A stretch of DNA of 64,000 nucleotides. Source: Bordetella genomosp. 2. Its GTDB lineage: Bacteria > Pseudomonadota > Gammaproteobacteria > Burkholderiales > Burkholderiaceae_B. Position numbers and translations under genes: made by a program. Within the stretch, counting starts at the first letter, position 1, and each line of letters opens with the position of its first letter. The DNA lies in the NCBI RefSeq assembly GCF_002261345.1, contig NZ_NEVT01000006.1:248001-312000 (forward strand), in the 5' to 3' direction. Below, piece after piece: positions 1 through 64,000 of this stretch. Below the pieces are notes generated by a model. The model ran no database searches and was not told the origin of the DNA. It saw only the letters and a program-made list of their open reading frames with translations.

Positions 1-2
1 GC

Positions 3-305
3 CTGGTGATCTTCGGCCTGGTGGTCAGCGTGCCCATCATCATCTGGGGCAGCACGCTGGTGCTCAAGCTGATCGATCGCTATCCGCTGGTGGTGACGTT
101 CGGCGCGGCGCTGCTGGGCTGGATCGCGGGCGGCATGCTGGTGACCGACGTGGTGATCGTCGAGCACTTCGGCGAAGTGTCGGGCGCGATGAAGATCGCC
201 GCGGAAGTGGTGGGCGCGCTGCTGGTGGTGGGCCTGGGCCGGCTGTTCGCCGCGCGCAAGAAGGCCGCCGCCCCGGCGCCGCAGGTGAGCCGCCAGGAAG
301 GCTGA
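3..305 (+). CDS. TerC-family integral membrane protein, C-terminal fragment
   Basis: The reading frame is open from the left edge, so only about the last 100 residues are present. The fragment shows three hydrophobic segments. One contains IIIWGSTLVLKLIDRYP and the next LLGWIAGGMLVTD, and a third is followed by a basic C-terminal tail (FAARKKAAAP). The first two match the C-terminal half of TerC/YjbE-type proteins, a family linked to metal-ion export and envelope metal homeostasis. The apparent GTG start at 6 is only an internal Val codon. A strong terminator follows at 333-390, so this gene ends its own transcription unit. The family call is good; the substrate cannot be told. Confidence 0.75.
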   Translation: MVIFGLVVSVPIIIWGSTLVLKLIDRYPLVVTFGAALLGWIAGGMLVTDVVIVEHFGEVSGAMKIAAEVVGALLVVGLGRLFAARKKAAAPAPQVSRQEG

Positions 306-332
306 GCTCGCGCGCCATCGTCGTGCCGCACG

Positions 333-390
333 CCGGCACGGCGCCGTACAACGCCTTCGGGCATTGCGCGGCGCCGTGCCGGTTTTTTTT
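333..390 (+). terminator. Rho-independent terminator after the TerC-like gene
   Basis: Bases 333-346 and 369-382 form a perfect 14-bp inverted repeat, and the loop itself contains a GCC-TTCG-GGC mini-hairpin. Eight T follow directly at 383-390. This is a textbook intrinsic terminator. It separates the TerC-like gene from the ssu operon. Confidence 0.93.
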
Positions 391-484
391 GCGGCGCATA
401 ACCACATATCGACTAAGTATTTTTCAGGCGCCGCGCGCCGATGACAGAATCGGTCCGTTGTTCACTGCACGGGCGATTCCGATC
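391..484 (+). promoter_or_regulatory. Putative promoter region of the ssu operon
   Basis: The 94 bp between the terminator and ssuE contain an A+T-rich patch at about 397-425 that stands out in a GC-rich sequence. Sulfonate operons are usually driven by LysR-type CysB/Cbl proteins that bind such A+T-rich sites. I cannot define -35 and -10 boxes with confidence, so the region is placed by position and composition only. Confidence 0.35.
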
Positions 485-1069
485 ATGACCATCCTGATGC
501 TGGCGGGCAGTCCTTCGCGGCAGTCGCGCTCCTCGGCTTTGCTGCGCTACGCGGCGCGGCGCCTGGCCGCGCGCGGGCTGGCCAGCGGCGAACTGGGCCT
601 GCATGACCTGCCGGCCGAAGACCTGATCGAAGGACGCCACGACGGAGCCGCCGCCGCTGCGCTGCGCCGGCGCGTCGCCGCGGCGCAGGCGCTGCTGATC
701 GCCACGCCGGTCTACAAGGCTTCGTTCGCGGGCGGCCTGAAAGCCATTCTCGACCTGCTCGACGAGAAGGCGCTGGCCGACAAGGTCGTGCTGCCGATCG
801 CCACCGGGGGCACCAGCGCCCATCTGCTGGCGGTGGAATACGGCCTGAAACCCGTGCTGTCGGCGCTCGGCGCGCACCACATCCTGGCTGGCGTATACGC
901 CACCGACCGGCAGGTGGCCCTGCAGGGCGAGGAGGTGGCTATCGACGGCGATGTGCGGTTGCGGCTGGACACCGCCGTCGACCATCTGTGCAGCCAGCTG
1001 GCGAGCGGGCCGCCGGCCCAGGGCTACGACCTGGGCTATCTGGCCTTGAAGGCCCGATTCAGCATCTGA
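485..1069 (+). CDS. ssuE: NADPH-dependent FMN reductase SsuE
   Basis: A 194-residue flavodoxin-fold protein. It begins MTILMLAGSPSRQSRSS, where the GSPSxxSRS loop is the FMN-phosphate-binding motif of the SsuE/chromate reductase group. A later segment (LLIATPVYKASFAGGLKAIL) is the typical flavin-contact strand and helix. It should reduce FMN with NADPH to supply FMNH2 to SsuD, encoded two genes downstream. The ATG at 485 is chosen because the motif starts almost at once and longer forms run into the terminator. It is the first gene of ssuEADCB and lies 18 bp before ssuA. Confidence 0.92.
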   Translation: MTILMLAGSPSRQSRSSALLRYAARRLAARGLASGELGLHDLPAEDLIEGRHDGAAAAALRRRVAAAQALLIATPVYKASFAGGLKAILDLLDEKALADKVVLPIATGGTSAHLLAVEYGLKPVLSALGAHHILAGVYATDRQVALQGEEVAIDGDVRLRLDTAVDHLCSQLASGPPAQGYDLGYLALKARFSI

Positions 1070-1087
1070 CCCTGGAGGCTTGCTCCA

Positions 1088-2041
1088 ATGACTGCTTCAT
1101 CTGTTCGTTTCCTGCGCCGCGCCGTCGCGCTATTGCTGGCCGGGCTGGCTGTCGCACCGGCGTTCGCCCAGGACGCCGCGACCTTGCGCATCGGCTTCCA
1201 GAAGTACGGCACGCTGACCATCCTGAAGGCGCTCGGGACGCTCGACAAGGCGCTCGCCGCGCAGGGCATCGCGGTCAAGTGGACCGAGTTCCCGGCCGGC
1301 CCGCAATTGCTGGAAGGCCTGAACGTGGGGTCCATCGATTTCGGCACGGTGGGCGAAGCGCCTCCGATCTTCGCCCAGGCCGCCGGCGCGCCGCTGGTGT
1401 ACGTGGGCAACGAGCCGCCGGCGCCCGACAGCGAAGCGATCCTGGTGCCGAAGGATTCGCCGGTCCGGTCGGTGGCCGACCTGAAGGGCAGGAAAGTCGC
1501 CTTGAACAAGGGCTCCAACGTGCATTATCTGCTGGTCAAGCTGCTGGAGCAGGCCGGCGTGGCTTACCGGGATGTGAACGTGGCCTATTTGACGCCGGCC
1601 GATGCGCGCGCGGCGTTCGAGCGCGGCGCAGTCGACGCCTGGGTCATCTGGGATCCGTTCCAGGCGGCCGCCGAACTGCAGCTGGGCGCCCGCGTGCTGG
1701 CCGACGGCAAGGGCGTGGTCAACAACTATCAGTTCTTTCTTGCCTCGCGCGCCTATGCGGACCGACACCCGCAAGTGATCCGGACCGTGCTGGAGGAAAT
1801 CCGCAAGGGCGACCTATGGGCGCGTGAAAACCCCGCGCAGGCCGTCGACCTGCTGCAGCCGGTGCTGGGGCTCGAACGGCCGATCGTGGAGCTCGCCGCG
1901 CGGCGCCTGGCGTACGGGGTGCAGCCGGTCACGCGCGAGGTGCTGGCGCATCAACAGGATATCGCCGACGCCTTCCACGCGCTCAAGCTCATTCCCCGCA
2001 AGCTGGACGTGTCGCAGGCCGCGCCGGCGGGCCTCCGCTAA
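1088..2041 (+). CDS. ssuA: Aliphatic sulfonate ABC transporter, periplasmic binding protein SsuA
   Basis: 317 residues with a Sec signal peptide (basic start, hydrophobic core, cleavage near AFAQDA). The mature protein begins with the SsuA/NMT1-type strand [15 protein letters not shown]. It also has the family segments [16 protein letters not shown] and [13 protein letters not shown]. It would capture alkanesulfonates in the periplasm and hand them to SsuB-SsuC. It lies between the flavin reductase and the monooxygenase genes, the common beta- and gammaproteobacterial order. The exact sulfonate specificity cannot be read from sequence. Confidence 0.92.
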
Positions 2042-2075
2042 CGCCCATCCACCTTCATCCCATCCGGAATTCCGC

Positions 2076-3248
2076 ATGAATGTCTTCTGGTTCATTCCGA
2101 CGCACGGCGATTCGCGCTACCTGGGCACTACCCATGGAGCCCGCGCCGGCAGCCATGATTACTTCCGCCAGGTGGCTGTCGCGGCCGACACCCTGGGCTA
2201 TGACGGCGTGCTGCTGCCCACGGGGCGTTCCTGCGAAGACGCATGGGTCGTGGCGTCGAGCCTGATCGGCGCGACCCGGCGACTCAAGTTCCTGGTCGCC
2301 ATCCGCCCGGGCGTCAGTTCGCCGCAGTTCGCCGCGCGCATGGCGGCAAGCTTCGACCGCATGTCCGAAGGCCGGTTGCTCATCAATGTGGTCACCGGCG
2401 GAGACCCGGCCGAGCTGGAGGGCGACGGCCTGTTCGTCGGCCACGACGAACGCTACGCCATCACGGCGGAGTTCCTGCAGATCTGGCGCGGCATCCTGCA
2501 GGCCAGCCACCGCGGCGAGGCGTTCAGCCTCGAGGGCCGCCGGCTGGTGTCCAAGGGCGGCAAAGTCATCTACCCGCCGGTGCAGCGGCCCTATCCGCCG
2601 CTGTATTTCGGCGGCTCTTCCGAGGCCGCCCACGAGCTGGCCGCCGGGCAGGTCGATGTCTATTTGACCTGGGGCGAGCCGCCCGGGGCCGTCGCCGCCA
2701 AGCTGGCGGACATGCGCGCCCGCGCGGCGCGCCATGGCCGCACGCTGAGGTTCGGCATCCGCCTGCATGTGATCGTGCGCGAAACCGAGCAGCAGGCCTG
2801 GGCGGCCGCCGACGACCTGATCCGGCATCTGGACGACGATACGGTGGCCGCGGCGCAGGCCGCGTTCAGCCGCATGGACTCGGAAGGGCAGCGGCGCATG
2901 GCCGCCCTGCACGGCGGCCGCCTCGGCGATGCGCGGGGCGGCCGGGCTCACCTGGAGATCGCGCCCAGTCTGTGGGCCGGCGTCGGCCTGGTGCGCGGCG
3001 GGGCCGGCACGGCGCTGGTCGGCAGCCCGCAGATCGTGGCGCAGCGCCTGCGCGAGTACGCGGACCTGGGGATCGACACCTTCATCCTGTCCGGCTACCC
3101 GCACCTCGAGGAATCGTATCGGTTCGCCGAACTGGTGTTTCCGCTGCTGCCCGGCAGGGCGCGCGCGCAAGCCGCGGCGGGGCTGCTGAGCGGCCCGTTC
3201 GGCGAGGTCATGGCGACCGGCCTGGCGCCCGCCAGGGCGGCGGGCTGA
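2076..3248 (+). CDS. ssuD: FMNH2-dependent alkanesulfonate monooxygenase SsuD
   Basis: 390 residues of the bacterial luciferase-like superfamily, close to the usual SsuD length. It starts [18 protein letters not shown], the SsuD N-terminus, and carries [31 protein letters not shown] and [11 protein letters not shown]. It cleaves C-S bonds of alkanesulfonates to an aldehyde and sulfite, using FMNH2 from SsuE and O2. The ATG at 2076 is chosen over in-frame upstream starts because those lie inside ssuA. The stop shares one base with the ssuC start (TGATG), indicating translational coupling. Confidence 0.95.
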
Positions 3249-4033
3249 TGGCGCGCCGCATGGCTGGCGGCGACTGGCGGCGGCGCGCCTGGCCCTGGCT
3301 GGTGCCCTTGGCGGTGCTGGCGTTGTGGCAATGGTCGGCGCAGGTCGGCTGGCTGTCCTCGCGCTTCCTGCCCGCGCCATCGGCCGTGGCGCGCGCCGGT
3401 TGGGAACTCGCGGTGTCCGGCGAGTTGTGGGAACACCTGCGCATCAGCGCGCTGCGCGCCTTGTGGGGGTTGCTGCTGGGCGGCGGGCTCGGCCTGGCGC
3501 TGGGGCTGCTCAACGGCGCCTCGCGGCTGGCCGAGACGCTGCTGGACACCAGCCTGCAGATGGTCCGCAACATCCCGGTGCTGGCGCTGATCCCGCTGGT
3601 GATCCTGTGGTTCGGCATCGAGGAAGCCGCCAAGCTGTCGCTGCTGGCGCTGGGCGTGTTTTTTCCCATGTACCTGAATACGTTCCACGGCATCCGTTCG
3701 GTGGACCCGGCATTGATCGAGATGGGGCGCTCGTACGGGCTGAGCGGCTGGCGCCTGTATCGCGACGTGATCCTGCCCGGCGCGCTGCCCTCGATCCTGG
3801 TGGGGCTGCGCTTCGCGCTGGGCCTGGTGTGGGTGATCCTGATCGTTACCGAGACGATCTCGGCGCAGTCGGGCATTGGCTACATGACCATGAACGCGCG
3901 CGAATTCCTGCAGACCGACGTGGTGCTGCTGGGCATCCTGCTGTATGCGCTGCTGGGCAAGCTGGCCGACCTGTGCGCGCGCGGGCTGGAGCGGCGCCTG
4001 TTGCGCTGGAACCCTGTGTACCGCGCGGCCTGA
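3248..4033 (+). CDS. ssuC: Aliphatic sulfonate ABC transporter permease SsuC
   Basis: 261 residues with about six membrane segments, as expected for a BPD_transp_1 permease of the SsuC/TauC type. The cytoplasmic EAA loop is visible around [20 protein letters not shown], where it contacts the ATPase SsuB. The middle segment [16 protein letters not shown] is characteristic of this permease group. The start codon overlaps the ssuD stop by one base, so it is translated with ssuD. It forms the membrane channel of the sulfonate importer. Confidence 0.93.
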
Positions 4034-4056
4034 AGGCGCGCCAACGGAGAGCCGGC

Positions 4057-4956
4057 ATGTTCGTCAACCTGAATGAATTCGAAGTCCTGCAATACCTGGA
4101 CGCCGCGCGGCGCGATCCGCCGGATCCGCCGGCGCCGTTGCCGGCGCCGGCGCGCGCGGGCGTGGGCATCGGCCTGCGCGGCCTGTACAAGCGCTACGGG
4201 GCGCGCCCGGTGCTGGACGGACTGGCGCTGGACATTGCGCCCGGCGAGTTCGTCGCGGTCGTGGGGCGCAGCGGTTGCGGCAAGAGCACGCTGCTGCGCC
4301 TGCTGGCCGGCCTGGAGCCGCCCAGCGCCGGCCCCGCCGGGGCCGGCGATCCCGCCGCCGCGATCCGCCTGGACGGGCAGGCCCGGGTGAACGCCGACGA
4401 GCGGGTGCGCATCATGTTCCAGGATGCCCGCTTGCTGCCCTGGCGCTCGGTGCTGGACAACGCCGCCATCGGCATGCCGGCCAGCGCCCGCGGCGCGGCC
4501 GCGGCCGTGCTGCGGCAGGTAGGCCTGGGCGAGCGCGCGGGGGAATGGCCGGCGGCGCTGTCGGGCGGGCAGAAGCAGCGCGTGGCGCTGGCCCGCGCGC
4601 TGGTGCACCGGCCCGGCCTGCTGCTGCTGGACGAGCCGCTGGGCGCGCTGGATGCGCTTACGCGCCTGGAGATGCAGCAACTGATCGAGGACCTGTGGCG
4701 GCGCGACGGTTTCACGGCGGTGCTGGTGACCCATGACGTCGAGGAGGCGGTGGCGCTGGCCGACCGCGTCCTCGTGATCGACGCCGGCCGCATCGTGCTG
4801 GACCAGCCCGTCGCGCTGGCCCGGCCGCGCCGGCGCGGCAGCGCCGCCTTCGCCGCGCTGGAGGCGCGCGTGCTGGACGCGGTGCTGGACCGCGGCACAC
4901 CCGCACCGGCGCCGGCGCCCGTCATTTCCATCGGCCATCTGAGACTGGCTGTCTAG
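4057..4956 (+). CDS. ssuB: Aliphatic sulfonate ABC transporter ATP-binding protein SsuB
   Basis: 299 residues. The Walker A motif is GRSGCGKST at residues 70-78, the ABC signature LSGGQKQR starts at residue 168, and Walker B LLLDE ends at residues 192-193. The switch histidine follows in [10 protein letters not shown]. The about 45-residue N-terminal extension before the ABC fold is rich in Pro and Ala and is not needed for the call. The protein is the energising subunit for SsuC. The C-terminal tail is Pro/Ala-rich and ends without a further domain. Confidence 0.92.
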
Positions 4957-4985
4957 CACTGCACACCACTGAAAGGAGCATCGCC

Positions 4986-5201
4986 ATGGGCATTCAATCC
5001 ATCAACGCGCGCAACCAGTTCCGCGGCCGCATCAAGGAGATCATCCTGGGGCCGGTATTGTCGGAGGTCGACGTGGACACGCCGGCCGGCACGGTGACCT
5101 CGGTCATCACCACGCGCTCGGTCAAGGAGCTGGACCTGCAGGTCGGCACCGAGGTGCTGGCGTTCGTGAAGGCGACCGAAGTCTCGGTGGCGAAACTGTA
5201 G
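4986..5201 (+). CDS. Single TOBE-domain molybdopterin/molybdate-binding protein (SsuF-like)
   Basis: A 71-residue protein made of one TOBE (Mop) domain: start MGIQSINARNQFRGRIKEI, then the hallmark ending VGTEVLAFVKATEVSVAKL. Small proteins of this type bind molybdate or related oxyanions. In Pseudomonas putida the equivalent gene (ssuF) closes the ssu operon. It lies 29 bp after ssuB, with AAAGGAG ahead of its ATG. Directly downstream is a gene for a molybdenum enzyme (sulfite dehydrogenase), so a role in molybdate supply is plausible, but this is inference. Confidence 0.85.
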   Translation: MGIQSINARNQFRGRIKEIILGPVLSEVDVDTPAGTVTSVITTRSVKELDLQVGTEVLAFVKATEVSVAKL

Positions 5202-5319
5202 CCGGGCGGCCTGCTTGCACGATGTGCCGCGGTGGCGTTCAATGGAAGCCTGGACGCCGATCCGGCTGGCCGGGGTCGCGCGGTGGCTTCATTGGCTTTC
5301 CATGCCCGAGGTATTGCAC

Positions 5320-6624
5320 ATGCAAGCACGCTTCGATCCTCCGCCGGAGTCCGGCGCCGACGAATCCCCGGCGCAGCCGAACCCCCGCCGCGATTTCCTG
5401 CGGCGCGGCGCGGCAGCCGGCGGCCTGCTGGCCGCCACCGGCATCGGCGCGGCGCGCGCCGCGGCGGCGGACGCCGACGCGCCGCTGGCCGTTCCGCCCT
5501 GGACCCGCGCGCCCGGCGCGCCCACCGGGGGGCAGCCCTACGGCCAGCCATCGGCCTTCGAGAAGCACGTGGTGCGCCACCTGCGTCCCAACGACAAGCA
5601 ATACATCTCGTCGTCGACGCGCTCGCCGCTGCAGGAGCTCGACGGCATCATCACGCCCAACGGGCTGTTCTACGAGCGCCACCATGGCGGCGTGCCGGCG
5701 ATCGACCCGGCCGAGCACCGGCTGGCCGTGCACGGGCTGGTCGACTCGCCGCTGTTGTTCACCGTCGACGATCTGCGGCGCTTTCCGTCCGAGTCGCACA
5801 TCTATTTCCTGGAATGCTCGGGCAACCCCGGCTACAACGTCTACGGCAAGACCGCCGCCGAAGCCAATGGCCTGGTCAGCTGTGCGGAATGGACCGGGGT
5901 GCCGTTGCGCACGGTGCTGGCAGAGGCGGGCGTGCAGTCCCAGGCCAAGTGGGTGGCGGCCGAAGGCGCCGACGCGGCGGCCATGACGCGCAGCATTCCG
6001 CTCGAGAAGTGCCTGGACGACGCGTTGCTGGTGTATGGCCAGAATGGCGAACGCCTGCGGCCCGAGCAAGGCTATCCGCTGCGCCTGCTGCTGCCCGGCT
6101 ACGAGGGCAACATGAGCATCAAGTGGCTGCGGCGCCTGCACGTGACCGATGCGCCCGTGTATTCGCGCGAGGAAACCTCCAAGTACACCGACCTGATGCC
6201 GGACGGCAGCGCGCGCCGTTTCACGTTCTACATGGAAGCCAAGTCGATCATCACCGCGCCGTCGGGCGGGCAGCGCCTGGCGCAGCAGGGCTTTCACGAG
6301 ATCCGCGGCATCGCCTGGAGCGGGCGCGGCAAGATCGCCCGCGTGGAAGTGTCGGTCGACGATGGCGCCACATGGCACGATGCCGCGCTGCAGGAACCGG
6401 TGCTGTCGCGCGCGATCACCCGTTTCCGCTTTCCCTGGAACTGGCAGGGCCAGGCCACCGTGATCCAGAGTCGCGCCACCGACGAGACCGGCTATGTGCA
6501 GCCCACGCTGGAAGCCCTGGTCGCGGTGCGCGGCGTCAACGGCGTTTATCACAACAACGCGATCACGCCCTGGCGCGTGGCGGCAACCGGAGAGATCACC
6601 AATGCGCGCATCAAGGCAACCTGA
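5320..6624 (+). CDS. Tat-exported sulfite dehydrogenase, molybdopterin subunit (SoxC/SorA-like)
   Basis: 434 residues. It begins with a twin-arginine signal: R23-R24-D-F-L-R-R-G, followed by a Gly/Ala-rich hydrophobic stretch. The molybdenum-ligand cysteine is probably Cys166 in FLECSGNPGYN, and the C-terminal half has the Mo-co dimerisation fold (RVEVSVDDGATW). It would oxidise sulfite to sulfate in the periplasm. Start 5320 is favoured because GAGG lies 8 bp upstream; in-frame ATGs at 5302 and further upstream are possible but would add unusual residues before the Tat signal. It overlaps the downstream cytochrome gene, its likely electron acceptor. Confidence 0.88.
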   Translation: MQARFDPPPESGADESPAQPNPRRDFLRRGAAAGGLLAATGIGAARAAAADADAPLAVPPWTRAPGAPTGGQPYGQPSAFEKHVVRHLRPNDKQYISSSTRSPLQELDGIITPNGLFYERHHGGVPAIDPAEHRLAVHGLVDSPLLFTVDDLRRFPSESHIYFLECSGNPGYNVYGKTAAEANGLVSCAEWTGVPLRTVLAEAGVQSQAKWVAAEGADAAAMTRSIPLEKCLDDALLVYGQNGERLRPEQGYPLRLLLPGYEGNMSIKWLRRLHVTDAPVYSREETSKYTDLMPDGSARRFTFYMEAKSIITAPSGGQRLAQQGFHEIRGIAWSGRGKIARVEVSVDDGATWHDAALQEPVLSRAITRFRFPWNWQGQATVIQSRATDETGYVQPTLEALVAVRGVNGVYHNNAITPWRVAATGEITNARIKAT

Positions 6625-7213
6625 GGCGCCCGCGGGGCGCTTCGCGCTGGCCGGCCGGGTCGTGGCGGCATTGTCCTGTGCCTGGGCGGCCGCCGCGGCG
6701 GCCCAGCAGGCGCCGGCGCCCGGCCGCTACGGCATCGGCACGCCCTTGAGCGAGGCGCGCCTGGCCCCCTGGAACATCGACATCGCCCCGGACGGCCGCA
6801 GCCTGCCCGCCGGGCAGGGCAGCGTGGCGGCGGGCCGCACGCTGTATGCGGCGCAATGCGCGGCCTGCCATGGCGCCAAGGGCGAGGGCGGGCAGGGCGA
6901 CCGCCTGGCCGGCGGCGCCGGCACGCTGGGCAGCGCCAAGCCGGTGCGCACGGTCGGCAGCTACTGGCCCTACGCGACCACGCTATACGACTACATCCGG
7001 CGCGCCATGCCGCTGCACGCGCCGCAGTCGCTCAGCAACGACGAGGTCTATTCCGCCACGGCCTATGTGCTTCACCTGAACGGGCTGCTGCCGGAAGACG
7101 CCACCCTGGACGCCGCCGCGCTGCGCGGCATCCGCATGCCCAATCGCGACGGCTTCGTCGACGATCCGCGGCCCGACGTCGCGGCCGCGGCGCTGCCGGC
7201 CCCCGGCAAGTAG
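6602..7213 (+). CDS. Periplasmic c-type cytochrome partner of the sulfite dehydrogenase (SoxD-like)
   Basis: 203 residues with a signal peptide ending near AAAAAQQ. One haem-attachment site is present, C86-A-A-C89-H90, with later Met residues (RRAMPLHAP) as candidate axial ligands. It matches cytochromes paired with SoxC-type sulfite dehydrogenases. The start overlaps the dehydrogenase gene by 23 bp, so the two are co-translated and probably form a complex. It should pass electrons from sulfite to the respiratory chain. One haem and about 200 residues is shorter than the diheme SoxD of full Sox systems, and no other sox genes are nearby. Confidence 0.85.
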   Translation: MRASRQPEAPAGRFALAGRVVAALSCAWAAAAAAQQAPAPGRYGIGTPLSEARLAPWNIDIAPDGRSLPAGQGSVAAGRTLYAAQCAACHGAKGEGGQGDRLAGGAGTLGSAKPVRTVGSYWPYATTLYDYIRRAMPLHAPQSLSNDEVYSATAYVLHLNGLLPEDATLDAAALRGIRMPNRDGFVDDPRPDVAAAALPAPGK

Positions 7214-7346
7214 GTGGCCGGCGCCGCCGCCGGGTTTGGCGCGGCGCCGGGGCGGCCTATATCATGGCGTCGGCGCCTTAACGGGCGCCGCGTTGCGGCG
7301 GCCCGCGCACGAGTGGCCGCACGTCTCTCGCCAAGGAGGTCGCCAC

Positions 7347-9800
7347 GTGGCCGTGCCAGCAAGTTCAGCCAGGTCTTTGGGTATGTATTTGGATTCGGCG
7401 CTGCCGCGTGCGCGGCTGGCCGTGCCCTGGGCGATGCTGGCGTGCTGGATGGCGCTGCTGTTCGCCTTGTGCGCGGTCCCGGTCGCGCATGCCGCGACAG
7501 CCGGGACCGCCGCGCCCGCCGGTCCGGCCACCGAGCTGACGCCGGATCGCCTGGCCGATCTGCTCGCCGACCCGGCGGCGCGCGACCAGATCATCGAGCG
7601 GTTGCGTGCCGAAGCGCCCGCGTCCGGCCGCACGACGGGATCCACACAGGCGCCGGCCGAAGCCCCGTCGCTGCCCGCCCGCATCGCGCATGGCGCGCAA
7701 CTGTTCCTGGCCGGCATGGCCGCGCACGCCGAGCGCGCAGTCGACGACCTGAGCGCGCTGGCGCGCGGCGAAGGCATGTCGCCGGAACGTCGCGACCAGC
7801 TGGCCGCCACGCTGCTGGGGCTGGCCGTCGTGGCCGCCGCCACCATCGCGGTGTTCCTGTTGTTGCGCGCGATTGCGGCGCGCGCCTACGCGCGCATCGA
7901 CGCCTGGACGGCGCAGCCGGCCGCCGCGCCGCGCGGCTCCCATCGCGCGGGCGGTCTGGCGCTGGCCGGGCGCCGCGCGGGCGCCATGCTGGGCGCGCTG
8001 GCCATCGACCTGGCCATTGTGCTGCTGGCGGGCATGGCCGGCTATGTGGTCGCGCTGTACGGCACCGGCACGCGCGGCACGGTCAGCACCGCCCAGTCCT
8101 TGTTCATCAATGCCTATGTGGCGGTCGAGATCGCCAAGGCGCTGATCCGCGGCGTATTCGCCACGCGTTATCCCAGGCTGCGCCTGTTCACCATGGCCGA
8201 CGACGTGGCCCGCTACTGGAACGACCGCCTCGGGCGCATGGCGGCCGCGTTCGGCTATGGGCTGATGCTGGTCGAGCCGCTGGCCAAGTCGCTGCTGACG
8301 CCGTCGATCGGCGAACTGGCGGGCTTGGTCATCATGCTGGCGGCCTATGGCTACGCGGTGCGCGTCGTATGGCGCAACCGGCAGATACTGCGCGAGCGCC
8401 TGGAACAGCGCGCCGAACGCGCCTCGGCAGGCTATTTCGGCACTCGCTTCCGGGTCCTGGCGCGCACCTGGCACGTGCTGGCGATCGGCTACTTCACGGT
8501 ATTGCTGGTGGTCAGCCAGGTCGACCCGGAGCGCGCCCTGCCGTTCATGGTGCAGGCCACGCTGCAGTCGCTGGCGGCGCTGGCGGCCGGCGCGCTGCTG
8601 ATCATGCTGCTGGCCGGCGCATTGGCGCGGCGCATCGCGCTGCCCGAGGACCTGCGCCGCAAGCTGCCCATGCTGGAAGCGCGCGTCAACGCCTATGTGC
8701 CGGCTGCGCTGCGCGGCCTGGGCATCCTGATCCGCATTGTCGTGGCCTTGTTCGTGCTCGACGCCTGGCGCGTGTTCGACCTCTCGACCTGGATCGTATC
8801 GGATGCCGGCGCGGCGGCCGTGCGCGTGGTGGTCAATGTCGCCATCGTGCTGCTGATCGCGGCGGTGGCCTGGACGATCATCGCCAGCATCATCGAGCAC
8901 CGCCTGAGCCTGAGCGAGGGCGGGGCCATGCCGACCGCCCGCGAACGCACGCTGCTGTCGCTGTTCCGCAACGCGGCCCTGATCGTCATCGTGACCATGA
9001 CGGTGCTGGTGGTGCTGTCGCAGATCGGGGTCGACATCGCGCCGCTGATCGCCGGCGCGGGGGTGGTCGGCCTGGCCATCGGCTTCGGTTCGCAGAAGCT
9101 GGTGCAGGACATCATCACCGGCGTCTTCATCCAGCTCGAGAACGGCATGAACCAGAACGATGTGGTGCAGGTCGCCGGCATCTTCGGCACGGTGGAAAAG
9201 ATCACCATCCGCTCGGTGGGCATCCGCACGCTCGACGGGGGCTATCACCTGATTCCGTTCTCTTCGGTGGACGTGGTGTCCAACCACATGCGCGACTTCT
9301 CGTACCACCTGGGCGAGTACACCATCGCCCACCGCGAGAGCGTGGACGACGCCGTGCAGCACCTGCGCAACGCCTTCGACGAGCTCATGCAGGACGAGTT
9401 GCTGGCCCCCGAGGTGCTGGAAGATATCAGCATCCCGGGCGTCACCGCGCTGAACGAGAAAGGCGTCACCATCCGCGTGCTGATCAAGACCACGCCCGGC
9501 ATGCAATGGGCCGTGCAGCGCGGCTACAACCGCCTGGTCAAGAAGCACTTCAACGCCGCCGGCATCGAGCTGCCGTATCCGCACACCGTGGTCTATTTCG
9601 GCCAGGACAAGAGCGGCTACGCGCCGCCGGCCAATGTGTTCATGCAGCCGGAGCGTCCCGACGAGGGGCGCGATGCCCGCGCGGCCGGCCATACGCGCCG
9701 CCGGCTGTCGCGCGAGCAGGGCACGGCGTCCGAGGATGTGCTGGGCAATGAGCTCGACCGGGTGGCGGAGGACCCCGACGCCCGGCCGCAATCGGCGTAG
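7347..9800 (+). CDS. Large MscS-family mechanosensitive channel
   Basis: 817 residues, far longer than E. coli MscS (286) and closer to multi-helix relatives such as YbiO. A hydrophobic segment or signal lies near the N-terminus, followed by many membrane helices. The MscS core begins near residue 560: pore-helix-like GAGVVGLAIGFGSQKLVQD, then FIQLENGMNQNDVVQV and the beta-domain. The GTG at 7347 is chosen because AAGGAGGT sits 6 bp upstream at 7333-7340; an ATG at 7383 is the alternative. It should release osmolytes under membrane tension. It lies 133 bp after the cytochrome gene and ends tail to tail with an IclR gene. Confidence 0.9.
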   Translation: MAVPASSARSLGMYLDSALPRARLAVPWAMLACWMALLFALCAVPVAHAATAGTAAPAGPATELTPDRLADLLADPAARDQIIERLRAEAPASGRTTGSTQAPAEAPSLPARIAHGAQLFLAGMAAHAERAVDDLSALARGEGMSPERRDQLAATLLGLAVVAAATIAVFLLLRAIAARAYARIDAWTAQPAAAPRGSHRAGGLALAGRRAGAMLGALAIDLAIVLLAGMAGYVVALYGTGTRGTVSTAQSLFINAYVAVEIAKALIRGVFATRYPRLRLFTMADDVARYWNDRLGRMAAAFGYGLMLVEPLAKSLLTPSIGELAGLVIMLAAYGYAVRVVWRNRQILRERLEQRAERASAGYFGTRFRVLARTWHVLAIGYFTVLLVVSQVDPERALPFMVQATLQSLAALAAGALLIMLLAGALARRIALPEDLRRKLPMLEARVNAYVPAALRGLGILIRIVVALFVLDAWRVFDLSTWIVSDAGAAAVRVVVNVAIVLLIAAVAWTIIASIIEHRLSLSEGGAMPTARERTLLSLFRNAALIVIVTMTVLVVLSQIGVDIAPLIAGAGVVGLAIGFGSQKLVQDIITGVFIQLENGMNQNDVVQVAGIFGTVEKITIRSVGIRTLDGGYHLIPFSSVDVVSNHMRDFSYHLGEYTIAHRESVDDAVQHLRNAFDELMQDELLAPEVLEDISIPGVTALNEKGVTIRVLIKTTPGMQWAVQRGYNRLVKKHFNAAGIELPYPHTVVYFGQDKSGYAPPANVFMQPERPDEGRDARAAGHTRRRLSREQGTASEDVLGNELDRVAEDPDARPQSA

Positions 9801-9816
9801 GGCGGTCGCGCTGGCG

Positions 9817-10596
9817 CTAGCGCATGCCGAGCAGCCGCTCGACCTCGCGCGCCAGCGTCACCAGCCGCGGACCAAGATCGGCGGCCCGGGCCTTGTACGG
9901 GCCGTCGCACGACGGCACGCCGCAATTGAAGACGTACAGCAAAGATTCGTGCTGGCGGTACAGCGGCACCGCGAAGCCATAGGCATCGGGGCGCCACTGC
10001 AGGTTGTTGCCGCAGTATCCCTTGCGCTCCAGGTCGCGCTGCGCGCCCGCCAGGGCGGAAACGTGCCGTTCGAATTCGCCCGGATTGGCGACGCGCAACT
10101 GGTTCAGCACCGCGACGCGCTCGGCGTCCGGTACGCGGCTCAGCCAGGCCATGCCGGCCGCGCTGGCCAGCATCGGCAGCGCGGCGCCGATGTCGGGGCG
10201 CGTTTGCAGACGCTCGTTCGAGCGCGCCGTTTCCACATAGACCATTTGCAGCCGGTCCCGCACCACCAGGGATACGGCGCCGCGCGCATGGTCCGCCAGC
10301 TGCTTCATCAGGGGTCGGGCGACCTGGCGGATCTGCATGCTGGCGAGCAGCGGATGGCTCATGGCCAGCACCGAGGCGCCCAGCCGGTAGCGCGCGGTAG
10401 CGGGATCGCGCTGCAAGAAACCCAATTCGACCAGTGTGTGCGTCAGGCGGGCGACGGCGCTGCGCGATAGCCCGGTCTGGTGCGCGAAGTCCTTGTTGGC
10501 CAGCTCTGGCTTGTCGGCCTTGAAACAGGCCAGGATGTCGATGCCATGCGCCAGGGTGCTGGCGAACTGGGTGTCGCGCTCACTGGAGGAACTCAT
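9817..10596 (-). CDS. IclR-family transcriptional regulator (first of tandem pair)
   Basis: 259 residues. The winged helix is at residues 10-65, with recognition helix SRSAVARLTHTLVELGF ending at residue 60. A ligand-binding IclR effector domain follows (VSLVVRDRLQMVYVETA). The start at 10596 has TCCTCC-complementary bases only within the coding start. Its ATG overlaps the stop of the neighbouring upstream IclR gene (10593-11396) by 4 bp, so the two are translated together. The proteins are clearly related along their whole length. Probably controls the divergent acyl-CoA catabolic operon, by position. Confidence 0.88.
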   Translation of the reverse strand: MSSSSERDTQFASTLAHGIDILACFKADKPELANKDFAHQTGLSRSAVARLTHTLVELGFLQRDPATARYRLGASVLAMSHPLLASMQIRQVARPLMKQLADHARGAVSLVVRDRLQMVYVETARSNERLQTRPDIGAALPMLASAAGMAWLSRVPDAERVAVLNQLRVANPGEFERHVSALAGAQRDLERKGYCGNNLQWRPDAYGFAVPLYRQHESLLYVFNCGVPSCDGPYKARAADLGPRLVTLAREVERLLGMR

Positions 10597-11396
10597 GCGC
10601 CGCGCTCCGCCCGTTCGAGCAGGACTTCGACCCGCGCCACCAGTTGCGCCAGCCGTGGGGCAATGCGGCCTTCCAGCTCGCCGGCTTTGAGGCGCGAAGC
10701 CGGCAAGCCGCAATTGAACACCAGAACATGGCCGTCTATCGGGCGGCGCAACGGCACCGCGACGGCATGCACGTCCGAATGCCAGTCGCCCGCGGACAGG
10801 CAATAGCCATGCCGCGCATAGTCGCCGCGGGCGCGTTCCCAGGCCGGCGCATAGCGCTTCCAGCCTGCCGGATCGCGGCTGCGCAAGGCTTGCAGGATAG
10901 GCGTCGCGGTGGCGCTGTCGCACTGGGCCAGCCAGGCGCGCCCCATCGCCGAGGCGAGCAGCGGCAACAAGGCGCCGATATCCGGCCGGAAAGCGATCGC
11001 ATCGTGCCCGCGGCAGGTTTCCAGGTAGACCATGTGCAGGCCGTCGCGCATGCCCAAGGATGCGGAGCCGCCCGCCTGGTCGGCCAGGCGCTTCATGAGG
11101 GGCCGCGCCAGCTGGCGGATTTTCATGCTGGCCAGCAGGGGATAGCTCAACGACAGCACCGCCGGCCCCAGCCGGTAGCGCCGCAGTCTGCCGTCATAGA
11201 GCAACAGGCCGCGCTGCAGCAGCGTATAGGTCAGGCGCGATATGGTGGCCTTGGACAGCCCGGTGCGTTCGGCCAGCTCTTTGTTGCTGAGCGCTGGTTC
11301 GCCGTGGCGGAAGGTTTGCAGCACCGACAGGCCATGGGCCAGGGTAGTGGCGAAAGCGGGGTCCGGGTGGCGCCCGGAAGCGGTGGGGGGTGTCAT
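10593..11396 (-). CDS. IclR-family transcriptional regulator (second of tandem pair)
   Basis: 267 residues. The winged helix lies at residues 15-70 (recognition helix SKATISRLTYTLLQRGL), and the effector domain contains ASLGMRDGLHMVYLETC. It shares the overall pattern of the adjacent IclR protein, such as TTLAHGLSVL against STLAHGIDIL and IRQLARPLMKRLADQA against IRQVARPLMKQLADHA. This points to tandem duplication followed by divergence. It faces the acyl-CoA dehydrogenase gene at 11554 across 157 bp that hold a perfect inverted repeat (11464-11502), its likely operator. Confidence 0.88.
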   Translation of the reverse strand: MTPPTASGRHPDPAFATTLAHGLSVLQTFRHGEPALSNKELAERTGLSKATISRLTYTLLQRGLLLYDGRLRRYRLGPAVLSLSYPLLASMKIRQLARPLMKRLADQAGGSASLGMRDGLHMVYLETCRGHDAIAFRPDIGALLPLLASAMGRAWLAQCDSATATPILQALRSRDPAGWKRYAPAWERARGDYARHGYCLSAGDWHSDVHAVAVPLRRPIDGHVLVFNCGLPASRLKAGELEGRIAPRLAQLVARVEVLLERAERGA

Positions 11397-11463
11397 TGCC
11401 AGGCTGGCCCGGGAGTTCTCCTGCCTGGAATGATAGCCGCCGCGCGCGTCGTTGTGTTCAAGA

Positions 11464-11502
11464 TATCAAAACAACCGTCTCGGATCTGCACGCGTTTTGA
11501 TA
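11464..11502. promoter_or_regulatory. Inverted repeat, likely IclR operator
   Basis: TATCAAAAC at 11464-11472 and its exact complement GTTTTGATA at 11494-11502 are separated by 21 bp, placing the arm centres 30 bp apart, about three helical turns. The pair sits in the middle of the divergent region between the IclR pair and the acyl-CoA dehydrogenase gene. Binding by one or both IclR proteins is inferred from position. Confidence 0.6.
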
Positions 11503-11553
11503 GTCTGCCAGGCATCGACGCCACCGGCGCTTGCCGCCACAGGACCAGGCAGA

Positions 11554-12720
11554 ATGATCAGAGATCCCGACAGCTTTTCCGCATTTCTCGACTCGTTGCG
11601 GTGCTTCGTGCGCGAGCGCCTGGTGCCGCGCGAAGCCGAAGTGGCGCGCGCCGACGCCGTGCCGGACGACCTGGTGCGCGAGATGGCCGGCCAGCACATG
11701 TTCGGCTATTCGATTCCGGCCGAGTACGGCGGCCTGGGGCTGACCACCGAGGAGCTGGTGCTGGCGGCGCTGGAGCTGTCGCAGTGCTCGGTGGCGTTCC
11801 GCGCCCGCGTCGGCACCAACACCGGTATCGGTTCAGAGGCGCTGGTTGCCGACGGAACCGCGCAGCAGAAGGCGCGCTATCTGCCGCGCCTGGCCTCGGG
11901 CGAAATCACCGGCTCGTTCGCCCTGACCGAGCCGCAGGCCGGATCGGACGCCACCGCGCTGCAGACCACGGCCCGCCGCGACGGCGATGCCTATGTGCTG
12001 AATGGCGAAAAATGCTTCATCACCAATGCGCCGCTGGCCGGCCTGTTCACGGTGATGGCGCGTACGGACGCGTCGCAAGCCGGCGCCGCCGGGATATCGG
12101 CGTTCCTCGTCGAGCGCGGCACGCCCGGCCTGGCCACCGGGCCGGCGTACGACAAGATGGGCCAGGCCGGCTCGCCCGTATCCTCGGTGCATTTCAGCGA
12201 TTGCCGGGTGCCGGCCGGGAATCTGATCGGCGGCCAGGAAGGCATGGGCTTCAAGACCGCCATGAAAGTCTTGAACAAGCAGCGCGTCCACCTGGCGGCG
12301 CTGTGCGTGGGGCCCGCCATACGCATGCTGGACGACGCGATGGCATTTGTGGCCGAGCGTCGCCAGTTCGGCCGGCCGCTGATGGATTTCCAGTTGATCC
12401 AGGCCATGATCGCCGATTGCCAGACCGAGATCCACGCCGCGCGCGCATTGGTGCTGCAAACGGCGCGCGAGCGCGACGAGGGAAAGGATGTCACGCTCGC
12501 GGCGTCGATGTGCAAGTACTTCGCATCCGAAATGTGCGGCCGCGTGGCCGACCGCTGCGTCCAGATGCACGGCGGATATGGCTATGTCGCCGACTACGCG
12601 GTGGAACGCTTCTATCGCGATGTCAGGCTGTTCCGCCTCTACGAAGGCACCAGCCAGATCCACCAATTGACGATTGCCCGGCAGACGCTGACGCGCGCCG
12701 GATACTCGCCGGCCCGCTGA
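11554..12720 (+). CDS. Acyl-CoA dehydrogenase
   Basis: 388 residues with the three-part ACAD fold: N-terminal helices, the beta-domain ([19 protein letters not shown], then [10 protein letters not shown]), and the C-terminal helices. The signature [14 protein letters not shown] is followed by YEGTSQIHQ, where Glu364 occupies the usual catalytic-base position of short- and medium-chain enzymes. It should introduce the alpha-beta double bond in an acyl-CoA and pass electrons to ETF. It is the first gene of the operon controlled from the divergent IclR side. The substrate is unknown. Confidence 0.9.
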
Positions 12721-12778
12721 GCGGCATCCAGGGGCCGCATCCACGACATACAAGACGGCCCTCCACCAGGAGACAAGC

Positions 12779-13751
12779 ATGAAAAGATTGGCAAAATGGG
12801 TTGCCGGCACCGCCGTGGCGCTGTCGGCGGCATGGCCCGGCCTGGCCGCCGCGGCCTATCCGGAGCGTCCCATCCGTTTGATCGTGCCGTTTGCGCCGGG
12901 CGGCTCGACCGACATTCTGGGGCGGCTCCTGGCGGACGCCTTGCCGCCCATCCTGGGCCAGCCCGTGATCGTCGAGAACAAACCGGGCGCCGGGGGGCAA
13001 TATCGGCGGCGACATCGTGGCGCGGGCCGAACCGGACGGCTACACGCTGCTGCTCGCAGCCGCGGGCCCGACCGTGATCAATCCGAGCCTGTACCGGGAC
13101 ATGCCGTTCGACCCGGCCAGGGACCTGGCGCCGATCAGCTGCATCACCCGCGAACACAACCTGATGGCGGTCGGGCAGTCGGTGCCCGCTGCGACGCTGG
13201 GCGAGTTTCTCGATTATGCCCGCTCCAACCCCGGCAAACTGTCGTTCGGCTCGCCCGGCAACGGCTCGCCGGCGCAATTGGCCGGCGAATTGCTCAAGCA
13301 GAAGACCGGCATCCAGATGGAACATGTGCCCTACAAGGGCACCGGCCCGGCCGTGACGGACCTGATCGCCGGCCATATCGCCGTCATGATCGACAACATG
13401 CCGGCGCTGTTGCCGCACGTCCAGGCCGGACGGCTGCGCGCGCTGGCGGTGCCCAGCGATACGCGGGCCGCCGCCGCGCCGGATATCCCGACGTTCCAGG
13501 AAGCCGGCGTGCCGGATTTCGTGGTCATGGCGTGGAAGGGCTTGATGGCGCCGGCCGGGACACCGGACGCGGTGGTCGAGCGCCTGAGCGCCGCGATTTC
13601 CCAGGCGCTGGCCGACCCGAAGCTGCGCGAGCGACTGCAGGCCATGGGCGCGGAGCCGCTGGGCAGCACGCCGCAGCAGTTCGCCCAGCAGATCGCGTCG
13701 GAAACCGCCTGGTGGCGCGAGCTGGTGCAATCCACCGGGACCCGGATCTAG
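12779..13751 (+). pseudogene. Bug/TctC-family periplasmic solute receptor, +1 frameshift at a G6 run
   Basis: The start [19 protein letters not shown] is a signal peptide and is followed by [19 protein letters not shown] and [10 protein letters not shown], the Bug-family N-terminus. At bases 12992-12997 there are six G, after which the original frame becomes Arg-rich nonsense. The matching sequence continues in another frame from [19 protein letters not shown] to [13 protein letters not shown]. With five G the two parts join as [19 protein letters not shown], an intact receptor of about 323 residues. So the gene is either broken, phase-variable, or carries a sequence error. It lies 58 bp after the acyl-CoA dehydrogenase and 12 bp before a second Bug gene. 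Confidence 0.85.
12992..12997 (+). repeat. G6 homopolymer at the frameshift in the first Bug gene
   Basis: Six consecutive G. Deleting one G restores the full Bug reading frame. See the Bug pseudogene entry. Confidence 0.85.
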
Positions 13752-13763
13752 TAAGGGGCACGC

Positions 13764-14735
13764 ATGAGACTCTCGCGATTCAAACCCTGGGCCTTGGCCT
13801 GCGCGGGGCTGTTGCTGGCGGCGGCCGGCAGCGCCGCCGCCGCGTATCCGGAGCAGCCGATACGGCTCATCGTCCCTTATGCCGCCGGCGGCGGCACCGA
13901 CACGGCGGCGCGCATGCTGGCCAAGAAGCTTGCGCCGCGCCTCGGGCAGCCCGTCCTGGTCGAGAACAAGCCCGGCGGCGCCACCCAGATCGGCACGGCC
14001 TATGTGGCGCGCGCCAGGCCCGACGGCTATACCTTGTTGATGGGCACCGCCAATCTGGCGACCAATGCCGTGCTGTACCGGAACCTGCCCTACGACGTCG
14101 CCCGGGACTTGACGCCAGTGGCCTGGGCGACCGATGTGCCGGTGTATGTGCTGGCACTGGCCGGCGCCGGCATTGTCGACCTGGCCAGCCTGCGGCGGGC
14201 CGCGGGCCAGGGCACGGGCCTGGCTTACGCCACCGCCGGAGTCGGCAGCATCCCGCATCTGGCCGCCGAGATGTTCGCGCACCAGTTCGGGATGCCATTG
14301 CGGCACATTCCGTACAAGGGTAGCGCCGAGGCCGTTGCGGCGCTGGCCGGCGGCCAGGTGCCGCTCAGCTTCGACAACCTGCCGCCGGTGCGCGCGCAGA
14401 TCGAGGCGGGCCGCGTCGTCCCGCTGGCCATCGCCGCCGCGCGGCGCAATCCGCTGCTGCCCGAAGTGCCGACGCTCGCCGAGTGGGGATACCCGCTGGA
14501 GGCGTCGTCCTGGTGGGGCGTCATGGCGCCGGCTGGCACGCCCGCGGACATCGTCGAGACCTTGAACCGGCACATCGACGCGGTACTGGCCGACCCCGAG
14601 GTCCGCGAGTACTTCGTGCAGCAGGGCATGCAGCCCATGGGCGGCGCCCCCGGCGAGTTCGGCCGGCACATTGTGGAAGAGACGCGCAAATGGCGCGCAG
14701 CCGTCGAGCAGGCGGGAGTGCGGGTGACGCAATGA
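13764..14735 (+). CDS. Bug/TctC-family periplasmic solute receptor
   Basis: 323 residues, the usual length of the family. The signal peptide ends near [11 protein letters not shown]. The family blocks are [64 protein letters not shown] and [18 protein letters not shown]. Bug proteins capture small carboxylates or amides for tripartite tricarboxylate or other transport; no TctA/TctB membrane genes lie nearby, so it is an orphan receptor. The stop overlaps the start of the next acyl-CoA dehydrogenase gene by ATGA coupling. Its ligand is probably the substrate of this operon. Confidence 0.9.
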
Positions 14736-15937
14736 ACGGGATGAAAACCACGACAGAGCGGGGCTACGCCGGCGATATCGACCAGTTGCGGGCGCGCGTG
14801 CGCCGCTTCGTCGAGGAAGCGGCCATTCCGCTCGAATCGCCGGCGTTGGCGCACGATGTGGCGGCCCTGGATGCGGCTATCGCGCAGTTGCGCAAGCGGG
14901 CGCGCGATGACGGCATCTACGCGCCGCAGTTGCCGCCGCGCTGGGGCGGCCTGGGACTGGACTGGCGACAGTGCGTCGCGGTTCTGGAAGAGGCGGGGCG
15001 CGGGTTCCTGGCGCCGGCGGCCATGAACTGCGCGCCGCCGGACCAGCCCAACATGCTGACCTTGCTGGCCATTGGCAGCGCGGCGCAGCAGGCGCGCTAC
15101 CTGGGGCCGTTGGCGCGCGGCGAAGCCCGCGCCTGTTTCGCCATGACCGAGCCGTCGCCGGGCGCGGGTTCTGATCCCGCCATGCTGGCTACCCGGGCCG
15201 AGCGGCGGGGCGGCCGCTGGGTGCTCAACGGCCGCAAGATGTTCATCAGCGGCGGCGTGGGCGCGGCCTTTGCCCTGGTGCTGGCGCGCACCGATGCCGG
15301 CGCGAGCCTGTTCATCGTCAACGCCGATGCGCCGGGCTATCGCGTGGTTCGCGATATCGGCATGGCGACCGGATACCAGGTGGGCGGCCATGCCGAGATC
15401 CTGCTGCAGGACTGCGAGGTAGGCGACGAGGCTCTGCTGGGCGAGCCGGGCAGGGGCTTCGAGTATGCCCAACTGCGGCTGGAGCCGGCGCGGCTGTCGC
15501 ACTGCATGCGCTATATCGGCCGCGCCGCCCGGGCGCTGGAGCTGGCGCAGGGCTACGTGCAGCAGCGGGAATCCTTCGGCGCCCGGCTGGCCGACCTGCA
15601 GCAGGTGCAGGCCATGGTCGCCGATTCGCACATCGACCTGCATGCCAGCCGGCTCATGACAGCCGATTGCGCGGCGGCGCTGGACGCCGGCCGCTCGGTC
15701 AAGCACTTGTCGTCGATGACCAAGGTCTTCGTGTCCGAGGCCGTCAATCGCGTCGCCGACCGGGCCGTGCAGATGATGGGCGCGCTGGGCGTTTCCGACG
15801 AGACACCGGTGTCGATGATCTGGCGCGAATTACGGCCGTTCCGCATCTATGACGGCGCCAACGAACTGCACCGGGCGACCCTGGCGCGGCGCATCCTGCG
15901 CCCGGCGTCGCCGCTTCTCTCCACAGGAAAATCATGA
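14732..15937 (+). CDS. Acyl-CoA dehydrogenase (ACAD10/11-like)
   Basis: 401 residues. The FAD/substrate beta-domain shows CFAMTEPSPGAGSDPAML and LNGRKMFISGG. The C-terminal motif reads RIYDGANELHR, so Asp374 stands where most family members have the catalytic Glu; a comparable DG-x-x-E-hH motif occurs in the ACAD10/11 branch, which suggests an unusual substrate such as a hydroxylated or branched acyl-CoA. It starts inside the end of the Bug gene (ATGA) and overlaps the next gene by 4 bp. The operon thus has two acyl-CoA dehydrogenases of different types. Confidence 0.87.
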   Translation: MNGMKTTTERGYAGDIDQLRARVRRFVEEAAIPLESPALAHDVAALDAAIAQLRKRARDDGIYAPQLPPRWGGLGLDWRQCVAVLEEAGRGFLAPAAMNCAPPDQPNMLTLLAIGSAAQQARYLGPLARGEARACFAMTEPSPGAGSDPAMLATRAERRGGRWVLNGRKMFISGGVGAAFALVLARTDAGASLFIVNADAPGYRVVRDIGMATGYQVGGHAEILLQDCEVGDEALLGEPGRGFEYAQLRLEPARLSHCMRYIGRAARALELAQGYVQQRESFGARLADLQQVQAMVADSHIDLHASRLMTADCAAALDAGRSVKHLSSMTKVFVSEAVNRVADRAVQMMGALGVSDETPVSMIWRELRPFRIYDGANELHRATLARRILRPASPLLSTGKS

Positions 15938-16932
15938 GCATCCCGCCGTTTCTCGCCTACCGGTTGCATGCGCCGGCCTCCGGCACGCGTCCGGCCGGCC
16001 GCTTCGAGACCCTGGGCATCGATGATCTCTCGCCGGGCGAGGTCGTCATACGGGTGGCGTATGCCGGCCTCAATTACAAAGACGCCCTGGCCGCGGCGGG
16101 AGAGGGGCGCATCATCCGCGCCTATCCGCGCATCGGCGGCATCGACCTGACCGGGCGGGTGGTCGCCTCGGGCAGCGACGCCGTGGCGACGGGGCAGGAA
16201 GTCATCGTGCACGGCTTCGGCATCGGGGTCGATTGCGACGGCGGCTACGCCGAATATGCCCGCGTGCCGGCCGACTGGGTCATGCCATTGCCGCCGGGCC
16301 TGGGCCTGCGCGACGCCTGCGTCCTGGGCGCCGCCGGCTATACCGCCGGCCTGGCGTTGCACTGGATGGAACACAGCGGCCTGGCGCCGGCGCAAGGCGA
16401 GGTGCTGGTAACCGGCGCGACCGGCGGGGTGGGCAGCATCGCGGTCGACATGTTCAGCCAGTGCGGTTATCGCGTATGCGCCATGTCGGGCAAGCCCGAT
16501 GCCGTCGAGTACTTGCGGGGTCTGGGCGCCGCCGAAGTGCTCGCGCCGGCGCCCGCGCCGGCGTCCGGGGCCAAGCCGCTCGACAGCGCGCGCTGGGCCG
16601 GCGTGGTCGACTCCGTGGGAGGCGAGGTGCTGGCGCGCGCCCTGAGCGCGCTCAAGCCCGAGGGCATTGCCGCGGCCTTCGGGAATGCGGGCGGCATGCA
16701 ACTGCCGACCACTGTGCTGCCGTTCATCCTGCGCGGCGTCAAGCTGCTGGGCATCAACGCCAATAGTCCCATGCCCCTGCGCCGGCAGGTCTGGGGCAAG
16801 ATCGCCACCCGCTACCGGCCCGCCCGCCTCGACGCGATCGCGCATGTCATCGAGCCCGCCGCGTTGCCGCAGTCGCTCGACGCCATGCTGCGGCGAGCCA
16901 GCCGCGGCCGCACTGTCGTCGATTTTTCCTGA
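15934..16932 (+). CDS. Zinc-free medium-chain reductase, YhdH/AcuI (acrylyl-CoA reductase) family
   Basis: 332 residues of the MDR superfamily. The N-terminal part has YAGLNYKDALAAAGEGRI and RIGGIDLTGRVVASGSD, hallmark blocks of the YhdH/AcuI branch. A Rossmann motif VTGATGGVGSIAVDMF follows, then NSPMPLRRQVWGKIATRY near the end. Family members reduce acrylyl-CoA to propionyl-CoA with NADPH. Here it could reduce a short unsaturated acyl-CoA made in the same operon. It overlaps the acyl-CoA dehydrogenase gene by 4 bp and is 20 bp from the next gene. Confidence 0.85.
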   Translation: MSIPPFLAYRLHAPASGTRPAGRFETLGIDDLSPGEVVIRVAYAGLNYKDALAAAGEGRIIRAYPRIGGIDLTGRVVASGSDAVATGQEVIVHGFGIGVDCDGGYAEYARVPADWVMPLPPGLGLRDACVLGAAGYTAGLALHWMEHSGLAPAQGEVLVTGATGGVGSIAVDMFSQCGYRVCAMSGKPDAVEYLRGLGAAEVLAPAPAPASGAKPLDSARWAGVVDSVGGEVLARALSALKPEGIAAAFGNAGGMQLPTTVLPFILRGVKLLGINANSPMPLRRQVWGKIATRYRPARLDAIAHVIEPAALPQSLDAMLRRASRGRTVVDFS

Positions 16933-16952
16933 AACCGATTCCGCCACCAGCC

Positions 16953-19052
16953 ATGACCTCGCGCGCAGAGCTTTCCCGTCTATTTCATCCTCGCAGCATT
17001 GCCGTCGTCGGCGCGTCCGCCGCGCCCAACAAGATCGGCGCGATGCCGCTGACGCTGCTGCGCCGCCACGGCTATGCGGGGCGCATCGTGCCGGTGAACC
17101 CGCGCGGCGGGACCATTCTGGACTTGCCCGCATGTCCGGACCTGGCCGCTCTGGCCGAGCCGGTGGACTTGGCTATTCTGGCCGTGCCCGCGGAGCACGC
17201 CGCCGACGCGCTGGCCCGGGCGCGCCCGGGCCAGGTGGCGGGGGCAGTGGTGTTCACCTCCGGCTATGCCGAGACCGGCGAGGCGGGCAGGGCCCGCCAG
17301 GCGCGCCTGGAGGCCGTCGCGCGCGAGCGCGGCATCCGCTTGCTGGGGCCCAACTGCCTGGGCTTCATGAACGTGCGCGAGCAGGTTTACGCGACCTTCT
17401 CGCCGGCGCCCATGAACGGCACCGTCGCCGCCGGCGACATCGGCATGGTTTCGCAGAGCGGCGCGTTCGGGGCCTATGCCTACAGCATGGCGCGGGAACG
17501 CGGGCTGGGGCTGTCATACTGGATCAGTACCGGCAATGAAGCGGATCTCGACGTGTCGGACTGCATCACATGGCTGGTCGACGATCCCCATACTCGCGTC
17601 ATCATGGTGTACATGGAAGGCTGCCGTGACGGCGCGAAGCTGCGCCACGCCCTGGCGGCGGCCAGCCAGGCCGGCAAGGCCGTGGTGGTGGCGAAGATCG
17701 GCCGCACCGCCGCCGGCGCCCAGGCGGCAGCCTCGCACACGGCCGCCCTGGCCGGCGACGACGCGGTCTACGACGCACTGTTCCGCCAATACGGCGTGGC
17801 GCGCGCGCACACGATCGACGAGTTCTTCAACCTGGGCTACGCGCTGAGCGCCTGGCCGCAGCGGCCGGCCGGCCGCCGGCTGGGCATCATCACGATTTCC
17901 GGCGGGGTGGGCGCGCTGATGGCCGATGACGCGCAGGACGCCGGGCTGATGTTGCCCGAGCCAGCGCAGTCCGTCCGTGACCGGCTGTTGGCGCGCGTGC
18001 CTTTCGCCAGCGCGCGCAACCCGGTGGATGTGACCGGCCAGGCAGTGGCCGAGCCCGGCCTGTTGCTGGAGACGGCCGACGGGATGCTCGCCGGAGGCAC
18101 CTATGACGCCCTGGCGGTGTTCCTGGCGGCGGCGGGCTCGCTGGATTCGCTATGGCCGACGTTCGAGTCGTTCGCGCGGGAACTGCGCGAGCGTCATCCC
18201 GCAGTGCCGCTGTCACTGTGCGCGATCTTCCCGCAGGTGCGGCGGCAGGCGCTGGAGGCGCTGGGATGCCCCGTCTTCACCGACCCTAGCGCCGCCATCC
18301 GGACCTTGGGCGCCGTGGCGGTCATGGAAGACGCGGCCGAGCCCGTCGTCATGCCTGAGCGGCAGGCAGCGGCCGCGGAACTGCCCGCCGGCTCCGGCCC
18401 GCTCAACGAAATCGAGGCGCTGGCGCTGGTCCGCCAGGCTGGGATCCCGACGGTGGACGCGCGTCTCGTCGCCAGCGCGGACGAGGCGGTGGCCCAGGCC
18501 GATGCCGTGGGCGGCCCGGTGGCGCTCAAGATCGTGTCGCGCGACATCCTGCACAAATCGGACGTGGGAGGCGTCCGGCTGGCCCTGCAAGGGGCCGGCC
18601 AGGTGCGCGGCGCGCATGCCGGCATCATGGCGGCGGTCGGGCAGCAGGCTCCCCAGGCGCGCATCGACGGGGTGCTGGTCGCCCCGATGGCGCCGGCCGG
18701 GGTGGAGTGCATCCTGGGCATGCACCGCGACCCGGTGTTCGGGCCAGTCATCATGTTCGGCCTGGGCGGCGTGTATGTGGAGATCCTGCGCGACATCAGT
18801 TTCCGCCTGGCGCCGTTCGGGCATGCCCAGGCCCGCGCCATGATCGCCGGGCTGCGAACATACCCGCTGCTGTGCGGCGCGCGGGGTGCGCCGCCCTGCG
18901 ACGTGGAGGCCCTGGCCGACGCCCTGGTGGCGTTCGCCGCGCTGGCGCACGCGGCGCCGGACCGCATCGAGTCGATCGAGATCAATCCGTTGCTGGCGCT
19001 GCCGCGCGGACAGGGCGTACTGGCGCTGGATGCGGTGGCCGTCGCGAGCTAG
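16953..19052 (+). CDS. ADP-forming acyl-CoA synthetase, fused alpha and beta subunits
   Basis: 699 residues, the usual length for fused acetate-CoA ligase (ADP-forming) proteins. The N-terminal CoA-binding domain starts LFHPRSIAVVGASAAPNKIG. The phosphohistidine region is likely at ASHTAALAGDDAVYDALF. The C-terminal ATP-grasp domain has VALKIVSRDILHKSDVGGV and ends in IEINPLLALPRG. It interconverts acyl-CoA + ADP + Pi and free acid + CoA + ATP, so it could either activate the substrate or conserve energy at the end of the pathway. It is the last gene of the 11554-19052 operon. Confidence 0.87.
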   Translation: MTSRAELSRLFHPRSIAVVGASAAPNKIGAMPLTLLRRHGYAGRIVPVNPRGGTILDLPACPDLAALAEPVDLAILAVPAEHAADALARARPGQVAGAVVFTSGYAETGEAGRARQARLEAVARERGIRLLGPNCLGFMNVREQVYATFSPAPMNGTVAAGDIGMVSQSGAFGAYAYSMARERGLGLSYWISTGNEADLDVSDCITWLVDDPHTRVIMVYMEGCRDGAKLRHALAAASQAGKAVVVAKIGRTAAGAQAAASHTAALAGDDAVYDALFRQYGVARAHTIDEFFNLGYALSAWPQRPAGRRLGIITISGGVGALMADDAQDAGLMLPEPAQSVRDRLLARVPFASARNPVDVTGQAVAEPGLLLETADGMLAGGTYDALAVFLAAAGSLDSLWPTFESFARELRERHPAVPLSLCAIFPQVRRQALEALGCPVFTDPSAAIRTLGAVAVMEDAAEPVVMPERQAAAAELPAGSGPLNEIEALALVRQAGIPTVDARLVASADEAVAQADAVGGPVALKIVSRDILHKSDVGGVRLALQGAGQVRGAHAGIMAAVGQQAPQARIDGVLVAPMAPAGVECILGMHRDPVFGPVIMFGLGGVYVEILRDISFRLAPFGHAQARAMIAGLRTYPLLCGARGAPPCDVEALADALVAFAALAHAAPDRIESIEINPLLALPRGQGVLALDAVAVAS

Positions 19053-19077
19053 GAGCACTGCAAAAATCGCGGCGCCG

Positions 19078-19100
19078 GATTACATTCACGGCAAATGTAT
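19078..19100. promoter_or_regulatory. Putative cop box upstream of copR
   Basis: GATTACATT begins at 19078, and TACATT (19081-19086) is mirrored by AATGTA (19094-19099) with a 7-bp spacer. The element lies 12 bp before the copR start. GATTACA recurs in the dyad before copA (21149-21168), which supports a shared CopR site, though the spacing of the inverted arms differs. Confidence 0.5.
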
Positions 19101-19111
19101 GAAGGCGAACC

Positions 19112-19786
19112 ATGCGAATACTGGTCATCGAGGACGAGCGCAAGCTCGCGGACTATCTGCAGAAGGGCCTGGCCGAACAGAGCTTCGTGGTCGACGTGGC
19201 GCGCGACGGCGTCGAAGGCTGCCATGCGGCGTTGGAGTTCGACTACGACGTGGTGGTGCTGGACGTGATGCTGCCGGGCCTGGATGGCTTCGAAGTGCTG
19301 GCGCGCCTGCGCCGCGGCAAGAGCACGCCGGTGCTGATGCTGACCGCGCGCGACCGGGTCGAGGACCGCGTGCGCGGCCTGGAGGGCGGCGCCGACGACT
19401 ACCTGGTCAAGCCATTCGCGTTCTCCGAGCTGCTGGCGCGGGTGCATGCGCTGCTGCGGCGCGGGCGCGGCCAGGAGCCGGCCGTGCTGGCGCTGGACGA
19501 CCTGGAGCTGGACCTGGTGCGTCGCAAGGCCAGCCGGGCCGGGGTGCGGCTCGACCTGACCGCCAAGGAATTCACGCTGCTGGCCTTGCTGCTGCGCCGC
19601 CAGGGACAGGTGCTGTCGCGTACGCTGCTCGCTGAGCAGGTCTGGGACATGAACTTCGACGGCGATACGAATGTCATCGAAGTCGCGGTGCGGCGCCTGC
19701 GCGCCAAGCTGGACGATCCGTTCGACCGCCGGCTGCTGCACACGGTGCGCGGCATGGGCTATGTGCTGGAGCGACGCGAGCCATGA
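19112..19786 (+). CDS. copR: Copper-responsive response regulator (CopR/CusR type)
   Basis: 224 residues with an OmpR-type layout. The receiver domain has the phospho-acceptor Asp51 in [13 protein letters not shown], with the switch residues in MLTARD and LVKPFAF. The C-terminal winged helix ends [18 protein letters not shown] and [12 protein letters not shown], typical of the heavy-metal regulator branch. It overlaps the kinase gene by 4 bp and heads the copper locus, so it most likely activates copA. The dyads at 19078-19100 and 21149-21168 are candidate sites. Confidence 0.88.
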
Positions 19787-21165
19787 TGCGTCGCCCCGCG
19801 TCCATCGAGCGGCGGCTCACTTTGCTGCTGGGCGCCATCGCCCTGGCCGTGTCCAGCGTGGCCGGCTGCACGCTGTTCTGGGCCTTGCAGCGCGAGGTGC
19901 AGCGCCAGCAGATTACCGAGGTGGCCGGCAAGCTGGAACTCATCGAACACCTGATCGGCATGCAGGCCGGGCCGGAGCCGTCCGGGCACCTGGCCACCAC
20001 GCTGGACAATATCCTGGCCGGCCACGGCCAATTGCGCGCCTGGATCATCGGCGCCGACGGCCGGCCCCATTACGGAGGACCGGCGCCGCGTGTGCTGCGG
20101 GCCGGCCCGGGCGACGAAGTCCTGCTCGAGACCGGCGACGGCCAGCGCATGCGCGGCCTGCGGGTGGCCCTGGAGGCGGGGCCGTTCGACCGCGCCGCGC
20201 TGACCGTGGCCATCAGCACGCGGCCCGGCGGGCAATTCCTGTACACCTACGCGACTGCGCTGCTGCTGGTTTGCGCGCTGTGGGTGGGGGTGACCGTGGC
20301 CCTGGGCGCATGGGCGGTGCGGCGCTCGGTGGCGCCGCTGCGGCGTCTGTCGGCGCAGGCGGCACGCATCGGTCCCGGCAACCTCGCGGTGCGCCTGCCG
20401 CAGCCGGACGGCGATGCCGAGCTGCACGAGTTCGTCCGCACCTTCAACCAGCTGCTGGACCGGCTGCAGGCCGCCTACCAGCAACTGGAAGGCTTCAACG
20501 CCGACGTGGCGCACGAACTGCGCACGCCGCTCGCGACCCTGATCAGCGGCACGGAGATCGCCCTGGGCAGCGAGCGCAGCGCCGCCGAGCTGCGCGAGGT
20601 GCTGGCCTCCAACCTGGAAGAGCTGGAAAGCCTGCGCGCCCTGGTCAATGACATGCTGTTCCTGGCGCGCGCCGACAGCGGCGAATTGGCCCAGGACCTG
20701 CAGCCGGTCGACATGCGCGGGGAAATCGCGCGGGTCGCCGATTATTACGAGGCGGCGCTGGAGGCGGCCGGCCTGGCGCTGCGCATCGAGGGGCAGGGCG
20801 ACGGTGCGGCGCTGGCCAATCCGCGGCTGCTGCGCCGGGCGATCGCCAACCTGGTATCCAACGCGATCAAGGCCGCGCCGCGCGGCAGCGTCATCCGCGT
20901 CGCCTACGCGGCCGAGGGCGCCGGCATGCGGATCAGCGTGCGCAACACCGGCCCGGTCATCGCGCCGTCGGCCCTGCCGCGCATCTTCGACCGCTTTTAC
21001 CGCGGCGATGGCGCACGCGGCGGGCGCTCCGCGGGACACGGCCTGGGGCTGGCCATCGTGCGGGCGGTTGCGCGCATGCACGATGGCCGCGCGTTCGCCG
21101 CTTCCGACACGGACGGGACCGAAGTCGGCTTCAGCATCGGCACGCGGCAGATTACAGAAACGTAA
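19783..21165 (+). CDS. copS: Heavy-metal sensor histidine kinase (CopS/CusS type)
   Basis: 460 residues. Two membrane helices (about residues 10-30 and 155-180) bracket a periplasmic sensor region. A HAMP segment follows, then the H-box [16 protein letters not shown] with phosphorylated His244. The N box [11 protein letters not shown] and the G boxes ([22 protein letters not shown]) complete the ATPase. It is translationally coupled to copR. The stop codon lies inside the dyad 21149-21168, so the operator for the next gene overlaps the end of this one. Confidence 0.9.
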
Positions 21166-21168
21166 TCT
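21149..21168. promoter_or_regulatory. Perfect dyad (cop box) before copA
   Basis: AGATTAC at 21149-21155 and GTAATCT at 21162-21168 form an exact 7-bp inverted repeat with a 6-bp spacer. It overlaps the copS stop codon and lies 44 bp ahead of copA. A TAGAGT at 21200-21205 could be the -10 of a copA promoter. Binding by phosphorylated CopR is inferred. Confidence 0.6.
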
Positions 21169-21211
21169 GGCCGACAGCTTGGCGTCGGTCATGCGCGGCT
21201 AGAGTGTCCGC

Positions 21212-22954
21212 ATGACTGCATTGTTCGATACCGCGGGCCGGAAGCCCGCCTCGGCGCCGCGGCGCCGTTTCGTCCAGGGCCTGGCCGCCGGCGGCCTGCT
21301 GGCCGGGGCCGGGCTGCGCCATGGCGGCGCCTGGGCCGCGGCCGCGCCGGCAGTGTTGTCCGGCACACAGTTCGACCTGGAAATCGGCGAGTCGCCGGTG
21401 AACTACACGGGGCGGGCGCGCCGCGCGACCACGGTCAATGGCCAGCTGCCCGCGCCGGTGCTGCGCTGGCGCGAGGGCGATGACGTCACCTTGCGGGTCA
21501 CCAACCGCCTGCGCGAAGACACCTCGATTCACTGGCACGGCATCCTGCTGCCGAGCGGCATGGACGGGGTGCCGGGCTTGAGCTTCGCGGGGATCCGGCC
21601 GGGCGAGACCTTCACGTACCGGTTCCCGGTGCGCCAGAGCGGCACGTACTGGTACCACAGCCATTCGGGCCTGCAAGAGCAGACCGGCCTGTACGGCGCC
21701 ATCGTGATCGAGCCGCGGGCGCCCGCGCCGCCGCCGGCGGACCGCGACTACGTCGTGCTGCTGTCGGATTGGACGGATGAAGACCCGGCCGAGGTGTTCC
21801 GCAAGCTGATCGTGATGCCGGACTACTACAACCGCAATCGCCCCACGCTGGGCGACCTGGCGGCCCGGGCCGGGCAGGCCGGCTGGCGGCAGGCCTTGGA
21901 CGAGCGGCTGATGTGGCAGCGCATGCGCATGGACCCGACCGACCTGGCCGACGTATCGGGCGCCACCTATACCTACCTGACCAACGGCCGCTCGCCGGCG
22001 GGCAACTGGGCCGGGCTGTTCCGGCCCGGCGAGCAGATCCGGCTGCGCTTCATCAACGGCTCGGCCATGACCTACTTCGACGTGCGCATTCCCGGCCTGA
22101 AGCTGACCGTGGTGGCGGCCGATGGGCTGCCGGTGCGGCCGGTGGAGGTGGACGAGTTCCGCATTGCGGTAGCCGAGACCTACGATGTGATCGTCGAGCC
22201 GGACCAGGCGCGCGCCTATACGATTTTCGCGCAGGCCATGGATCGCTCCGGCTATGCGCGGGGCACGCTGGCGCCGCGGGCCGGCATGCAGGGCGAGGTG
22301 CCGCCGCTGGACCGCGTCCAGGTGCTGGGCATGGCGGACATGGGCATGCGCCACGACATGGCAGGCATGGGCCACGGCGCACACGGCGGGCATGGTGGCG
22401 GGCATGGCGGCGCGGCCGGCGGCGGCATGGTCGAAGCGCGGCATCCGTACCCGGCCGAGCGCGGCGTGGCGAACTCGATGCTGCCCGATGTGGTGTCGAC
22501 CCGGCTGGACGATCCGGGCGTAGGGCTGCGCGGCAACGGCCGCCGCGTGCTGACCTACGCGGACCTGCGCTCGGCCGCGGTCCCGGCCGACGAGCGGCCG
22601 CCCACCCGCGAGATCGAGCTGCACCTGACCGGCAACATGGACCGCTACCTGTGGTCGTTCAATGGGGTGAAGTTCGCCGATGCCAAGCCCATCGTGCTGC
22701 GCTACGGTGAACGGGTGCGCTTCGTACTGGTCAACGACACCATGATGACCCATCCTATCCACCTGCACGGGCTATGGAGCGACCTGGAATCTCCCGACGG
22801 CGCGTTCCAGGTGCGCAAGCACACCGTCAGCCTCAACCCGGCGCAGCGCATCAGCTATCGCGTCAGCGCCGATACGCGCGGCAACTGGGCCTACCACTGC
22901 CACCTGCTTTATCACATGGAAGCCGGCATGTTCCGGGCCGTGGTCGTGGAGTAG
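21212..22954 (+). CDS. copA: Periplasmic multicopper oxidase CopA
   Basis: 580 residues. A Tat signal (RRRFVQGLAAGGLLAG) exports the folded enzyme. The copper ligands are visible in four blocks: H107-W-H109, H149-S-H151, H514-P-I-H517-L-H519 and H562-C563-H564 with H568. Cys563 is the type 1 copper ligand. Residues about 374-406 are a Met/His/Gly-rich insert (MADMGMRHDMAGMGHG and on), typical of CopA and likely to bind extra Cu(I). It oxidises Cu(I) and sequesters copper in the periplasm. copB follows after 4 bp. Confidence 0.95.
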   Translation: MTALFDTAGRKPASAPRRRFVQGLAAGGLLAGAGLRHGGAWAAAAPAVLSGTQFDLEIGESPVNYTGRARRATTVNGQLPAPVLRWREGDDVTLRVTNRLREDTSIHWHGILLPSGMDGVPGLSFAGIRPGETFTYRFPVRQSGTYWYHSHSGLQEQTGLYGAIVIEPRAPAPPPADRDYVVLLSDWTDEDPAEVFRKLIVMPDYYNRNRPTLGDLAARAGQAGWRQALDERLMWQRMRMDPTDLADVSGATYTYLTNGRSPAGNWAGLFRPGEQIRLRFINGSAMTYFDVRIPGLKLTVVAADGLPVRPVEVDEFRIAVAETYDVIVEPDQARAYTIFAQAMDRSGYARGTLAPRAGMQGEVPPLDRVQVLGMADMGMRHDMAGMGHGAHGGHGGGHGGAAGGGMVEARHPYPAERGVANSMLPDVVSTRLDDPGVGLRGNGRRVLTYADLRSAAVPADERPPTREIELHLTGNMDRYLWSFNGVKFADAKPIVLRYGERVRFVLVNDTMMTHPIHLHGLWSDLESPDGAFQVRKHTVSLNPAQRISYRVSADTRGNWAYHCHLLYHMEAGMFRAVVVE

Positions 22955-22958
22955 GCGC

Positions 22959-23861
22959 ATGAAACATTGTTCCTTCATCCGCGCCGGCAGGTGGGCGGCA
23001 GGCTTGCTGGGGCTGCTGCTGGCCTGGCCGGTCGGGGCGCAGTCGGGCCACGCCGGCCACGGCATGGACCATGGCGGCGCGGCAGGACAGTCCGCACCCG
23101 CGCCGGCCGGGGAGCACGCGGCCATGCCCGGCATGACGCACGGCGCGGCGCCGGCGGGCCGCCTGCCGTCCAGCGATGGCGCGGGCGCGCGCGGCTACGA
23201 GGCTTACGGCATTCACGCCGGCATGATGGACGGCATGGCCGCCAGCCAGTTGCTGTTCGACAAGCTCGGCCTGGCGCACGACCGGGCCGGCCGCACCGGC
23301 CTGCAGTGGGACGGCGAATTCTGGCTCGGGCGGGGCCGGGACCGCTTGTGGATCAAGAGCGAAGGCGAACGCATCGGCGGCACCTCGGCGGCCAAGGTCG
23401 AGGCGTTCTGGAGCCGCGCCGTCTCGCCTTATTGGGACGTGCAGCTGGGCGCCCGGCGCGATTTCGGCGCCGGCCCGAAGCGCGACTGGCTCGCGCTCGG
23501 CCTGCAAGGCGTGGCGCCATACGAAATCGAGACCGAACTGACCGCCTATATGGGCAAGGCGGGGCGCACGGCGCTGGGGCTCAAGGCGGAGTACGATCTG
23601 CTGCTGACGCAGCGCCTGGTGTTCACGCCCGAAATCGAGGCCAGCCTGTATGGCGAAGACGATCCGGCACGCGGGGTTGGCGCCGGCCTGGCCGACGCCG
23701 CGCTGACCCTCAGACTGCGCTACGAAATCACCCGCCAGTTCGCGCCCTATGTCGGTGTATCCTTCGGCCGCAAGTTCGGCCAGACGGCGCGCTATGCCAG
23801 CGAGGCCGGCGAGAGCCGCTCGGAACGCGCGCTGCTGGCCGGGCTGCGCCTCTGGTTCTGA
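22959..23861 (+). CDS. copB: Outer-membrane copper resistance protein CopB
   Basis: 300 residues. A signal peptide is followed by a short Met/His-rich region (HAGHGMDHGGAAG, AAMPGMTHG) that can bind copper. The rest matches the CopB beta-barrel: EFWLGRGRDRLWIKSEGER, SPYWDVQLGARRD and a terminal strand ending GLRLWF with a C-terminal aromatic residue. It probably binds or exports copper at the outer membrane with CopA. No copC or copD gene follows, so this is the short form of the locus. Confidence 0.9.
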   Translation: MKHCSFIRAGRWAAGLLGLLLAWPVGAQSGHAGHGMDHGGAAGQSAPAPAGEHAAMPGMTHGAAPAGRLPSSDGAGARGYEAYGIHAGMMDGMAASQLLFDKLGLAHDRAGRTGLQWDGEFWLGRGRDRLWIKSEGERIGGTSAAKVEAFWSRAVSPYWDVQLGARRDFGAGPKRDWLALGLQGVAPYEIETELTAYMGKAGRTALGLKAEYDLLLTQRLVFTPEIEASLYGEDDPARGVGAGLADAALTLRLRYEITRQFAPYVGVSFGRKFGQTARYASEAGESRSERALLAGLRLWF

Positions 23862-23887
23862 ATGCCGCCACGACGAGACCACTCATC

Positions 23888-24367
23888 ATGCCAATCGATA
23901 TTTCCCGTCCCTTGTCCACCCGCCGCCGTCTGCTGGCCGGCCTCGCGCTCGCGCCGCTGGCGGCCCGGGCCGCCGCCCCGGGCGCCACGGTGCGGGTCTG
24001 GAAGACGCCGACCTGCGGTTGTTGCCAGGATTGGATCGCCCACCTGCGCGACCACGGTTTCCAGGTGGAAGTCAGCGAAGTCGACGACACCTCGGCGATC
24101 CGCGAGCGGCTGGGCATTCCCAGGGAGTATGGCTCGTGCCATACCGGCCTGGTGGCCGGCTATGCCCTGGAAGGCCACGTGCCGGCGCGGGACATCCAGC
24201 GCCTGCTGCGCGAGCGCCCGGCGGCGATCGGCCTGGCCGTGCCCGGCATGCCGCTCGGCTCGCCGGGCATGGACGGCCCCGAGTACGAGGGCCGCAAGCA
24301 TCCCTATGAAGTCCTGCTGGTGCGGCGCTGGGGCCTGACCTCGGTGTTCCAGGCCTATCCGGCCTAG
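23888..24367 (+). CDS. DUF411 exported metal-binding protein
   Basis: 159 residues. The N-terminus STRRRLLAGLALAPLAARAA looks like a Tat-type or Sec signal. The mature part has WKTPTCGCCQDWIAHL, a CxCC motif, then SCHTGLVAGYALEGHVPA and GLAVPGMPLGSPGM, the conserved DUF411 blocks. Family members occur with copper and silver resistance genes and are thought to bind metal through the Cys cluster. It is the third structural gene of the copper unit, 26 bp after copB, and converges on the M20 peptidase gene. Confidence 0.87.
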   Translation: MPIDISRPLSTRRRLLAGLALAPLAARAAAPGATVRVWKTPTCGCCQDWIAHLRDHGFQVEVSEVDDTSAIRERLGIPREYGSCHTGLVAGYALEGHVPARDIQRLLRERPAAIGLAVPGMPLGSPGMDGPEYEGRKHPYEVLLVRRWGLTSVFQAYPA

Positions 24368-24410
24368 AAGCCTGTTCACCCTCCGGGCCGGCCGGGAACC
24401 GGGCGGCAGG

Positions 24411-25808
24411 CTAGGCGCGGGCCCGGGCCGGCGTATCGCCCGCGCCCAGGTCCCAGTACAGGCCGGTCATCAGAGTCAGGGCCTCGCGCAGCAGCTCCGG
24501 CGGCAGATGTTCATTCGGCGCGTGCTGCGAGCAGCCCGGATACGAATGCGGCACCCACACCGTGCGCAAGCCCAGCACGTCCGTGAAGATGTCGTTCGGC
24601 AGCGAGCCGCCCAGGTTCGGCAGCACGGCAACTTTCTTGCCGCTGGTGCGCTCCAGCGAAGCCACGGTCCAGCGCACCCACGGATCGTCGGGGTCGATGC
24701 GCGTGGCCTTGAACATGGTTTCCCGCGTGGTCTGCACCCGCACCATGGGAAAGCCCTGGCGGTCCAGGTGGCGGCGCAGGGCGGGCAGCAGCGCGTCCGG
24801 GTCCACGCCCACCACGAAGCGCAGCTGGCAGCGGGCCCAGGCGCGGGGCGGAATGGCGTTGACCGGCGTGTCGGGGTTGCCCGTCTTGTAGGCCAGCACC
24901 TCGAACGAGCACCAGCCGAACACGCGCTCGGCCGGCGACAGGCCGGGCTCGCCCCAGTCGGGCTCGATTTCCGGGCCGTCCGCGCCGCCGTCGACTTCAC
25001 AGTCGGCCAGCGCGCGCCGCACCGCCGGCGGCAAGCCGGCCGGCACCCATTCGGGCACCCGGATCTGGCCGCTGGGCGACACCAGGGTGGCAATGGCGTG
25101 GGCAAGCTGGATGCCGGGGTTGGAGATCAGGCCGCCCCAGTTGCCGGAGTGATGCCCGCCGGCACGCGCCTCGATGCTCAGGTCGAAGTTCAGGCTGCCG
25201 CGCGCGCCCAGGAACACGGTGGGCCGCTGCGGGCTCAGGCGCGGGCCGTCCGAGGCGATCAGCAGGTCGGCGGCGAACCTGTCGCGGTGCTGTTCGCACA
25301 GTTCGCGCAGGCCCGGCGAGCCCGTCTCTTCGCCCATTTCGAGCAGGTACTTGACGTTGAAGCCGAGTTTGCCGCGGGTCTGCAGCACCAGCCTGAGCGC
25401 CTCGATGTTGATACTGTGCTGCCCCTTGTTGTCGGCGATGCCGCGCCCGTACCAGCGGCCGTCGCGCTCGGCCAGCGTCCAGGGCGACAGGCCGGCGTGC
25501 CATTCCGGCTCCAGCCCGCGGATCACGTCGCCGTGGCCGTAGCCGAGCACGGTGGGCAGGGCCGGGTCCTCGATGCGCTCGGCGAACAGGAAGGGCGCGC
25601 GCGCCTTCTCGTGCGTGAGGATGCTGCATTCGAACCCCATGGCCTCGAACGCCGGCCGCATCTCCGTTTCCAGGTAGGCGGACAATTCCCCCGCGCGGCC
25701 GGGGTTCTGGCTTTCGGTGGGAATCGCCAGGCGGCGCGCGAGCAAGTCGCGGAAGGCGCCGGAATCGAAACATTGCTCGGCGCGGGCGATGGCGGTTGAG
25801 CGGCTCAT
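24411..25808 (-). CDS. M20-family metallopeptidase (ArgE/DapE/dipeptidase type)
   Basis: 465 residues. The metal-binding blocks of M20 are visible: GYGHGDVI (first His and catalytic Asp), [11 protein letters not shown] (bridging Asp), [10 protein letters not shown] (catalytic Glu and metal Glu) and the late SQHAPNEH (final His). A dimerisation lid domain lies in the middle. It should hydrolyse dipeptides or N-acyl amino acids. The start at 25808 overlaps the stop of the dppF-like gene by 4 bp, so uptake and hydrolysis of the same peptide are linked. It is the last gene of the dpp operon. Confidence 0.88.
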
Positions 25809-26776
25809 GGCTGGACGGCTCCTCGGGACGATGGCGGATAGAGATGGCAGGCCACCAGCGCGCGCTCCTGCGGCAGCAGGGCGGGGCGCTCGTGGCCGCA
25901 CTGCGGCATGGCGTGCCGGCAGCGTGGATGGAACGGGCAGCCCGGCGGCGGCTTGAGCGGGTCGGGGAACGACAGGCCCAGGCCCGTGTCCGGAATGCCC
26001 AGGCCCGGCTCGGGTGTCAGCACCGAGGCCAGCAAGGCCTGGGTGTAGGGATGGCGCGGCTGGCGGAACAGCTCGGCGGCGGGCGCGGATTCGACCACGC
26101 GGCCCAGGTACATGACGGCCACGTCGGTGGCGATGTGTTCCACCACCGCCAGGTTGTGGCTGATGAAGACGTAGGTCAGGTCGAACTCGCGCCGCAGGGC
26201 CATCAGCAGGTTCATGATCTGCGCCTGCACCGATACGTCCAGCGCCGAGGTGGGCTCGTCGCAGATGACGATTTCCGGGTTCATGACCAGCGCCCGCGCG
26301 ATGGCCACCCGCTGGCGCTGGCCGCCGGACAGCTGGCCGGGCGTATTGCCCGCCAGGCGGGCCGGCAGCCCGACCCGCTCGAGCATCTCGATGGCCTTGT
26401 GCTGGCGCGGGTTGGCGATGCCGTGCACTTCCAGCGGCAGCGACACGATCGAGGCGATGGTGCGGCGCGGGTTCAGCGAGGAGTACGGGTCCTGGAATAC
26501 CGGCTGCACGCGCCGCGCCAGCGCGCGGCGCGACAGCTCGCGGATGTCCCGGCCCTCGATGCGCACCGCGCCGCCGGTGGTCGGCAAGAGGCCCAGCAGC
26601 AGCCGCGCCAGCGTCGACTTGCCGCAGCCGGATTCGCCCACCACCCCCAGCACGCCGCCGCGCGCGACCGCCAGGTCCACGCCGTTGACGGCGTGCAGGG
26701 TGCGGCGCGGCTGGAACATGCCGGTCTTGACGGTGAAGCTGCGGCTGACGTCCTGTGCCTGGATGAGCGCGTCCAT
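25805..26776 (-). CDS. dppF: Di/oligopeptide ABC transporter ATP-binding protein (DppF-like)
   Basis: 323 residues. Walker A is GESGCGKST, the signature LSGGQRQR, and Walker B is [12 protein letters not shown]. The C-terminal oligopeptide-type tail ends with the Cys cluster [14 protein letters not shown], which in this family can bind a metal cluster. The start at 26776 shares bases with the dppD-like stop. The longer open frame to 27637 is only a continuation into the shadow of the neighbour. It powers the importer together with the DppD-like subunit. Confidence 0.9.
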
Positions 26777-27756
26777 CAGCCGGCCTCCGTGCGGATGCAG
26801 CGCCATTCGTGGCCGGGCGGCGCCCGATGCAGCGGGACGTCCGACCCGCAGGCGGGCCGGGCGTGGCGGCAGCGTTCCCGGAAGGCGCAGCCGGACAGAT
26901 CGCCGACCAGTGCCGGCACCACGCCGGGAATGGTGCCCAGCGGCGTGCCGGGCGGGGTGCGGCCAGGCACCGGGATGCAGGCCAGCAGGCCCTGGGTGTA
27001 CGGATGGCGCGGCCCGGCGAAGATGTCCGCGACGGGTCCCTGTTCGACGACCTGGCCGGCATACATCACGGCCACCTGGCGGGCAATGCGGGCCACCACG
27101 CCCAGGTCGTGGGTGATCAGCACCATGGCGATGCCCAGTTCGGCCTGCAGGTCCGCCAGCAGGCGCAGGATCTGCGCCTGGATGGTCACGTCCAGCGCCG
27201 TGCTGGGCTCGTCGGCGATCAGCAGTTCCGGCCCGCACATCAGGGCCATGGCGATCATCACGCGCTGCCGCAAGCCGCCCGACAGCTGATGCGGGTATTG
27301 CCCCAGGCGCTGTCCGGCCGAGGCAATGCCGACTTTTTCCAGCAGTTCGACGGCGCGTTCGCGCGCTTGCGCGGCGCCCGCGCCGCGGTGATGGCGATAA
27401 TGCTCGGCCAGCTGCTCGCCAATGGTATAGGCCGGGTTCAGGGCGGTCATGGGCTCCTGGAAGATCATCGCCATCTTGTTGCCGCGCAGCGCGTTGACGC
27501 GGCGGCGTCCGGTGCGCGACAAGTCTTCGCCCAGCACGGCCAGGCGGCGGGTGCTGCGCCGCGCCGCAGCCGGCAGCAAGCCCATGATGGCCAGCGAGGT
27601 CATCGATTTGCCGCAGCCGGATTCGCCCACCAGGCACAGCGTCTCGCCGCGCCGGACCTGGAAGGACACCCCGCGCACCGCGTGCAGGGCGCCGCGCGGA
27701 GTGTCGATGGCGACCCGCAGGTCCTGCACGTCCAGCACGATTTCCGCAGCATTCAT
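26776..27756 (-). CDS. dppD: Di/oligopeptide ABC transporter ATP-binding protein (DppD-like)
   Basis: 326 residues. Walker A reads GESGCGKSM with Met in place of the usual Thr/Ser, a change common in DppD/OppD proteins. The signature is LSGGLRQR and Walker B is [13 protein letters not shown]. The C-terminal Cys cluster [14 protein letters not shown] marks the oligopeptide group. It starts 2 bp after the dppC-like stop and ends overlapping the dppF-like start. It forms the ATPase heterodimer with DppF. Confidence 0.9.
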
Positions 27757-27758
27757 CG

Positions 27759-28676
27759 TCAGGCCCTGTCGTCCGGAGTGAGCCACTGGTGCAGGCCGTC
27801 GCCGGCCAGGTTGATGGCGAAGATCAGCAGCGCCAGCGCGCTGCCGGGAATGGCGATCAGCCAGAAGGAAAAGAACATGTAGGCCTTGGCTTCCGAGATC
27901 ATCAGGCCCCAGGACGGCAGCGGCGGCTGCACGCCCAGGCCCAGGAACGACAGCGCCGCCTCCAGCAGGATGGCGCTGGCCGCTTCCAGCGTGGCGATGA
28001 CGATCAGGTGCGGCACTACGTTGGGCAGCACCTCGCCGCGCACGATGCGCCAGGTCGAGGCCCCGGCCGCCTGCGCCGCCGACACGTATTCCAGCGCACG
28101 CACCTGCTGGGTGGCGCTGCGCATCACGACCGCGAAGCGGTCCCATTTCAGCAGCCCGAGCACCAGGATCACCACCCATAGCGAACCGCCCACGATGGCG
28201 ACCGTGGCCAGCGCCACCAGGATGACGGGCATCGACAGCCGGGTGGTCACCAGGAACGACACCGCCATGTCGATCTTGCCGCCGAAATAGCCGGCCGCCA
28301 TGCCCAGCGCGGTGCCGATCAGCCCGGAAATCAGCGCCACGCTGGCGCCGATCAGCAGCGAGATGCGCGCGCCATAGAACAGGCGCGACAGGTAGTCGCG
28401 GCCCAGCTGGTCGGTGCCCAGCGGATGCAGCCAGGTGCCCTTGTCGTACCAGACCGGCGGCGCCGTGCGGTGCGTCAGGTCCTGGAAATACGGGTCGTGC
28501 GGCGACAACCAGGGCGCGAACAACGCGATCAGCACGATCGCCAGCAGGATCGTCCCGCCCGCCAGCAGCGCCTTGTTGCGCCGCAGGCGGCGCCAGGTCG
28601 GCCGGCCCGGCGCGGCCGTGCCGGCGGCCGCGGGCGCCGGCACCTCGGCCAATACGGGAGGAAGGGGCGCGGCCAT
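27759..28676 (-). CDS. dppC: Di/oligopeptide ABC transporter permease (DppC-like)
   Basis: 305 residues with an N-terminal oligopeptide-permease segment (RRNKALLAGGTILLAIVLIA), then SPHDPYFQDL and PLGTDQLGRDYLSRLFYGAR, hallmark DppC blocks. The EAA loop lies near YVSAAQAAGASTWRIVRGE. About six membrane helices are seen. It lies 3 bp after the dppB-like stop on the same strand and pairs with DppB to form the channel. Confidence 0.92.
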   Translation of the reverse strand: MAAPLPPVLAEVPAPAAAGTAAPGRPTWRRLRRNKALLAGGTILLAIVLIALFAPWLSPHDPYFQDLTHRTAPPVWYDKGTWLHPLGTDQLGRDYLSRLFYGARISLLIGASVALISGLIGTALGMAAGYFGGKIDMAVSFLVTTRLSMPVILVALATVAIVGGSLWVVILVLGLLKWDRFAVVMRSATQQVRALEYVSAAQAAGASTWRIVRGEVLPNVVPHLIVIATLEAASAILLEAALSFLGLGVQPPLPSWGLMISEAKAYMFFSFWLIAIPGSALALLIFAINLAGDGLHQWLTPDDRA

Positions 28677-28679
28677 GAT

Positions 28680-29597
28680 TCAGGACACCCTGATGCGCGG
28701 GTCCAGCCACGCGTTGGCGATGTCGGCGGCCAGGGTCAGCAGCACGTACAGCACCGACAACAGCAGGACGATGAGCTGCATGACCGGGTAGTCCTTGAAG
28801 GTGATGCTCTGGTAGGCCAGGTAGCCCAGCCCGTCCAGCGCGAAGATGGTCTCGATGACCACCGAGCCGCCCAGCAGGTAGCCCAGCTGGACGGCGGCCA
28901 GCGCCACCACCGGCACGATGGCGTTGCGCAGCGCGTGCTTGAAGATCACCGTGCCGGTGGGCAGGCCCTTGGCGCGCGCGGTGCGGATGTAGTCCGCGCC
29001 CAGCACTTCGATCATGCCGGCCCGGATCAGCCGCATGAACGCCGGCGCCACGTAATAGCCCAGCGCGATGGCGGGCATCACGAAGTGCTGCCAGGTGCCG
29101 CTGCCGGAGACCGGCAGCACGCGCAACGTGATCGAGAACAGCATGATCAGCAGCAGCGCGAAGAAGAAGTTGGGCAGCGCCTGGCCCAGCACGGCCACCG
29201 CCAGACACAGTCGGTCGGCCAGGCTGCCCTTGTACAGCGCCGCCAGCACTCCCAGCGGGATGGAGATGAACAGCGCCACGCCGAGCGCGGCCAGGCCCAG
29301 CAGCAGGGTGGTCTGGAGCTTGGAGAAGATCAACGGCCCGGCGTCCGTCTTGAAATACACCGAGGTGCCGAAGCGGCCGTTGAGGATGTTCCACAACCAG
29401 TCCGCGTACTGCACGGCGATGGGCCGGTCCAGTCCGTAGGCCTTGCGGATCATGTCGATGTCGGCCTGGCGCGCGCCTTCGCCGGCCAGGGCCACCGCCG
29501 GGTCGCCCGACAGGTGCAGCAGCAGGAAGGCCAGCACCGACACCGTCAGCGCCACCAGCACGGCCAGTCCCAGCCGCCTGATCAGGAACCCGAGCAT
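28680..29597 (-). CDS. dppB: Di/oligopeptide ABC transporter permease (DppB-like)
   Basis: 305 residues. It opens with MLGFLIRRLGLAVLVALTVS and has GLDRPIAVQYADWLWNILNG, both typical of DppB. The EAA loop appears as DYIRTARAKGLPTGTVIFKH, and the end has ITFKDYPVMQLIVLLLSVLY. Six membrane helices are predicted by eye. It lies 21 bp after the binding-protein gene. The order dppA-B-C-D-F is the standard one. Confidence 0.92.
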   Translation of the reverse strand: MLGFLIRRLGLAVLVALTVSVLAFLLLHLSGDPAVALAGEGARQADIDMIRKAYGLDRPIAVQYADWLWNILNGRFGTSVYFKTDAGPLIFSKLQTTLLLGLAALGVALFISIPLGVLAALYKGSLADRLCLAVAVLGQALPNFFFALLLIMLFSITLRVLPVSGSGTWQHFVMPAIALGYYVAPAFMRLIRAGMIEVLGADYIRTARAKGLPTGTVIFKHALRNAIVPVVALAAVQLGYLLGGSVVIETIFALDGLGYLAYQSITFKDYPVMQLIVLLLSVLYVLLTLAADIANAWLDPRIRVS

Positions 29598-29618
29598 GGG
29601 CGTTCTCCGTGTCGCGGG

Positions 29619-31172
29619 TTATTTCCAGCTCATGTCCCAGAAGCGCACCAGCTCGTCCGGGTAGGTCTTGAACTCCAGGTCCTTGCTGGCCACGTAGTAA
29701 ACCGGCAAGGTCCACAGCGGCGCGGCGTAGGCGTGCTCGGCGATCAGGGTCAGGGCCTGCTTGTAGGCGGCGTTGCGGGCCTGGCTGTCGATGGTGTGGT
29801 CGCCCTTGTCCAGCAGCTCGCGCACTTTGGGGTCGCGCGTGATGTCGTCGTTGCCGAAGGCAAAATACACCGGCGTCGAGGCCGAGACATCATTGACCAA
29901 GTTCGAGCCCCAGGTCTGGTGGGTGAGCGATGCCTTGCCGGCGCGGATCATGTCGCGCATGGCGGCGTACTGCAGGAAATTGAGCTTGGCGCGGATGCCG
30001 ACCGCCTGCAGGTAGTTGATGATCGCCTCGGTCTGGTTGCGCTCGCGGTAGGCCACGATGTCGATGTCGAAGCCATCGGGATGGCCCGCCTCGGCCAGCA
30101 GCTTCTTGGCCAGCGCCGGGTCATACTTGTAGACCGGCGCGCCCTCGTCGGTGCAGCCGACCTGCGACGGGGTGCAGATGGTGTTGAGCAGCTCCGCCCC
30201 TTCGCCCACGATATTCTTGATGATGGCCTCGCGGTCGATGGCGTGCAGGATGGCCTTGCGCACGCGCTCGTCCTTCAGTTGCGGCGCGGGCGTGTTGTCC
30301 AGGATGTTCATCTGCATGAACACGATGCGCATCGTGTTGCCGCTCTTGACCTGCAGCTGGGGCAGCGTCTTGAGCTGCTCGGCCTGGTCCTTCGGCACGT
30401 GCATGATGAAATCCTCGCCGCCCGAGATCACTTCCGCCATCTGGGTCTGGCGGTCGGGGATGAAGCGGATCACCACCTTGCCGATGCGGGGCTGCGCCTT
30501 GGGCGAATCCTTGAAGTAGTCCCGGTTGGCCTCGAGCGTGATGGACTTGCCCGGCACGTACTCCGCCACCTTGTAGGGGCCGGTGCCGACCGGCTTGGCG
30601 TTCATGCCCTGCGGCCCGACTTCCGCGTAGTACTTGGCCGGATGGATGGCCACGGTGGTCGACAGGTATTCCTTGGCGCCGGGGAAGGGCTCCTTGGTGG
30701 TCAGCCGCACCTTGTATTTGCCCAGCTTCTCGACCTTGTCGATCCAGCGCACGTTCTGCTGGGTGGTGGCCTTGTTCTTGGGGTCCGACACGAAGTTCAG
30801 CGTGTACACCACCGAGTCGGCGTCGAACTCTTCGCCGTTATGGAATTTGACGCCTTCGCGCAGCTCGAACTCGAGCGTCTTGTCGTCGACCTGTTTCCAG
30901 CTCTTGGCCAACTGGCCCTTGTACTCGTTGGTCAGCGGATCGCGGTACAGCAGCGTGTCCCAGACATTGGCGGCGATGATCACGCCGATGCGCACGTTGT
31001 TGTAGTACGGGTCCACGCTTTCGGGCGCCTGGTCGTAGGCCATGCGCAGGGTGTCGTCCTGCTTGCCGGCCAGCGCCGGCTGGGCCGCCAGGGCGGCGCC
31101 GGTCAGCAGCAGCGCCGCGACCGGGAATCGAAAGGACAGCGGTGCAACGAAACTAACGCGACGTTCAGCCAT
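29619..31172 (-). CDS. dppA: Di/oligopeptide ABC transporter substrate-binding protein (DppA-like)
   Basis: 517 residues, SBP_bac_5 family. A signal peptide ends near ALAAQPALAGKQ. The mature start is LRMAYDQAPESVDPYYNN, followed by family blocks KQVDDKTLEFELREGVKF, HNGEEFDADSVVYTL and PVGTGPYKVAEY. AGGAG lies upstream of the ATG at 31172. It binds a peptide or related ligand for the DppBCDF importer. It lies 78 bp downstream of the GntR gene on the same strand, so the two may share a transcript. Confidence 0.92.
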   Translation of the reverse strand: MAERRVSFVAPLSFRFPVAALLLTGAALAAQPALAGKQDDTLRMAYDQAPESVDPYYNNVRIGVIIAANVWDTLLYRDPLTNEYKGQLAKSWKQVDDKTLEFELREGVKFHNGEEFDADSVVYTLNFVSDPKNKATTQQNVRWIDKVEKLGKYKVRLTTKEPFPGAKEYLSTTVAIHPAKYYAEVGPQGMNAKPVGTGPYKVAEYVPGKSITLEANRDYFKDSPKAQPRIGKVVIRFIPDRQTQMAEVISGGEDFIMHVPKDQAEQLKTLPQLQVKSGNTMRIVFMQMNILDNTPAPQLKDERVRKAILHAIDREAIIKNIVGEGAELLNTICTPSQVGCTDEGAPVYKYDPALAKKLLAEAGHPDGFDIDIVAYRERNQTEAIINYLQAVGIRAKLNFLQYAAMRDMIRAGKASLTHQTWGSNLVNDVSASTPVYFAFGNDDITRDPKVRELLDKGDHTIDSQARNAAYKQALTLIAEHAYAAPLWTLPVYYVASKDLEFKTYPDELVRFWDMSWK

Positions 31173-31250
31173 GATTGGCTCCTGTAGACCGTATCGGTTG
31201 AGCGGAATACTGCGGTGTAGCGTGTATCGTTCCCGGGATGCTTGGTCGTC

Positions 31251-32003
31251 CTAGCCGGGGGGTGGGTCGTGCTGCGGCCGCCGCGCATGTGCCGAGGCCT
31301 TGAGGGCCGCATCGCACTTGCGCTGCAGGTGGGTTCGCATGATGGCGGCCAGGCGTTCGGCGTCGCGCGCGGCCAGCGCATCGGCCATCTCGATGTGCTC
31401 GCGCATCGCCTGGTCCCATTTCTCGCGGTTCTCGTTGGAGACGAAGCGCAGATTCTGGATGCGCGCGTTCTGCGTCTCGTAGAGCCGTGCCAGCAGGCCG
31501 TTGTGGGCCGCCTGGCTGATGCGGGCATGAATCTCGCGGTTGGTGCGGTAGTAGGCCGGCAGGTCGCGGCGCGCATGGCTGGCCATCATTTCGTAGGTGA
31601 GCGCGCGGATCTCGGCGATTTCCTGCTCGGTGGCGCGTTCGCAGGCGTAGCGGCAGGACAGGGCCTCCAGCCCGCCGATCACTTCGAACGCCTCGCGGAT
31701 GTCGGCCTCGGACAGCGCCACTACCCGGGCCCCGCGGTTGGGTTCGATGCGCACCAGTCCTTCGGCGGCCAGCAGCCGGAATGCCTCGCGCAGCGGCGTG
31801 CGCGACACGCCCAGCAGCTCGCCCAGCGCCCGTTCGTTCAGGCGCGCGCCGGGCGGATATTCGCCCTGGATGATGCGTTCGCGCAGTTGCCCGGCCACGC
31901 CCGCCGGCAGGGTGCGCCCATTGCCGGCGCCGCGCGCGGGGCGGGCCGACGGGGCGGCGCCGGCGTCGGCGCCATCAGCGGGCAGGGCGGGGTTGCTGCG
32001 CAT
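31251..32003 (-). CDS. GntR/FadR-type transcriptional regulator
   Basis: 250 residues. An Ala/Pro-rich leader precedes the winged helix (ERIIQGEYPPGARL with L-R before it, then LGVSRTPLREAFRLLAAEGL), followed by an all-helical FCD effector domain (EVIGGLEALSCRYACERA, IHARISQAAHNGLLARLY). The ATG at 32003 is favoured since longer frames run through the intergenic A+T-rich region. The palindrome TTGGTATACCAA starts at the A-T of the start codon, so the protein probably represses itself. It stands between the dpp operon and the divergent aminotransferase. Confidence 0.88.
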   Translation of the reverse strand: MRSNPALPADGADAGAAPSARPARGAGNGRTLPAGVAGQLRERIIQGEYPPGARLNERALGELLGVSRTPLREAFRLLAAEGLVRIEPNRGARVVALSEADIREAFEVIGGLEALSCRYACERATEQEIAEIRALTYEMMASHARRDLPAYYRTNREIHARISQAAHNGLLARLYETQNARIQNLRFVSNENREKWDQAMREHIEMADALAARDAERLAAIMRTHLQRKCDAALKASAHARRPQHDPPPG

Positions 32004-32014
32004 TGGTATACCAA
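32003..32014. promoter_or_regulatory. Perfect 12-bp palindrome, likely GntR operator
   Basis: TTGGTATACCAA is a perfect dyad overlapping the first base of the GntR gene. A near copy (TTGTATACCAA, 32187-32197) lies before the divergent aminotransferase. FadR-subfamily regulators bind sites with such symmetric cores, so autoregulation is likely. Confidence 0.6.
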
Positions 32015-32186
32015 ATGGATTTGGTCTTTCGCAGACTATAAAACAGGCGATCCGTGCGTCGTCATGGGGGATACCCTGAATACTCGATATAAAACAAAGA
32101 TATAGGGTTAGCCATGATAGGCCGGTCGTGGCGGGCAATTGCCCGTGCCGGACGGCTTGCGTATGATGCTTGGACGCGTTTTCTAG

Positions 32187-32197
32187 TTGTATACCAA
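32187..32197. promoter_or_regulatory. Second GntR operator-like site before the aminotransferase
   Basis: TTGTATACCAA shares GTATACCAA with the palindrome at 32003-32014. It lies 24 bp ahead of the aminotransferase ATG, where a bound repressor would block transcription or early elongation. Confidence 0.5.
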
Positions 32198-32220
32198 TTC
32201 TGCCGACTAGAGGCCTACCC

Positions 32221-33423
32221 ATGATCTCCCTGCACGGGCATCCGTCCGGCCGTCATTTCCTGCAGATACCCGGGCCGACCAACGTGCCGGACCGCGTGCT
32301 GCGCGCCATGCACCGCGCGACGATCGACCACCGCGGCCCCGAGTTCGGCGGGCTGGGGCGGGCGGTGCTGCAAGGCATGCAGTGGGTCTTCCAGACCCGC
32401 TCGCCGGTGATCATCTATCCATCGTCCGGTACGGGCGCCTGGGAAGCCGCGCTGGTCAATACCCTGTCGCCCGGCGATCGCGTGCTGATGGCCGAGACCG
32501 GCCACTTCGCGGCGCTCTGGCAGCGCCTCGCCACCCGGCTGGGGCTGGACGTGGAGATCCTGGAGGGCGACTGGCGGCACGGCGCCGACCCGGCCCGGAT
32601 CGAAGCCCGCCTGGCCGCCGATGCCGGGCATCGCATCAAGGCGGTGTGCGTGGTGCACAACGAGACCTCCACCGGCGCCGTCACCGACGTTGCGCAAGTG
32701 CGCCAGGCCATCGACCGCAGCGGCCATCCGGCGCTGCTGATGGTCGACGCCATATCTTCGCTGGGGGCCATGGATTATCGCCACGATGAATGGGGCGTCG
32801 ATGTCGGCGTGGCCGGTTCGCAAAAGGGCCTGATGCTGCCGCCCGGGCTGTCGTTCAACGCGCTGAGCGAGCGGGCGCTGCGGGCCGCGGCCAGCGCGCG
32901 CCTGCCGCGCTCGTACTGGGATTGGTCGGCCATGCTGACGCTCAACGAGGGCGGGTACTTCCCCTATACACCCGCCACCACCTTGCTGTACGGGCTGCAC
33001 GAGGCGCTGGACATGCTGCGCGCCGAGGGCCTGGAGCGGGTCTTCGCGCGGCACCGGCGGCTGGCGCAGGCGACGCGCGCGGCGGTCCGGGCCTGGGGGC
33101 TGGAGCTCGTCTGCCAGGACCCCGCCGCGTGCAGCAATGCCCTGACCGCCGTGCTGATGCCCGACGGGCATAGCGCCGACGCGCTGCGCAAGGTGATCCT
33201 CGACCGCTACGACATGTCGCTCGGCCAGGGGCTGGGGCGCTGGTCGGGCAAGATATTCCGCATCGCCCACTTGGGCGATTTCAACGATCTGTCGCTGTGC
33301 GGCGCGCTGGCCGGCGTGGAAATGGGCCTGGCCGCCGCCGGCGTGCCGCACCGGCCGGGCGGCGTGCAGGCCGCGCTCGATTACCTGGCCCGGCCCGCCG
33401 CCGGCCGTCACGAAAAGGGGTAG
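32221..33423 (+). CDS. Class V aminotransferase, serine/alanine-glyoxylate type
   Basis: 400 residues. It starts GRHFLQIPGPTNVPDRVLRAM and has VVHNETSTGAVTDVAQVRQ and MVDAISSLGAMDYRHDEWG, matching serine-glyoxylate aminotransferases. The PLP lysine is Lys202 in GSQKGLMLPPGLSF. It would transfer the amino group of serine or alanine to glyoxylate or a similar keto acid. The ATG at 32221 is chosen since the fold begins at once; an upstream in-frame start at 32170 would include the operator-like site. The next gene follows after 3 bp. Confidence 0.88.
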   Translation: MISLHGHPSGRHFLQIPGPTNVPDRVLRAMHRATIDHRGPEFGGLGRAVLQGMQWVFQTRSPVIIYPSSGTGAWEAALVNTLSPGDRVLMAETGHFAALWQRLATRLGLDVEILEGDWRHGADPARIEARLAADAGHRIKAVCVVHNETSTGAVTDVAQVRQAIDRSGHPALLMVDAISSLGAMDYRHDEWGVDVGVAGSQKGLMLPPGLSFNALSERALRAAASARLPRSYWDWSAMLTLNEGGYFPYTPATTLLYGLHEALDMLRAEGLERVFARHRRLAQATRAAVRAWGLELVCQDPAACSNALTAVLMPDGHSADALRKVILDRYDMSLGQGLGRWSGKIFRIAHLGDFNDLSLCGALAGVEMGLAAAGVPHRPGGVQAALDYLARPAAGRHEKG

Positions 33424-33426
33424 GAG

Positions 33427-34476
33427 ATGAACGAAGCATTGATGCAGCAGGCGATCCAGTTCGCCCAGGAACACGAAACCGACTGGGACCGCGAGGTCGA
33501 CGGCGTATGGGGCGTGCACCAGCAGGACCCGCCGCCCTGGAACCGGCTGCTCGGCCCGGTGCACGGCCGCGGCCCCGTGACCGGCCTGGTGGTGGTGGAC
33601 GGCCGGACGGTCGCGTCCTGGGGCGAACCGCAGCGGGCCGACCTGACCTTCAGCGTGGCCAAGCTTTACCTGGCGCTGGTGGCCGGCGTGGCGCACGACC
33701 GCGGCCTGTTGCCCGACGTGGACGAACCGGTGCGCGCGCGCGTGCCCGGCATCGGGTTCGACACCGGCCGCAATGCCCGCATCACCTGGCGGCACCTGCT
33801 GCAGCAGACCAGCGAATGGGAGGGCGAGCGCTTCGGCGTGCCCGACCAGGTCGACCGCTATCGCGCCGTCACCTTCGGCGCGCCGCCGGCCGGCAAGAAA
33901 GGCGACGCGCGCCCGCTGCAGGAGCCCGGCACCTACTGGGAATACAACGACGTCCGGATCAACCAGCTTTCTTACGCCTTGCTGCACCTGTTCCGCCGGC
34001 CGCTGCCGGAGGTGTTCCGCGAAGCCGTGATGCGCCCCATCGGCGCCAGCGAAGACTGGCAATGGGTCTGCTACGACAACGCCTGGGTCGAGATCGACGG
34101 CCAGCGCATGCCGTCGGTGCCGGGCGGCTCGCACTGGGGCGGGGGCATGTCCATCAGCAGCGCGGACCAGGCCCTGATCGGCCGCATGCTGCTCGACGAT
34201 GGCCGCGCCAACGGCCGCCGGGTCATCTCGCCGGAGTGGCTGCGCGCCATGCGCACGCCCAGCGAACTGGCGCCGTACTACGGCTTCCTGATCTGGCTGA
34301 ACGAAGGGCGGCGCATTTTTCCCAGCGTGCCGGAGTCCAGCTTTTTCGGCATCGGCGCCGGCAGCTCCTTCACCTGGATCGAGCCCGAGCGGCGCATGGT
34401 GGTCATCGTGCGCTGGCTGAACTCGTCGCATGCCGACACGCTGTTCGGCAAGATCCTGGCCGCCGTGGACGGCTGA
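33427..34476 (+). CDS. Beta-lactamase-fold serine hydrolase
   Basis: 349 residues of the class C beta-lactamase/esterase superfamily. The nucleophile is probably Ser76 in S-V-A-K (Lys79), and the second motif is Tyr173-Asn174 in WEYNDV. A glycine-rich C-terminal block (FFGIGAGSSFTWIEPERR) could serve as the third motif. There is no signal peptide, so it should act in the cytoplasm as an esterase, amidase or D-aminopeptidase rather than an antibiotic-resistance enzyme. It is coupled to the aminotransferase gene (3 bp gap). Confidence 0.82.
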   Translation: MNEALMQQAIQFAQEHETDWDREVDGVWGVHQQDPPPWNRLLGPVHGRGPVTGLVVVDGRTVASWGEPQRADLTFSVAKLYLALVAGVAHDRGLLPDVDEPVRARVPGIGFDTGRNARITWRHLLQQTSEWEGERFGVPDQVDRYRAVTFGAPPAGKKGDARPLQEPGTYWEYNDVRINQLSYALLHLFRRPLPEVFREAVMRPIGASEDWQWVCYDNAWVEIDGQRMPSVPGGSHWGGGMSISSADQALIGRMLLDDGRANGRRVISPEWLRAMRTPSELAPYYGFLIWLNEGRRIFPSVPESSFFGIGAGSSFTWIEPERRMVVIVRWLNSSHADTLFGKILAAVDG

Positions 34477-34505
34477 GCGGGCGGCGTGCTCCGGCGCGGG
34501 GCCGG

Positions 34506-34548
34506 TTGACGGGGGTCAAGCTGCGGCCGGACGGGCGGCACTACCCTG
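34506..34548 (+). promoter_or_regulatory. FNR/ANR-type promoter of the universal stress gene
   Basis: TTGAC-GGGG-GTCAA at 34506-34519 is a perfect dyad and matches the FNR consensus TTGAT-N4-ATCAA at 8 of 10 positions. A TACCCT at 34543-34548 sits where a -10 box would put the start of transcription near 34554, about 41.5 bp from the centre of the dyad. That is the class II FNR arrangement. Usp genes are common FNR/ANR targets. Confidence 0.6.
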
Positions 34549-34553
34549 GAACC

Positions 34554-34571
34554 GGCGGGCAACCGCCCGCC
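34554..34571 (+). other. Stem-loop at the 5' end of the usp leader
   Basis: GGCGGGC at 34554-34560 pairs exactly with GCCCGCC at 34565-34571 around a 4-base loop. It would lie at the very 5' end of the transcript predicted from the FNR-type promoter, where such hairpins can protect mRNA from decay. Confidence 0.45.
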
Positions 34572-34596
34572 AGTCCCTCCACCACAAGAGCACGCC

Positions 34597-35034
34597 ATGT
34601 ACCAGCACATCCTCATCCCCATCGACGGCTCCGAGCTCTCGCGCCTCGGCCTCGTCAACGGCCTGGCGCTCGCCAAGGCGCTGCAGGCCCGCGTCACCAT
34701 CATGACGGCGATCGAGCCCATCAACGTCCTGTCGGCCGAAACCGTCCAGTTCGCCAGCGTGCCGCAACAGTACGAGCGCCAGGCGCGCGAACGCGCCCGG
34801 CAGTGGCTGGCCGACGCCGCCGACCAGGCCCGCCAGGCGGGCGTGCCGTGCGACACCGCCATCCGCGAGAACAGCCAGCCGTACCTGTCCATCATCGAGT
34901 GCGCCACCCAGGGCGGCTGCGACCTGATCACCATGTCGTCGCACGGCCGCAGCGGCATGGCGGCCGTGATGGTGGGCAGCCAGACCCAGAAGGTGCTGAC
35001 CAAATCCAAGATCCCGGTGCTGGTCTACCGCTGA
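34597..35034 (+). CDS. Universal stress protein, UspA family
   Basis: 145 residues. It begins MYQHILIPIDGSELSRLGL, the UspA N-terminal strand with the conserved Asp. The ATP-binding signature G-2x-G-9x-G-S/T appears near the end as SSHGRSGMAAVMVGSQTQ. This matches the ATP-binding Usp subgroup. It is a single gene with its own FNR-like promoter and a terminator at 35072-35107, suggesting a role under low oxygen or other stress. Confidence 0.92.
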   Translation: MYQHILIPIDGSELSRLGLVNGLALAKALQARVTIMTAIEPINVLSAETVQFASVPQQYERQARERARQWLADAADQARQAGVPCDTAIRENSQPYLSIIECATQGGCDLITMSSHGRSGMAAVMVGSQTQKVLTKSKIPVLVYR

Positions 35035-35071
35035 GCCGCGCCCCGCGGGGCGCGCCGCGCCGGCGCCATCC

Positions 35072-35107
35072 GCCGGACTGGATATAATCGCCAGTTCGGC
35101 TTTTTTT
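35072..35107 (+). terminator. Rho-independent terminator after the usp gene
   Basis: A 10-bp stem (35072-35081 with 35091-35100, one G-T wobble) closes a 9-base loop and is followed by seven T at 35101-35107. The loop contains TATAAT, which is therefore doubtful as a promoter. A 16-bp GC palindrome lies just upstream at 35038-35053. Confidence 0.75.
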
Positions 35108-35154
35108 CGTGGCCGCCACTCATCCCTTCCTTTGCGCCCCCGCGCACTACCGAT

Positions 35155-35943
35155 ATGAAAAAACTGACCGCTGCTTTCCTGGTCTGCGCCACGTCGCTGC
35201 TCGCGGCCTGCGGGCAGAGCGACGACCCCGCCCCGCAAGCCGGCGCCGCCGCCGCCCAGAAAATTGTCGTCGGGCTGGACGACAATTTCCCGCCCATGGG
35301 CTTTCGCGACGAGAACAACCAGCTCGTCGGCTTCGACATCGACATGGCGCGCGAGGCCGCGCGCCGCATGGACATCCAGGTCGAGTTCAAGCCCATCGAC
35401 TGGAGCGCCAAGGAAGCCGAGCTCAACGGCAAGCGCGTCGACGTGCTCTGGAACGGCCTGACCATCACCGAAGAGCGCAAGCAGAACATCGCCTTCACCG
35501 CGCCCTACATGGCCAATCACCAGATCATCCTGGTTGCCCACGGCTCGCCGGTGCAGGCCAAGGCCGACCTGGCCGGCAAGGTGGTCGGCGCGCAGGACGG
35601 CAGCAGCGCCGTCGACGCCATCAAGAAAGACGCGCCAGTCGCCGCCAGCCTGAAAGAGATCAAGCTGTTCGGCGACAACGTCACCGCCCTGATGGACCTC
35701 TCGGCCGGCCGCCTGGATGCCGTGGTGGTGGACGAAGTAGTGGGCCGCTACCTGGCCAACAAGCGCGAAGGGCAGTACCGCGTCCTGGACGAGAATTTCG
35801 GCACCGAGGACTACGGCGTGGGCGTGCGCAAGGACGACACCGAGCTGCTGGCCCGGCTCGACCAGACCCTCGCCGCCATGAAAAAGGATGGCTCCGCCGC
35901 CCGCATCGCCCAGCAATGGTTTGGCGCCGACATCATCAAATAG
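35155..35943 (+). CDS. Polar amino acid ABC transporter, substrate-binding lipoprotein
   Basis: 262 residues of the SBP_bac_3 family. The lipobox LLAAC places the lipidated Cys at residue 19. The mature part begins KIVVGLDDNFPPMGFRDEN, followed by GFDIDMAREAARRM and the family block WNGLTITEERKQNIAFTAPY. It should bind a polar amino acid and deliver it to the downstream permease and ATPase. The permease gene, 38 bp downstream, is frameshifted, so the system may be inactive in this copy. The ligand cannot be told from sequence. Confidence 0.9.
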   Translation: MKKLTAAFLVCATSLLAACGQSDDPAPQAGAAAAQKIVVGLDDNFPPMGFRDENNQLVGFDIDMAREAARRMDIQVEFKPIDWSAKEAELNGKRVDVLWNGLTITEERKQNIAFTAPYMANHQIILVAHGSPVQAKADLAGKVVGAQDGSSAVDAIKKDAPVAASLKEIKLFGDNVTALMDLSAGRLDAVVVDEVVGRYLANKREGQYRVLDENFGTEDYGVGVRKDDTELLARLDQTLAAMKKDGSAARIAQQWFGADIIK

Positions 35944-35981
35944 GCGCGGGCGCCGGCCCGCTGAGCGCCTAGGATAGCCGC

Positions 35982-36636
35982 ATGGATTACGTCATTTCCC
36001 TGCTGGGGCCCATGGCGCAGGGGGGCCAGGACCACCCTGACGCTGTTCTTCGTCACCTTCGCGCTGGCAGTGCCCCTGGGGCTGCTGCTGGCGCTGGCGC
36101 GCATCTCGCACTGGCGGCTGCTCAGCCAATTGGTCAACGGCTACATCTGGCTGATGCGCGGCACGCCGCTCATGCTGCAGATGCTGTTCATCTACTTCGC
36201 GCTGCCGTTCGTGCCGGTGGTGGGGGTGCGCCTGCCCGATTTCCCGGCCGCGGTGGTGGCGTTCACGCTGAACTACGCCGCCTATTTCGCCGAGATCTTC
36301 CGCGCCGGCATCCAGTCGGTGGACCGTGGCCAGTACGAGGGCAGCAAGGTGCTGGGCATGAGCTACCTGCAGACCCTGCGGCGCATCGTGCTGCCGCAGA
36401 TGGTGCAGCGCGTGCTGCCGCCCATGAGCAACGAGACCATCACCCTGGTCAAGGACACCTCGCTCATCTACGTGCTGGCGCTCAACGACATCCTGCGCAC
36501 CGCGCGCGGCATCGTGCAGCGCGACTTCACCACCACGCCGTTCCTGGTCGCGGCGGCCTTCTACCTGATCATGACGCTGGTGCTGACCTGGCTGTTCCAG
36601 CACATGGAAAAACGCTATGCCAAGTACGACCAATAG
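35982..36636 (+). pseudogene. Polar amino acid ABC permease (HisM/GlnP type), +1 frameshift at a G6 run
   Basis: It begins MDYVISLLGPMAQG and then leaves the family frame at a run of six G (36020-36025). The true sequence continues in the +1-shifted frame from LFFVTFALAVPLGLLLALAR. It keeps the membrane helices, GTPLMLQMLFIYFALP and the EAA loop (GSKVLGMSYLQTLRRIVLPQ), and ends FQHMEKRYAKYDQ. With five G the start would read MAQGARTTLTLFF and give about 217 residues. An internal ATG at 36070 would lose the first membrane helix. The end overlaps the ATPase gene by 20 bp. Confidence 0.85.
36020..36025 (+). repeat. G6 homopolymer at the frameshift in the ABC permease
   Basis: Six consecutive G. 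Removal of one restores the permease frame from the ATG at 35982. It is the same kind of tract and the same direction of shift as at 12992-12997. Confidence 0.85.
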
Positions 36637-37417
36637 CCCCGTCGCCGCCGATCCGCGTCCGGTGATGATCGCGGCGCGCGAGGTCGGCAAATCGTTCGGC
36701 GCCGCGCGCGTGCTGGACCAGGTGTCGCTGACGCTGCGCAAGGGCGAGGTGGTCGCGGTGATCGGCCCGTCGGGGTCGGGCAAGAGCACCTTCCTGCGCT
36801 GCCTGATCCACCTCGAGACCATCGACGAAGGCAGCATAGAGATCGAGGGCGAGGCCCTGGCGACGGCCGTGCCGGGCGGCCCGAGCCGCTATGTGCGCGA
36901 TGCGGAGGTGCGGCGCATCTGCCGCAAGATGGGCATGGTGTTCCAGTCGTTCAACCTGTTCCCCCACATGACCGTGCTCGAGAACATCATCGAGGCGCCG
37001 GTGACCGTGCAGGGCGTGCCGCGCGACCAGGCCATCCCGAAGGCCGAGGCGCTGCTGCGCAAGGTGGGGCTGCTGAACAAGCGCGACAACTATCCGGCGC
37101 GCCTGTCGGGCGGGCAGAAGCAGCGCGTGGCGATCGCCCGGGCGCTGGCCATGGAGCCGGACATCATGCTGTTCGACGAGCCGACCTCGGCGCTCGACCC
37201 CGAACTCACCGGCGAGGTCCTGCGCACCATGCGGCAACTAGCCGACGAGCACATGACCATGCTGGTGGTCACCCACGAGATGGGCTTTGCCCGCGAAGCC
37301 GCGCATCGGGTGGTGTTCATGGACGAAGGCCGCATCGTCGAAGAAGCGCCGGCCGAGACCTTCTTCCGGGCCCCGCAGCAGCCGCGCGCCCGCGCGTTCC
37401 TGGGGAAGATGCTGTAG
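36617..37417 (+). CDS. Polar amino acid ABC transporter ATP-binding protein (GlnQ/HisP type)
   Basis: 266 residues. Walker A GPSGSGKST starts at residue 50, the signature is LSGGQKQR, and Walker B is [15 protein letters not shown], the standard polar amino acid set. The His switch is in MLVVTHEMGFAREAA. The start overlaps the permease end by 20 bp, so it is translated with it. It would energise uptake with the binding lipoprotein and the permease. Loss of the permease frame would leave it without a partner. Confidence 0.92.
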   Translation: MPSTTNSPVAADPRPVMIAAREVGKSFGAARVLDQVSLTLRKGEVVAVIGPSGSGKSTFLRCLIHLETIDEGSIEIEGEALATAVPGGPSRYVRDAEVRRICRKMGMVFQSFNLFPHMTVLENIIEAPVTVQGVPRDQAIPKAEALLRKVGLLNKRDNYPARLSGGQKQRVAIARALAMEPDIMLFDEPTSALDPELTGEVLRTMRQLADEHMTMLVVTHEMGFAREAAHRVVFMDEGRIVEEAPAETFFRAPQQPRARAFLGKML

Positions 37418-37440
37418 GCGCCGCGCTTCCATGGCGGCGT

Positions 37441-37567
37441 CATAGTGTTACACCCAATGAAAGAATTAATAAAATAAAACAGCATTTCTCCACCATTTGA
37501 TTATCTTGGTAAACATTGCGTGCCCGCCCAGCGAGCGCGCCATCCAGGAGACAAAGGAGGAGGGGAG
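37441..37567 (+). promoter_or_regulatory. A+T-rich upstream region of the acylase gene
   Basis: The segment 37444-37518 is strongly A+T-rich in a sequence that is otherwise GC-rich. It has TAAAAT at 37470-37475 as a possible -10 with no good -35. Just before the gene lies an extended AAAGGAGGAGGGGAG ribosome-binding region. I place the promoter here by composition only. Confidence 0.4.
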
Positions 37568-40033
<2,466 letters not shown>

Positions 40034-40040
40034 GCGGGTC

Positions 40041-40078
40041 GGCGCGGCGCCGGGCGATCGAGCCTCCGGCGCCGCGCC
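40041..40078. terminator. Bidirectional hairpin between convergent genes
   Basis: A perfect 13-bp inverted repeat (40041-40053 with 40066-40078) sits between the stop of the acylase gene and that of the MFS gene. No T run follows on either side, but the position and strength fit a shared terminator. Confidence 0.6.
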
Positions 40079-40081
40079 GTC

Positions 40082-41503
40082 TTAGCGTGGCGGGCCGAGC
40101 GGCGGCGCCACGGCTTCCAGCGGCTTGCGCTCGGCGTCGACCGCCAGGCGCCAGGCCAGGATGCCGGCGCCGGCCATCAGCGCCGCCGCCAGCAGATAGC
40201 CCAGGGTCAGCGCGCCGCGCTGGCCGCCGCCGATAAGCCAGCCGTACAGGGCCGGCCCGGCGAAGCCGCCGGCGCCGGTGCCGGCCGCGTAGAACAACGA
40301 AATGGCCAGCCCGCGCATCTCCAGCGGGAATACCTCGCTGACCGTCAGGTAGGCCGAACTGGCCGCCGCCGAGGCCACGAAGAAGACCGCCGACCAACAC
40401 CATGCCTGCGAGCGGGCGTCCAGCCAGCCGGCCTGGAATGCCAGCGCGGAGGCGGCCAGTCCGAGACCCGACAGCAGGTAGGTGAGGGCGATCATCCTGC
40501 GCCGCCCCACGCGGTCGAACAACGGTCCCAGCACCAGCGGCCCCAGGACATTGCCCAGCGCGAATGGCAGCACGTACCAGCCCACGTCCTGCGCCGGTAC
40601 GCTGTAGAAGCGGGTAAGGACCAGGGCATAGGTGAAAAAGATGGCGTTATAGAAGAATGCCTGCGCCAGCATCAACGCCAGGCACACCGCCGACCGGTCC
40701 GGATAGCGGCGCAGCAGCACGGCCGCCGCCTCGCGCAGTGTGGGCGTGCCGGCCGCATGGCTGGGCAGCGCCGGCGCGGCCGCGGGCAAGGGGCCGTGGC
40801 GCCGCCGCACCCGCGCCTCGATATCGCGCACGATGGCCAGCGCCTGCGCCTGGCGGCCGTGCGCCAACAGCCAGCGCGGGCTTTCCGGCACGTCGCGGCG
40901 CACCAGCAGGATGGCGATCGCCAGCAGCCCTCCCAGCGCGAAGGCCAGGCGCCAGCCCAGGTCGGCCGGCACCAGGGCCGGGTCGAGCAGAGGCAGGCTG
41001 AGGCCGGCGCCGAGCGCCGCGCCGATCCAGAAACAGCCGTTGATGGCCAGATTGACCCGGCCGCGCACGCGCGCCGGGATTAGTTCGTCGATGGCGGAGT
41101 TGATGGCGGCATACTCGCCGCCGATGCCCACGCCGGTCAGGCAGCGGCATGCCGCGAAGAACGCGTAGTTCGGCGCGCAGGCCGTGGCGAGCGTGGCGGC
41201 CATGTACAGCCCGAGCGTGGCCAGGAACAGCCGCTTGCGGCCGAGCCGGTCGGCCAGCCGCCCGAACAGCAGGGCGCCGGCCACCGCTCCGGCCACGTAC
41301 AGCGAACCGGCGGCGCCCACTTGCGCGGCGCTCAGGCCCAGGGTGCCGGGCTGGGTCAGCACGCCGCCCAACGACCCGGCCAGCGTGACCTCCAGGCCGT
41401 CGAGCACCCAGGCCACGCCCAGCGCGATCACCACGCGCCAGTGCCAGGCCGACCAGGGCAGGCGGTCCAGGCGGGCGGGGATATCGCTGCAGCATGGGGG
41501 CAT
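40082..41503 (-). CDS. MFS transporter, sugar/aromatic acid type
   Basis: 473 residues with about 12 membrane helices. The loop 2-3 motif reads GRLADRLGRKRLFLATLG, and the half-way loop has VRRDVPESPRWLLAHGRQ, the PESPRWL motif of the sugar-porter and aromatic-acid branches. The opening GVAWVLDGLEVTLAG resembles the aromatic acid:H+ symporter group. No close enzyme gene shows the substrate. The ATG at 41503 has no clear ribosome-binding site. It diverges from the erythromycin-esterase gene. Confidence 0.87.
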   Translation of the reverse strand: MPPCCSDIPARLDRLPWSAWHWRVVIALGVAWVLDGLEVTLAGSLGGVLTQPGTLGLSAAQVGAAGSLYVAGAVAGALLFGRLADRLGRKRLFLATLGLYMAATLATACAPNYAFFAACRCLTGVGIGGEYAAINSAIDELIPARVRGRVNLAINGCFWIGAALGAGLSLPLLDPALVPADLGWRLAFALGGLLAIAILLVRRDVPESPRWLLAHGRQAQALAIVRDIEARVRRRHGPLPAAAPALPSHAAGTPTLREAAAVLLRRYPDRSAVCLALMLAQAFFYNAIFFTYALVLTRFYSVPAQDVGWYVLPFALGNVLGPLVLGPLFDRVGRRRMIALTYLLSGLGLAASALAFQAGWLDARSQAWCWSAVFFVASAAASSAYLTVSEVFPLEMRGLAISLFYAAGTGAGGFAGPALYGWLIGGGQRGALTLGYLLAAALMAGAGILAWRLAVDAERKPLEAVAPPLGPPR

Positions 41504-41622
41504 GGCAGTGCGCAGGTCTGTAACGCGACACCAGACAGTACATGAGACCGGCGGCCATGCGTCAAGCGCGCGGCGCGGGTATGCGTCTTGCTGCGCCCGC
41601 CGCGCATTGCAGGGAGGACGCG

Positions 41623-42966
41623 ATGAGCCTGACAGCTATTCCGCGCGGCGACCCCGCGACGCTGGCCCACCGCCTGGGCCGCGCCGTGCGGCCGGCCTGC
41701 GAGCCGCTGCCGCCGGTGGAGGACGGCGCGGCCTTTGGCGCCTGTTTCGACCGCTATGCCGACGCCCGCATCGTGCTGCTGGGCGAGGCCAGCCATGGCA
41801 GCGCCGAGTTCTACCGGGCGCGCGCCGCGATCACCCGACGGCTGATCGCACAGTACGGCTACGACATCGTCGCGGTGGAGGCGGACTGGCCGGACGCGGC
41901 GCGCATCGACCGCTACGTCCGCCACCGGCCCGCCGACCCGCACGACGAGCCCGCGTTCACGCGCTTTCCTGCCTGGATGTGGCGCAACGAAGACGTGGCG
42001 GCCTTCGTGCAATGGCTGCACCGCCACAATCGCGGCCTGCCGCCCGAGCGGCGCACCGAGTTCCGCGGACTGGACGTCTATTCGCTGCGCGCCTCGATCG
42101 CCAGCGTGCTCGCCTACCTGGAGCGCGTCGATCCCGAGGCGGCGGCACAGGCGCGCCGCCGCTACGGCTGCCTGACGCCGTGGCAGACCGAGCCGGCCTG
42201 GTACGGTCGCGCGGTGCTGCGCGGCGAGCGCGACCCCTGCGAGGATGAGGTGCATGCCCAGCTGCGCGATATCCTGGCCCGGCGGCTCGAGTACGCGGCG
42301 CAAGACGGCGACGACTGGTTCGACGCGGCCCAGAACGCGCGCACTATCCTGGCCGCCGAACAGTACTACCGCAGCATGTTTCGCGGCGCCACCGAATCGT
42401 GGAACTTGCGCGACCGCCACATGTTCGAGACGCTGCAGCAGGTGCTGCGCGCCCGCGGCCCGGATGCCCGGGCGGTGGTGTGGGCGCACAACTCGCATAT
42501 CGGCCATGCGCCGGCCACGGCCATGGGCTGGCAGGGCCAGTTCAATATCGGGGAGCTGTGCCGCACGGCCTACGGCGAGGCCGCCGTGCTCATCGGTTTC
42601 GGCACCGACCGCGGCACCGTGGCGGCCGCCGACGACTGGGACGAACCCATGCGGGTCAAGGACGTGCTGCCATCGCGCGCGGATTCGTATGAGCAGGTGT
42701 TCCTGCAAGCCGGCGTGCCGTGCGCGCTGGCCGACCTGCGCAAGCCGGCCAACCGGGCGGCGCGCCAGGCCTTGCTGCCGCCCAGGCTCGAACGCGCCAT
42801 CGGGGTGGTCTACCGTCCCGACACGGAATTCCACAGCCATTACTTCCAGGCGGTGCTGCCGGATCAATTCGATGGCTACGTCTGGTACGAGCAGACCCGC
42901 GCGGTCACGCCGCTGGCGGCGCCGGCGCCGCACGGCATGCCCGATACGTATCCGTTCGCCGTCTAG
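41623..42966 (+). CDS. Erythromycin esterase-family protein
   Basis: 447 residues. The family blocks are VLLGEASHGSAEFYRARA (catalytic Glu and His region), VAVEADWPDAARIDRYVR, and VWAHNSHIGHAPATAM. ATG 41623 follows AGGGAGGA at the correct distance. Characterised relatives such as EreA/EreB open macrolide rings, but most members, including this larger chromosomal type, have unknown substrates. It is followed by a phosphoribosyltransferase gene after 23 bp; the two are found together or fused in other genomes. Confidence 0.85.
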   Translation: MSLTAIPRGDPATLAHRLGRAVRPACEPLPPVEDGAAFGACFDRYADARIVLLGEASHGSAEFYRARAAITRRLIAQYGYDIVAVEADWPDAARIDRYVRHRPADPHDEPAFTRFPAWMWRNEDVAAFVQWLHRHNRGLPPERRTEFRGLDVYSLRASIASVLAYLERVDPEAAAQARRRYGCLTPWQTEPAWYGRAVLRGERDPCEDEVHAQLRDILARRLEYAAQDGDDWFDAAQNARTILAAEQYYRSMFRGATESWNLRDRHMFETLQQVLRARGPDARAVVWAHNSHIGHAPATAMGWQGQFNIGELCRTAYGEAAVLIGFGTDRGTVAAADDWDEPMRVKDVLPSRADSYEQVFLQAGVPCALADLRKPANRAARQALLPPRLERAIGVVYRPDTEFHSHYFQAVLPDQFDGYVWYEQTRAVTPLAAPAPHGMPDTYPFAV

Positions 42967-42989
42967 GGCCGCATGACAGGGAGATCGCC

Positions 42990-43643
42990 ATGAACGCTCA
43001 AGCCCTTTTCGCCGACAGGGCGGACGCCGGCCGGCAACTGGCGCGGGCGCTGGCCGGACGTGCGGACCGCGACGCCGTCGTCATGGCCCTGCCGCGCGGC
43101 GGCGTGCCGGTGGCTTCCGAAGTGGCGCGCGCACTGGGCGCCGCGCTGGACGTGCTGATCGTCCGCAAGCTGGGCGCGCCCGGCCAGCCGGAATTCGGCA
43201 TCGGCGCGGTGGCCGATGGCGCCGCGCCGCGGGTGGTGCTCAACGACGAGGCGCTGGGCCTCCTGCGGCCGCCGCCCGCCTATGTGGAGGGCGAGATCCG
43301 GCGCCAGCTCGACGAGATCGAGCGGCGGCGGGCCGCCTATGCCGCGGGCCGCGAGCCCGCCGAAGTGCGCGGACGGACAGTGGTGGTGGTCGACGACGGC
43401 GCGGCGACCGGCGGCACCGCGAAGGCGGCCCTGCGCGCCCTGCGGCAGGCGGGTGCGGCGCGGCTGTTGCTGGCGGTGCCGGTAGCCTCGCCGCATGCCC
43501 TGGCGACGCTGCGTCCGGACGCCGATGAGGTGGTGTGCCTGCACGCTCCCGCCGATTTCCGGGCGGTCGGCATGTACTACGCCGATTTCCGCCAGACCTC
43601 CGACGCGGAAGTGGTGCGCCTGCTGGCCGGCGCGATGCGCTGA
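42990..43643 (+). CDS. Phosphoribosyltransferase-family protein
   Basis: 217 residues. The PRPP-binding loop is VVVVDDGAATGGTAKAAL, with the two acidic residues and the GxTGGT-like turn. An N-terminal block MALPRGGVPVASEVARALG and LIVRKLGAPGQPEFGIGAV belongs to a PRT subgroup often coupled to erythromycin-esterase-like proteins. The base that it would transfer is unknown. It lies directly after the esterase-family gene and probably acts with it. Confidence 0.87.
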   Translation: MNAQALFADRADAGRQLARALAGRADRDAVVMALPRGGVPVASEVARALGAALDVLIVRKLGAPGQPEFGIGAVADGAAPRVVLNDEALGLLRPPPAYVEGEIRRQLDEIERRRAAYAAGREPAEVRGRTVVVVDDGAATGGTAKAALRALRQAGAARLLLAVPVASPHALATLRPDADEVVCLHAPADFRAVGMYYADFRQTSDAEVVRLLAGAMR

Positions 43644-43657
43644 GGCATATTCCGGGG

Positions 43658-44683
43658 TCAGCGTCCCTGTGCTATGAGCCGCGCGTCCAGGCGTGGGTAG
43701 ACGCGCCTGGCATTGCCTTCGAAGATCAGGTGCCGGACTTCGGCGCCCAGGCCGCTGGCGTCGATATAGCGGCGCGTGTCGTCGAAATGGTGGCCGGTGT
43801 CGGGATCGATGCCGCGCACGGCGCCGATCATCTCGCTGGCGAACAGCAGGTTCTCGACAGGAATCACGCGCGTCAGCAGGTCGATGCCGGGCTGGTGATA
43901 CACGCAGGTGTCGAAGAAGATATTGTTCAGCAGATGTTCCTGCAGCCGCGGCTTGCGCAACGCCTGGGCCAGGCCGCGGAAGCGACCCCAGTGATAGGGC
44001 ACGGCGCCGCCGCCGTGCGGGATGACGAACCGCAGTGTCGGGAAATCGCGAAACAGGTCGGAGTCCAGGCATTGCATGAAGGCGGTCGTGTCGCCATTCA
44101 GGTAATGTGCGCCGGTCGTGTGAAAACAGGCATTGCAGCTCTGGCTCACGTGAATCATGGCCGGCACGTCATATTCCACCAGCTTTTCGTACAGGGGATA
44201 CCAATAGCGATCGCTGAGCGGCGGGCTGGTCCAGTGGCCGCCCGACGGATCGGGATTCAGGTTGACGGCGACGTTGCCGTATTCCTCGACGCAGCGCCGC
44301 AATTCCGCGATGCAGGTGGCCGGATCGACGCCGGGGCTTTGCGGCAGCATGGCGGCCGGTACGAAATGCTCGGGAAACAGGGTGGCCACCCGGAAGCACA
44401 GCTCATTGCAGATACCCGCCCAGGTCGACGACACGCCAAAATCGCCTATGTGATGCGCCATGAAGATGGCGCGCGGGCTGAAGATGGTCATGTCGTGGCC
44501 GCGCTCGCGCATCATGCGCAACTGGTTGGCCTCGATGGCGGCGCGTATTTCGTCGTCGCTGATGCGCAATTCGGCGGTCCGCGGTTGCGGCGTGCCGTCC
44601 GCCACCGCGGCGATCTGGCGCGCGCGCCACTGCTCGAGCGCCGGCGGCGCGGTGGTGAAATGCCCGTGGCAGTCGATGATCAT
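43658..44683 (-). CDS. Amidohydrolase-family hydratase, LigJ-like (4-oxalomesaconate hydratase type)
   Basis: 341 residues, the LigJ length. The start MIIDCHGHFTTAPPALEQW places the first metal ligands at His6 and His8. Further blocks are MLPQSPGVDPATCIAELR, MIHVSQSCN (third His) and IPHGGGAVPYHWGRFRG. In lignin-derived aromatic degradation LigJ hydrates 4-oxalomesaconate in the protocatechuate 4,5-cleavage branch. No other lig/gal genes are nearby, so the physiological substrate is open. It lies 16 bp after a Bug receptor gene in a two-gene operon. Confidence 0.8.
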   Translation of the reverse strand: MIIDCHGHFTTAPPALEQWRARQIAAVADGTPQPRTAELRISDDEIRAAIEANQLRMMRERGHDMTIFSPRAIFMAHHIGDFGVSSTWAGICNELCFRVATLFPEHFVPAAMLPQSPGVDPATCIAELRRCVEEYGNVAVNLNPDPSGGHWTSPPLSDRYWYPLYEKLVEYDVPAMIHVSQSCNACFHTTGAHYLNGDTTAFMQCLDSDLFRDFPTLRFVIPHGGGAVPYHWGRFRGLAQALRKPRLQEHLLNNIFFDTCVYHQPGIDLLTRVIPVENLLFASEMIGAVRGIDPDTGHHFDDTRRYIDASGLGAEVRHLIFEGNARRVYPRLDARLIAQGR

Positions 44684-44699
44684 GTGATCGATTCCGTAG

Positions 44700-45695
44700 T
44701 CAGTTGTTGCTGATGCCCGCGCTCGCGATCAGCTCGCCCCAGCGTCGCGTCTCGGTCTCCAGGAAGGCTTGGAAGCGCGCCGGCGGTTGCGGATCGACGA
44801 TCGCGCCGACCGCCGCCAACCGCTGCTGGACCTGCTTGTCGTCGAGCACCGCCAGCAGGTTTTCGCTGAGCGTGGCAATGGCCGGGCCGGGCGTTCCCGC
44901 CGGCACCAGGAAACCCCACCATACGGTCGCCTCGAAGCCCGGAACGCCGGCTTCGTCGAAGGTCGGCACCTCGGGCAGGGTGGCGATGCGCTGCCGCGAC
45001 GCCACGGCCAAGGCCCGGATATTGCCGGCCGCCACCCGCGGCGCGGCTTCCAGCGGGTTGACCATCATGAAGTCGAGGCGCCCGCCGATCAGGTCGGTCA
45101 GGGCGGGCGCGCCGCCCTTGTAGCCGATGTGCATGGCCTGGATATCGGTCGTGCGCTTGAGCATCTCGACCGCCAGGTGGCCGGATCCTCCCACGCCGGA
45201 AGATCCATAATTCATCTTGCCCTGCTTGTCGCGCGCCGCCTGCAGCAGGCCCTGCAGGGTTTGATAGGGCGACTCGGCGTCCACCACGAGCACCAGCGGC
45301 GCATAGCCGACGCGCGCCACCGGCGCCAGGTCCTTGAGCGGATCGAAGGGTAGATTGCGGTCCAGCCACGGGTTGGTCGCCAGGCCATTGGCGCCCAACA
45401 GCAGCGTGTAGCCGTCGGCAGGCGCGCGCACCACCTCGTGGGCGCCGATATTGGCGTGGTTGCCCGGCTTGTTCTCGACGATCACGGGCTGCCCCAGGCG
45501 GCCCGACAGCGGGTCGCCGATGATGCGGGCGACGCTGTCGACCGCGCCGCCCGCCGCGAACGGGACCACGATGCGCAACGGGCGGGATGGGAACGTGTCG
45601 GCATTGGCCAGCGCGGGGCCGACCAGCGTCGCGCCGGCCAATGCCAGGCAGGCGGCCCAGCGTCTGCGTACTCGGGAGGTCTGTGCTGTGCCCAT
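44700..45695 (-). CDS. Bug/TctC-family periplasmic solute receptor
   Basis: 331 residues. The signal peptide is followed by the Bug blocks [47 protein letters not shown] and IGYKGGAPALTDLIGGRLD. The expected WWGFLVPAGTPGPAIATL lies near the end. It precedes the LigJ-like gene on the same strand, so its ligand may be an aromatic-derived dicarboxylate used by LigJ. A LysR gene diverges from it across 128 A+T-rich base pairs. No TctAB genes are near. Confidence 0.9.
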   Translation of the reverse strand: MGTAQTSRVRRRWAACLALAGATLVGPALANADTFPSRPLRIVVPFAAGGAVDSVARIIGDPLSGRLGQPVIVENKPGNHANIGAHEVVRAPADGYTLLLGANGLATNPWLDRNLPFDPLKDLAPVARVGYAPLVLVVDAESPYQTLQGLLQAARDKQGKMNYGSSGVGGSGHLAVEMLKRTTDIQAMHIGYKGGAPALTDLIGGRLDFMMVNPLEAAPRVAAGNIRALAVASRQRIATLPEVPTFDEAGVPGFEATVWWGFLVPAGTPGPAIATLSENLLAVLDDKQVQQRLAAVGAIVDPQPPARFQAFLETETRRWGELIASAGISNN

Positions 45696-45794
45696 GCTTG
45701 TCTCCTGATTGTCTGTTTGCCGGAACGGAGGGCGCCCGTGCCGTTGCGCAAACTATGGTGCTAGACTGCATGTGGCGGGTCAAATATATATTTT

Positions 45795-45809
45795 TATGGG
45801 TTTTCCATA
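45795..45809. promoter_or_regulatory. LysR-type dyad in the divergent promoter region
   Basis: TATGG at 45795-45799 and CCATA at 45805-45809 form a perfect dyad with a 5-base spacer, 14 bp before the LysR gene. A+T-rich dyads of this form are usual LysR-regulator sites; binding is inferred. Confidence 0.5.
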
Positions 45810-45823
45810 CGAAAAACGAATAG

Positions 45824-46723
45824 ATGGATCTACGCCAACTACGCTATTTCGTGGCGGTTGCCGAAGAACTCAGCTTCACGGCCGCGGCGCGCCGGCTCAA
45901 TATCAGCCAGCCACCCTTGAGCATGCAGATCCGCGCGCTCGAAGACGCCTTGGGCGCGCGCCTGTTCGAGCGCGCGCATCGCAGCATCGCGCTGACCGAG
46001 GCCGGGCGGGTGTTCCTGGAACAGGCCCGGCTGACGCTTAGCCAGATGGCCCATGCGGTACAGCTTGCCCAGCTGGCCGACCGCGGCGAAGCCGGCTTGC
46101 TGCGCATTGCGTTCACTGGATCGGTGCCACTGGTGCCCGGTTTTGCGCGGCTGATCAAGACTTTCCGCGCGGAGCGGCCATTGGCGCGCCTGGAGATCGC
46201 CCACATGCCTACCGGGCAGCAGTTGCAGGCGCTCGAAGAACGCCGCATCGATATCGGCCTGCTGCGGCCCGCGCCGCAGTTCCAGCCGCCTGGGCACCTG
46301 CATTTCACGCCGTTCTGGAAAGACGAACTGCGCGTGGCGATGTCCGGCGACCACCCGCTGGCCGCGCGCAAGGGCCGCATTTCCGTCAAGGAACTGGCCC
46401 GCTATCCGCTTATCCTGTTCCCGCGTGAAATCAGCTGCGGCCTGCACGACCAGATCATCCAGCTGTTCAATGCGGCGGGCCTGGTGCCCCAGGTGGCGCA
46501 GGAAGCGCGCGAAGGGACCACCATCGTCGGCCTGGTCGCCGCGGGGGTGGGCATTTCACTGCTGCCCGACACGTACGCGCGCCAGCAGGCCGAAGGTGTG
46601 CACTATGCCCAGTTGGAACCCGGCGTGGCCAATTGCCCGCTGTTGCTGGCCCACTGGAAAACCGGGCATTCCGATCTGGTCAGGCGTTTCGTGAAGCTGG
46701 CCCGCACGATCATTGCGGCCTGA
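45824..46723 (+). CDS. LysR-family transcriptional regulator
   Basis: 299 residues. The N-terminal winged helix reads [19 protein letters not shown], then [19 protein letters not shown] and [18 protein letters not shown], the CynR/CbbR-type pattern. The effector domain follows ([19 protein letters not shown]). It is divergent from the Bug-ligJ pair and is its likely regulator, sensing an intermediate of that pathway. Its 3' end overlaps the end of the nhaA gene by 14 bp, tail to tail. Confidence 0.9.
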
Positions 46724-48068
46724 GCCGCCGCGCGTACACGGTGCCCCAGGCCAGGCCCAGCAGCGCCGTCACCAGCGACCCCAGCAGCACGCCCAGCTTG
46801 GCGGCGCCAAGGAAGTTGGCGTCGCCGGCGAACGCCAGCATCGCAATGAAGATGGACATGGTGAAGCCCACGCCGGCCAGCAGCCCGATCAGGGCGATAC
46901 CGCCCCAGGTGACGCCCGGCGGGAGGGCGCACCAGCCCAGGCGCACCATCAGCCAGCTCATGCTGATCACGCCCAGCGGCTTGCCGGCGATCAGGGCGAT
47001 CGCCACGCCGGCCATCACCCAATGCGAGCCGCCCGCGGAGAGATCGATGCCGTCGAGGCTGACGCCGGCGTTGGCGAGCGCGAACAGGGGCATGATCGAA
47101 TAGGCTACCCAGGGATGCAGCGCGCCCTGCACGCGCACCACGGGGGGCAGCACTTCGCGCTGGGCCAGCCGCAACTGGCGCAGCGGCTGCGCCAGGCTGC
47201 CGCCGCCGCGGTCCGGGTCGGCGTCGCGTCCCAGCAGGTCGTTCGTCACCCGCGAGACCATGTCCAGCGGGCGCTCGCGCATGGGCACCGACATTACCGG
47301 CGTCATCAGGCCCAGGACGACGCCGGCCAGCGTGGGATGGGCGCCGGTCATCAGCAGGCCCATCCAGACGATCGCGCCAGGTATGACATACGCATAGGCG
47401 GTACCGACGCCGATGCGTTGCAGGGCCAGCACCATCAGGATGCCCAGCCCGGCGACCAGGAAGCCGCTGTAGTCCAGCCCGCCCGAGTAGAAGAAGGCGA
47501 TGATCAGCACCGCGATGATGTCGTCGATGATGGCCAGCGCCAGCAGGAAGACCCGCACGTTGCCGGGAATCGAGCGGCCCAGCAGCGCCAGCACGCCCAC
47601 GGCGAAGGCGATGTCGGTGGCGGTGGGCACGGCCCAGCCGTCGGCGCGCCCGGCTTCGGCATTGAAGGCCAGGTAGATCAGCGCGGGCACGAGCACGCCG
47701 CCCAGCGCGGCCGCCAGGGGCAGCGCGGCCTGCCGCAGGTTGGAGAGCGCGCCTTCGTGGATCTCGCGCCGGATTTCCATGCCGACCACCAGGAAGAAGA
47801 TGGTCATCAACCCGTCGTTGATCCAGAAATGCAGTGACTGCGAGAACTGCAAGCCGCCCACGCCGAAGGACAGCGGCGTGTGCCACAGCTCGTGGTAGGA
47901 ATGGGGCAGTGGGGAGTTCGCCCAGAGCAGGGCGATGGCGGCGGCCGCCAGCAACACGATGCCGCTGACGGCTTCGATGTGCAGGAAACGCTCGAGGGAG
48001 GCGAAGGCGCGCTCGGCCAGGAGTTGCGCGCGCGGCAGATCACGGGACGGGATGGGGCGTCGGTTCAT
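46710..48068 (-). CDS. nhaA: Na+/H+ antiporter NhaA
   Basis: 452 residues with about 12 membrane helices. Diagnostic parts are [37 protein letters not shown] (TM IV Asp) and [20 protein letters not shown], in which the two adjacent Asp residues correspond to D163-D164 of the E. coli protein. It exchanges Na+ for H+ to control pH and sodium. The ATG at 48068 is chosen over a longer in-frame start at 48107. It is about 50 residues longer than E. coli NhaA because of N- and C-terminal extensions. Confidence 0.93.
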
Positions 48069-48141
48069 GGGTCGCGTATACCTTGCGCGGCGGCCCGACC
48101 TGCGCATGAACCTGTCTCGCCGCAGTATGCGGCTGACACCC

Positions 48142-48170
48142 GGGCGCCATTGTACACACCTCTGGCGCCC
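48142..48170 (-). terminator. Hairpin between the LysE gene and nhaA
   Basis: GGGCGCC (48142-48148) and GGCGCCC (48164-48170) pair perfectly around a 15-base loop, downstream of the LysE-family gene. No T run follows, so termination here would be weak. Confidence 0.35.
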
Positions 48171-48185
48171 CTGGCAGCAATACCG

Positions 48186-48839
48186 CTATTTCTTGTTGTT
48201 GCCGGCAAAAGCGGCCGTGATGCCCAGGCCGATCAGCAGCGCACCGCCCACGTAGCGCTCGAAGCTCAGGTAGCCGCGGCTTTGCCGCAGCCAGCGGCCC
48301 GCGGCGCTGGCCGCCAGCGCATAGCAGGCGTCGCTCGCGAGCCCCAGCACGGTGAACACCAGGCCCAGGAAAACGATCTGCATGGCCACATGGCCGCGGC
48401 TGACGTCGACGAACTGCGGCAGGAACGCCAGGAAGAACAGCGCGGTCTTGGGGTTGAGCAGGTTGACGATGAAACCGTCGCGGAACAGCCTGGCATAGCG
48501 GCGCTGGCGGGGAGGCAGGTCCGTCGCGCCGATGGGAGCGGGGCGGGTGCAGATCTTCTTCAGTCCCAGCCAGATCAGGTAGGCCGCGCCGGCGTACTTG
48601 ACGATGCTGAAGGCCAGCGCCGACGAGGCCAGCAGGGCCGACAGCCCCAGCGCCGCGGCCACCACGTGCACCAGGGTGGCCGTGTGGATGCCCAGGTCGG
48701 ACACCAGCCCGGCCTTGCGGCCCTGTTCCACCGACTGCGCGATGATGAACAACACCGCCGGACCGGGAATGACGAGCAACACCAGGGCGGCGCTGACGAA
48801 CAGCGCCAGGTTTGCGGTACTGGGAATCACGAATTCCAT
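48186..48839 (-). CDS. LysE/RhtB-family amino acid exporter
   Basis: 217 residues with about six membrane helices. The opening LALFVSAALVLLVIPGPAVL contains the conserved PGP motif of the LysE/RhtB family. Further blocks are YAGAAYLIWLGLKKI and FRDGFIVNLLNPKTALFFLA. It likely exports an amino acid or related metabolite. The ATG at 48839 is set by the start of the first helix; the longer frame to 49088 is in the shadow of the divergent BON gene. Confidence 0.88.
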   Translation of the reverse strand: MEFVIPSTANLALFVSAALVLLVIPGPAVLFIIAQSVEQGRKAGLVSDLGIHTATLVHVVAAALGLSALLASSALAFSIVKYAGAAYLIWLGLKKICTRPAPIGATDLPPRQRRYARLFRDGFIVNLLNPKTALFFLAFLPQFVDVSRGHVAMQIVFLGLVFTVLGLASDACYALAASAAGRWLRQSRGYLSFERYVGGALLIGLGITAAFAGNNKK

Positions 48840-48956
48840 GGCCAGGGCTCCGGTGGCGGACTTCGGGTGGAAGGGAGGAACCGCTACTTTACTGCAGCCC
48901 GGCCGCGGCATGGCAATTGCTGGCTGCCTCCTGAACCGTTCCATCGGGAGACCCAT

Positions 48957-49727
48957 ATGTCCAATGAGTCGCCGCGGCACGGCGTGCCCCCGCAGTCCGC
49001 CGACCACAGCCATACCGAGCGCCAATACGAATCGCCCCTGTCGGAAGGGGCGCAGATCCCGCACAGCAGTTGGGACAGCAGCGGCCATTCAGGCGAGGCG
49101 GCCGGCGAGCCCATGCCGGCCGGGACAGGCCATGGCGTTGCCGGCGACCGCTGGCGTGGCCGCGCCGCCGCCCATGACAGGGGTGGCGGCAGCGGTCCGC
49201 CGCCTGGCGATGCCGCACACGGCGGTTATCATGCCCACGATGATCCGGACAGCGGCGGCGCGCATGCGTTTCCTCCCCAGCCGGCCGGCAATAGCGGCGG
49301 CTACGAAGGCACCGGCTTCAACCGGGGCTATGGCATCGAGGCGCGCGGCTATCGGCGCAGCGAACACCATGCAGACATCGGCACCCAGTTCGGCGATATC
49401 GGCGACTTCGACGACCTGTACGGAGAAGGGCGCCATGGCGGGCTGGGCCACGGCAGGCCGCACACCCTGCCGCGCGGCTACCGGCGCGCCGACGAGCGCG
49501 TGCTGGACGATGTCTGCGAACGGCTCAGCCGCAGCGGACTGGACGTATCGGAAGTCTCGGTGCGGGTGGTCGACGGCGAGGTGGTCCTGGAGGGCAGCGT
49601 CCGCGAACGCGGCGCGAAGTACGCCATCGAGAACATCGCGGATGGCTGCCTGGGCGTCAAGGACGTGGACAATCGCCTGCGCGTCGCGCAGGACGTGCCC
49701 GCGCGGCCACATCCGCCGGGCCGTTGA
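48957..49727 (+). CDS. BON-domain protein with Gly/His-rich N-terminus
   Basis: 256 residues. The first about 165 are low-complexity, rich in Gly, His, Ser and charged residues, with no signal peptide. The C-terminal BON domain covers about residues 180-245: DERVLDDVCERLSRSGLD, then VSVRVVDGEVVLEGSVRER and GVKDVDNRLRV. BON domains usually bind phospholipid or associate with membranes. ATG 48957 has GGGAG 7 bp upstream. It stands alone, with LysE divergent and a phosphatase gene 36 bp downstream, so a shared transcript with the phosphatase is possible. Function unknown. Confidence 0.82.
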   Translation: MSNESPRHGVPPQSADHSHTERQYESPLSEGAQIPHSSWDSSGHSGEAAGEPMPAGTGHGVAGDRWRGRAAAHDRGGGSGPPPGDAAHGGYHAHDDPDSGGAHAFPPQPAGNSGGYEGTGFNRGYGIEARGYRRSEHHADIGTQFGDIGDFDDLYGEGRHGGLGHGRPHTLPRGYRRADERVLDDVCERLSRSGLDVSEVSVRVVDGEVVLEGSVRERGAKYAIENIADGCLGVKDVDNRLRVAQDVPARPHPPGR

Positions 49728-49763
49728 ATGCGGTAGCGGCACCGGGCCGTCGCGAGGCCGGCC

Positions 49764-50501
49764 ATGAGCGCGCCGTTTCTGCGCATACCGCCCAATACCG
49801 CGGGCCGGGACCTGGCGGTGGGCGACATACACGGGCATTTCGGCCGGCTGAGACGGGCCTTGGATCGATTCGGCTTCGATCCGCGGCGCGACCGGCTGTT
49901 CTCGGTAGGCGACCTGATCGACCGCGGCGCGGAATGCGAGGCCTGCCTGGATTGGCTGGCGGAACCCTGGTTCCACGCCGTACAGGGCAACCACGAGGAT
50001 TACGCGATCCGGCATGTGCGCACCGGCAAGGTCGACACCGCCAACTGGCGGCACTATGGCGGCGGCTGGTTCCTCGACCTGCCTCCGGCGCGCCAGCAGG
50101 TTTATGCGCGGGCGCTGGCCGAGCTGCCGGTGGCGATCGAAGTGCCGACGGCCGCCGGGCCGGTGGGCCTGGTGCACGCCGATTGCCCGGTGCGCGACTG
50201 GCGGCGGCTGGAGGCGGCGCTGCGCGAGCATTACAAGCGCACTCGCTCGCATTGCCAGTGGTCGCGCGAGCGGCTGGCGCGGCAGGATTCCTCCGGCGTG
50301 GCCGGGGTGCGGGCGGTGGTGGCGGGGCATACGCCGGTGACGCGCCCCGTGGCGCTGGGCAATGTGTTCCACATCGATACCGGGGGCTGGCAGGCAGCGG
50401 GCTACTTCACGCTGCTGGACCTGGCCACGCTGCAGGCCTGGCCCGAGCCGATGACCCGGCCAGCCGCGCAGCAGGGCGCGGCCGAGGCGGGCGGGCGCTG
50501 A
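49764..50501 (+). CDS. Metallophosphoesterase, PrpA/PphA-like serine/threonine phosphatase
   Basis: 245 residues. The PP-family metal motifs are all present: GDIHGHFGRL (Asp21, His23), VGDLIDRGAECEACLDWL, VQGNHEDYAI and, late, VVAGHTPVTRP. It resembles the small PphA/PphB-type phosphatases and diadenosine tetraphosphatases rather than large PP1/PP2 enzymes. It probably dephosphorylates phosphoproteins or small phospho-compounds. It ends just ahead of the AraC-type promoter element at 50504. Confidence 0.88.
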   Translation: MSAPFLRIPPNTAGRDLAVGDIHGHFGRLRRALDRFGFDPRRDRLFSVGDLIDRGAECEACLDWLAEPWFHAVQGNHEDYAIRHVRTGKVDTANWRHYGGGWFLDLPPARQQVYARALAELPVAIEVPTAAGPVGLVHADCPVRDWRRLEAALREHYKRTRSHCQWSRERLARQDSSGVAGVRAVVAGHTPVTRPVALGNVFHIDTGGWQAAGYFTLLDLATLQAWPEPMTRPAAQQGAAEAGGR

Positions 50502-50503
50502 GT

Positions 50504-50565
50504 GTTTCTGCCAATGGCGTTGACCGCCCGCGCCATTGTGGCGCCGAGCCGCCGCAGCCTAGACT
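50504..50565 (+). promoter_or_regulatory. AraC-type promoter element, copy 1 (before the first CaiB gene)
   Basis: The first 36 bp agree at about 30 positions with 52943-52978, and CCTAGACT (50558-50565) sits at the same distance as CCTACACT in copy 2. The conserved part holds CAATGGC (50512-50518) mirrored by GCCATTG (50532-50538) with a 13-bp spacer. TTGTGG (50536-50541) and TAGACT (50560-50565) with an 18-bp spacer are plausible -35 and -10 boxes. Confidence 0.65.
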
Positions 50566-50597
50566 TCGGCACACTCCCGCTATTCGTCCTGGACAGC

Positions 50598-51818
50598 ATG
50601 CCCGATCCGCACCTCATGCCTGCCGGCCCCGCGCCGTCAGTCCCGAATCGCCCGCCGCTTGCAGGCGTCACCGTACTGGACCTGACCCGGCTGCTGCCCG
50701 GCCCGGTCGCCGGTATGCACCTGGCCGATCTGGGCGCCGACGTGATCAAGGTCGAGGACACTGGCGCAGGCGATTACGCCGCAGCGCCGGTGCGCGAGCT
50801 GGTCAACCGGAACAAGCGCGGCATCCGGCTGGACCTGAAGACGCCCGATGGCGTACAGGCACTGCTTGATTTGTGCGCCACGGCGGACATCCTCATCGAA
50901 GGCTTTCGTCCGGGCGTGATGGCGCGTCTGGGCGTGAGCTACGAGGCCGCGCGGGCGCGCAATCCGGCCATCGTCTATTGCAGCATCAGCGGGTACGGCC
51001 AGACCGGACCGCTGCGCGACGAGCCCGGCCACGACCTGAACTACTGCAGCCTGACGGGCGTGGCCGAGCAGATGGGCCTGCCCGGCGGGCCGCCGGCATT
51101 GTCCAACGTGCCGCTGGCGGACTTGTTGGGCGGATCCATGGTGGCGGTGATGGGCGTGCTGTCGGCCCTGTTCGACGCTGGCCGCACGGGGCGCGGGCGC
51201 CACGTAGACATCGCGATCGCCGACGGCGTCCTGGCGCATGCGATATTGCCACTGGCCGCCGTGAACTCCAGTGGGGCGGCGCCGCCGAGGGGCGGCGCGA
51301 AGCTGACCGGCGCGTTGCCGTGCTACGGCCTATATCCGACGCGCGACGGCCGCTATCTGGCGGTCGCCGCGCTGGAGAAAAAATTCTGGGTCGCCTTCTG
51401 TGCGGCGATGGGCCGGCCCGACCTGGCCGACCTGCACAGTACGCAGCAAGATCCGCGCAATGATTGGGTCCGCCTCCAGCTCGAGCAGGTCATCGCCAGC
51501 CAGGACCTGGTTTGGTGGCGCGCCAGGCTGCGCGGCACGCAATGCTGCGTTACGCCGGTCATGCGCCTGGAAGAAGTCATGCAGGACCCGCACTTCGCGG
51601 CGCGCGGCATGCTGGTGGCCGGCGCGGCCGGGCGGGAGGCGCCGCCCGGCGGGCAACCTGCCAGGCAGTTGGGCTGCCCGGTACAGATGAGCGATTTCTG
51701 CTTCGGTATCCGTCGGCCGGCGCCGGCTCCCGGGCAGCACACGGACGAAGTACTGGCCGGCCTGGGTTACGCGCCGGAGCAGGTCGAGCGGTTGCGCGCG
51801 ACGGGTGCGGCGGCCTGA
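50598..51818 (+). CDS. CaiB/BaiF-type CoA-transferase (alpha-methylacyl-CoA racemase family)
   Basis: 406 residues. Family III CoA-transferase blocks: GVTVLDLTRLLPGPVAGMHL, LGADVIKVEDTGAGDY, NRNKRGIRLDLKTPDGVQA and CSISGYGQTGPLRDEPGHDL, where the final Asp is the candidate catalytic residue. It would transfer CoA to an incoming acid or racemise an alpha-methyl acyl-CoA. ATG 50598 lies about 30 bp from the expected transcription start. It is the first gene of the second catabolic cluster, followed by the AraC gene after 42 bp. Confidence 0.86.
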   Translation: MPDPHLMPAGPAPSVPNRPPLAGVTVLDLTRLLPGPVAGMHLADLGADVIKVEDTGAGDYAAAPVRELVNRNKRGIRLDLKTPDGVQALLDLCATADILIEGFRPGVMARLGVSYEAARARNPAIVYCSISGYGQTGPLRDEPGHDLNYCSLTGVAEQMGLPGGPPALSNVPLADLLGGSMVAVMGVLSALFDAGRTGRGRHVDIAIADGVLAHAILPLAAVNSSGAAPPRGGAKLTGALPCYGLYPTRDGRYLAVAALEKKFWVAFCAAMGRPDLADLHSTQQDPRNDWVRLQLEQVIASQDLVWWRARLRGTQCCVTPVMRLEEVMQDPHFAARGMLVAGAAGREAPPGGQPARQLGCPVQMSDFCFGIRRPAPAPGQHTDEVLAGLGYAPEQVERLRATGAAA

Positions 51819-51860
51819 AGCTGCGGCCGACGGTATACTGGGCGACGCTGCACGCCGCTC

Positions 51861-52940
51861 ATGGCATATCCCCGTATCGCCATACCGATGCCCGCCTCGA
51901 TCGACTCTTACGGCCCCATCGCCCAGCACACCGTAGCCATCACGCAGGTCATACAAATCCTCCAGGGTGCGCGCAGGCAGGGCCTGGACATTGACATCGC
52001 ACTGTGGCGGGCGGGCATTTCCCCGGGTCTGCTCGAATCGCCGCTGTCGCGCGTGACGCAAATGCAGTACGCGCGGTTGATGCGGGTGCTGGCGCGCACG
52101 ATGCGCGACGAGCTGTGGGGCCTGACGCCTCACAGGATGCGGCCAGGCAGCTTCATCCGGATCTGCAGCCAATTGATCCATTGTCGTACGCTGGGCGAGG
52201 CGGTCCGCACCGGGCTGGGGCTGTACCGGCTGCTGCCGCAGGTCTTTACGCCGCGACTGCTGGTCGCGGGCGACGTGGCCCGGATCCAGGTGACCCATCG
52301 CGAAAGCCAGGTGGACGCACCGGAAAGCTACGCCATGCGCACCTTCTGCTTCATGTCGTACGGCGTCATGTCATGGCTGACCGCCCGGCGCATTCCCGTG
52401 CTGTGCGTGGGCGTGCCCAGCGGCAAGGGCTACCGCAGCGAGGCCGAGCGGTTGATGCGTACACGCATCCGCTACACGAGCAACTGTGCGTCGCTGGAGT
52501 TCGAGGCGCACTGGCTGGCGCTGCCGGTGGTGCAGACCGCCGAAAGCTTGCAGGCGTTCATTCGCGAAGTGCCAGGCAACCTCGTCATCAAGTATCGGGA
52601 CCGCAGCCGGCTGTCCGAGCGCATTCGCCGCCTGCTCAGGCAGCAGGCGCTGGTAGACGGCGTCACCCTGGAGGAAGTCGGCCGGCACCTCGGCATGACG
52701 CCGCAGACGGTGCGCCGGCATCTGAAGGCGGAAGGGCAGAGCTTCCAGGGCATCAAGGACAACCTGCGCCGCGACGCGGCCATCCAGCTGCTGGCGCGGC
52801 CCGACCTGACACTGAACGACATCGCGGCGCAGCTGGGCTATTCCGAGGCCAGTACCTTTCATCGGGCGTTCAAATCCTGGACCGGGCTGGCGCCCGGCAT
52901 GTACCGGGAAGCCAATCTGAAACCGGCCGCCGTGCGCTGA
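51861..52940 (+). CDS. AraC-family transcriptional regulator (OruR/ArgR-like)
   Basis: 359 residues. The N-terminal half matches the arabinose-binding-like domain of the OruR group (about residues 25-210; ISPGLLESPLSRVTQMQY). The C-terminal AraC helix-turn-helix pair has LEEVGRHLGMTPQTVRRHLK and LNDIAAQLGYSEASTFHRAF. It is placed between the two copies of the promoter element at 50504 and 52943, so it most likely controls both. The alternative start at 51891 is possible. The inducer is probably the pathway substrate. Confidence 0.88.
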   Translation: MAYPRIAIPMPASIDSYGPIAQHTVAITQVIQILQGARRQGLDIDIALWRAGISPGLLESPLSRVTQMQYARLMRVLARTMRDELWGLTPHRMRPGSFIRICSQLIHCRTLGEAVRTGLGLYRLLPQVFTPRLLVAGDVARIQVTHRESQVDAPESYAMRTFCFMSYGVMSWLTARRIPVLCVGVPSGKGYRSEAERLMRTRIRYTSNCASLEFEAHWLALPVVQTAESLQAFIREVPGNLVIKYRDRSRLSERIRRLLRQQALVDGVTLEEVGRHLGMTPQTVRRHLKAEGQSFQGIKDNLRRDAAIQLLARPDLTLNDIAAQLGYSEASTFHRAFKSWTGLAPGMYREANLKPAAVR

Positions 52941-52942
52941 TC

Positions 52943-53004
52943 GTTTTTGCCAATGGCATTGGCCGCTGCCGCCATTGTCCGCGCCTGTTCTCCCTGCCTA
53001 CACT
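52943..53004 (+). promoter_or_regulatory. AraC-type promoter element, copy 2 (before the Bug gene)
   Basis: Second copy of the element at 50504-50565. CAATGGC and GCCATTG with 13 bp between them are exactly kept, as is the distance to CCTACACT (52997-53004). TTGTCC (52975-52980) and TACACT (52999-53004) fit -35 and -10. It drives the Bug gene at 53076 and probably the genes to 62270. Confidence 0.65.
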
Positions 53005-53075
53005 GCTTGCGCAGTCGTTGGATCCATTCCTACATAAGCAACCGCCGGCCTGCCGGACGGAGGGCAAAGGGAGAC

Positions 53076-54077
53076 ATGAGCATGAATGCTGCGCGCCGTA
53101 CGTCGTGGGCCCTGGCATGCGGGGCTGCCTGGTTCAGTTGCGCCGTTGGCCTGGCGGCCGCTGCGCCCGGTGCGGCGCTGCCGTATCCGGCCAAACCCAT
53201 CAGCCTCATCGTGCCATATCCGGCCGGGGGAGGGACCGATACCATTGCCCGGCTGGTGGGCAAGCACCTGGGTGACCGGTTCGGCGTGCCCGTGGTGGTG
53301 GAGAACAAGCCCGGCGCGAGCGGAATCCTGGGAAACGACCAGGTCGCCAAGGCGACGCCGGACGGTTATACCCTGCTGCTGGGGATCACCGCGCTGATCC
53401 AGACGCCGGCGCTGTACCAGAATGTGCCCTACGACGTGCGCAAGGACCTGGTCCCGGTCAGCGAAGTGGCGCGCTCATCCGATCTGTTCGTGGTGCACCG
53501 GGATGTTCCGGCCCATACGGTCGAGCAATTCGTCGAACTGGCCAAGCGCAAGCCGGGAGCGTACCACTACGGCAATTACGGTAACGGCACGTCCTCGCAC
53601 ATGCACGGCGAACGGTTCAAGCTGGTGACCGGCGCGCAAATCGAGGCCGTGCCTTTCAAAGGCGCTGCGCCGTTGACTACCGCCATCCTGGGCGGCCAGA
53701 TTGCCTCGGCGTTCGTCGATGTGTCGTCCTTCAATGCCAACTTGGAGTCGGACCGGATCAGGATCCTGGCGATTACAGGCACCAAGCGGCACCCCAAGCT
53801 GCCATCCGTGCCGACCTTCCAGGAGATCGGCATGGCGGGGTTCGAGCCCAACGGCTGGTTCGGCCTGTTTGCGCCGGCGGGCACGCCTCGGCCGATCGTC
53901 GACAAGTTGGCCGCGGCGGTCCGGGAAATCGTCCGTACGGAAGACGTGGACGGCCGCCTGCGGAGCATGGGCCTGACCCCGGTCGGCAACACCCCGGACG
54001 AATTCGCCGACGTGATCGATACCGACACGCCGTACTGGGCCGGTATCGTCAAGGACGCGCACATCGTCATGGAATGA
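53076..54077 (+). CDS. Bug/TctC-family periplasmic solute receptor
   Basis: 333 residues. A signal peptide ends near AAAAPGAALPYP. The Bug blocks are [45 protein letters not shown] and AVPFKGAAPLTTAILGGQI, and the end has WFGLFAPAGTPRPIVD. ATG 53076 follows AAGGGAG. It is the first gene after the second AraC-type promoter, so its ligand is likely the growth substrate of the cluster. No membrane partner genes lie nearby. Confidence 0.9.
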   Translation: MSMNAARRTSWALACGAAWFSCAVGLAAAAPGAALPYPAKPISLIVPYPAGGGTDTIARLVGKHLGDRFGVPVVVENKPGASGILGNDQVAKATPDGYTLLLGITALIQTPALYQNVPYDVRKDLVPVSEVARSSDLFVVHRDVPAHTVEQFVELAKRKPGAYHYGNYGNGTSSHMHGERFKLVTGAQIEAVPFKGAAPLTTAILGGQIASAFVDVSSFNANLESDRIRILAITGTKRHPKLPSVPTFQEIGMAGFEPNGWFGLFAPAGTPRPIVDKLAAAVREIVRTEDVDGRLRSMGLTPVGNTPDEFADVIDTDTPYWAGIVKDAHIVME

Positions 54078-54119
54078 GGCGCCCGGGACGGGCGGCCAAT
54101 GACTCTACAAGGAAACAGG

Positions 54120-55313
54120 ATGGCTCGACAGCAACGGCCGGTATTCGTCATCGGCGTGGGCATGATCCCCTTTACCAAGCCCGGCGCCAGCGCGCCATAT
54201 ACCGTGATGGGCGCCGAGGCGGCCGCCCTGGCCCTGGAGGATGCCGGACTCGATTACGCGGCGGTCGAGCAGGCGTATGTGGGATACGTCTATGGTGATT
54301 CGACTGCCGGCCAGGCAGCAATATATGGCGCCGGCCTGACTGGCATCCCGGTATTCAACGTCAACAACAATTGCGCCACAGGCTCCAGCGCGCTGTTTCT
54401 GGCTCGCCAGGCGGTGGAGAGCGGGGTCGCCGAATGCGCGCTGGCCCTGGGCTTCGAGCAAATGACACCCGGCGCCCTGAAGAGCAAGTATGAGGACCGG
54501 CCGTCACCCATGGCGCGCTTCGTCGACGCGATGGCCAGCCAGCAGGGGTACGATGCCGAGGCTCCGCGGGCCGCGCAGTTCTTCGGCGGCGCCGGCCGCG
54601 CCTACATGCGGGAGCATGGCATCCGGCCCGACACGTTCGGCCGGATAGCGGTGAAGGCGCGCCAGCATGCTGCGCGCAACCCGCTGGCGGTATTCCGCAA
54701 TGTGCTGTCGCTGCAGGAAGTCATGTCCTCGCCCGCCATTTTCGATCCGCTGACGCGCTATCAATGCTGCCCGCCGACCTGCGGCGCCGCGGCGGCGCTG
54801 GTCTGCTCGGACGATTTTGCGCGCCGCAACAAGCTGGCCCGGCGGGTGCGGATCGCCGCACAGGCGATGACCACCGACACGCCCAGCAGCTTCGAAAGTA
54901 GCGACATGCGCAAGCTGGTGGGTTACGACATGACCGCCACGGCGGCCCGGCAGGTATACGAGCAGGCGGGCATCGGCCCGGGCGACGTGGACGTGGTCGA
55001 GTTGCACGACTGCTTCACCACCAATGAGCTCATCACCTATGAAGGACTGGGCCTGACGGCAGAGGGCACGGCCGAGCGTTTCATCCTGGAGGGCGACAAC
55101 ACCTATGGCGGGCGTGTGGTCACCAACCCGTCGGGCGGCCTGTTGTCCAAGGGACACCCGCTGGGCGCCACAGGCCTGGCGCAATGCGCGGAGTTGTACT
55201 GGCAACTGACGGGCCGGGCGGAACAGCGCCAGGTGGAGGGCGCACGCATCGCCCTGCAGCACAACCTCGGGCTGGGCGGCGCCTGCGTCGTCACGCTGTA
55301 TCAGGCAGTCTGA
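54120..55313 (+). CDS. Thiolase-superfamily protein, SCPx/lipid-transfer type
   Basis: 397 residues. The nucleophile is Cys85 in NNNCATGSSALFLARQA. The block VELHDCFTTNELITYEGLG and the late GGLLSKGHPLGATGLAQ are typical of SCPx-type thiolases and lipid-transfer proteins, which act in side-chain shortening of sterols or branched acyl-CoAs. A final GGACVVTLYQ holds the second Cys. It would cleave a 3-ketoacyl-CoA or related compound. ATG 54120 follows AAGGAAACAGG. Next gene is an SDR after 27 bp. Confidence 0.87.
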   Translation: MARQQRPVFVIGVGMIPFTKPGASAPYTVMGAEAAALALEDAGLDYAAVEQAYVGYVYGDSTAGQAAIYGAGLTGIPVFNVNNNCATGSSALFLARQAVESGVAECALALGFEQMTPGALKSKYEDRPSPMARFVDAMASQQGYDAEAPRAAQFFGGAGRAYMREHGIRPDTFGRIAVKARQHAARNPLAVFRNVLSLQEVMSSPAIFDPLTRYQCCPPTCGAAAALVCSDDFARRNKLARRVRIAAQAMTTDTPSSFESSDMRKLVGYDMTATAARQVYEQAGIGPGDVDVVELHDCFTTNELITYEGLGLTAEGTAERFILEGDNTYGGRVVTNPSGGLLSKGHPLGATGLAQCAELYWQLTGRAEQRQVEGARIALQHNLGLGGACVVTLYQAV

Positions 55314-55340
55314 CACGCACCGCATCGGGAGGCGGACAAC

Positions 55341-56168
55341 ATGCAGAAGAAGCTGGAAGGAAAAGTGGCGCTGGTATCGGGCTCGGGCCGCGGAATCGGC
55401 CGCGAGATCGCACTCAAGCTCGCCGCCGAAGGCGCCAGTGTAGTGATCAACGACCTGGATTCCGGCCCGGCCGAGCAGACTGCTCGCGACGTGCGCGCCG
55501 CAGGCGGGCAAGCCTGCGTCTGCGTGGGCAGCGTCGCCGCGCCGGACTTCGGCGAGCGCTTCGTCGGGCAGGCGCTGGAGCAGTTCGGCGCTATCGACAT
55601 CATCGTCAACAACGCCGGCTACACCTGGGACAATGTCATCCAGAAGATGAGCGACGAGCAATGGGAGGCCATGCTGGCCGTGCACCTGACCGCGCCATTC
55701 CGCATCCTGCGCGCCGCCTCCGGCTTCTTGCGCGAAACCGCGAAACGCGAAATAGCCGCCGGTTTGCGCAACCACCGCAAGGTGGTGAATATCTCGTCGA
55801 CCTCCGGCGTATACGGCAATGCCGGCCAGGTCAACTATGCCGCGGCCAAGGCTGGCATCGCCGGTTTGACCAAGGCGCTGGCCAAGGAATGGGGACGCTA
55901 CAACGTCAATGTCAACAGCGTGGCGTTCGGTTTGATCAAGACCCGCCTGACTGAGGCGCCGGCAGATGCCGACGCGAGCATCGACGTGGAAGGACGCAAG
56001 ATCCACGTGGGCGTCAATCCGGACAATCTGCGCAACGCCGAAGCGACAATTCCGCTGGGGCGCGCCGGCACGCCTGCCGAGGCAGCGGGAGCGGTGTATC
56101 TGTTCTGCATTCCCGAGTCCGATTATGTCAGCGGCCAGGTGCTGGTGTGTGGGGGAGGCCGGCCATGA
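55341..56168 (+). CDS. Short-chain dehydrogenase/reductase (hydroxyacyl-CoA dehydrogenase-like)
   Basis: 275 residues. The nucleotide-binding motif is GSGRGIGREI, with NNAGYTWDN in the middle. The active site is Tyr166-x3-Lys170 in NYAAAKAG, preceded by NISSTSGVYGNAG with the Ser. The Asp in VVINDLD favours NAD(H). The pattern resembles 3-hydroxyacyl-CoA dehydrogenases of the 17-beta-HSD4 group. It would oxidise the beta-hydroxy intermediate before the thiolase. Its end overlaps the acyl-CoA dehydrogenase start by 4 bp. Confidence 0.88.
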   Translation: MQKKLEGKVALVSGSGRGIGREIALKLAAEGASVVINDLDSGPAEQTARDVRAAGGQACVCVGSVAAPDFGERFVGQALEQFGAIDIIVNNAGYTWDNVIQKMSDEQWEAMLAVHLTAPFRILRAASGFLRETAKREIAAGLRNHRKVVNISSTSGVYGNAGQVNYAAAKAGIAGLTKALAKEWGRYNVNVNSVAFGLIKTRLTEAPADADASIDVEGRKIHVGVNPDNLRNAEATIPLGRAGTPAEAAGAVYLFCIPESDYVSGQVLVCGGGRP

Positions 56169-57322
56169 CCCCGGCGCGGCCCTGGGTGAATGCGGAGATC
56201 GAGCAGGTCCGCGACACCGCTCTGCGCTTTTTCGAGCGCGAATGCCTGCCTCACGAGGAACGGTGGGCGGCCCAGCGGCACGCCGATCGCGAGATATGGC
56301 GTCGCGCCGGCCAGGCGGGACTGCTGTGCGCCAGCATTCCGGCGGCCTATGGCGGTGGGGACGGGACTTTCCTGCACGATGCCGCCATCTGCGAAGCCCA
56401 GGCCACGGCGCTGGCGGGGGGACTCAGCATCAATGTCCACAGCGGCATCGTGGCCCACTATATCCTGGCCTATGGCACCGAGGCGCAAAAGCAGCGCTGG
56501 CTGCCCCGCATGGCGACCGGCGAATGGGTGGGCGCCATTGCCATGAGCGAGCCCAATGCCGGCACCGACCTGCAGCGCATCCGCACAACCGCCATCCGCC
56601 AAGGCGACGAGTATCTGATCAACGGCGCCAAGACCTTCATCACTAATGGCTACCACGCGGATTTGGTGGTCCTGGCGGTCAAGACCGACAGCGGCGCGGG
56701 CGCCAGGGGTATTTCGCTGGTGGTGGCCGAGACCGGCGGACTGAGCGGTTTCCGGCGCGGCCAGCCGCTGGGCAAACTGGGGCAGAAAACCATCGATGCG
56801 GTCGAGTTGTTCTTCGATGACGTGCGCGTGCCACGGGCGAATCTGCTGGGCGCGGACGAAGGACGAGGATTCGCCCAGCTGATGCAGCAGCTCCCCCAGG
56901 AGCGCCTGCTGATCGCGGTGGCGGCAGTCGCCGCCATGCATCGCGCGATCGCGGACACGACTGCCCATGCGCAGCAGCGCCAGCTGTTCGGCGATCGCCT
57001 GATGGCCATGCAGAATACCCGCTACGTCCTGGCCAAATGCCAGACGCAGGCCACCATCGCCAGGACTTTCGTGGACGATTGCATCGTGCGCCTGCAGCGC
57101 GGCGAGCTGGACGTGCCAACTGCCGCCATGGCCAAGTGGTGGACCACCGAAACCAACTGCCAGATCATCGACGATTGCCTGCAGCTGCACGGCGGATATG
57201 GCTACATGACTGAATACCCGATCGCCCGCATGTACGCCGACGCGCGGGTCGGGAAGATATACGGCGGCGCCAATGAGGTCATGAAGGAGATCATCGCGCG
57301 CGCCATGGAATCACCCCGCTGA
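56165..57322 (+). CDS. Acyl-CoA dehydrogenase, long-chain/isovaleryl-like
   Basis: 385 residues. The beta-domain has IAMSEPNAGTDLQRIRTTA and INGAKTFITNGYHADL. The C-terminal helix ends KIYGGANEVMKEIIARAME, where Gly replaces the usual Glu. The catalytic base is then likely Glu246 in QLPQERLLIAV, as in the long-chain and isovaleryl enzymes. It should desaturate the acyl-CoA produced by the ligase or CoA-transferase. ATG 56165 is set by the GGGAGG upstream and the ATGA overlap with the SDR gene. Confidence 0.9.
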   Translation: MTPARPWVNAEIEQVRDTALRFFERECLPHEERWAAQRHADREIWRRAGQAGLLCASIPAAYGGGDGTFLHDAAICEAQATALAGGLSINVHSGIVAHYILAYGTEAQKQRWLPRMATGEWVGAIAMSEPNAGTDLQRIRTTAIRQGDEYLINGAKTFITNGYHADLVVLAVKTDSGAGARGISLVVAETGGLSGFRRGQPLGKLGQKTIDAVELFFDDVRVPRANLLGADEGRGFAQLMQQLPQERLLIAVAAVAAMHRAIADTTAHAQQRQLFGDRLMAMQNTRYVLAKCQTQATIARTFVDDCIVRLQRGELDVPTAAMAKWWTTETNCQIIDDCLQLHGGYGYMTEYPIARMYADARVGKIYGGANEVMKEIIARAMESPR

Positions 57323-57381
57323 AGTGGTGGCAGGCCGGCGCATATCGGGCGGCGACATTACAAGAACACAAGGAGACAAGC

Positions 57382-58377
57382 ATGGCCAGGTTGCAAGGAA
57401 GAAGTCTCGCGCTGCGATCCCGCGGCGCCGCGCTGATGCTGGCATGGGCGGCCACTGGCGCGGCATGGGGCGCCGACGAGGTGTATCCGGCGCGGCCCAT
57501 CACGATTGTCGTGCCGTCCGCGGCGGGCAACGTCAACGACGCGGTGGCGCGCCTGGTCGGTGCCGAACTGACGGCCCGGTGGGATCAGCCCGTCATCGTG
57601 TTGAACAAGCCCGGCGCCGGCACCGAGATCGGCACGCGCTTCGTCGCCAACGCGGAGAAGGACGGCTATACGGCGCTGCTTACCTATACCGCGCATGTGC
57701 AGAACCCGGCGCTGTACAAGAGCCTGTCGTATGACCCGATTGCCGATTTCGCGCCGGTCAGCCAGGTGGCGTATTCATCGACCATCCTCGCCGCGCACCC
57801 AGGTTTCGAGGCACAGACGTTTGCCGACCTGGTGGCGCTGGTCAAGGCCAATCCGGGCAAATACTTCTACGGATCGTATGGTGCGGGCACCACGGGTCAC
57901 ATCCTGGGCGAACTGCTCAAGAAGGAAGCGGGCCTGCAGATGGACCACGTTGCCTACAAGGGCGGCGCGCCGCTGGCCACGGACATGATCGCTGGGCATG
58001 TCAAGTTCGGCTTCATTGCGGTAGGCACCGCCATGCCCTATCTGAAGGCGGGCACGCTCAAGCCTCTGGCAATCACCGGGAGCGTACGCTCGCCGCTGCT
58101 TCCCGCTGTGCCGACCTTCCTCGAAGCGGGCTACCGGGGTTTCGAACCGGATGCCTGGATGGGCTTGCTGTTTCCGGCCGGCGTGCCCACGCAGCGAGTC
58201 GACGCCTTCGCCCGGGCAGTGGCCGAGATCGTCAGGCGGCCCGAAATGCAGAGACGCTTCGCGGAACTGAACTTGGTCGCCATCGGCAGCACGCCCGCGC
58301 AATTCGCCGCAGTGCTGTCCGCCGACCTGCAAAAATGGGCAACGGTCATCGAGCAGGTCGGCATGGTGCGGAACTGA
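57382..58377 (+). CDS. Bug/TctC-family periplasmic solute receptor
   Basis: 331 residues. A signal peptide precedes ADEVYPARPITIVVPSAAG. Further Bug blocks are VIVLNKPGAGTEIGTRFV, EKDGYTALLTYTAHVQNP and VAYKGGAPLATDMIAGHVK, and the end has WMGLLFPAGVPTQRVDAF. The AAGGAGACAAGC leader gives a good ribosome-binding site. It is the second receptor of this cluster and differs clearly from the one at 53076, so the two may bind different ligands. One base separates its stop from the next start. Confidence 0.9.
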   Translation: MARLQGRSLALRSRGAALMLAWAATGAAWGADEVYPARPITIVVPSAAGNVNDAVARLVGAELTARWDQPVIVLNKPGAGTEIGTRFVANAEKDGYTALLTYTAHVQNPALYKSLSYDPIADFAPVSQVAYSSTILAAHPGFEAQTFADLVALVKANPGKYFYGSYGAGTTGHILGELLKKEAGLQMDHVAYKGGAPLATDMIAGHVKFGFIAVGTAMPYLKAGTLKPLAITGSVRSPLLPAVPTFLEAGYRGFEPDAWMGLLFPAGVPTQRVDAFARAVAEIVRRPEMQRRFAELNLVAIGSTPAQFAAVLSADLQKWATVIEQVGMVRN

Positions 58378-58378
58378 A

Positions 58379-59401
58379 ATGCGGGAGCCAGGTTACCAGG
58401 CCCTGGTGTGCACCCACTGGGGCGATTGGCGGGACTTGTCCATGCGTCGGGTGGAACGGGTCGCCTTGCGGCCGGGGCAGGTCAGGATACGGGTTTGCCA
58501 CGCCGGCGTAGGTTACGCCGTCCGCCTGTTCGTCTCAGGCAAGTACCAGCGCAAGCCTCCTTTGCCGTTCACTCCCGGCACCGAAGTATCGGGCGTGGTC
58601 ATCGAGGTAGCCGAGGGCGCCGGCCACTTGCGCGTCGGCCAGCGCGTCATGGCGGCGCTGGACTGGGGGGCGTTTGCCGAAGAAGCGGTCGCCAGCGCGA
58701 CGACAGTCTATCCCGTGCCGGACGGGATCGCGCTGGGTAGCGCCGCGGCGCTGCCCATCACTTATGCCACGGCCTGGGCCGCGCTCGAATGGCGCGCCGG
58801 CCTGCGGCCGGGCGAGACACTGCTGGTGCATGGCGCCAGCGGTTCGCTGGGCATGGCGGCGGTGCAGATCGGCCGTCACATGGGTGCCTCGGTGATTGCC
58901 ACCGCCAGCACGCCGGAGAAACGCCAGGCCGCGCTGGCGCACGGCGCCTCTCATGCGCTGGGCAGCGATGCAGACCGGCTCGCCGCCGACGTCAAGGCCC
59001 TCACGGGGCGGCAAGGGGTAGACGTGGTGTTCGACCCTGTGGGCGGCGACCTGTTCGACGCATCGCTGCGCTGTGTGCGGCCGCAGGCACGGGTACTGGC
59101 CATCGGGTTCGCGGCGGGGCGCATACCAACGGTGCCGGTCAACCTGCTGTTGGTGAAGAATATTGCGCTGATCGGTTTCAACTATGGCCTGTATATCGGC
59201 TGGGGCCTGACGGACGAGCGCGAGCAGCATGCCATGGCGGTGCAGGGGATGGTCGCCAAGTGCACCGGGGCGATCGCCGCGCGCGCCATGCCGCCGCCCC
59301 TGACCCGACACTTTGCCTTCACGGACTGGGAAGAAGCGATCGGCACCACCATGTCGCGCCGCTCGGTCGGCAAGGTCATCATCGACATCGGAGGGACTTG
59401 A
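58379..59401 (+). CDS. NADPH:quinone oxidoreductase-like MDR protein
   Basis: 340 residues of the zinc-free MDR superfamily. The first part has VRIRVCHAGVGYAVRLFVSG and LPFTPGTEVSGVVIEVAEG, and the nucleotide-binding site is LLVHGASGSLGMAAVQIGRH. No catalytic zinc Cys cluster is seen. It may reduce an enoyl-CoA or quinone-like intermediate of the pathway. The start immediately follows the Bug stop and the stop is 1 bp from the CoA-transferase start, so it belongs to the same operon. Confidence 0.85.
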   Translation: MREPGYQALVCTHWGDWRDLSMRRVERVALRPGQVRIRVCHAGVGYAVRLFVSGKYQRKPPLPFTPGTEVSGVVIEVAEGAGHLRVGQRVMAALDWGAFAEEAVASATTVYPVPDGIALGSAAALPITYATAWAALEWRAGLRPGETLLVHGASGSLGMAAVQIGRHMGASVIATASTPEKRQAALAHGASHALGSDADRLAADVKALTGRQGVDVVFDPVGGDLFDASLRCVRPQARVLAIGFAAGRIPTVPVNLLLVKNIALIGFNYGLYIGWGLTDEREQHAMAVQGMVAKCTGAIAARAMPPPLTRHFAFTDWEEAIGTTMSRRSVGKVIIDIGGT

Positions 59402-59402
59402 C

Positions 59403-60533
59403 ATGAACCACGAGGCGCCCCTGGAGGGAGTCACGGTCCTGGACGCAAGCCAGGGCATCGCCGGGCCGTACTGCGGCTTGATCCTGCGGCAGCAAGGGGC
59501 GCGCGTCATCAAGGTGGAGCCGCCCGCGGGGGACTGGGGCCGCAACATGGGGCGCCAGCGGGGCGGGCATACGGCCATCTCGATCGCGTTCAACGCCGGC
59601 AAGGAAAGCGTCGTGCTGGACGCCCGCGAGCCCAGGCAACGGGCGGCGCTGCGCCAGTTGGCGGCACAGGCTGACGTGGTGGTCCAGAATTTCCGGCCCG
59701 GGGTGGCCGCGCGCATGGGGATAGGGTACGAGGAGCTGGCGCGGCTGCGGCCCCGCCTGGTGTATGCGTCGATTTCCGGCTATGGCGCGGACGGCCCGCA
59801 GTCGACGCGGCCGGCGCTGGACACGACGATGCAGGCCGAGAGCGGACTTATGCATACCAACCGGGATGGGGCGGGGCAGCCGCAGCGCATCGGGCTGTAC
59901 TTGGTAGACCTGAGCGCCGGCCTGTACGCGGCGCAGGCGGTCGGCGCGGCGCTGTACCGCGCGGCGGTAGCGGGGCAGGGCAGGCATGTCGAGATTTCCA
60001 TGCTGCAGGTCGCGGCGGCGCTGCAATCGTATTTGATCATCGACAAGGCCTTGTTCCCGGATGCCGGTGCGGCGGCTTTCAACGCGCCCACCGGCCTGTT
60101 CCCCACTCGGGACGGGCATATTTATGTCAGCATGCTCGATGACGCCATGCTCCGCCGCCTGTCCGACGCGCTTGGCATGGCCGAGTGGCGTACCGCGGAA
60201 GATCTGCAGAGCAGCGCCGGCCGCATCGCCAGGGCCGCGGAACTGAACGCGCAGCTGGCGGCCCGGATGCGGGAGCGCACGACAGACGAATGGATGGATC
60301 TGCTGCAGGCGCGCGACATCCTGTGCGGCCGGGTCAGGACGCCGCACGCGTTGCTGGAAGACCCGCAAGCGCGCCACCTGGGCCTGTTCGCCATGGCGGC
60401 GCAGCCTGGCGCCGGCTCGGTGCCGCTGGTGCGCCTGCCGGGGCAACCGCCGATTAGCGCCGGCGCGGGGGTTTCGCCGCTGCAGGGCGAACATACCGAG
60501 GCGGTGTTGCGGCAGTTCGGCATAGCGATCTGA
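59403..60533 (+). CDS. CaiB/BaiF-type CoA-transferase
   Basis: 376 residues of family III CoA-transferases. It has GVTVLDASQGIAGPYCGLIL, GARVIKVEPPAGDWGRNMG and VVVQNFRPGVAARMGIGYEE, with YASISGYGADGPQSTRPALD carrying the candidate catalytic Asp. ATG 59403 follows GGAGGG. Together with the similar protein at 50598 the cluster has two CoA-transferases, suggesting CoA moves between an intermediate and the incoming acid at two steps, or two related acids. Confidence 0.87.
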   Translation: MNHEAPLEGVTVLDASQGIAGPYCGLILRQQGARVIKVEPPAGDWGRNMGRQRGGHTAISIAFNAGKESVVLDAREPRQRAALRQLAAQADVVVQNFRPGVAARMGIGYEELARLRPRLVYASISGYGADGPQSTRPALDTTMQAESGLMHTNRDGAGQPQRIGLYLVDLSAGLYAAQAVGAALYRAAVAGQGRHVEISMLQVAAALQSYLIIDKALFPDAGAAAFNAPTGLFPTRDGHIYVSMLDDAMLRRLSDALGMAEWRTAEDLQSSAGRIARAAELNAQLAARMRERTTDEWMDLLQARDILCGRVRTPHALLEDPQARHLGLFAMAAQPGAGSVPLVRLPGQPPISAGAGVSPLQGEHTEAVLRQFGIAI

Positions 60534-60575
60534 CGCGATTCGTTGCACAGCAAGAGGACTAGAGGAGACCACACG

Positions 60576-62270
60576 ATGGACGCAGCGCATAGCCCATTCT
60601 GGCCCCGTGGCGTGCCCCGCATGCTGCGGGTTCCCCAGGTGCCGTTGGGACATTTCCTGGACGTGGCGGCGCAGCGGTATCCCGACAAGACCGCCATCGT
60701 GTACTGCGACGCCAGGATCCGCTACGGCGACTTGAAAGCGCGCGTCGACCGCCTGGCGGCTTTCATGTTCCACCGCCTGGGCGTGCGGCACGGCGACAGG
60801 ATCCTGCTGTTCAGCCAGAACTGCCCGCAGTTCGTCATGGCTTTTTATGCCATCGTCCGGTTGGGCGCGGTGGTTGTGCCGATCAATGCCATGTGCACGA
60901 GCGCCGAGCTGGAGCATTACCTTGCGGATACTGACGCGCAACTGGCGTTCGTCGCGCAGGACTTGCTGCCGCAGGTGCAGCCGCATCTGGGCGGACGGCT
61001 GCGGCATGCCGTGATCCATGCCTATAGTGACGGCCTGCCCGAGCAGGATCCTGCCAATGAGACCCCAGAGTGGGTACTGGCGCCGCGGCGGGCCCTGGCC
61101 GGCGACAACCTGACCGGCTTCGAGGACGCCGTGGCGCGCGGCGCGGGGGAACTGCCGCCTGCGCCATCGCCGGACAGCCTGTGCGTGTTGCCGTACACCT
61201 CGGGCACGACCGGGCAACCCAAGGGCTGCAAGCATACGCACCAGACGATACTGGCAGCCAATATCGCCTCCTCGCTCTGGCGCGGCCTGCATGCGGAGTC
61301 GGTGTTCCTGGCGGTGGCGCCGCTGTTCCACATGCTTGGCATGCAGGGCATGATGAACCAGCCCATCGTGCTCGGCGCCACCATCGTGATGATGCCGCGC
61401 TGGAACCCGCGCGCGGCAGCGCATATCATGGAAAAGCACCGGGTTTCGGCCTGGTCGGCGCCGCCCGCCATGGTGATCGATTTCTTCAGCCAGCCCGGCA
61501 TCGGCGAACGCCGGCTGGACAGCCTGGCGACGCTGTGCGGCGGCGGCGCCGCCATGCCGGAGGCGATCGCCACCATGCTCCAGCAGCGCTTCGGGATCCA
61601 GTACAACGAAGCCTACGGTCTGTCGGAAACGGCGTCCTTCCTGCATGCCAACCCACCCCAACGGGGCAAGCGGCAATGCCTGGGGTTGCCGGGGCCGGGC
61701 GTCGAATCGCGCATCGTCGATCCTGTCACCCTGCAAGAACTGCCGCGCGGCGAGGTCGGCGAACTCGTCACCCGCGGCCCGCAGGTCATGCTGGGCTATT
61801 GGCGCAATGAGCAGGCCGACCAGCAGGCTTTCTGCGAGCTGGACGGCAAGCGCTTCCTGCGCACCGGCGACTTGGCCAGCATCGATGAAGACGGATACTT
61901 CTTCATGCGCGAGCGGCTCAAGCGGATGATCAACGCATCCGGCTACAAGGTCTGGCCGGCCGAAGTCGAAAACATGATGTACGAACACGAGGCAGTGCGC
62001 GAAGCCTGCGTCGTGGGCTTGCCGGATCAGCGGCGCGGCGAGACCGTCAAGGCGATTGTGGTGCTCAAGCCGGACTGCCAGGGCATGGTGAGCGAGCAGG
62101 AGCTGATCGCCTGGTGCCGCACGCGCATGGCGGCATACAAGGTGCCGCGCTTCATTGAGTTCACCGACAGTTTGCCGAAATCCAACACCGGCAAGGTTCT
62201 GTGGCGCATGTTGCAGGATGCCCAGCGGCAGGCGCACGAGGCCCGCGAGCGCCGCACGCAGCCGGTGTAG
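60576..62270 (+). CDS. AMP-forming acyl-CoA synthetase (long-chain-fatty-acid CoA ligase type)
   Basis: 564 residues of the ANL superfamily. The P-loop A3 motif begins at Tyr207 (YTSGTTGQPKGCKHTH). Further blocks are NEAYGLSETASFLHANPP, LRTGDLASIDEDGYFFM and the hinge KRMINASGYKVWPAEVEN, ending with the catalytic Lys in KSNTGKVLWR. It should activate a carboxylic acid to its CoA thioester with ATP. The gene lies 42 bp after the CoA-transferase and is the last of the cluster; a hairpin follows at 62276-62295. Confidence 0.9.
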   Translation: MDAAHSPFWPRGVPRMLRVPQVPLGHFLDVAAQRYPDKTAIVYCDARIRYGDLKARVDRLAAFMFHRLGVRHGDRILLFSQNCPQFVMAFYAIVRLGAVVVPINAMCTSAELEHYLADTDAQLAFVAQDLLPQVQPHLGGRLRHAVIHAYSDGLPEQDPANETPEWVLAPRRALAGDNLTGFEDAVARGAGELPPAPSPDSLCVLPYTSGTTGQPKGCKHTHQTILAANIASSLWRGLHAESVFLAVAPLFHMLGMQGMMNQPIVLGATIVMMPRWNPRAAAHIMEKHRVSAWSAPPAMVIDFFSQPGIGERRLDSLATLCGGGAAMPEAIATMLQQRFGIQYNEAYGLSETASFLHANPPQRGKRQCLGLPGPGVESRIVDPVTLQELPRGEVGELVTRGPQVMLGYWRNEQADQQAFCELDGKRFLRTGDLASIDEDGYFFMRERLKRMINASGYKVWPAEVENMMYEHEAVREACVVGLPDQRRGETVKAIVVLKPDCQGMVSEQELIAWCRTRMAAYKVPRFIEFTDSLPKSNTGKVLWRMLQDAQRQAHEARERRTQPV

Positions 62271-62275
62271 ATGCC

Positions 62276-62295
62276 GGGCCGGCGGCTGCCGGCCC
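62276..62295. terminator. Perfect hairpin between convergent genes
   Basis: GGGCCGGC (62276-62283) and GCCGGCCC (62288-62295) form an 8-bp stem around a 4-base loop, 5 bp after the ligase stop and before the convergent AtoE-type gene. No T run follows, so it would work as a weak or bidirectional terminator. Confidence 0.6.
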
Positions 62296-62303
62296 ATGAA
62301 GGA

Positions 62304-63620
62304 TCAGACCAGGCTGAGTCCGACCCCGATGATGATGCCGGACACGAACAACTGGATGAGGCAGAACCCCATGATGTCCTTGGCTTTGAGGCCGGCGATG
62401 GCGAGCACCGGCAGGGCCCAGAACGGCTGCAGCATGTTGGTCCAGGCGTCGCCCCAGGCCACGGCCATGGCCACGCGGGGGATGTCGGCGCCCAGCGCCT
62501 GCGCCGAGGCGATGACGATCGGGCTTTGCACCGCCCACTGGCCGCCGCCGGAGGGGATGAAGATATTCACGATGCCGGCGCTGATGAAGGTCCACAGCGG
62601 CAGGGTGGCGGCGGTCGAGATCGATACGAACCACTCCGACAGGGACGCCGCCAGGCCGGAATCCATCATGATGGCCATGATGCCCGCATAGAACGGGAAC
62701 TGGATGACGATGCCGGCGCCGCCGCGGATCGCCTCGTCCAGGCTGGCCAGCAGGCGCCGCGGCGTGCGGTGCAGCACGATGGCCAGGAACAGGAACGTGA
62801 AGTTGATGACGTTCAGGTTCAAGCTGGCGCCGCGGATCACGTAATAGTCGAACAGGTAGGCCAGGCCGGCGAAGCCGATCAGCATGGCCAGCACCGTGCT
62901 GTTCTCCAGCCGGGCGGCCGGGCGGCGGTCGTCGCTGTCGGCGCGCTCGGGTTCGGCCGTGGCCAGTTTGGCGGGATCGACGTAGATGCTGTCTTTCTCG
63001 TCGGGCAGCATCAGGCGGTTGACCAGCGGCACCGCGATGAACAGGGCGACCACGATGGCCAGGTTGAAGGCCGCGAATATCGTGTCCGAAGTCGGCACGA
63101 TGCCGATCTGGTCGGCCGAGAAATGGCCCTCCGTGGCGATGGTCAGCGGAATCGAGCCGGCCAGGCCGCCGTGCCAGATGATGAAACCCGAGTAGGCGCT
63201 GGCCACCAGCAGGCGGTAGTCGACGCGGATCTGGCGCGCGATTTCCTTGGCGAACAAGGCGCCCACCACCAGGCCGAAGCCCCAGTTGATCCAGCTGGCC
63301 GCCAGCGATACCACCGATACCAGCACGATGGCGCCGCCGGCGCTGCCGGACAGCCCGGCCAGGCGCGACAGCAGCTTCTTGACGAGCGGCGTGCTGGCCA
63401 GCATGTAGCCCGTCAGCAGGACCAGCAGCATCTGCATGGCGAAGGTGAGCAGGCCCCAGAAACCGTTGCCCCACCAGCGGACCACGTCCATGGGCGCGCG
63501 GCCCTCGAATACGATGGCCGCGGCCGCGGCGACCAGGGTCAGCAACACGACAAAGATGTAGGGATCGGGCAAATAGCGCTCGACGAGCTTCACCGATCCG
63601 CGCGACAGTAGTTTGAACAC
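62304..63620 (-). CDS. Short-chain fatty acid transporter, AtoE family
   Basis: 438 residues with about 11-12 membrane helices. Blocks such as LSRGSVKLVERYLPDPYIFV, VSLAASWINWGFGLVVGALF and FIPSGGGQWAVQSPIVIASA match AtoE-type carriers. It would take up short-chain fatty acids. I chose the GTG at 63620 because AGAGGAGG lies just upstream, although only about 4 bp away; the ATG at 63653 has no ribosome-binding site. It lies next to the acyl-CoA cluster on the opposite strand. Confidence 0.87.
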   Translation of the reverse strand: MFKLLSRGSVKLVERYLPDPYIFVVLLTLVAAAAAIVFEGRAPMDVVRWWGNGFWGLLTFAMQMLLVLLTGYMLASTPLVKKLLSRLAGLSGSAGGAIVLVSVVSLAASWINWGFGLVVGALFAKEIARQIRVDYRLLVASAYSGFIIWHGGLAGSIPLTIATEGHFSADQIGIVPTSDTIFAAFNLAIVVALFIAVPLVNRLMLPDEKDSIYVDPAKLATAEPERADSDDRRPAARLENSTVLAMLIGFAGLAYLFDYYVIRGASLNLNVINFTFLFLAIVLHRTPRRLLASLDEAIRGGAGIVIQFPFYAGIMAIMMDSGLAASLSEWFVSISTAATLPLWTFISAGIVNIFIPSGGGQWAVQSPIVIASAQALGADIPRVAMAVAWGDAWTNMLQPFWALPVLAIAGLKAKDIMGFCLIQLFVSGIIIGVGLSLV

Positions 63621-63717
63621 ACAACCTCCTCTGACTGTAGGCGCGCCGGACATGGCCGGCGGACGGCGCGAATCCTAGCACGGCCGCGTGCCGTCCCGCG
63701 TGGCAACGCCGCCGCGC

Positions 63718-63999
63718 TCAGGCCGGCAGGGCGTCGGGCACGCCCAGGTCGTGCGCCAGCCTGGCCATGCCCTCCCAGATGGCGTCGTCGAACTGCAGGG
63801 AGTCGGCGTTGCGCTGGCGGTTGCGCGCTTCGTACTCGCCCGGATACTCGACTCGCTCGACGCCCGGTTGCGGCGGGCAAGCGTGCAGATAGTCGATGAA
63901 GGCGCCGACTTCCTGGCTCCGCCAGTCGGTATTGAAGTCGACCTGGGGATCCAGCAGGATGGCGAACATATTGTTGGTGGCCACGCCATGGCGCGGATG
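63718..63999 (-). CDS. Malate/L-lactate dehydrogenase (Ldh)-family oxidoreductase, C-terminal fragment
   Basis: The frame enters from the right edge and holds the last 93 or so residues. HPRHGVATNNMFAILLDPQ, then GAFIDYLHACPPQPGVER and EYPGEYEARNRQRNADSLQF match the C-terminal part of the Ldh-family (sulfolactate, ureidoglycolate or 2-keto acid type) dehydrogenases. Those enzymes are NAD(P)-dependent and have a non-Rossmann fold. The GTG at 63984 is internal. The substrate cannot be told. It lies 97 bp upstream of the AtoE-type gene on the same strand. Confidence 0.8.
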   Translation of the reverse strand, partial: HPRHGVATNNMFAILLDPQVDFNTDWRSQEVGAFIDYLHACPPQPGVERVEYPGEYEARNRQRNADSLQFDDAIWEGMARLAHDLGVPDALPA

Positions 64000-64000
64000 C

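Follow-up and report, generated by a model that had tools for sequence, protein, structure and literature searches.

A split amino acid permease gene in a Bordetella assembly probably reflects one overcalled base in a short G run

An amino acid ABC permease gene in the window, the whole stretch of 64,000 nucleotides that was analyzed, loses its reading frame by +1 at six G (36020-36025). We consider it probable (about 0.64) that the split permease is an artifact of assembly or base calling, with one base too many called in a short G run of a functional gene; as biology, the split is probably not a feature. This reading rests on a combination of observations: the lesions are singletons, they go in one direction, they occur at one kind of site, they fall in unrelated conserved genes, and no other frameshifts were recognized in the sample.

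The permease gene opens with an ATG at 35982. The run of six G (36020..36025, + strand), located from the sequence and from alignments with relatives, begins 38 bases later, and the permease then continues in a different frame until 36636. The 227-residue ORF that starts at the permease start codon (35982..36665, + strand) exits the permease frame at the run and has no Pfam or NCBIfam match at an E value of 0.001. The remainder of the permease, 188 residues from its first in-frame start (36070..36636, + strand), matches BPD_transp_1 (PF00528) with 97 bits (cut-off 26.4) and TIGR01726 with 82.5 bits, above the curated cut-off of 42.2. Because the nearest upstream stop in the permease frame lies at 35962 and the next start codon after that stop is the GTG at 36070, the window contains no full-length permease frame. 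A complete permease reading frame is absent from this assembly, being broken at 36020-36025, and the +1 frame change at six G that the preliminary description had reported is confirmed by the sequence, the ORFs and the family matches.

The permease belongs to a three-gene importer (35155-37417) consisting of binding protein, permease and ATPase. The amino acid binding protein (35155..35943, + strand) is an intact 262-residue ORF with a lipoprotein-type start and an SBP_bac_3 match of 145.9 bits, and the ATPase of the same importer (36617..37417, + strand) is an intact 266-residue ORF with an ABC_tran match of 127.6 bits. Both flanking genes had been described as intact, which agrees with their open frames and Pfam matches. 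With a permease remainder above the family cut-off and a binding protein and an ATPase adjoining it, the locus resembles polar amino acid ABC importers of the HEQRo permease family (TIGR01726), but differs from them in that the permease has no full-length frame in this assembly. Most likely, the locus encodes a polar amino acid ABC importer with an ordinary, functional permease gene.

A homolog search with the importer stretch covered 61 genomes, including the host genome itself (5.02 Mb in nine contigs, labeled G000), and 35 of them matched. In all eight same-genus relatives searched, the permease stays open over one frame of 217 residues; among the genomes seen, the lesion is therefore a singleton. 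The G run at the site is shorter or interrupted in the DNA alignments of all eight, none of which has six or more G at this position. Among 91 homologous permease loci (L001 and L089 being one record), the frame ahead of the residue that corresponds to 36070 is open over at least 20 residues in 90, and over 19 in the exception. For the part of the permease after the run, dN/dS is 0.107, 0.074, 0.011 and 0.061 against G004, G003, G005 and G008, respectively, with 99.5% amino acid identity to G005 at a dS of 0.22. The intact neighbors give 0.085-0.125 (binding protein) and 0.068-0.107 (ATPase) against the same four relatives. By these ratios, strong purifying selection acts on the sequence beyond the run, at a level like that of the intact neighbors; the permease was therefore selected until very recently, or still is.

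A second transport gene in the window carries the same kind of lesion. A TctC/Bug receptor gene (12779..13751, + strand) lies in two frames with a TctC match on both pieces, the short first one scoring 23.5 bits, under the cut-off of 27, and the remainder 230.7 bits. The coding-frame model described below and alignments place its +1 shift at a run of six G (12992..12997, + strand), and a homolog with 79% identity and one base fewer at the site is found in G001 (same genus) and in G011 (same family). Two transport genes with like G6 lesions about 23 kb apart had been noted from the sequence, and the TctC/Bug break at 12992-12997 is indeed real too. The gene is located inside a stretch of about 14 kb (window 9800-23900, about 9.8-23.9 kb) for which G003, G004, G005 and G008 show no long alignment at the corresponding place.

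Across the genome, 11 of the 202 judged runs of six or seven G break a gene, all of them by +1 according to their frame indices, in a survey whose selection of G6 and G7 runs favors finding +1 lesions and covers one-base losses less well than gains. Broken sites amount to 8/152 distinct G6 runs and 3/50 G7 runs. The first three lesions shared the context GCM-G6-C, for which all 41 sites were judged and four found broken; a special role of this context is weakened by two breaks in the reversed context C-G6-MCG (22 of 22 sites judged) and two in T-G6-C (90 of 101 sites judged). One site common to the GCM-G6-C and C-G6-MCG sets reduces the G6 total to 152. The G7 set contributed the remaining three breaks (50 of 98 sites judged). 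In the same genome, 104 G6 and 22 G7 coding runs are in frame, and the rest are noncoding or at gene edges. The coding strand carries G at seven of the 11 breaks and C at four.

The lesions are spread over five of the nine contigs (C1, C3, C5, C6 and C8), which rules out a local cause, and a transport-specific cause is ruled out by the eight of 11 broken genes that are non-transporters by reading. Besides the ABC permease, the broken genes are two TctC/Bug receptors, an SDR, a DoxX-like gene, an RpiR/SIS regulator, a LysR gene, CyoB, a CoA transferase III, an aminotransferase and a GlcD-like oxidase. They are mostly metabolic and regulatory, and most look like cytoplasmic enzymes, regulators or inner-membrane proteins. 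Alignments with relatives cover the permease, first TctC/Bug, SDR and DoxX-like lesions. The other seven (second TctC/Bug, RpiR/SIS, CyoB, LysR, CoA transferase III, aminotransferase and GlcD-like) were assigned by the frame model and by reading of the translated pieces; the latter place the CyoB-like gene after a CyoA-like gene, with a G6 break near its start (L367 centre, G000:C5:622739). Pfam backs the identities of the SDR and the first TctC/Bug gene. The names of the seven genes and of the DoxX-like gene, whose 93-residue piece has no Pfam match, are those we presume from recognition of the translations. At L340, L365 and L473 in this genome, the frame changes proved on rechecking to be ordinary gene junctions. 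A seven-base run at L434 centre (G000:C1:148305) lies just past the possible start codon of a gene that is DAHP synthase-like by reading; this case is ambiguous and stands outside the 11.

Other types of frameshift were sought with a coding-frame model trained on these genomes and run on 464 kb, comprising the window and twenty 20-kb stretches. The model returned 139 frame switches, 16 of which failed the stop/start filter; by reading, the TctC/Bug gene was the sole mid-gene break among these, and the other 15 were gene ends or very short segments. Inspection of G/C runs of at least six bases near gene boundaries added the permease lesion and that of the SDR oxidoreductase gene, which is broken at a G6 run on contig C8 (L142:13831-13836). 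No other type of mid-gene frameshift was recognized in the 464 kb by a model that misses lesions close to the gene start. An ORF-comparison screen was swamped by shadow ORFs and was superseded by the coding-frame model. A tract-by-tract likelihood scan gave eight candidates in the genome, only one of which, the TctC/Bug gene, is a lesion by reading; the scan missed the permease and the SDR, and its negatives are therefore weak.

In the sister genomes G003 and G004, none of 164 distinct runs is broken. These control sites comprise 70 of the 102 GCM-G6-C sites and all 96 runs of at least six bases in 270 kb of each genome. The contrast with the host genome gives a Fisher p of 0.0014 (11/203, with one G000 site counted twice, versus 0/164), of 0.017 in the matched context GCM-G6-C (4/41 versus 0/70) and of 0.059 for G6 alone (8/153 versus 0/70); it is real, not overwhelming. 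Re-examination of 28 control sites at or near edges revealed no break, and the NhaA-like gene of G003, compared with the copy in the window, is unbroken. Control frame changes at L227, L159, L165 and near 15359 of the joined stretch of G004 proved to be ordinary gene junctions. The 270 kb of G003 contain two mid-gene frame changes, at L163 near 4692 and at L164 near 2246, both away from G/C runs of at least six bases, and the sister genomes are therefore not free of frameshifts. Ordinary gene decay, as exemplified by G003, looks different from the lesions in the host genome. The L164 gene appears, by reading, to be of the isochorismatase type.

An overcall of one base in the short G run would put the permease out of frame in the assembly, and residual one-base errors at G/C runs would be scattered over the assembly in unrelated genes. 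We infer that the extra run length is absent from the DNA of the cell. An artifact should recur at like runs in unrelated genes and be absent from sister assemblies, as seen here with 11/202 against 0/164. The same figures uphold part of an earlier proposal, that of a systematic base-calling error at G runs; a version of that error affecting every G run is contradicted by the 104 G6 and 22 G7 coding runs in frame. That G runs in the same assembly mostly leave the frame intact is itself a point against an artifact. For BLASTp-validated singleton frameshifts, the authors of the GeneTack survey expect sequencing errors and not genuine indels (PMC3711429). The present lesions resemble such singletons in that the frame changes in one genome and the homologs are intact elsewhere; they differ in that those found all lie at G/C runs six or seven bases long and go in one direction, partly by choice of the runs (PMC3711429). 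Until the reads are checked, it would accordingly be premature to take frameshifts at G/C runs in this assembly for pseudogenes or switches.

The main rival to an artifact is real, recent slippage at the G run that inactivated the permease, perhaps as one of dozens of young losses and possibly after a mutator phase or culture passage. We regard this tentatively as a possible, if rather unlikely, explanation. A real lesion of like kind is described in the same genus, where a lengthening from six C to seven throws bvgS of Bordetella pertussis out of frame (PMC1891110). This and other homopolymer variants of B. pertussis share with the present lesions a one-base change in a short G or C run that truncates a gene; they were verified by assay in strains, whereas the lesions here are known from one assembly and the genes are not virulence genes (PMC1891110). 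The broken share of judged coding runs is somewhat higher at G7 (3/25) than at G6 (8/112), in line with slippage, but overcalling predicts the same. None of the broken genes looks essential, as expected of real losses, which with 11 genes is a weak point against an artifact. Slippage is harder to reconcile with mutS and mutL, each of which has one open match per family without internal stops, a state compatible with missense loss; a mismatch-repair-defective mutator with a broken mutS or mutL was rejected on this basis. Gene decay should also leave a mixture of lesions, as in G003, but no other kind of mid-gene frameshift was recognized in the 464 kb, and it would be unusual for a single lineage to lose eleven genes, one of them cyoB-like, through one type of step. 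With mutS and mutL open and other lesion types lacking, a decaying or mutator lineage is less likely. It is very improbable that the lesions are real in the sense of a lineage that often lengthens short G/C runs by one base, with dozens of metabolic and regulatory genes silenced, perhaps reversibly, in a genome-wide on/off state while the mismatch repair genes are open. If so, the genome would be one in which slippage by single bases, at very short runs, has silenced genes on a wide scale.

Phase variation, in which the run would be a reversible switch turning the importer on and off, appears very improbable. It finds a parallel in B. pertussis, where changes in homopolymer tract length vary genes, also within single cultures (PMC1891110). 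The run of a contingency gene should be longer than chance and kept long in relatives. A six-base G run is of ordinary length, G6 being common in the genomes sampled; in the window, G6 is strongly under-represented (eight found versus 82 expected from shuffles), and none of the eight same-genus relatives retains a long run at the site. Switching is disfavored because of this lack of long runs in relatives, because mutS and mutL are open, and because most of the 11 affected genes (for enzymes, regulators or inner-membrane proteins) fall outside the classes that typically switch. The G-tract switching habit raised in the preliminary description thus finds no support in run length, relatives or gene classes. 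Programmed frameshifting or transcript slippage could in principle yield a full permease from the sequence as assembled, and the purifying selection on the permease remainder would fit. The permease is one open frame in all eight same-genus relatives, however, so no conserved recoding signal is expected, and the same event would be required in ten unrelated genes; we consider recoding extremely improbable. An overcalled base in the permease run thus remains our preferred reading.

With respect to run abundance, the genome contains 41 GCM-G6-C sites, compared with 54 and 48 in the sister genomes; a plain inflation of G6 counts is not seen in this context, which counts against an artifact. All eight G6 runs of the window are on the + strand. 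On contig C9, three TGGGGGGC sites lie on one strand within 85 bases (G000:C9:67795-67879).
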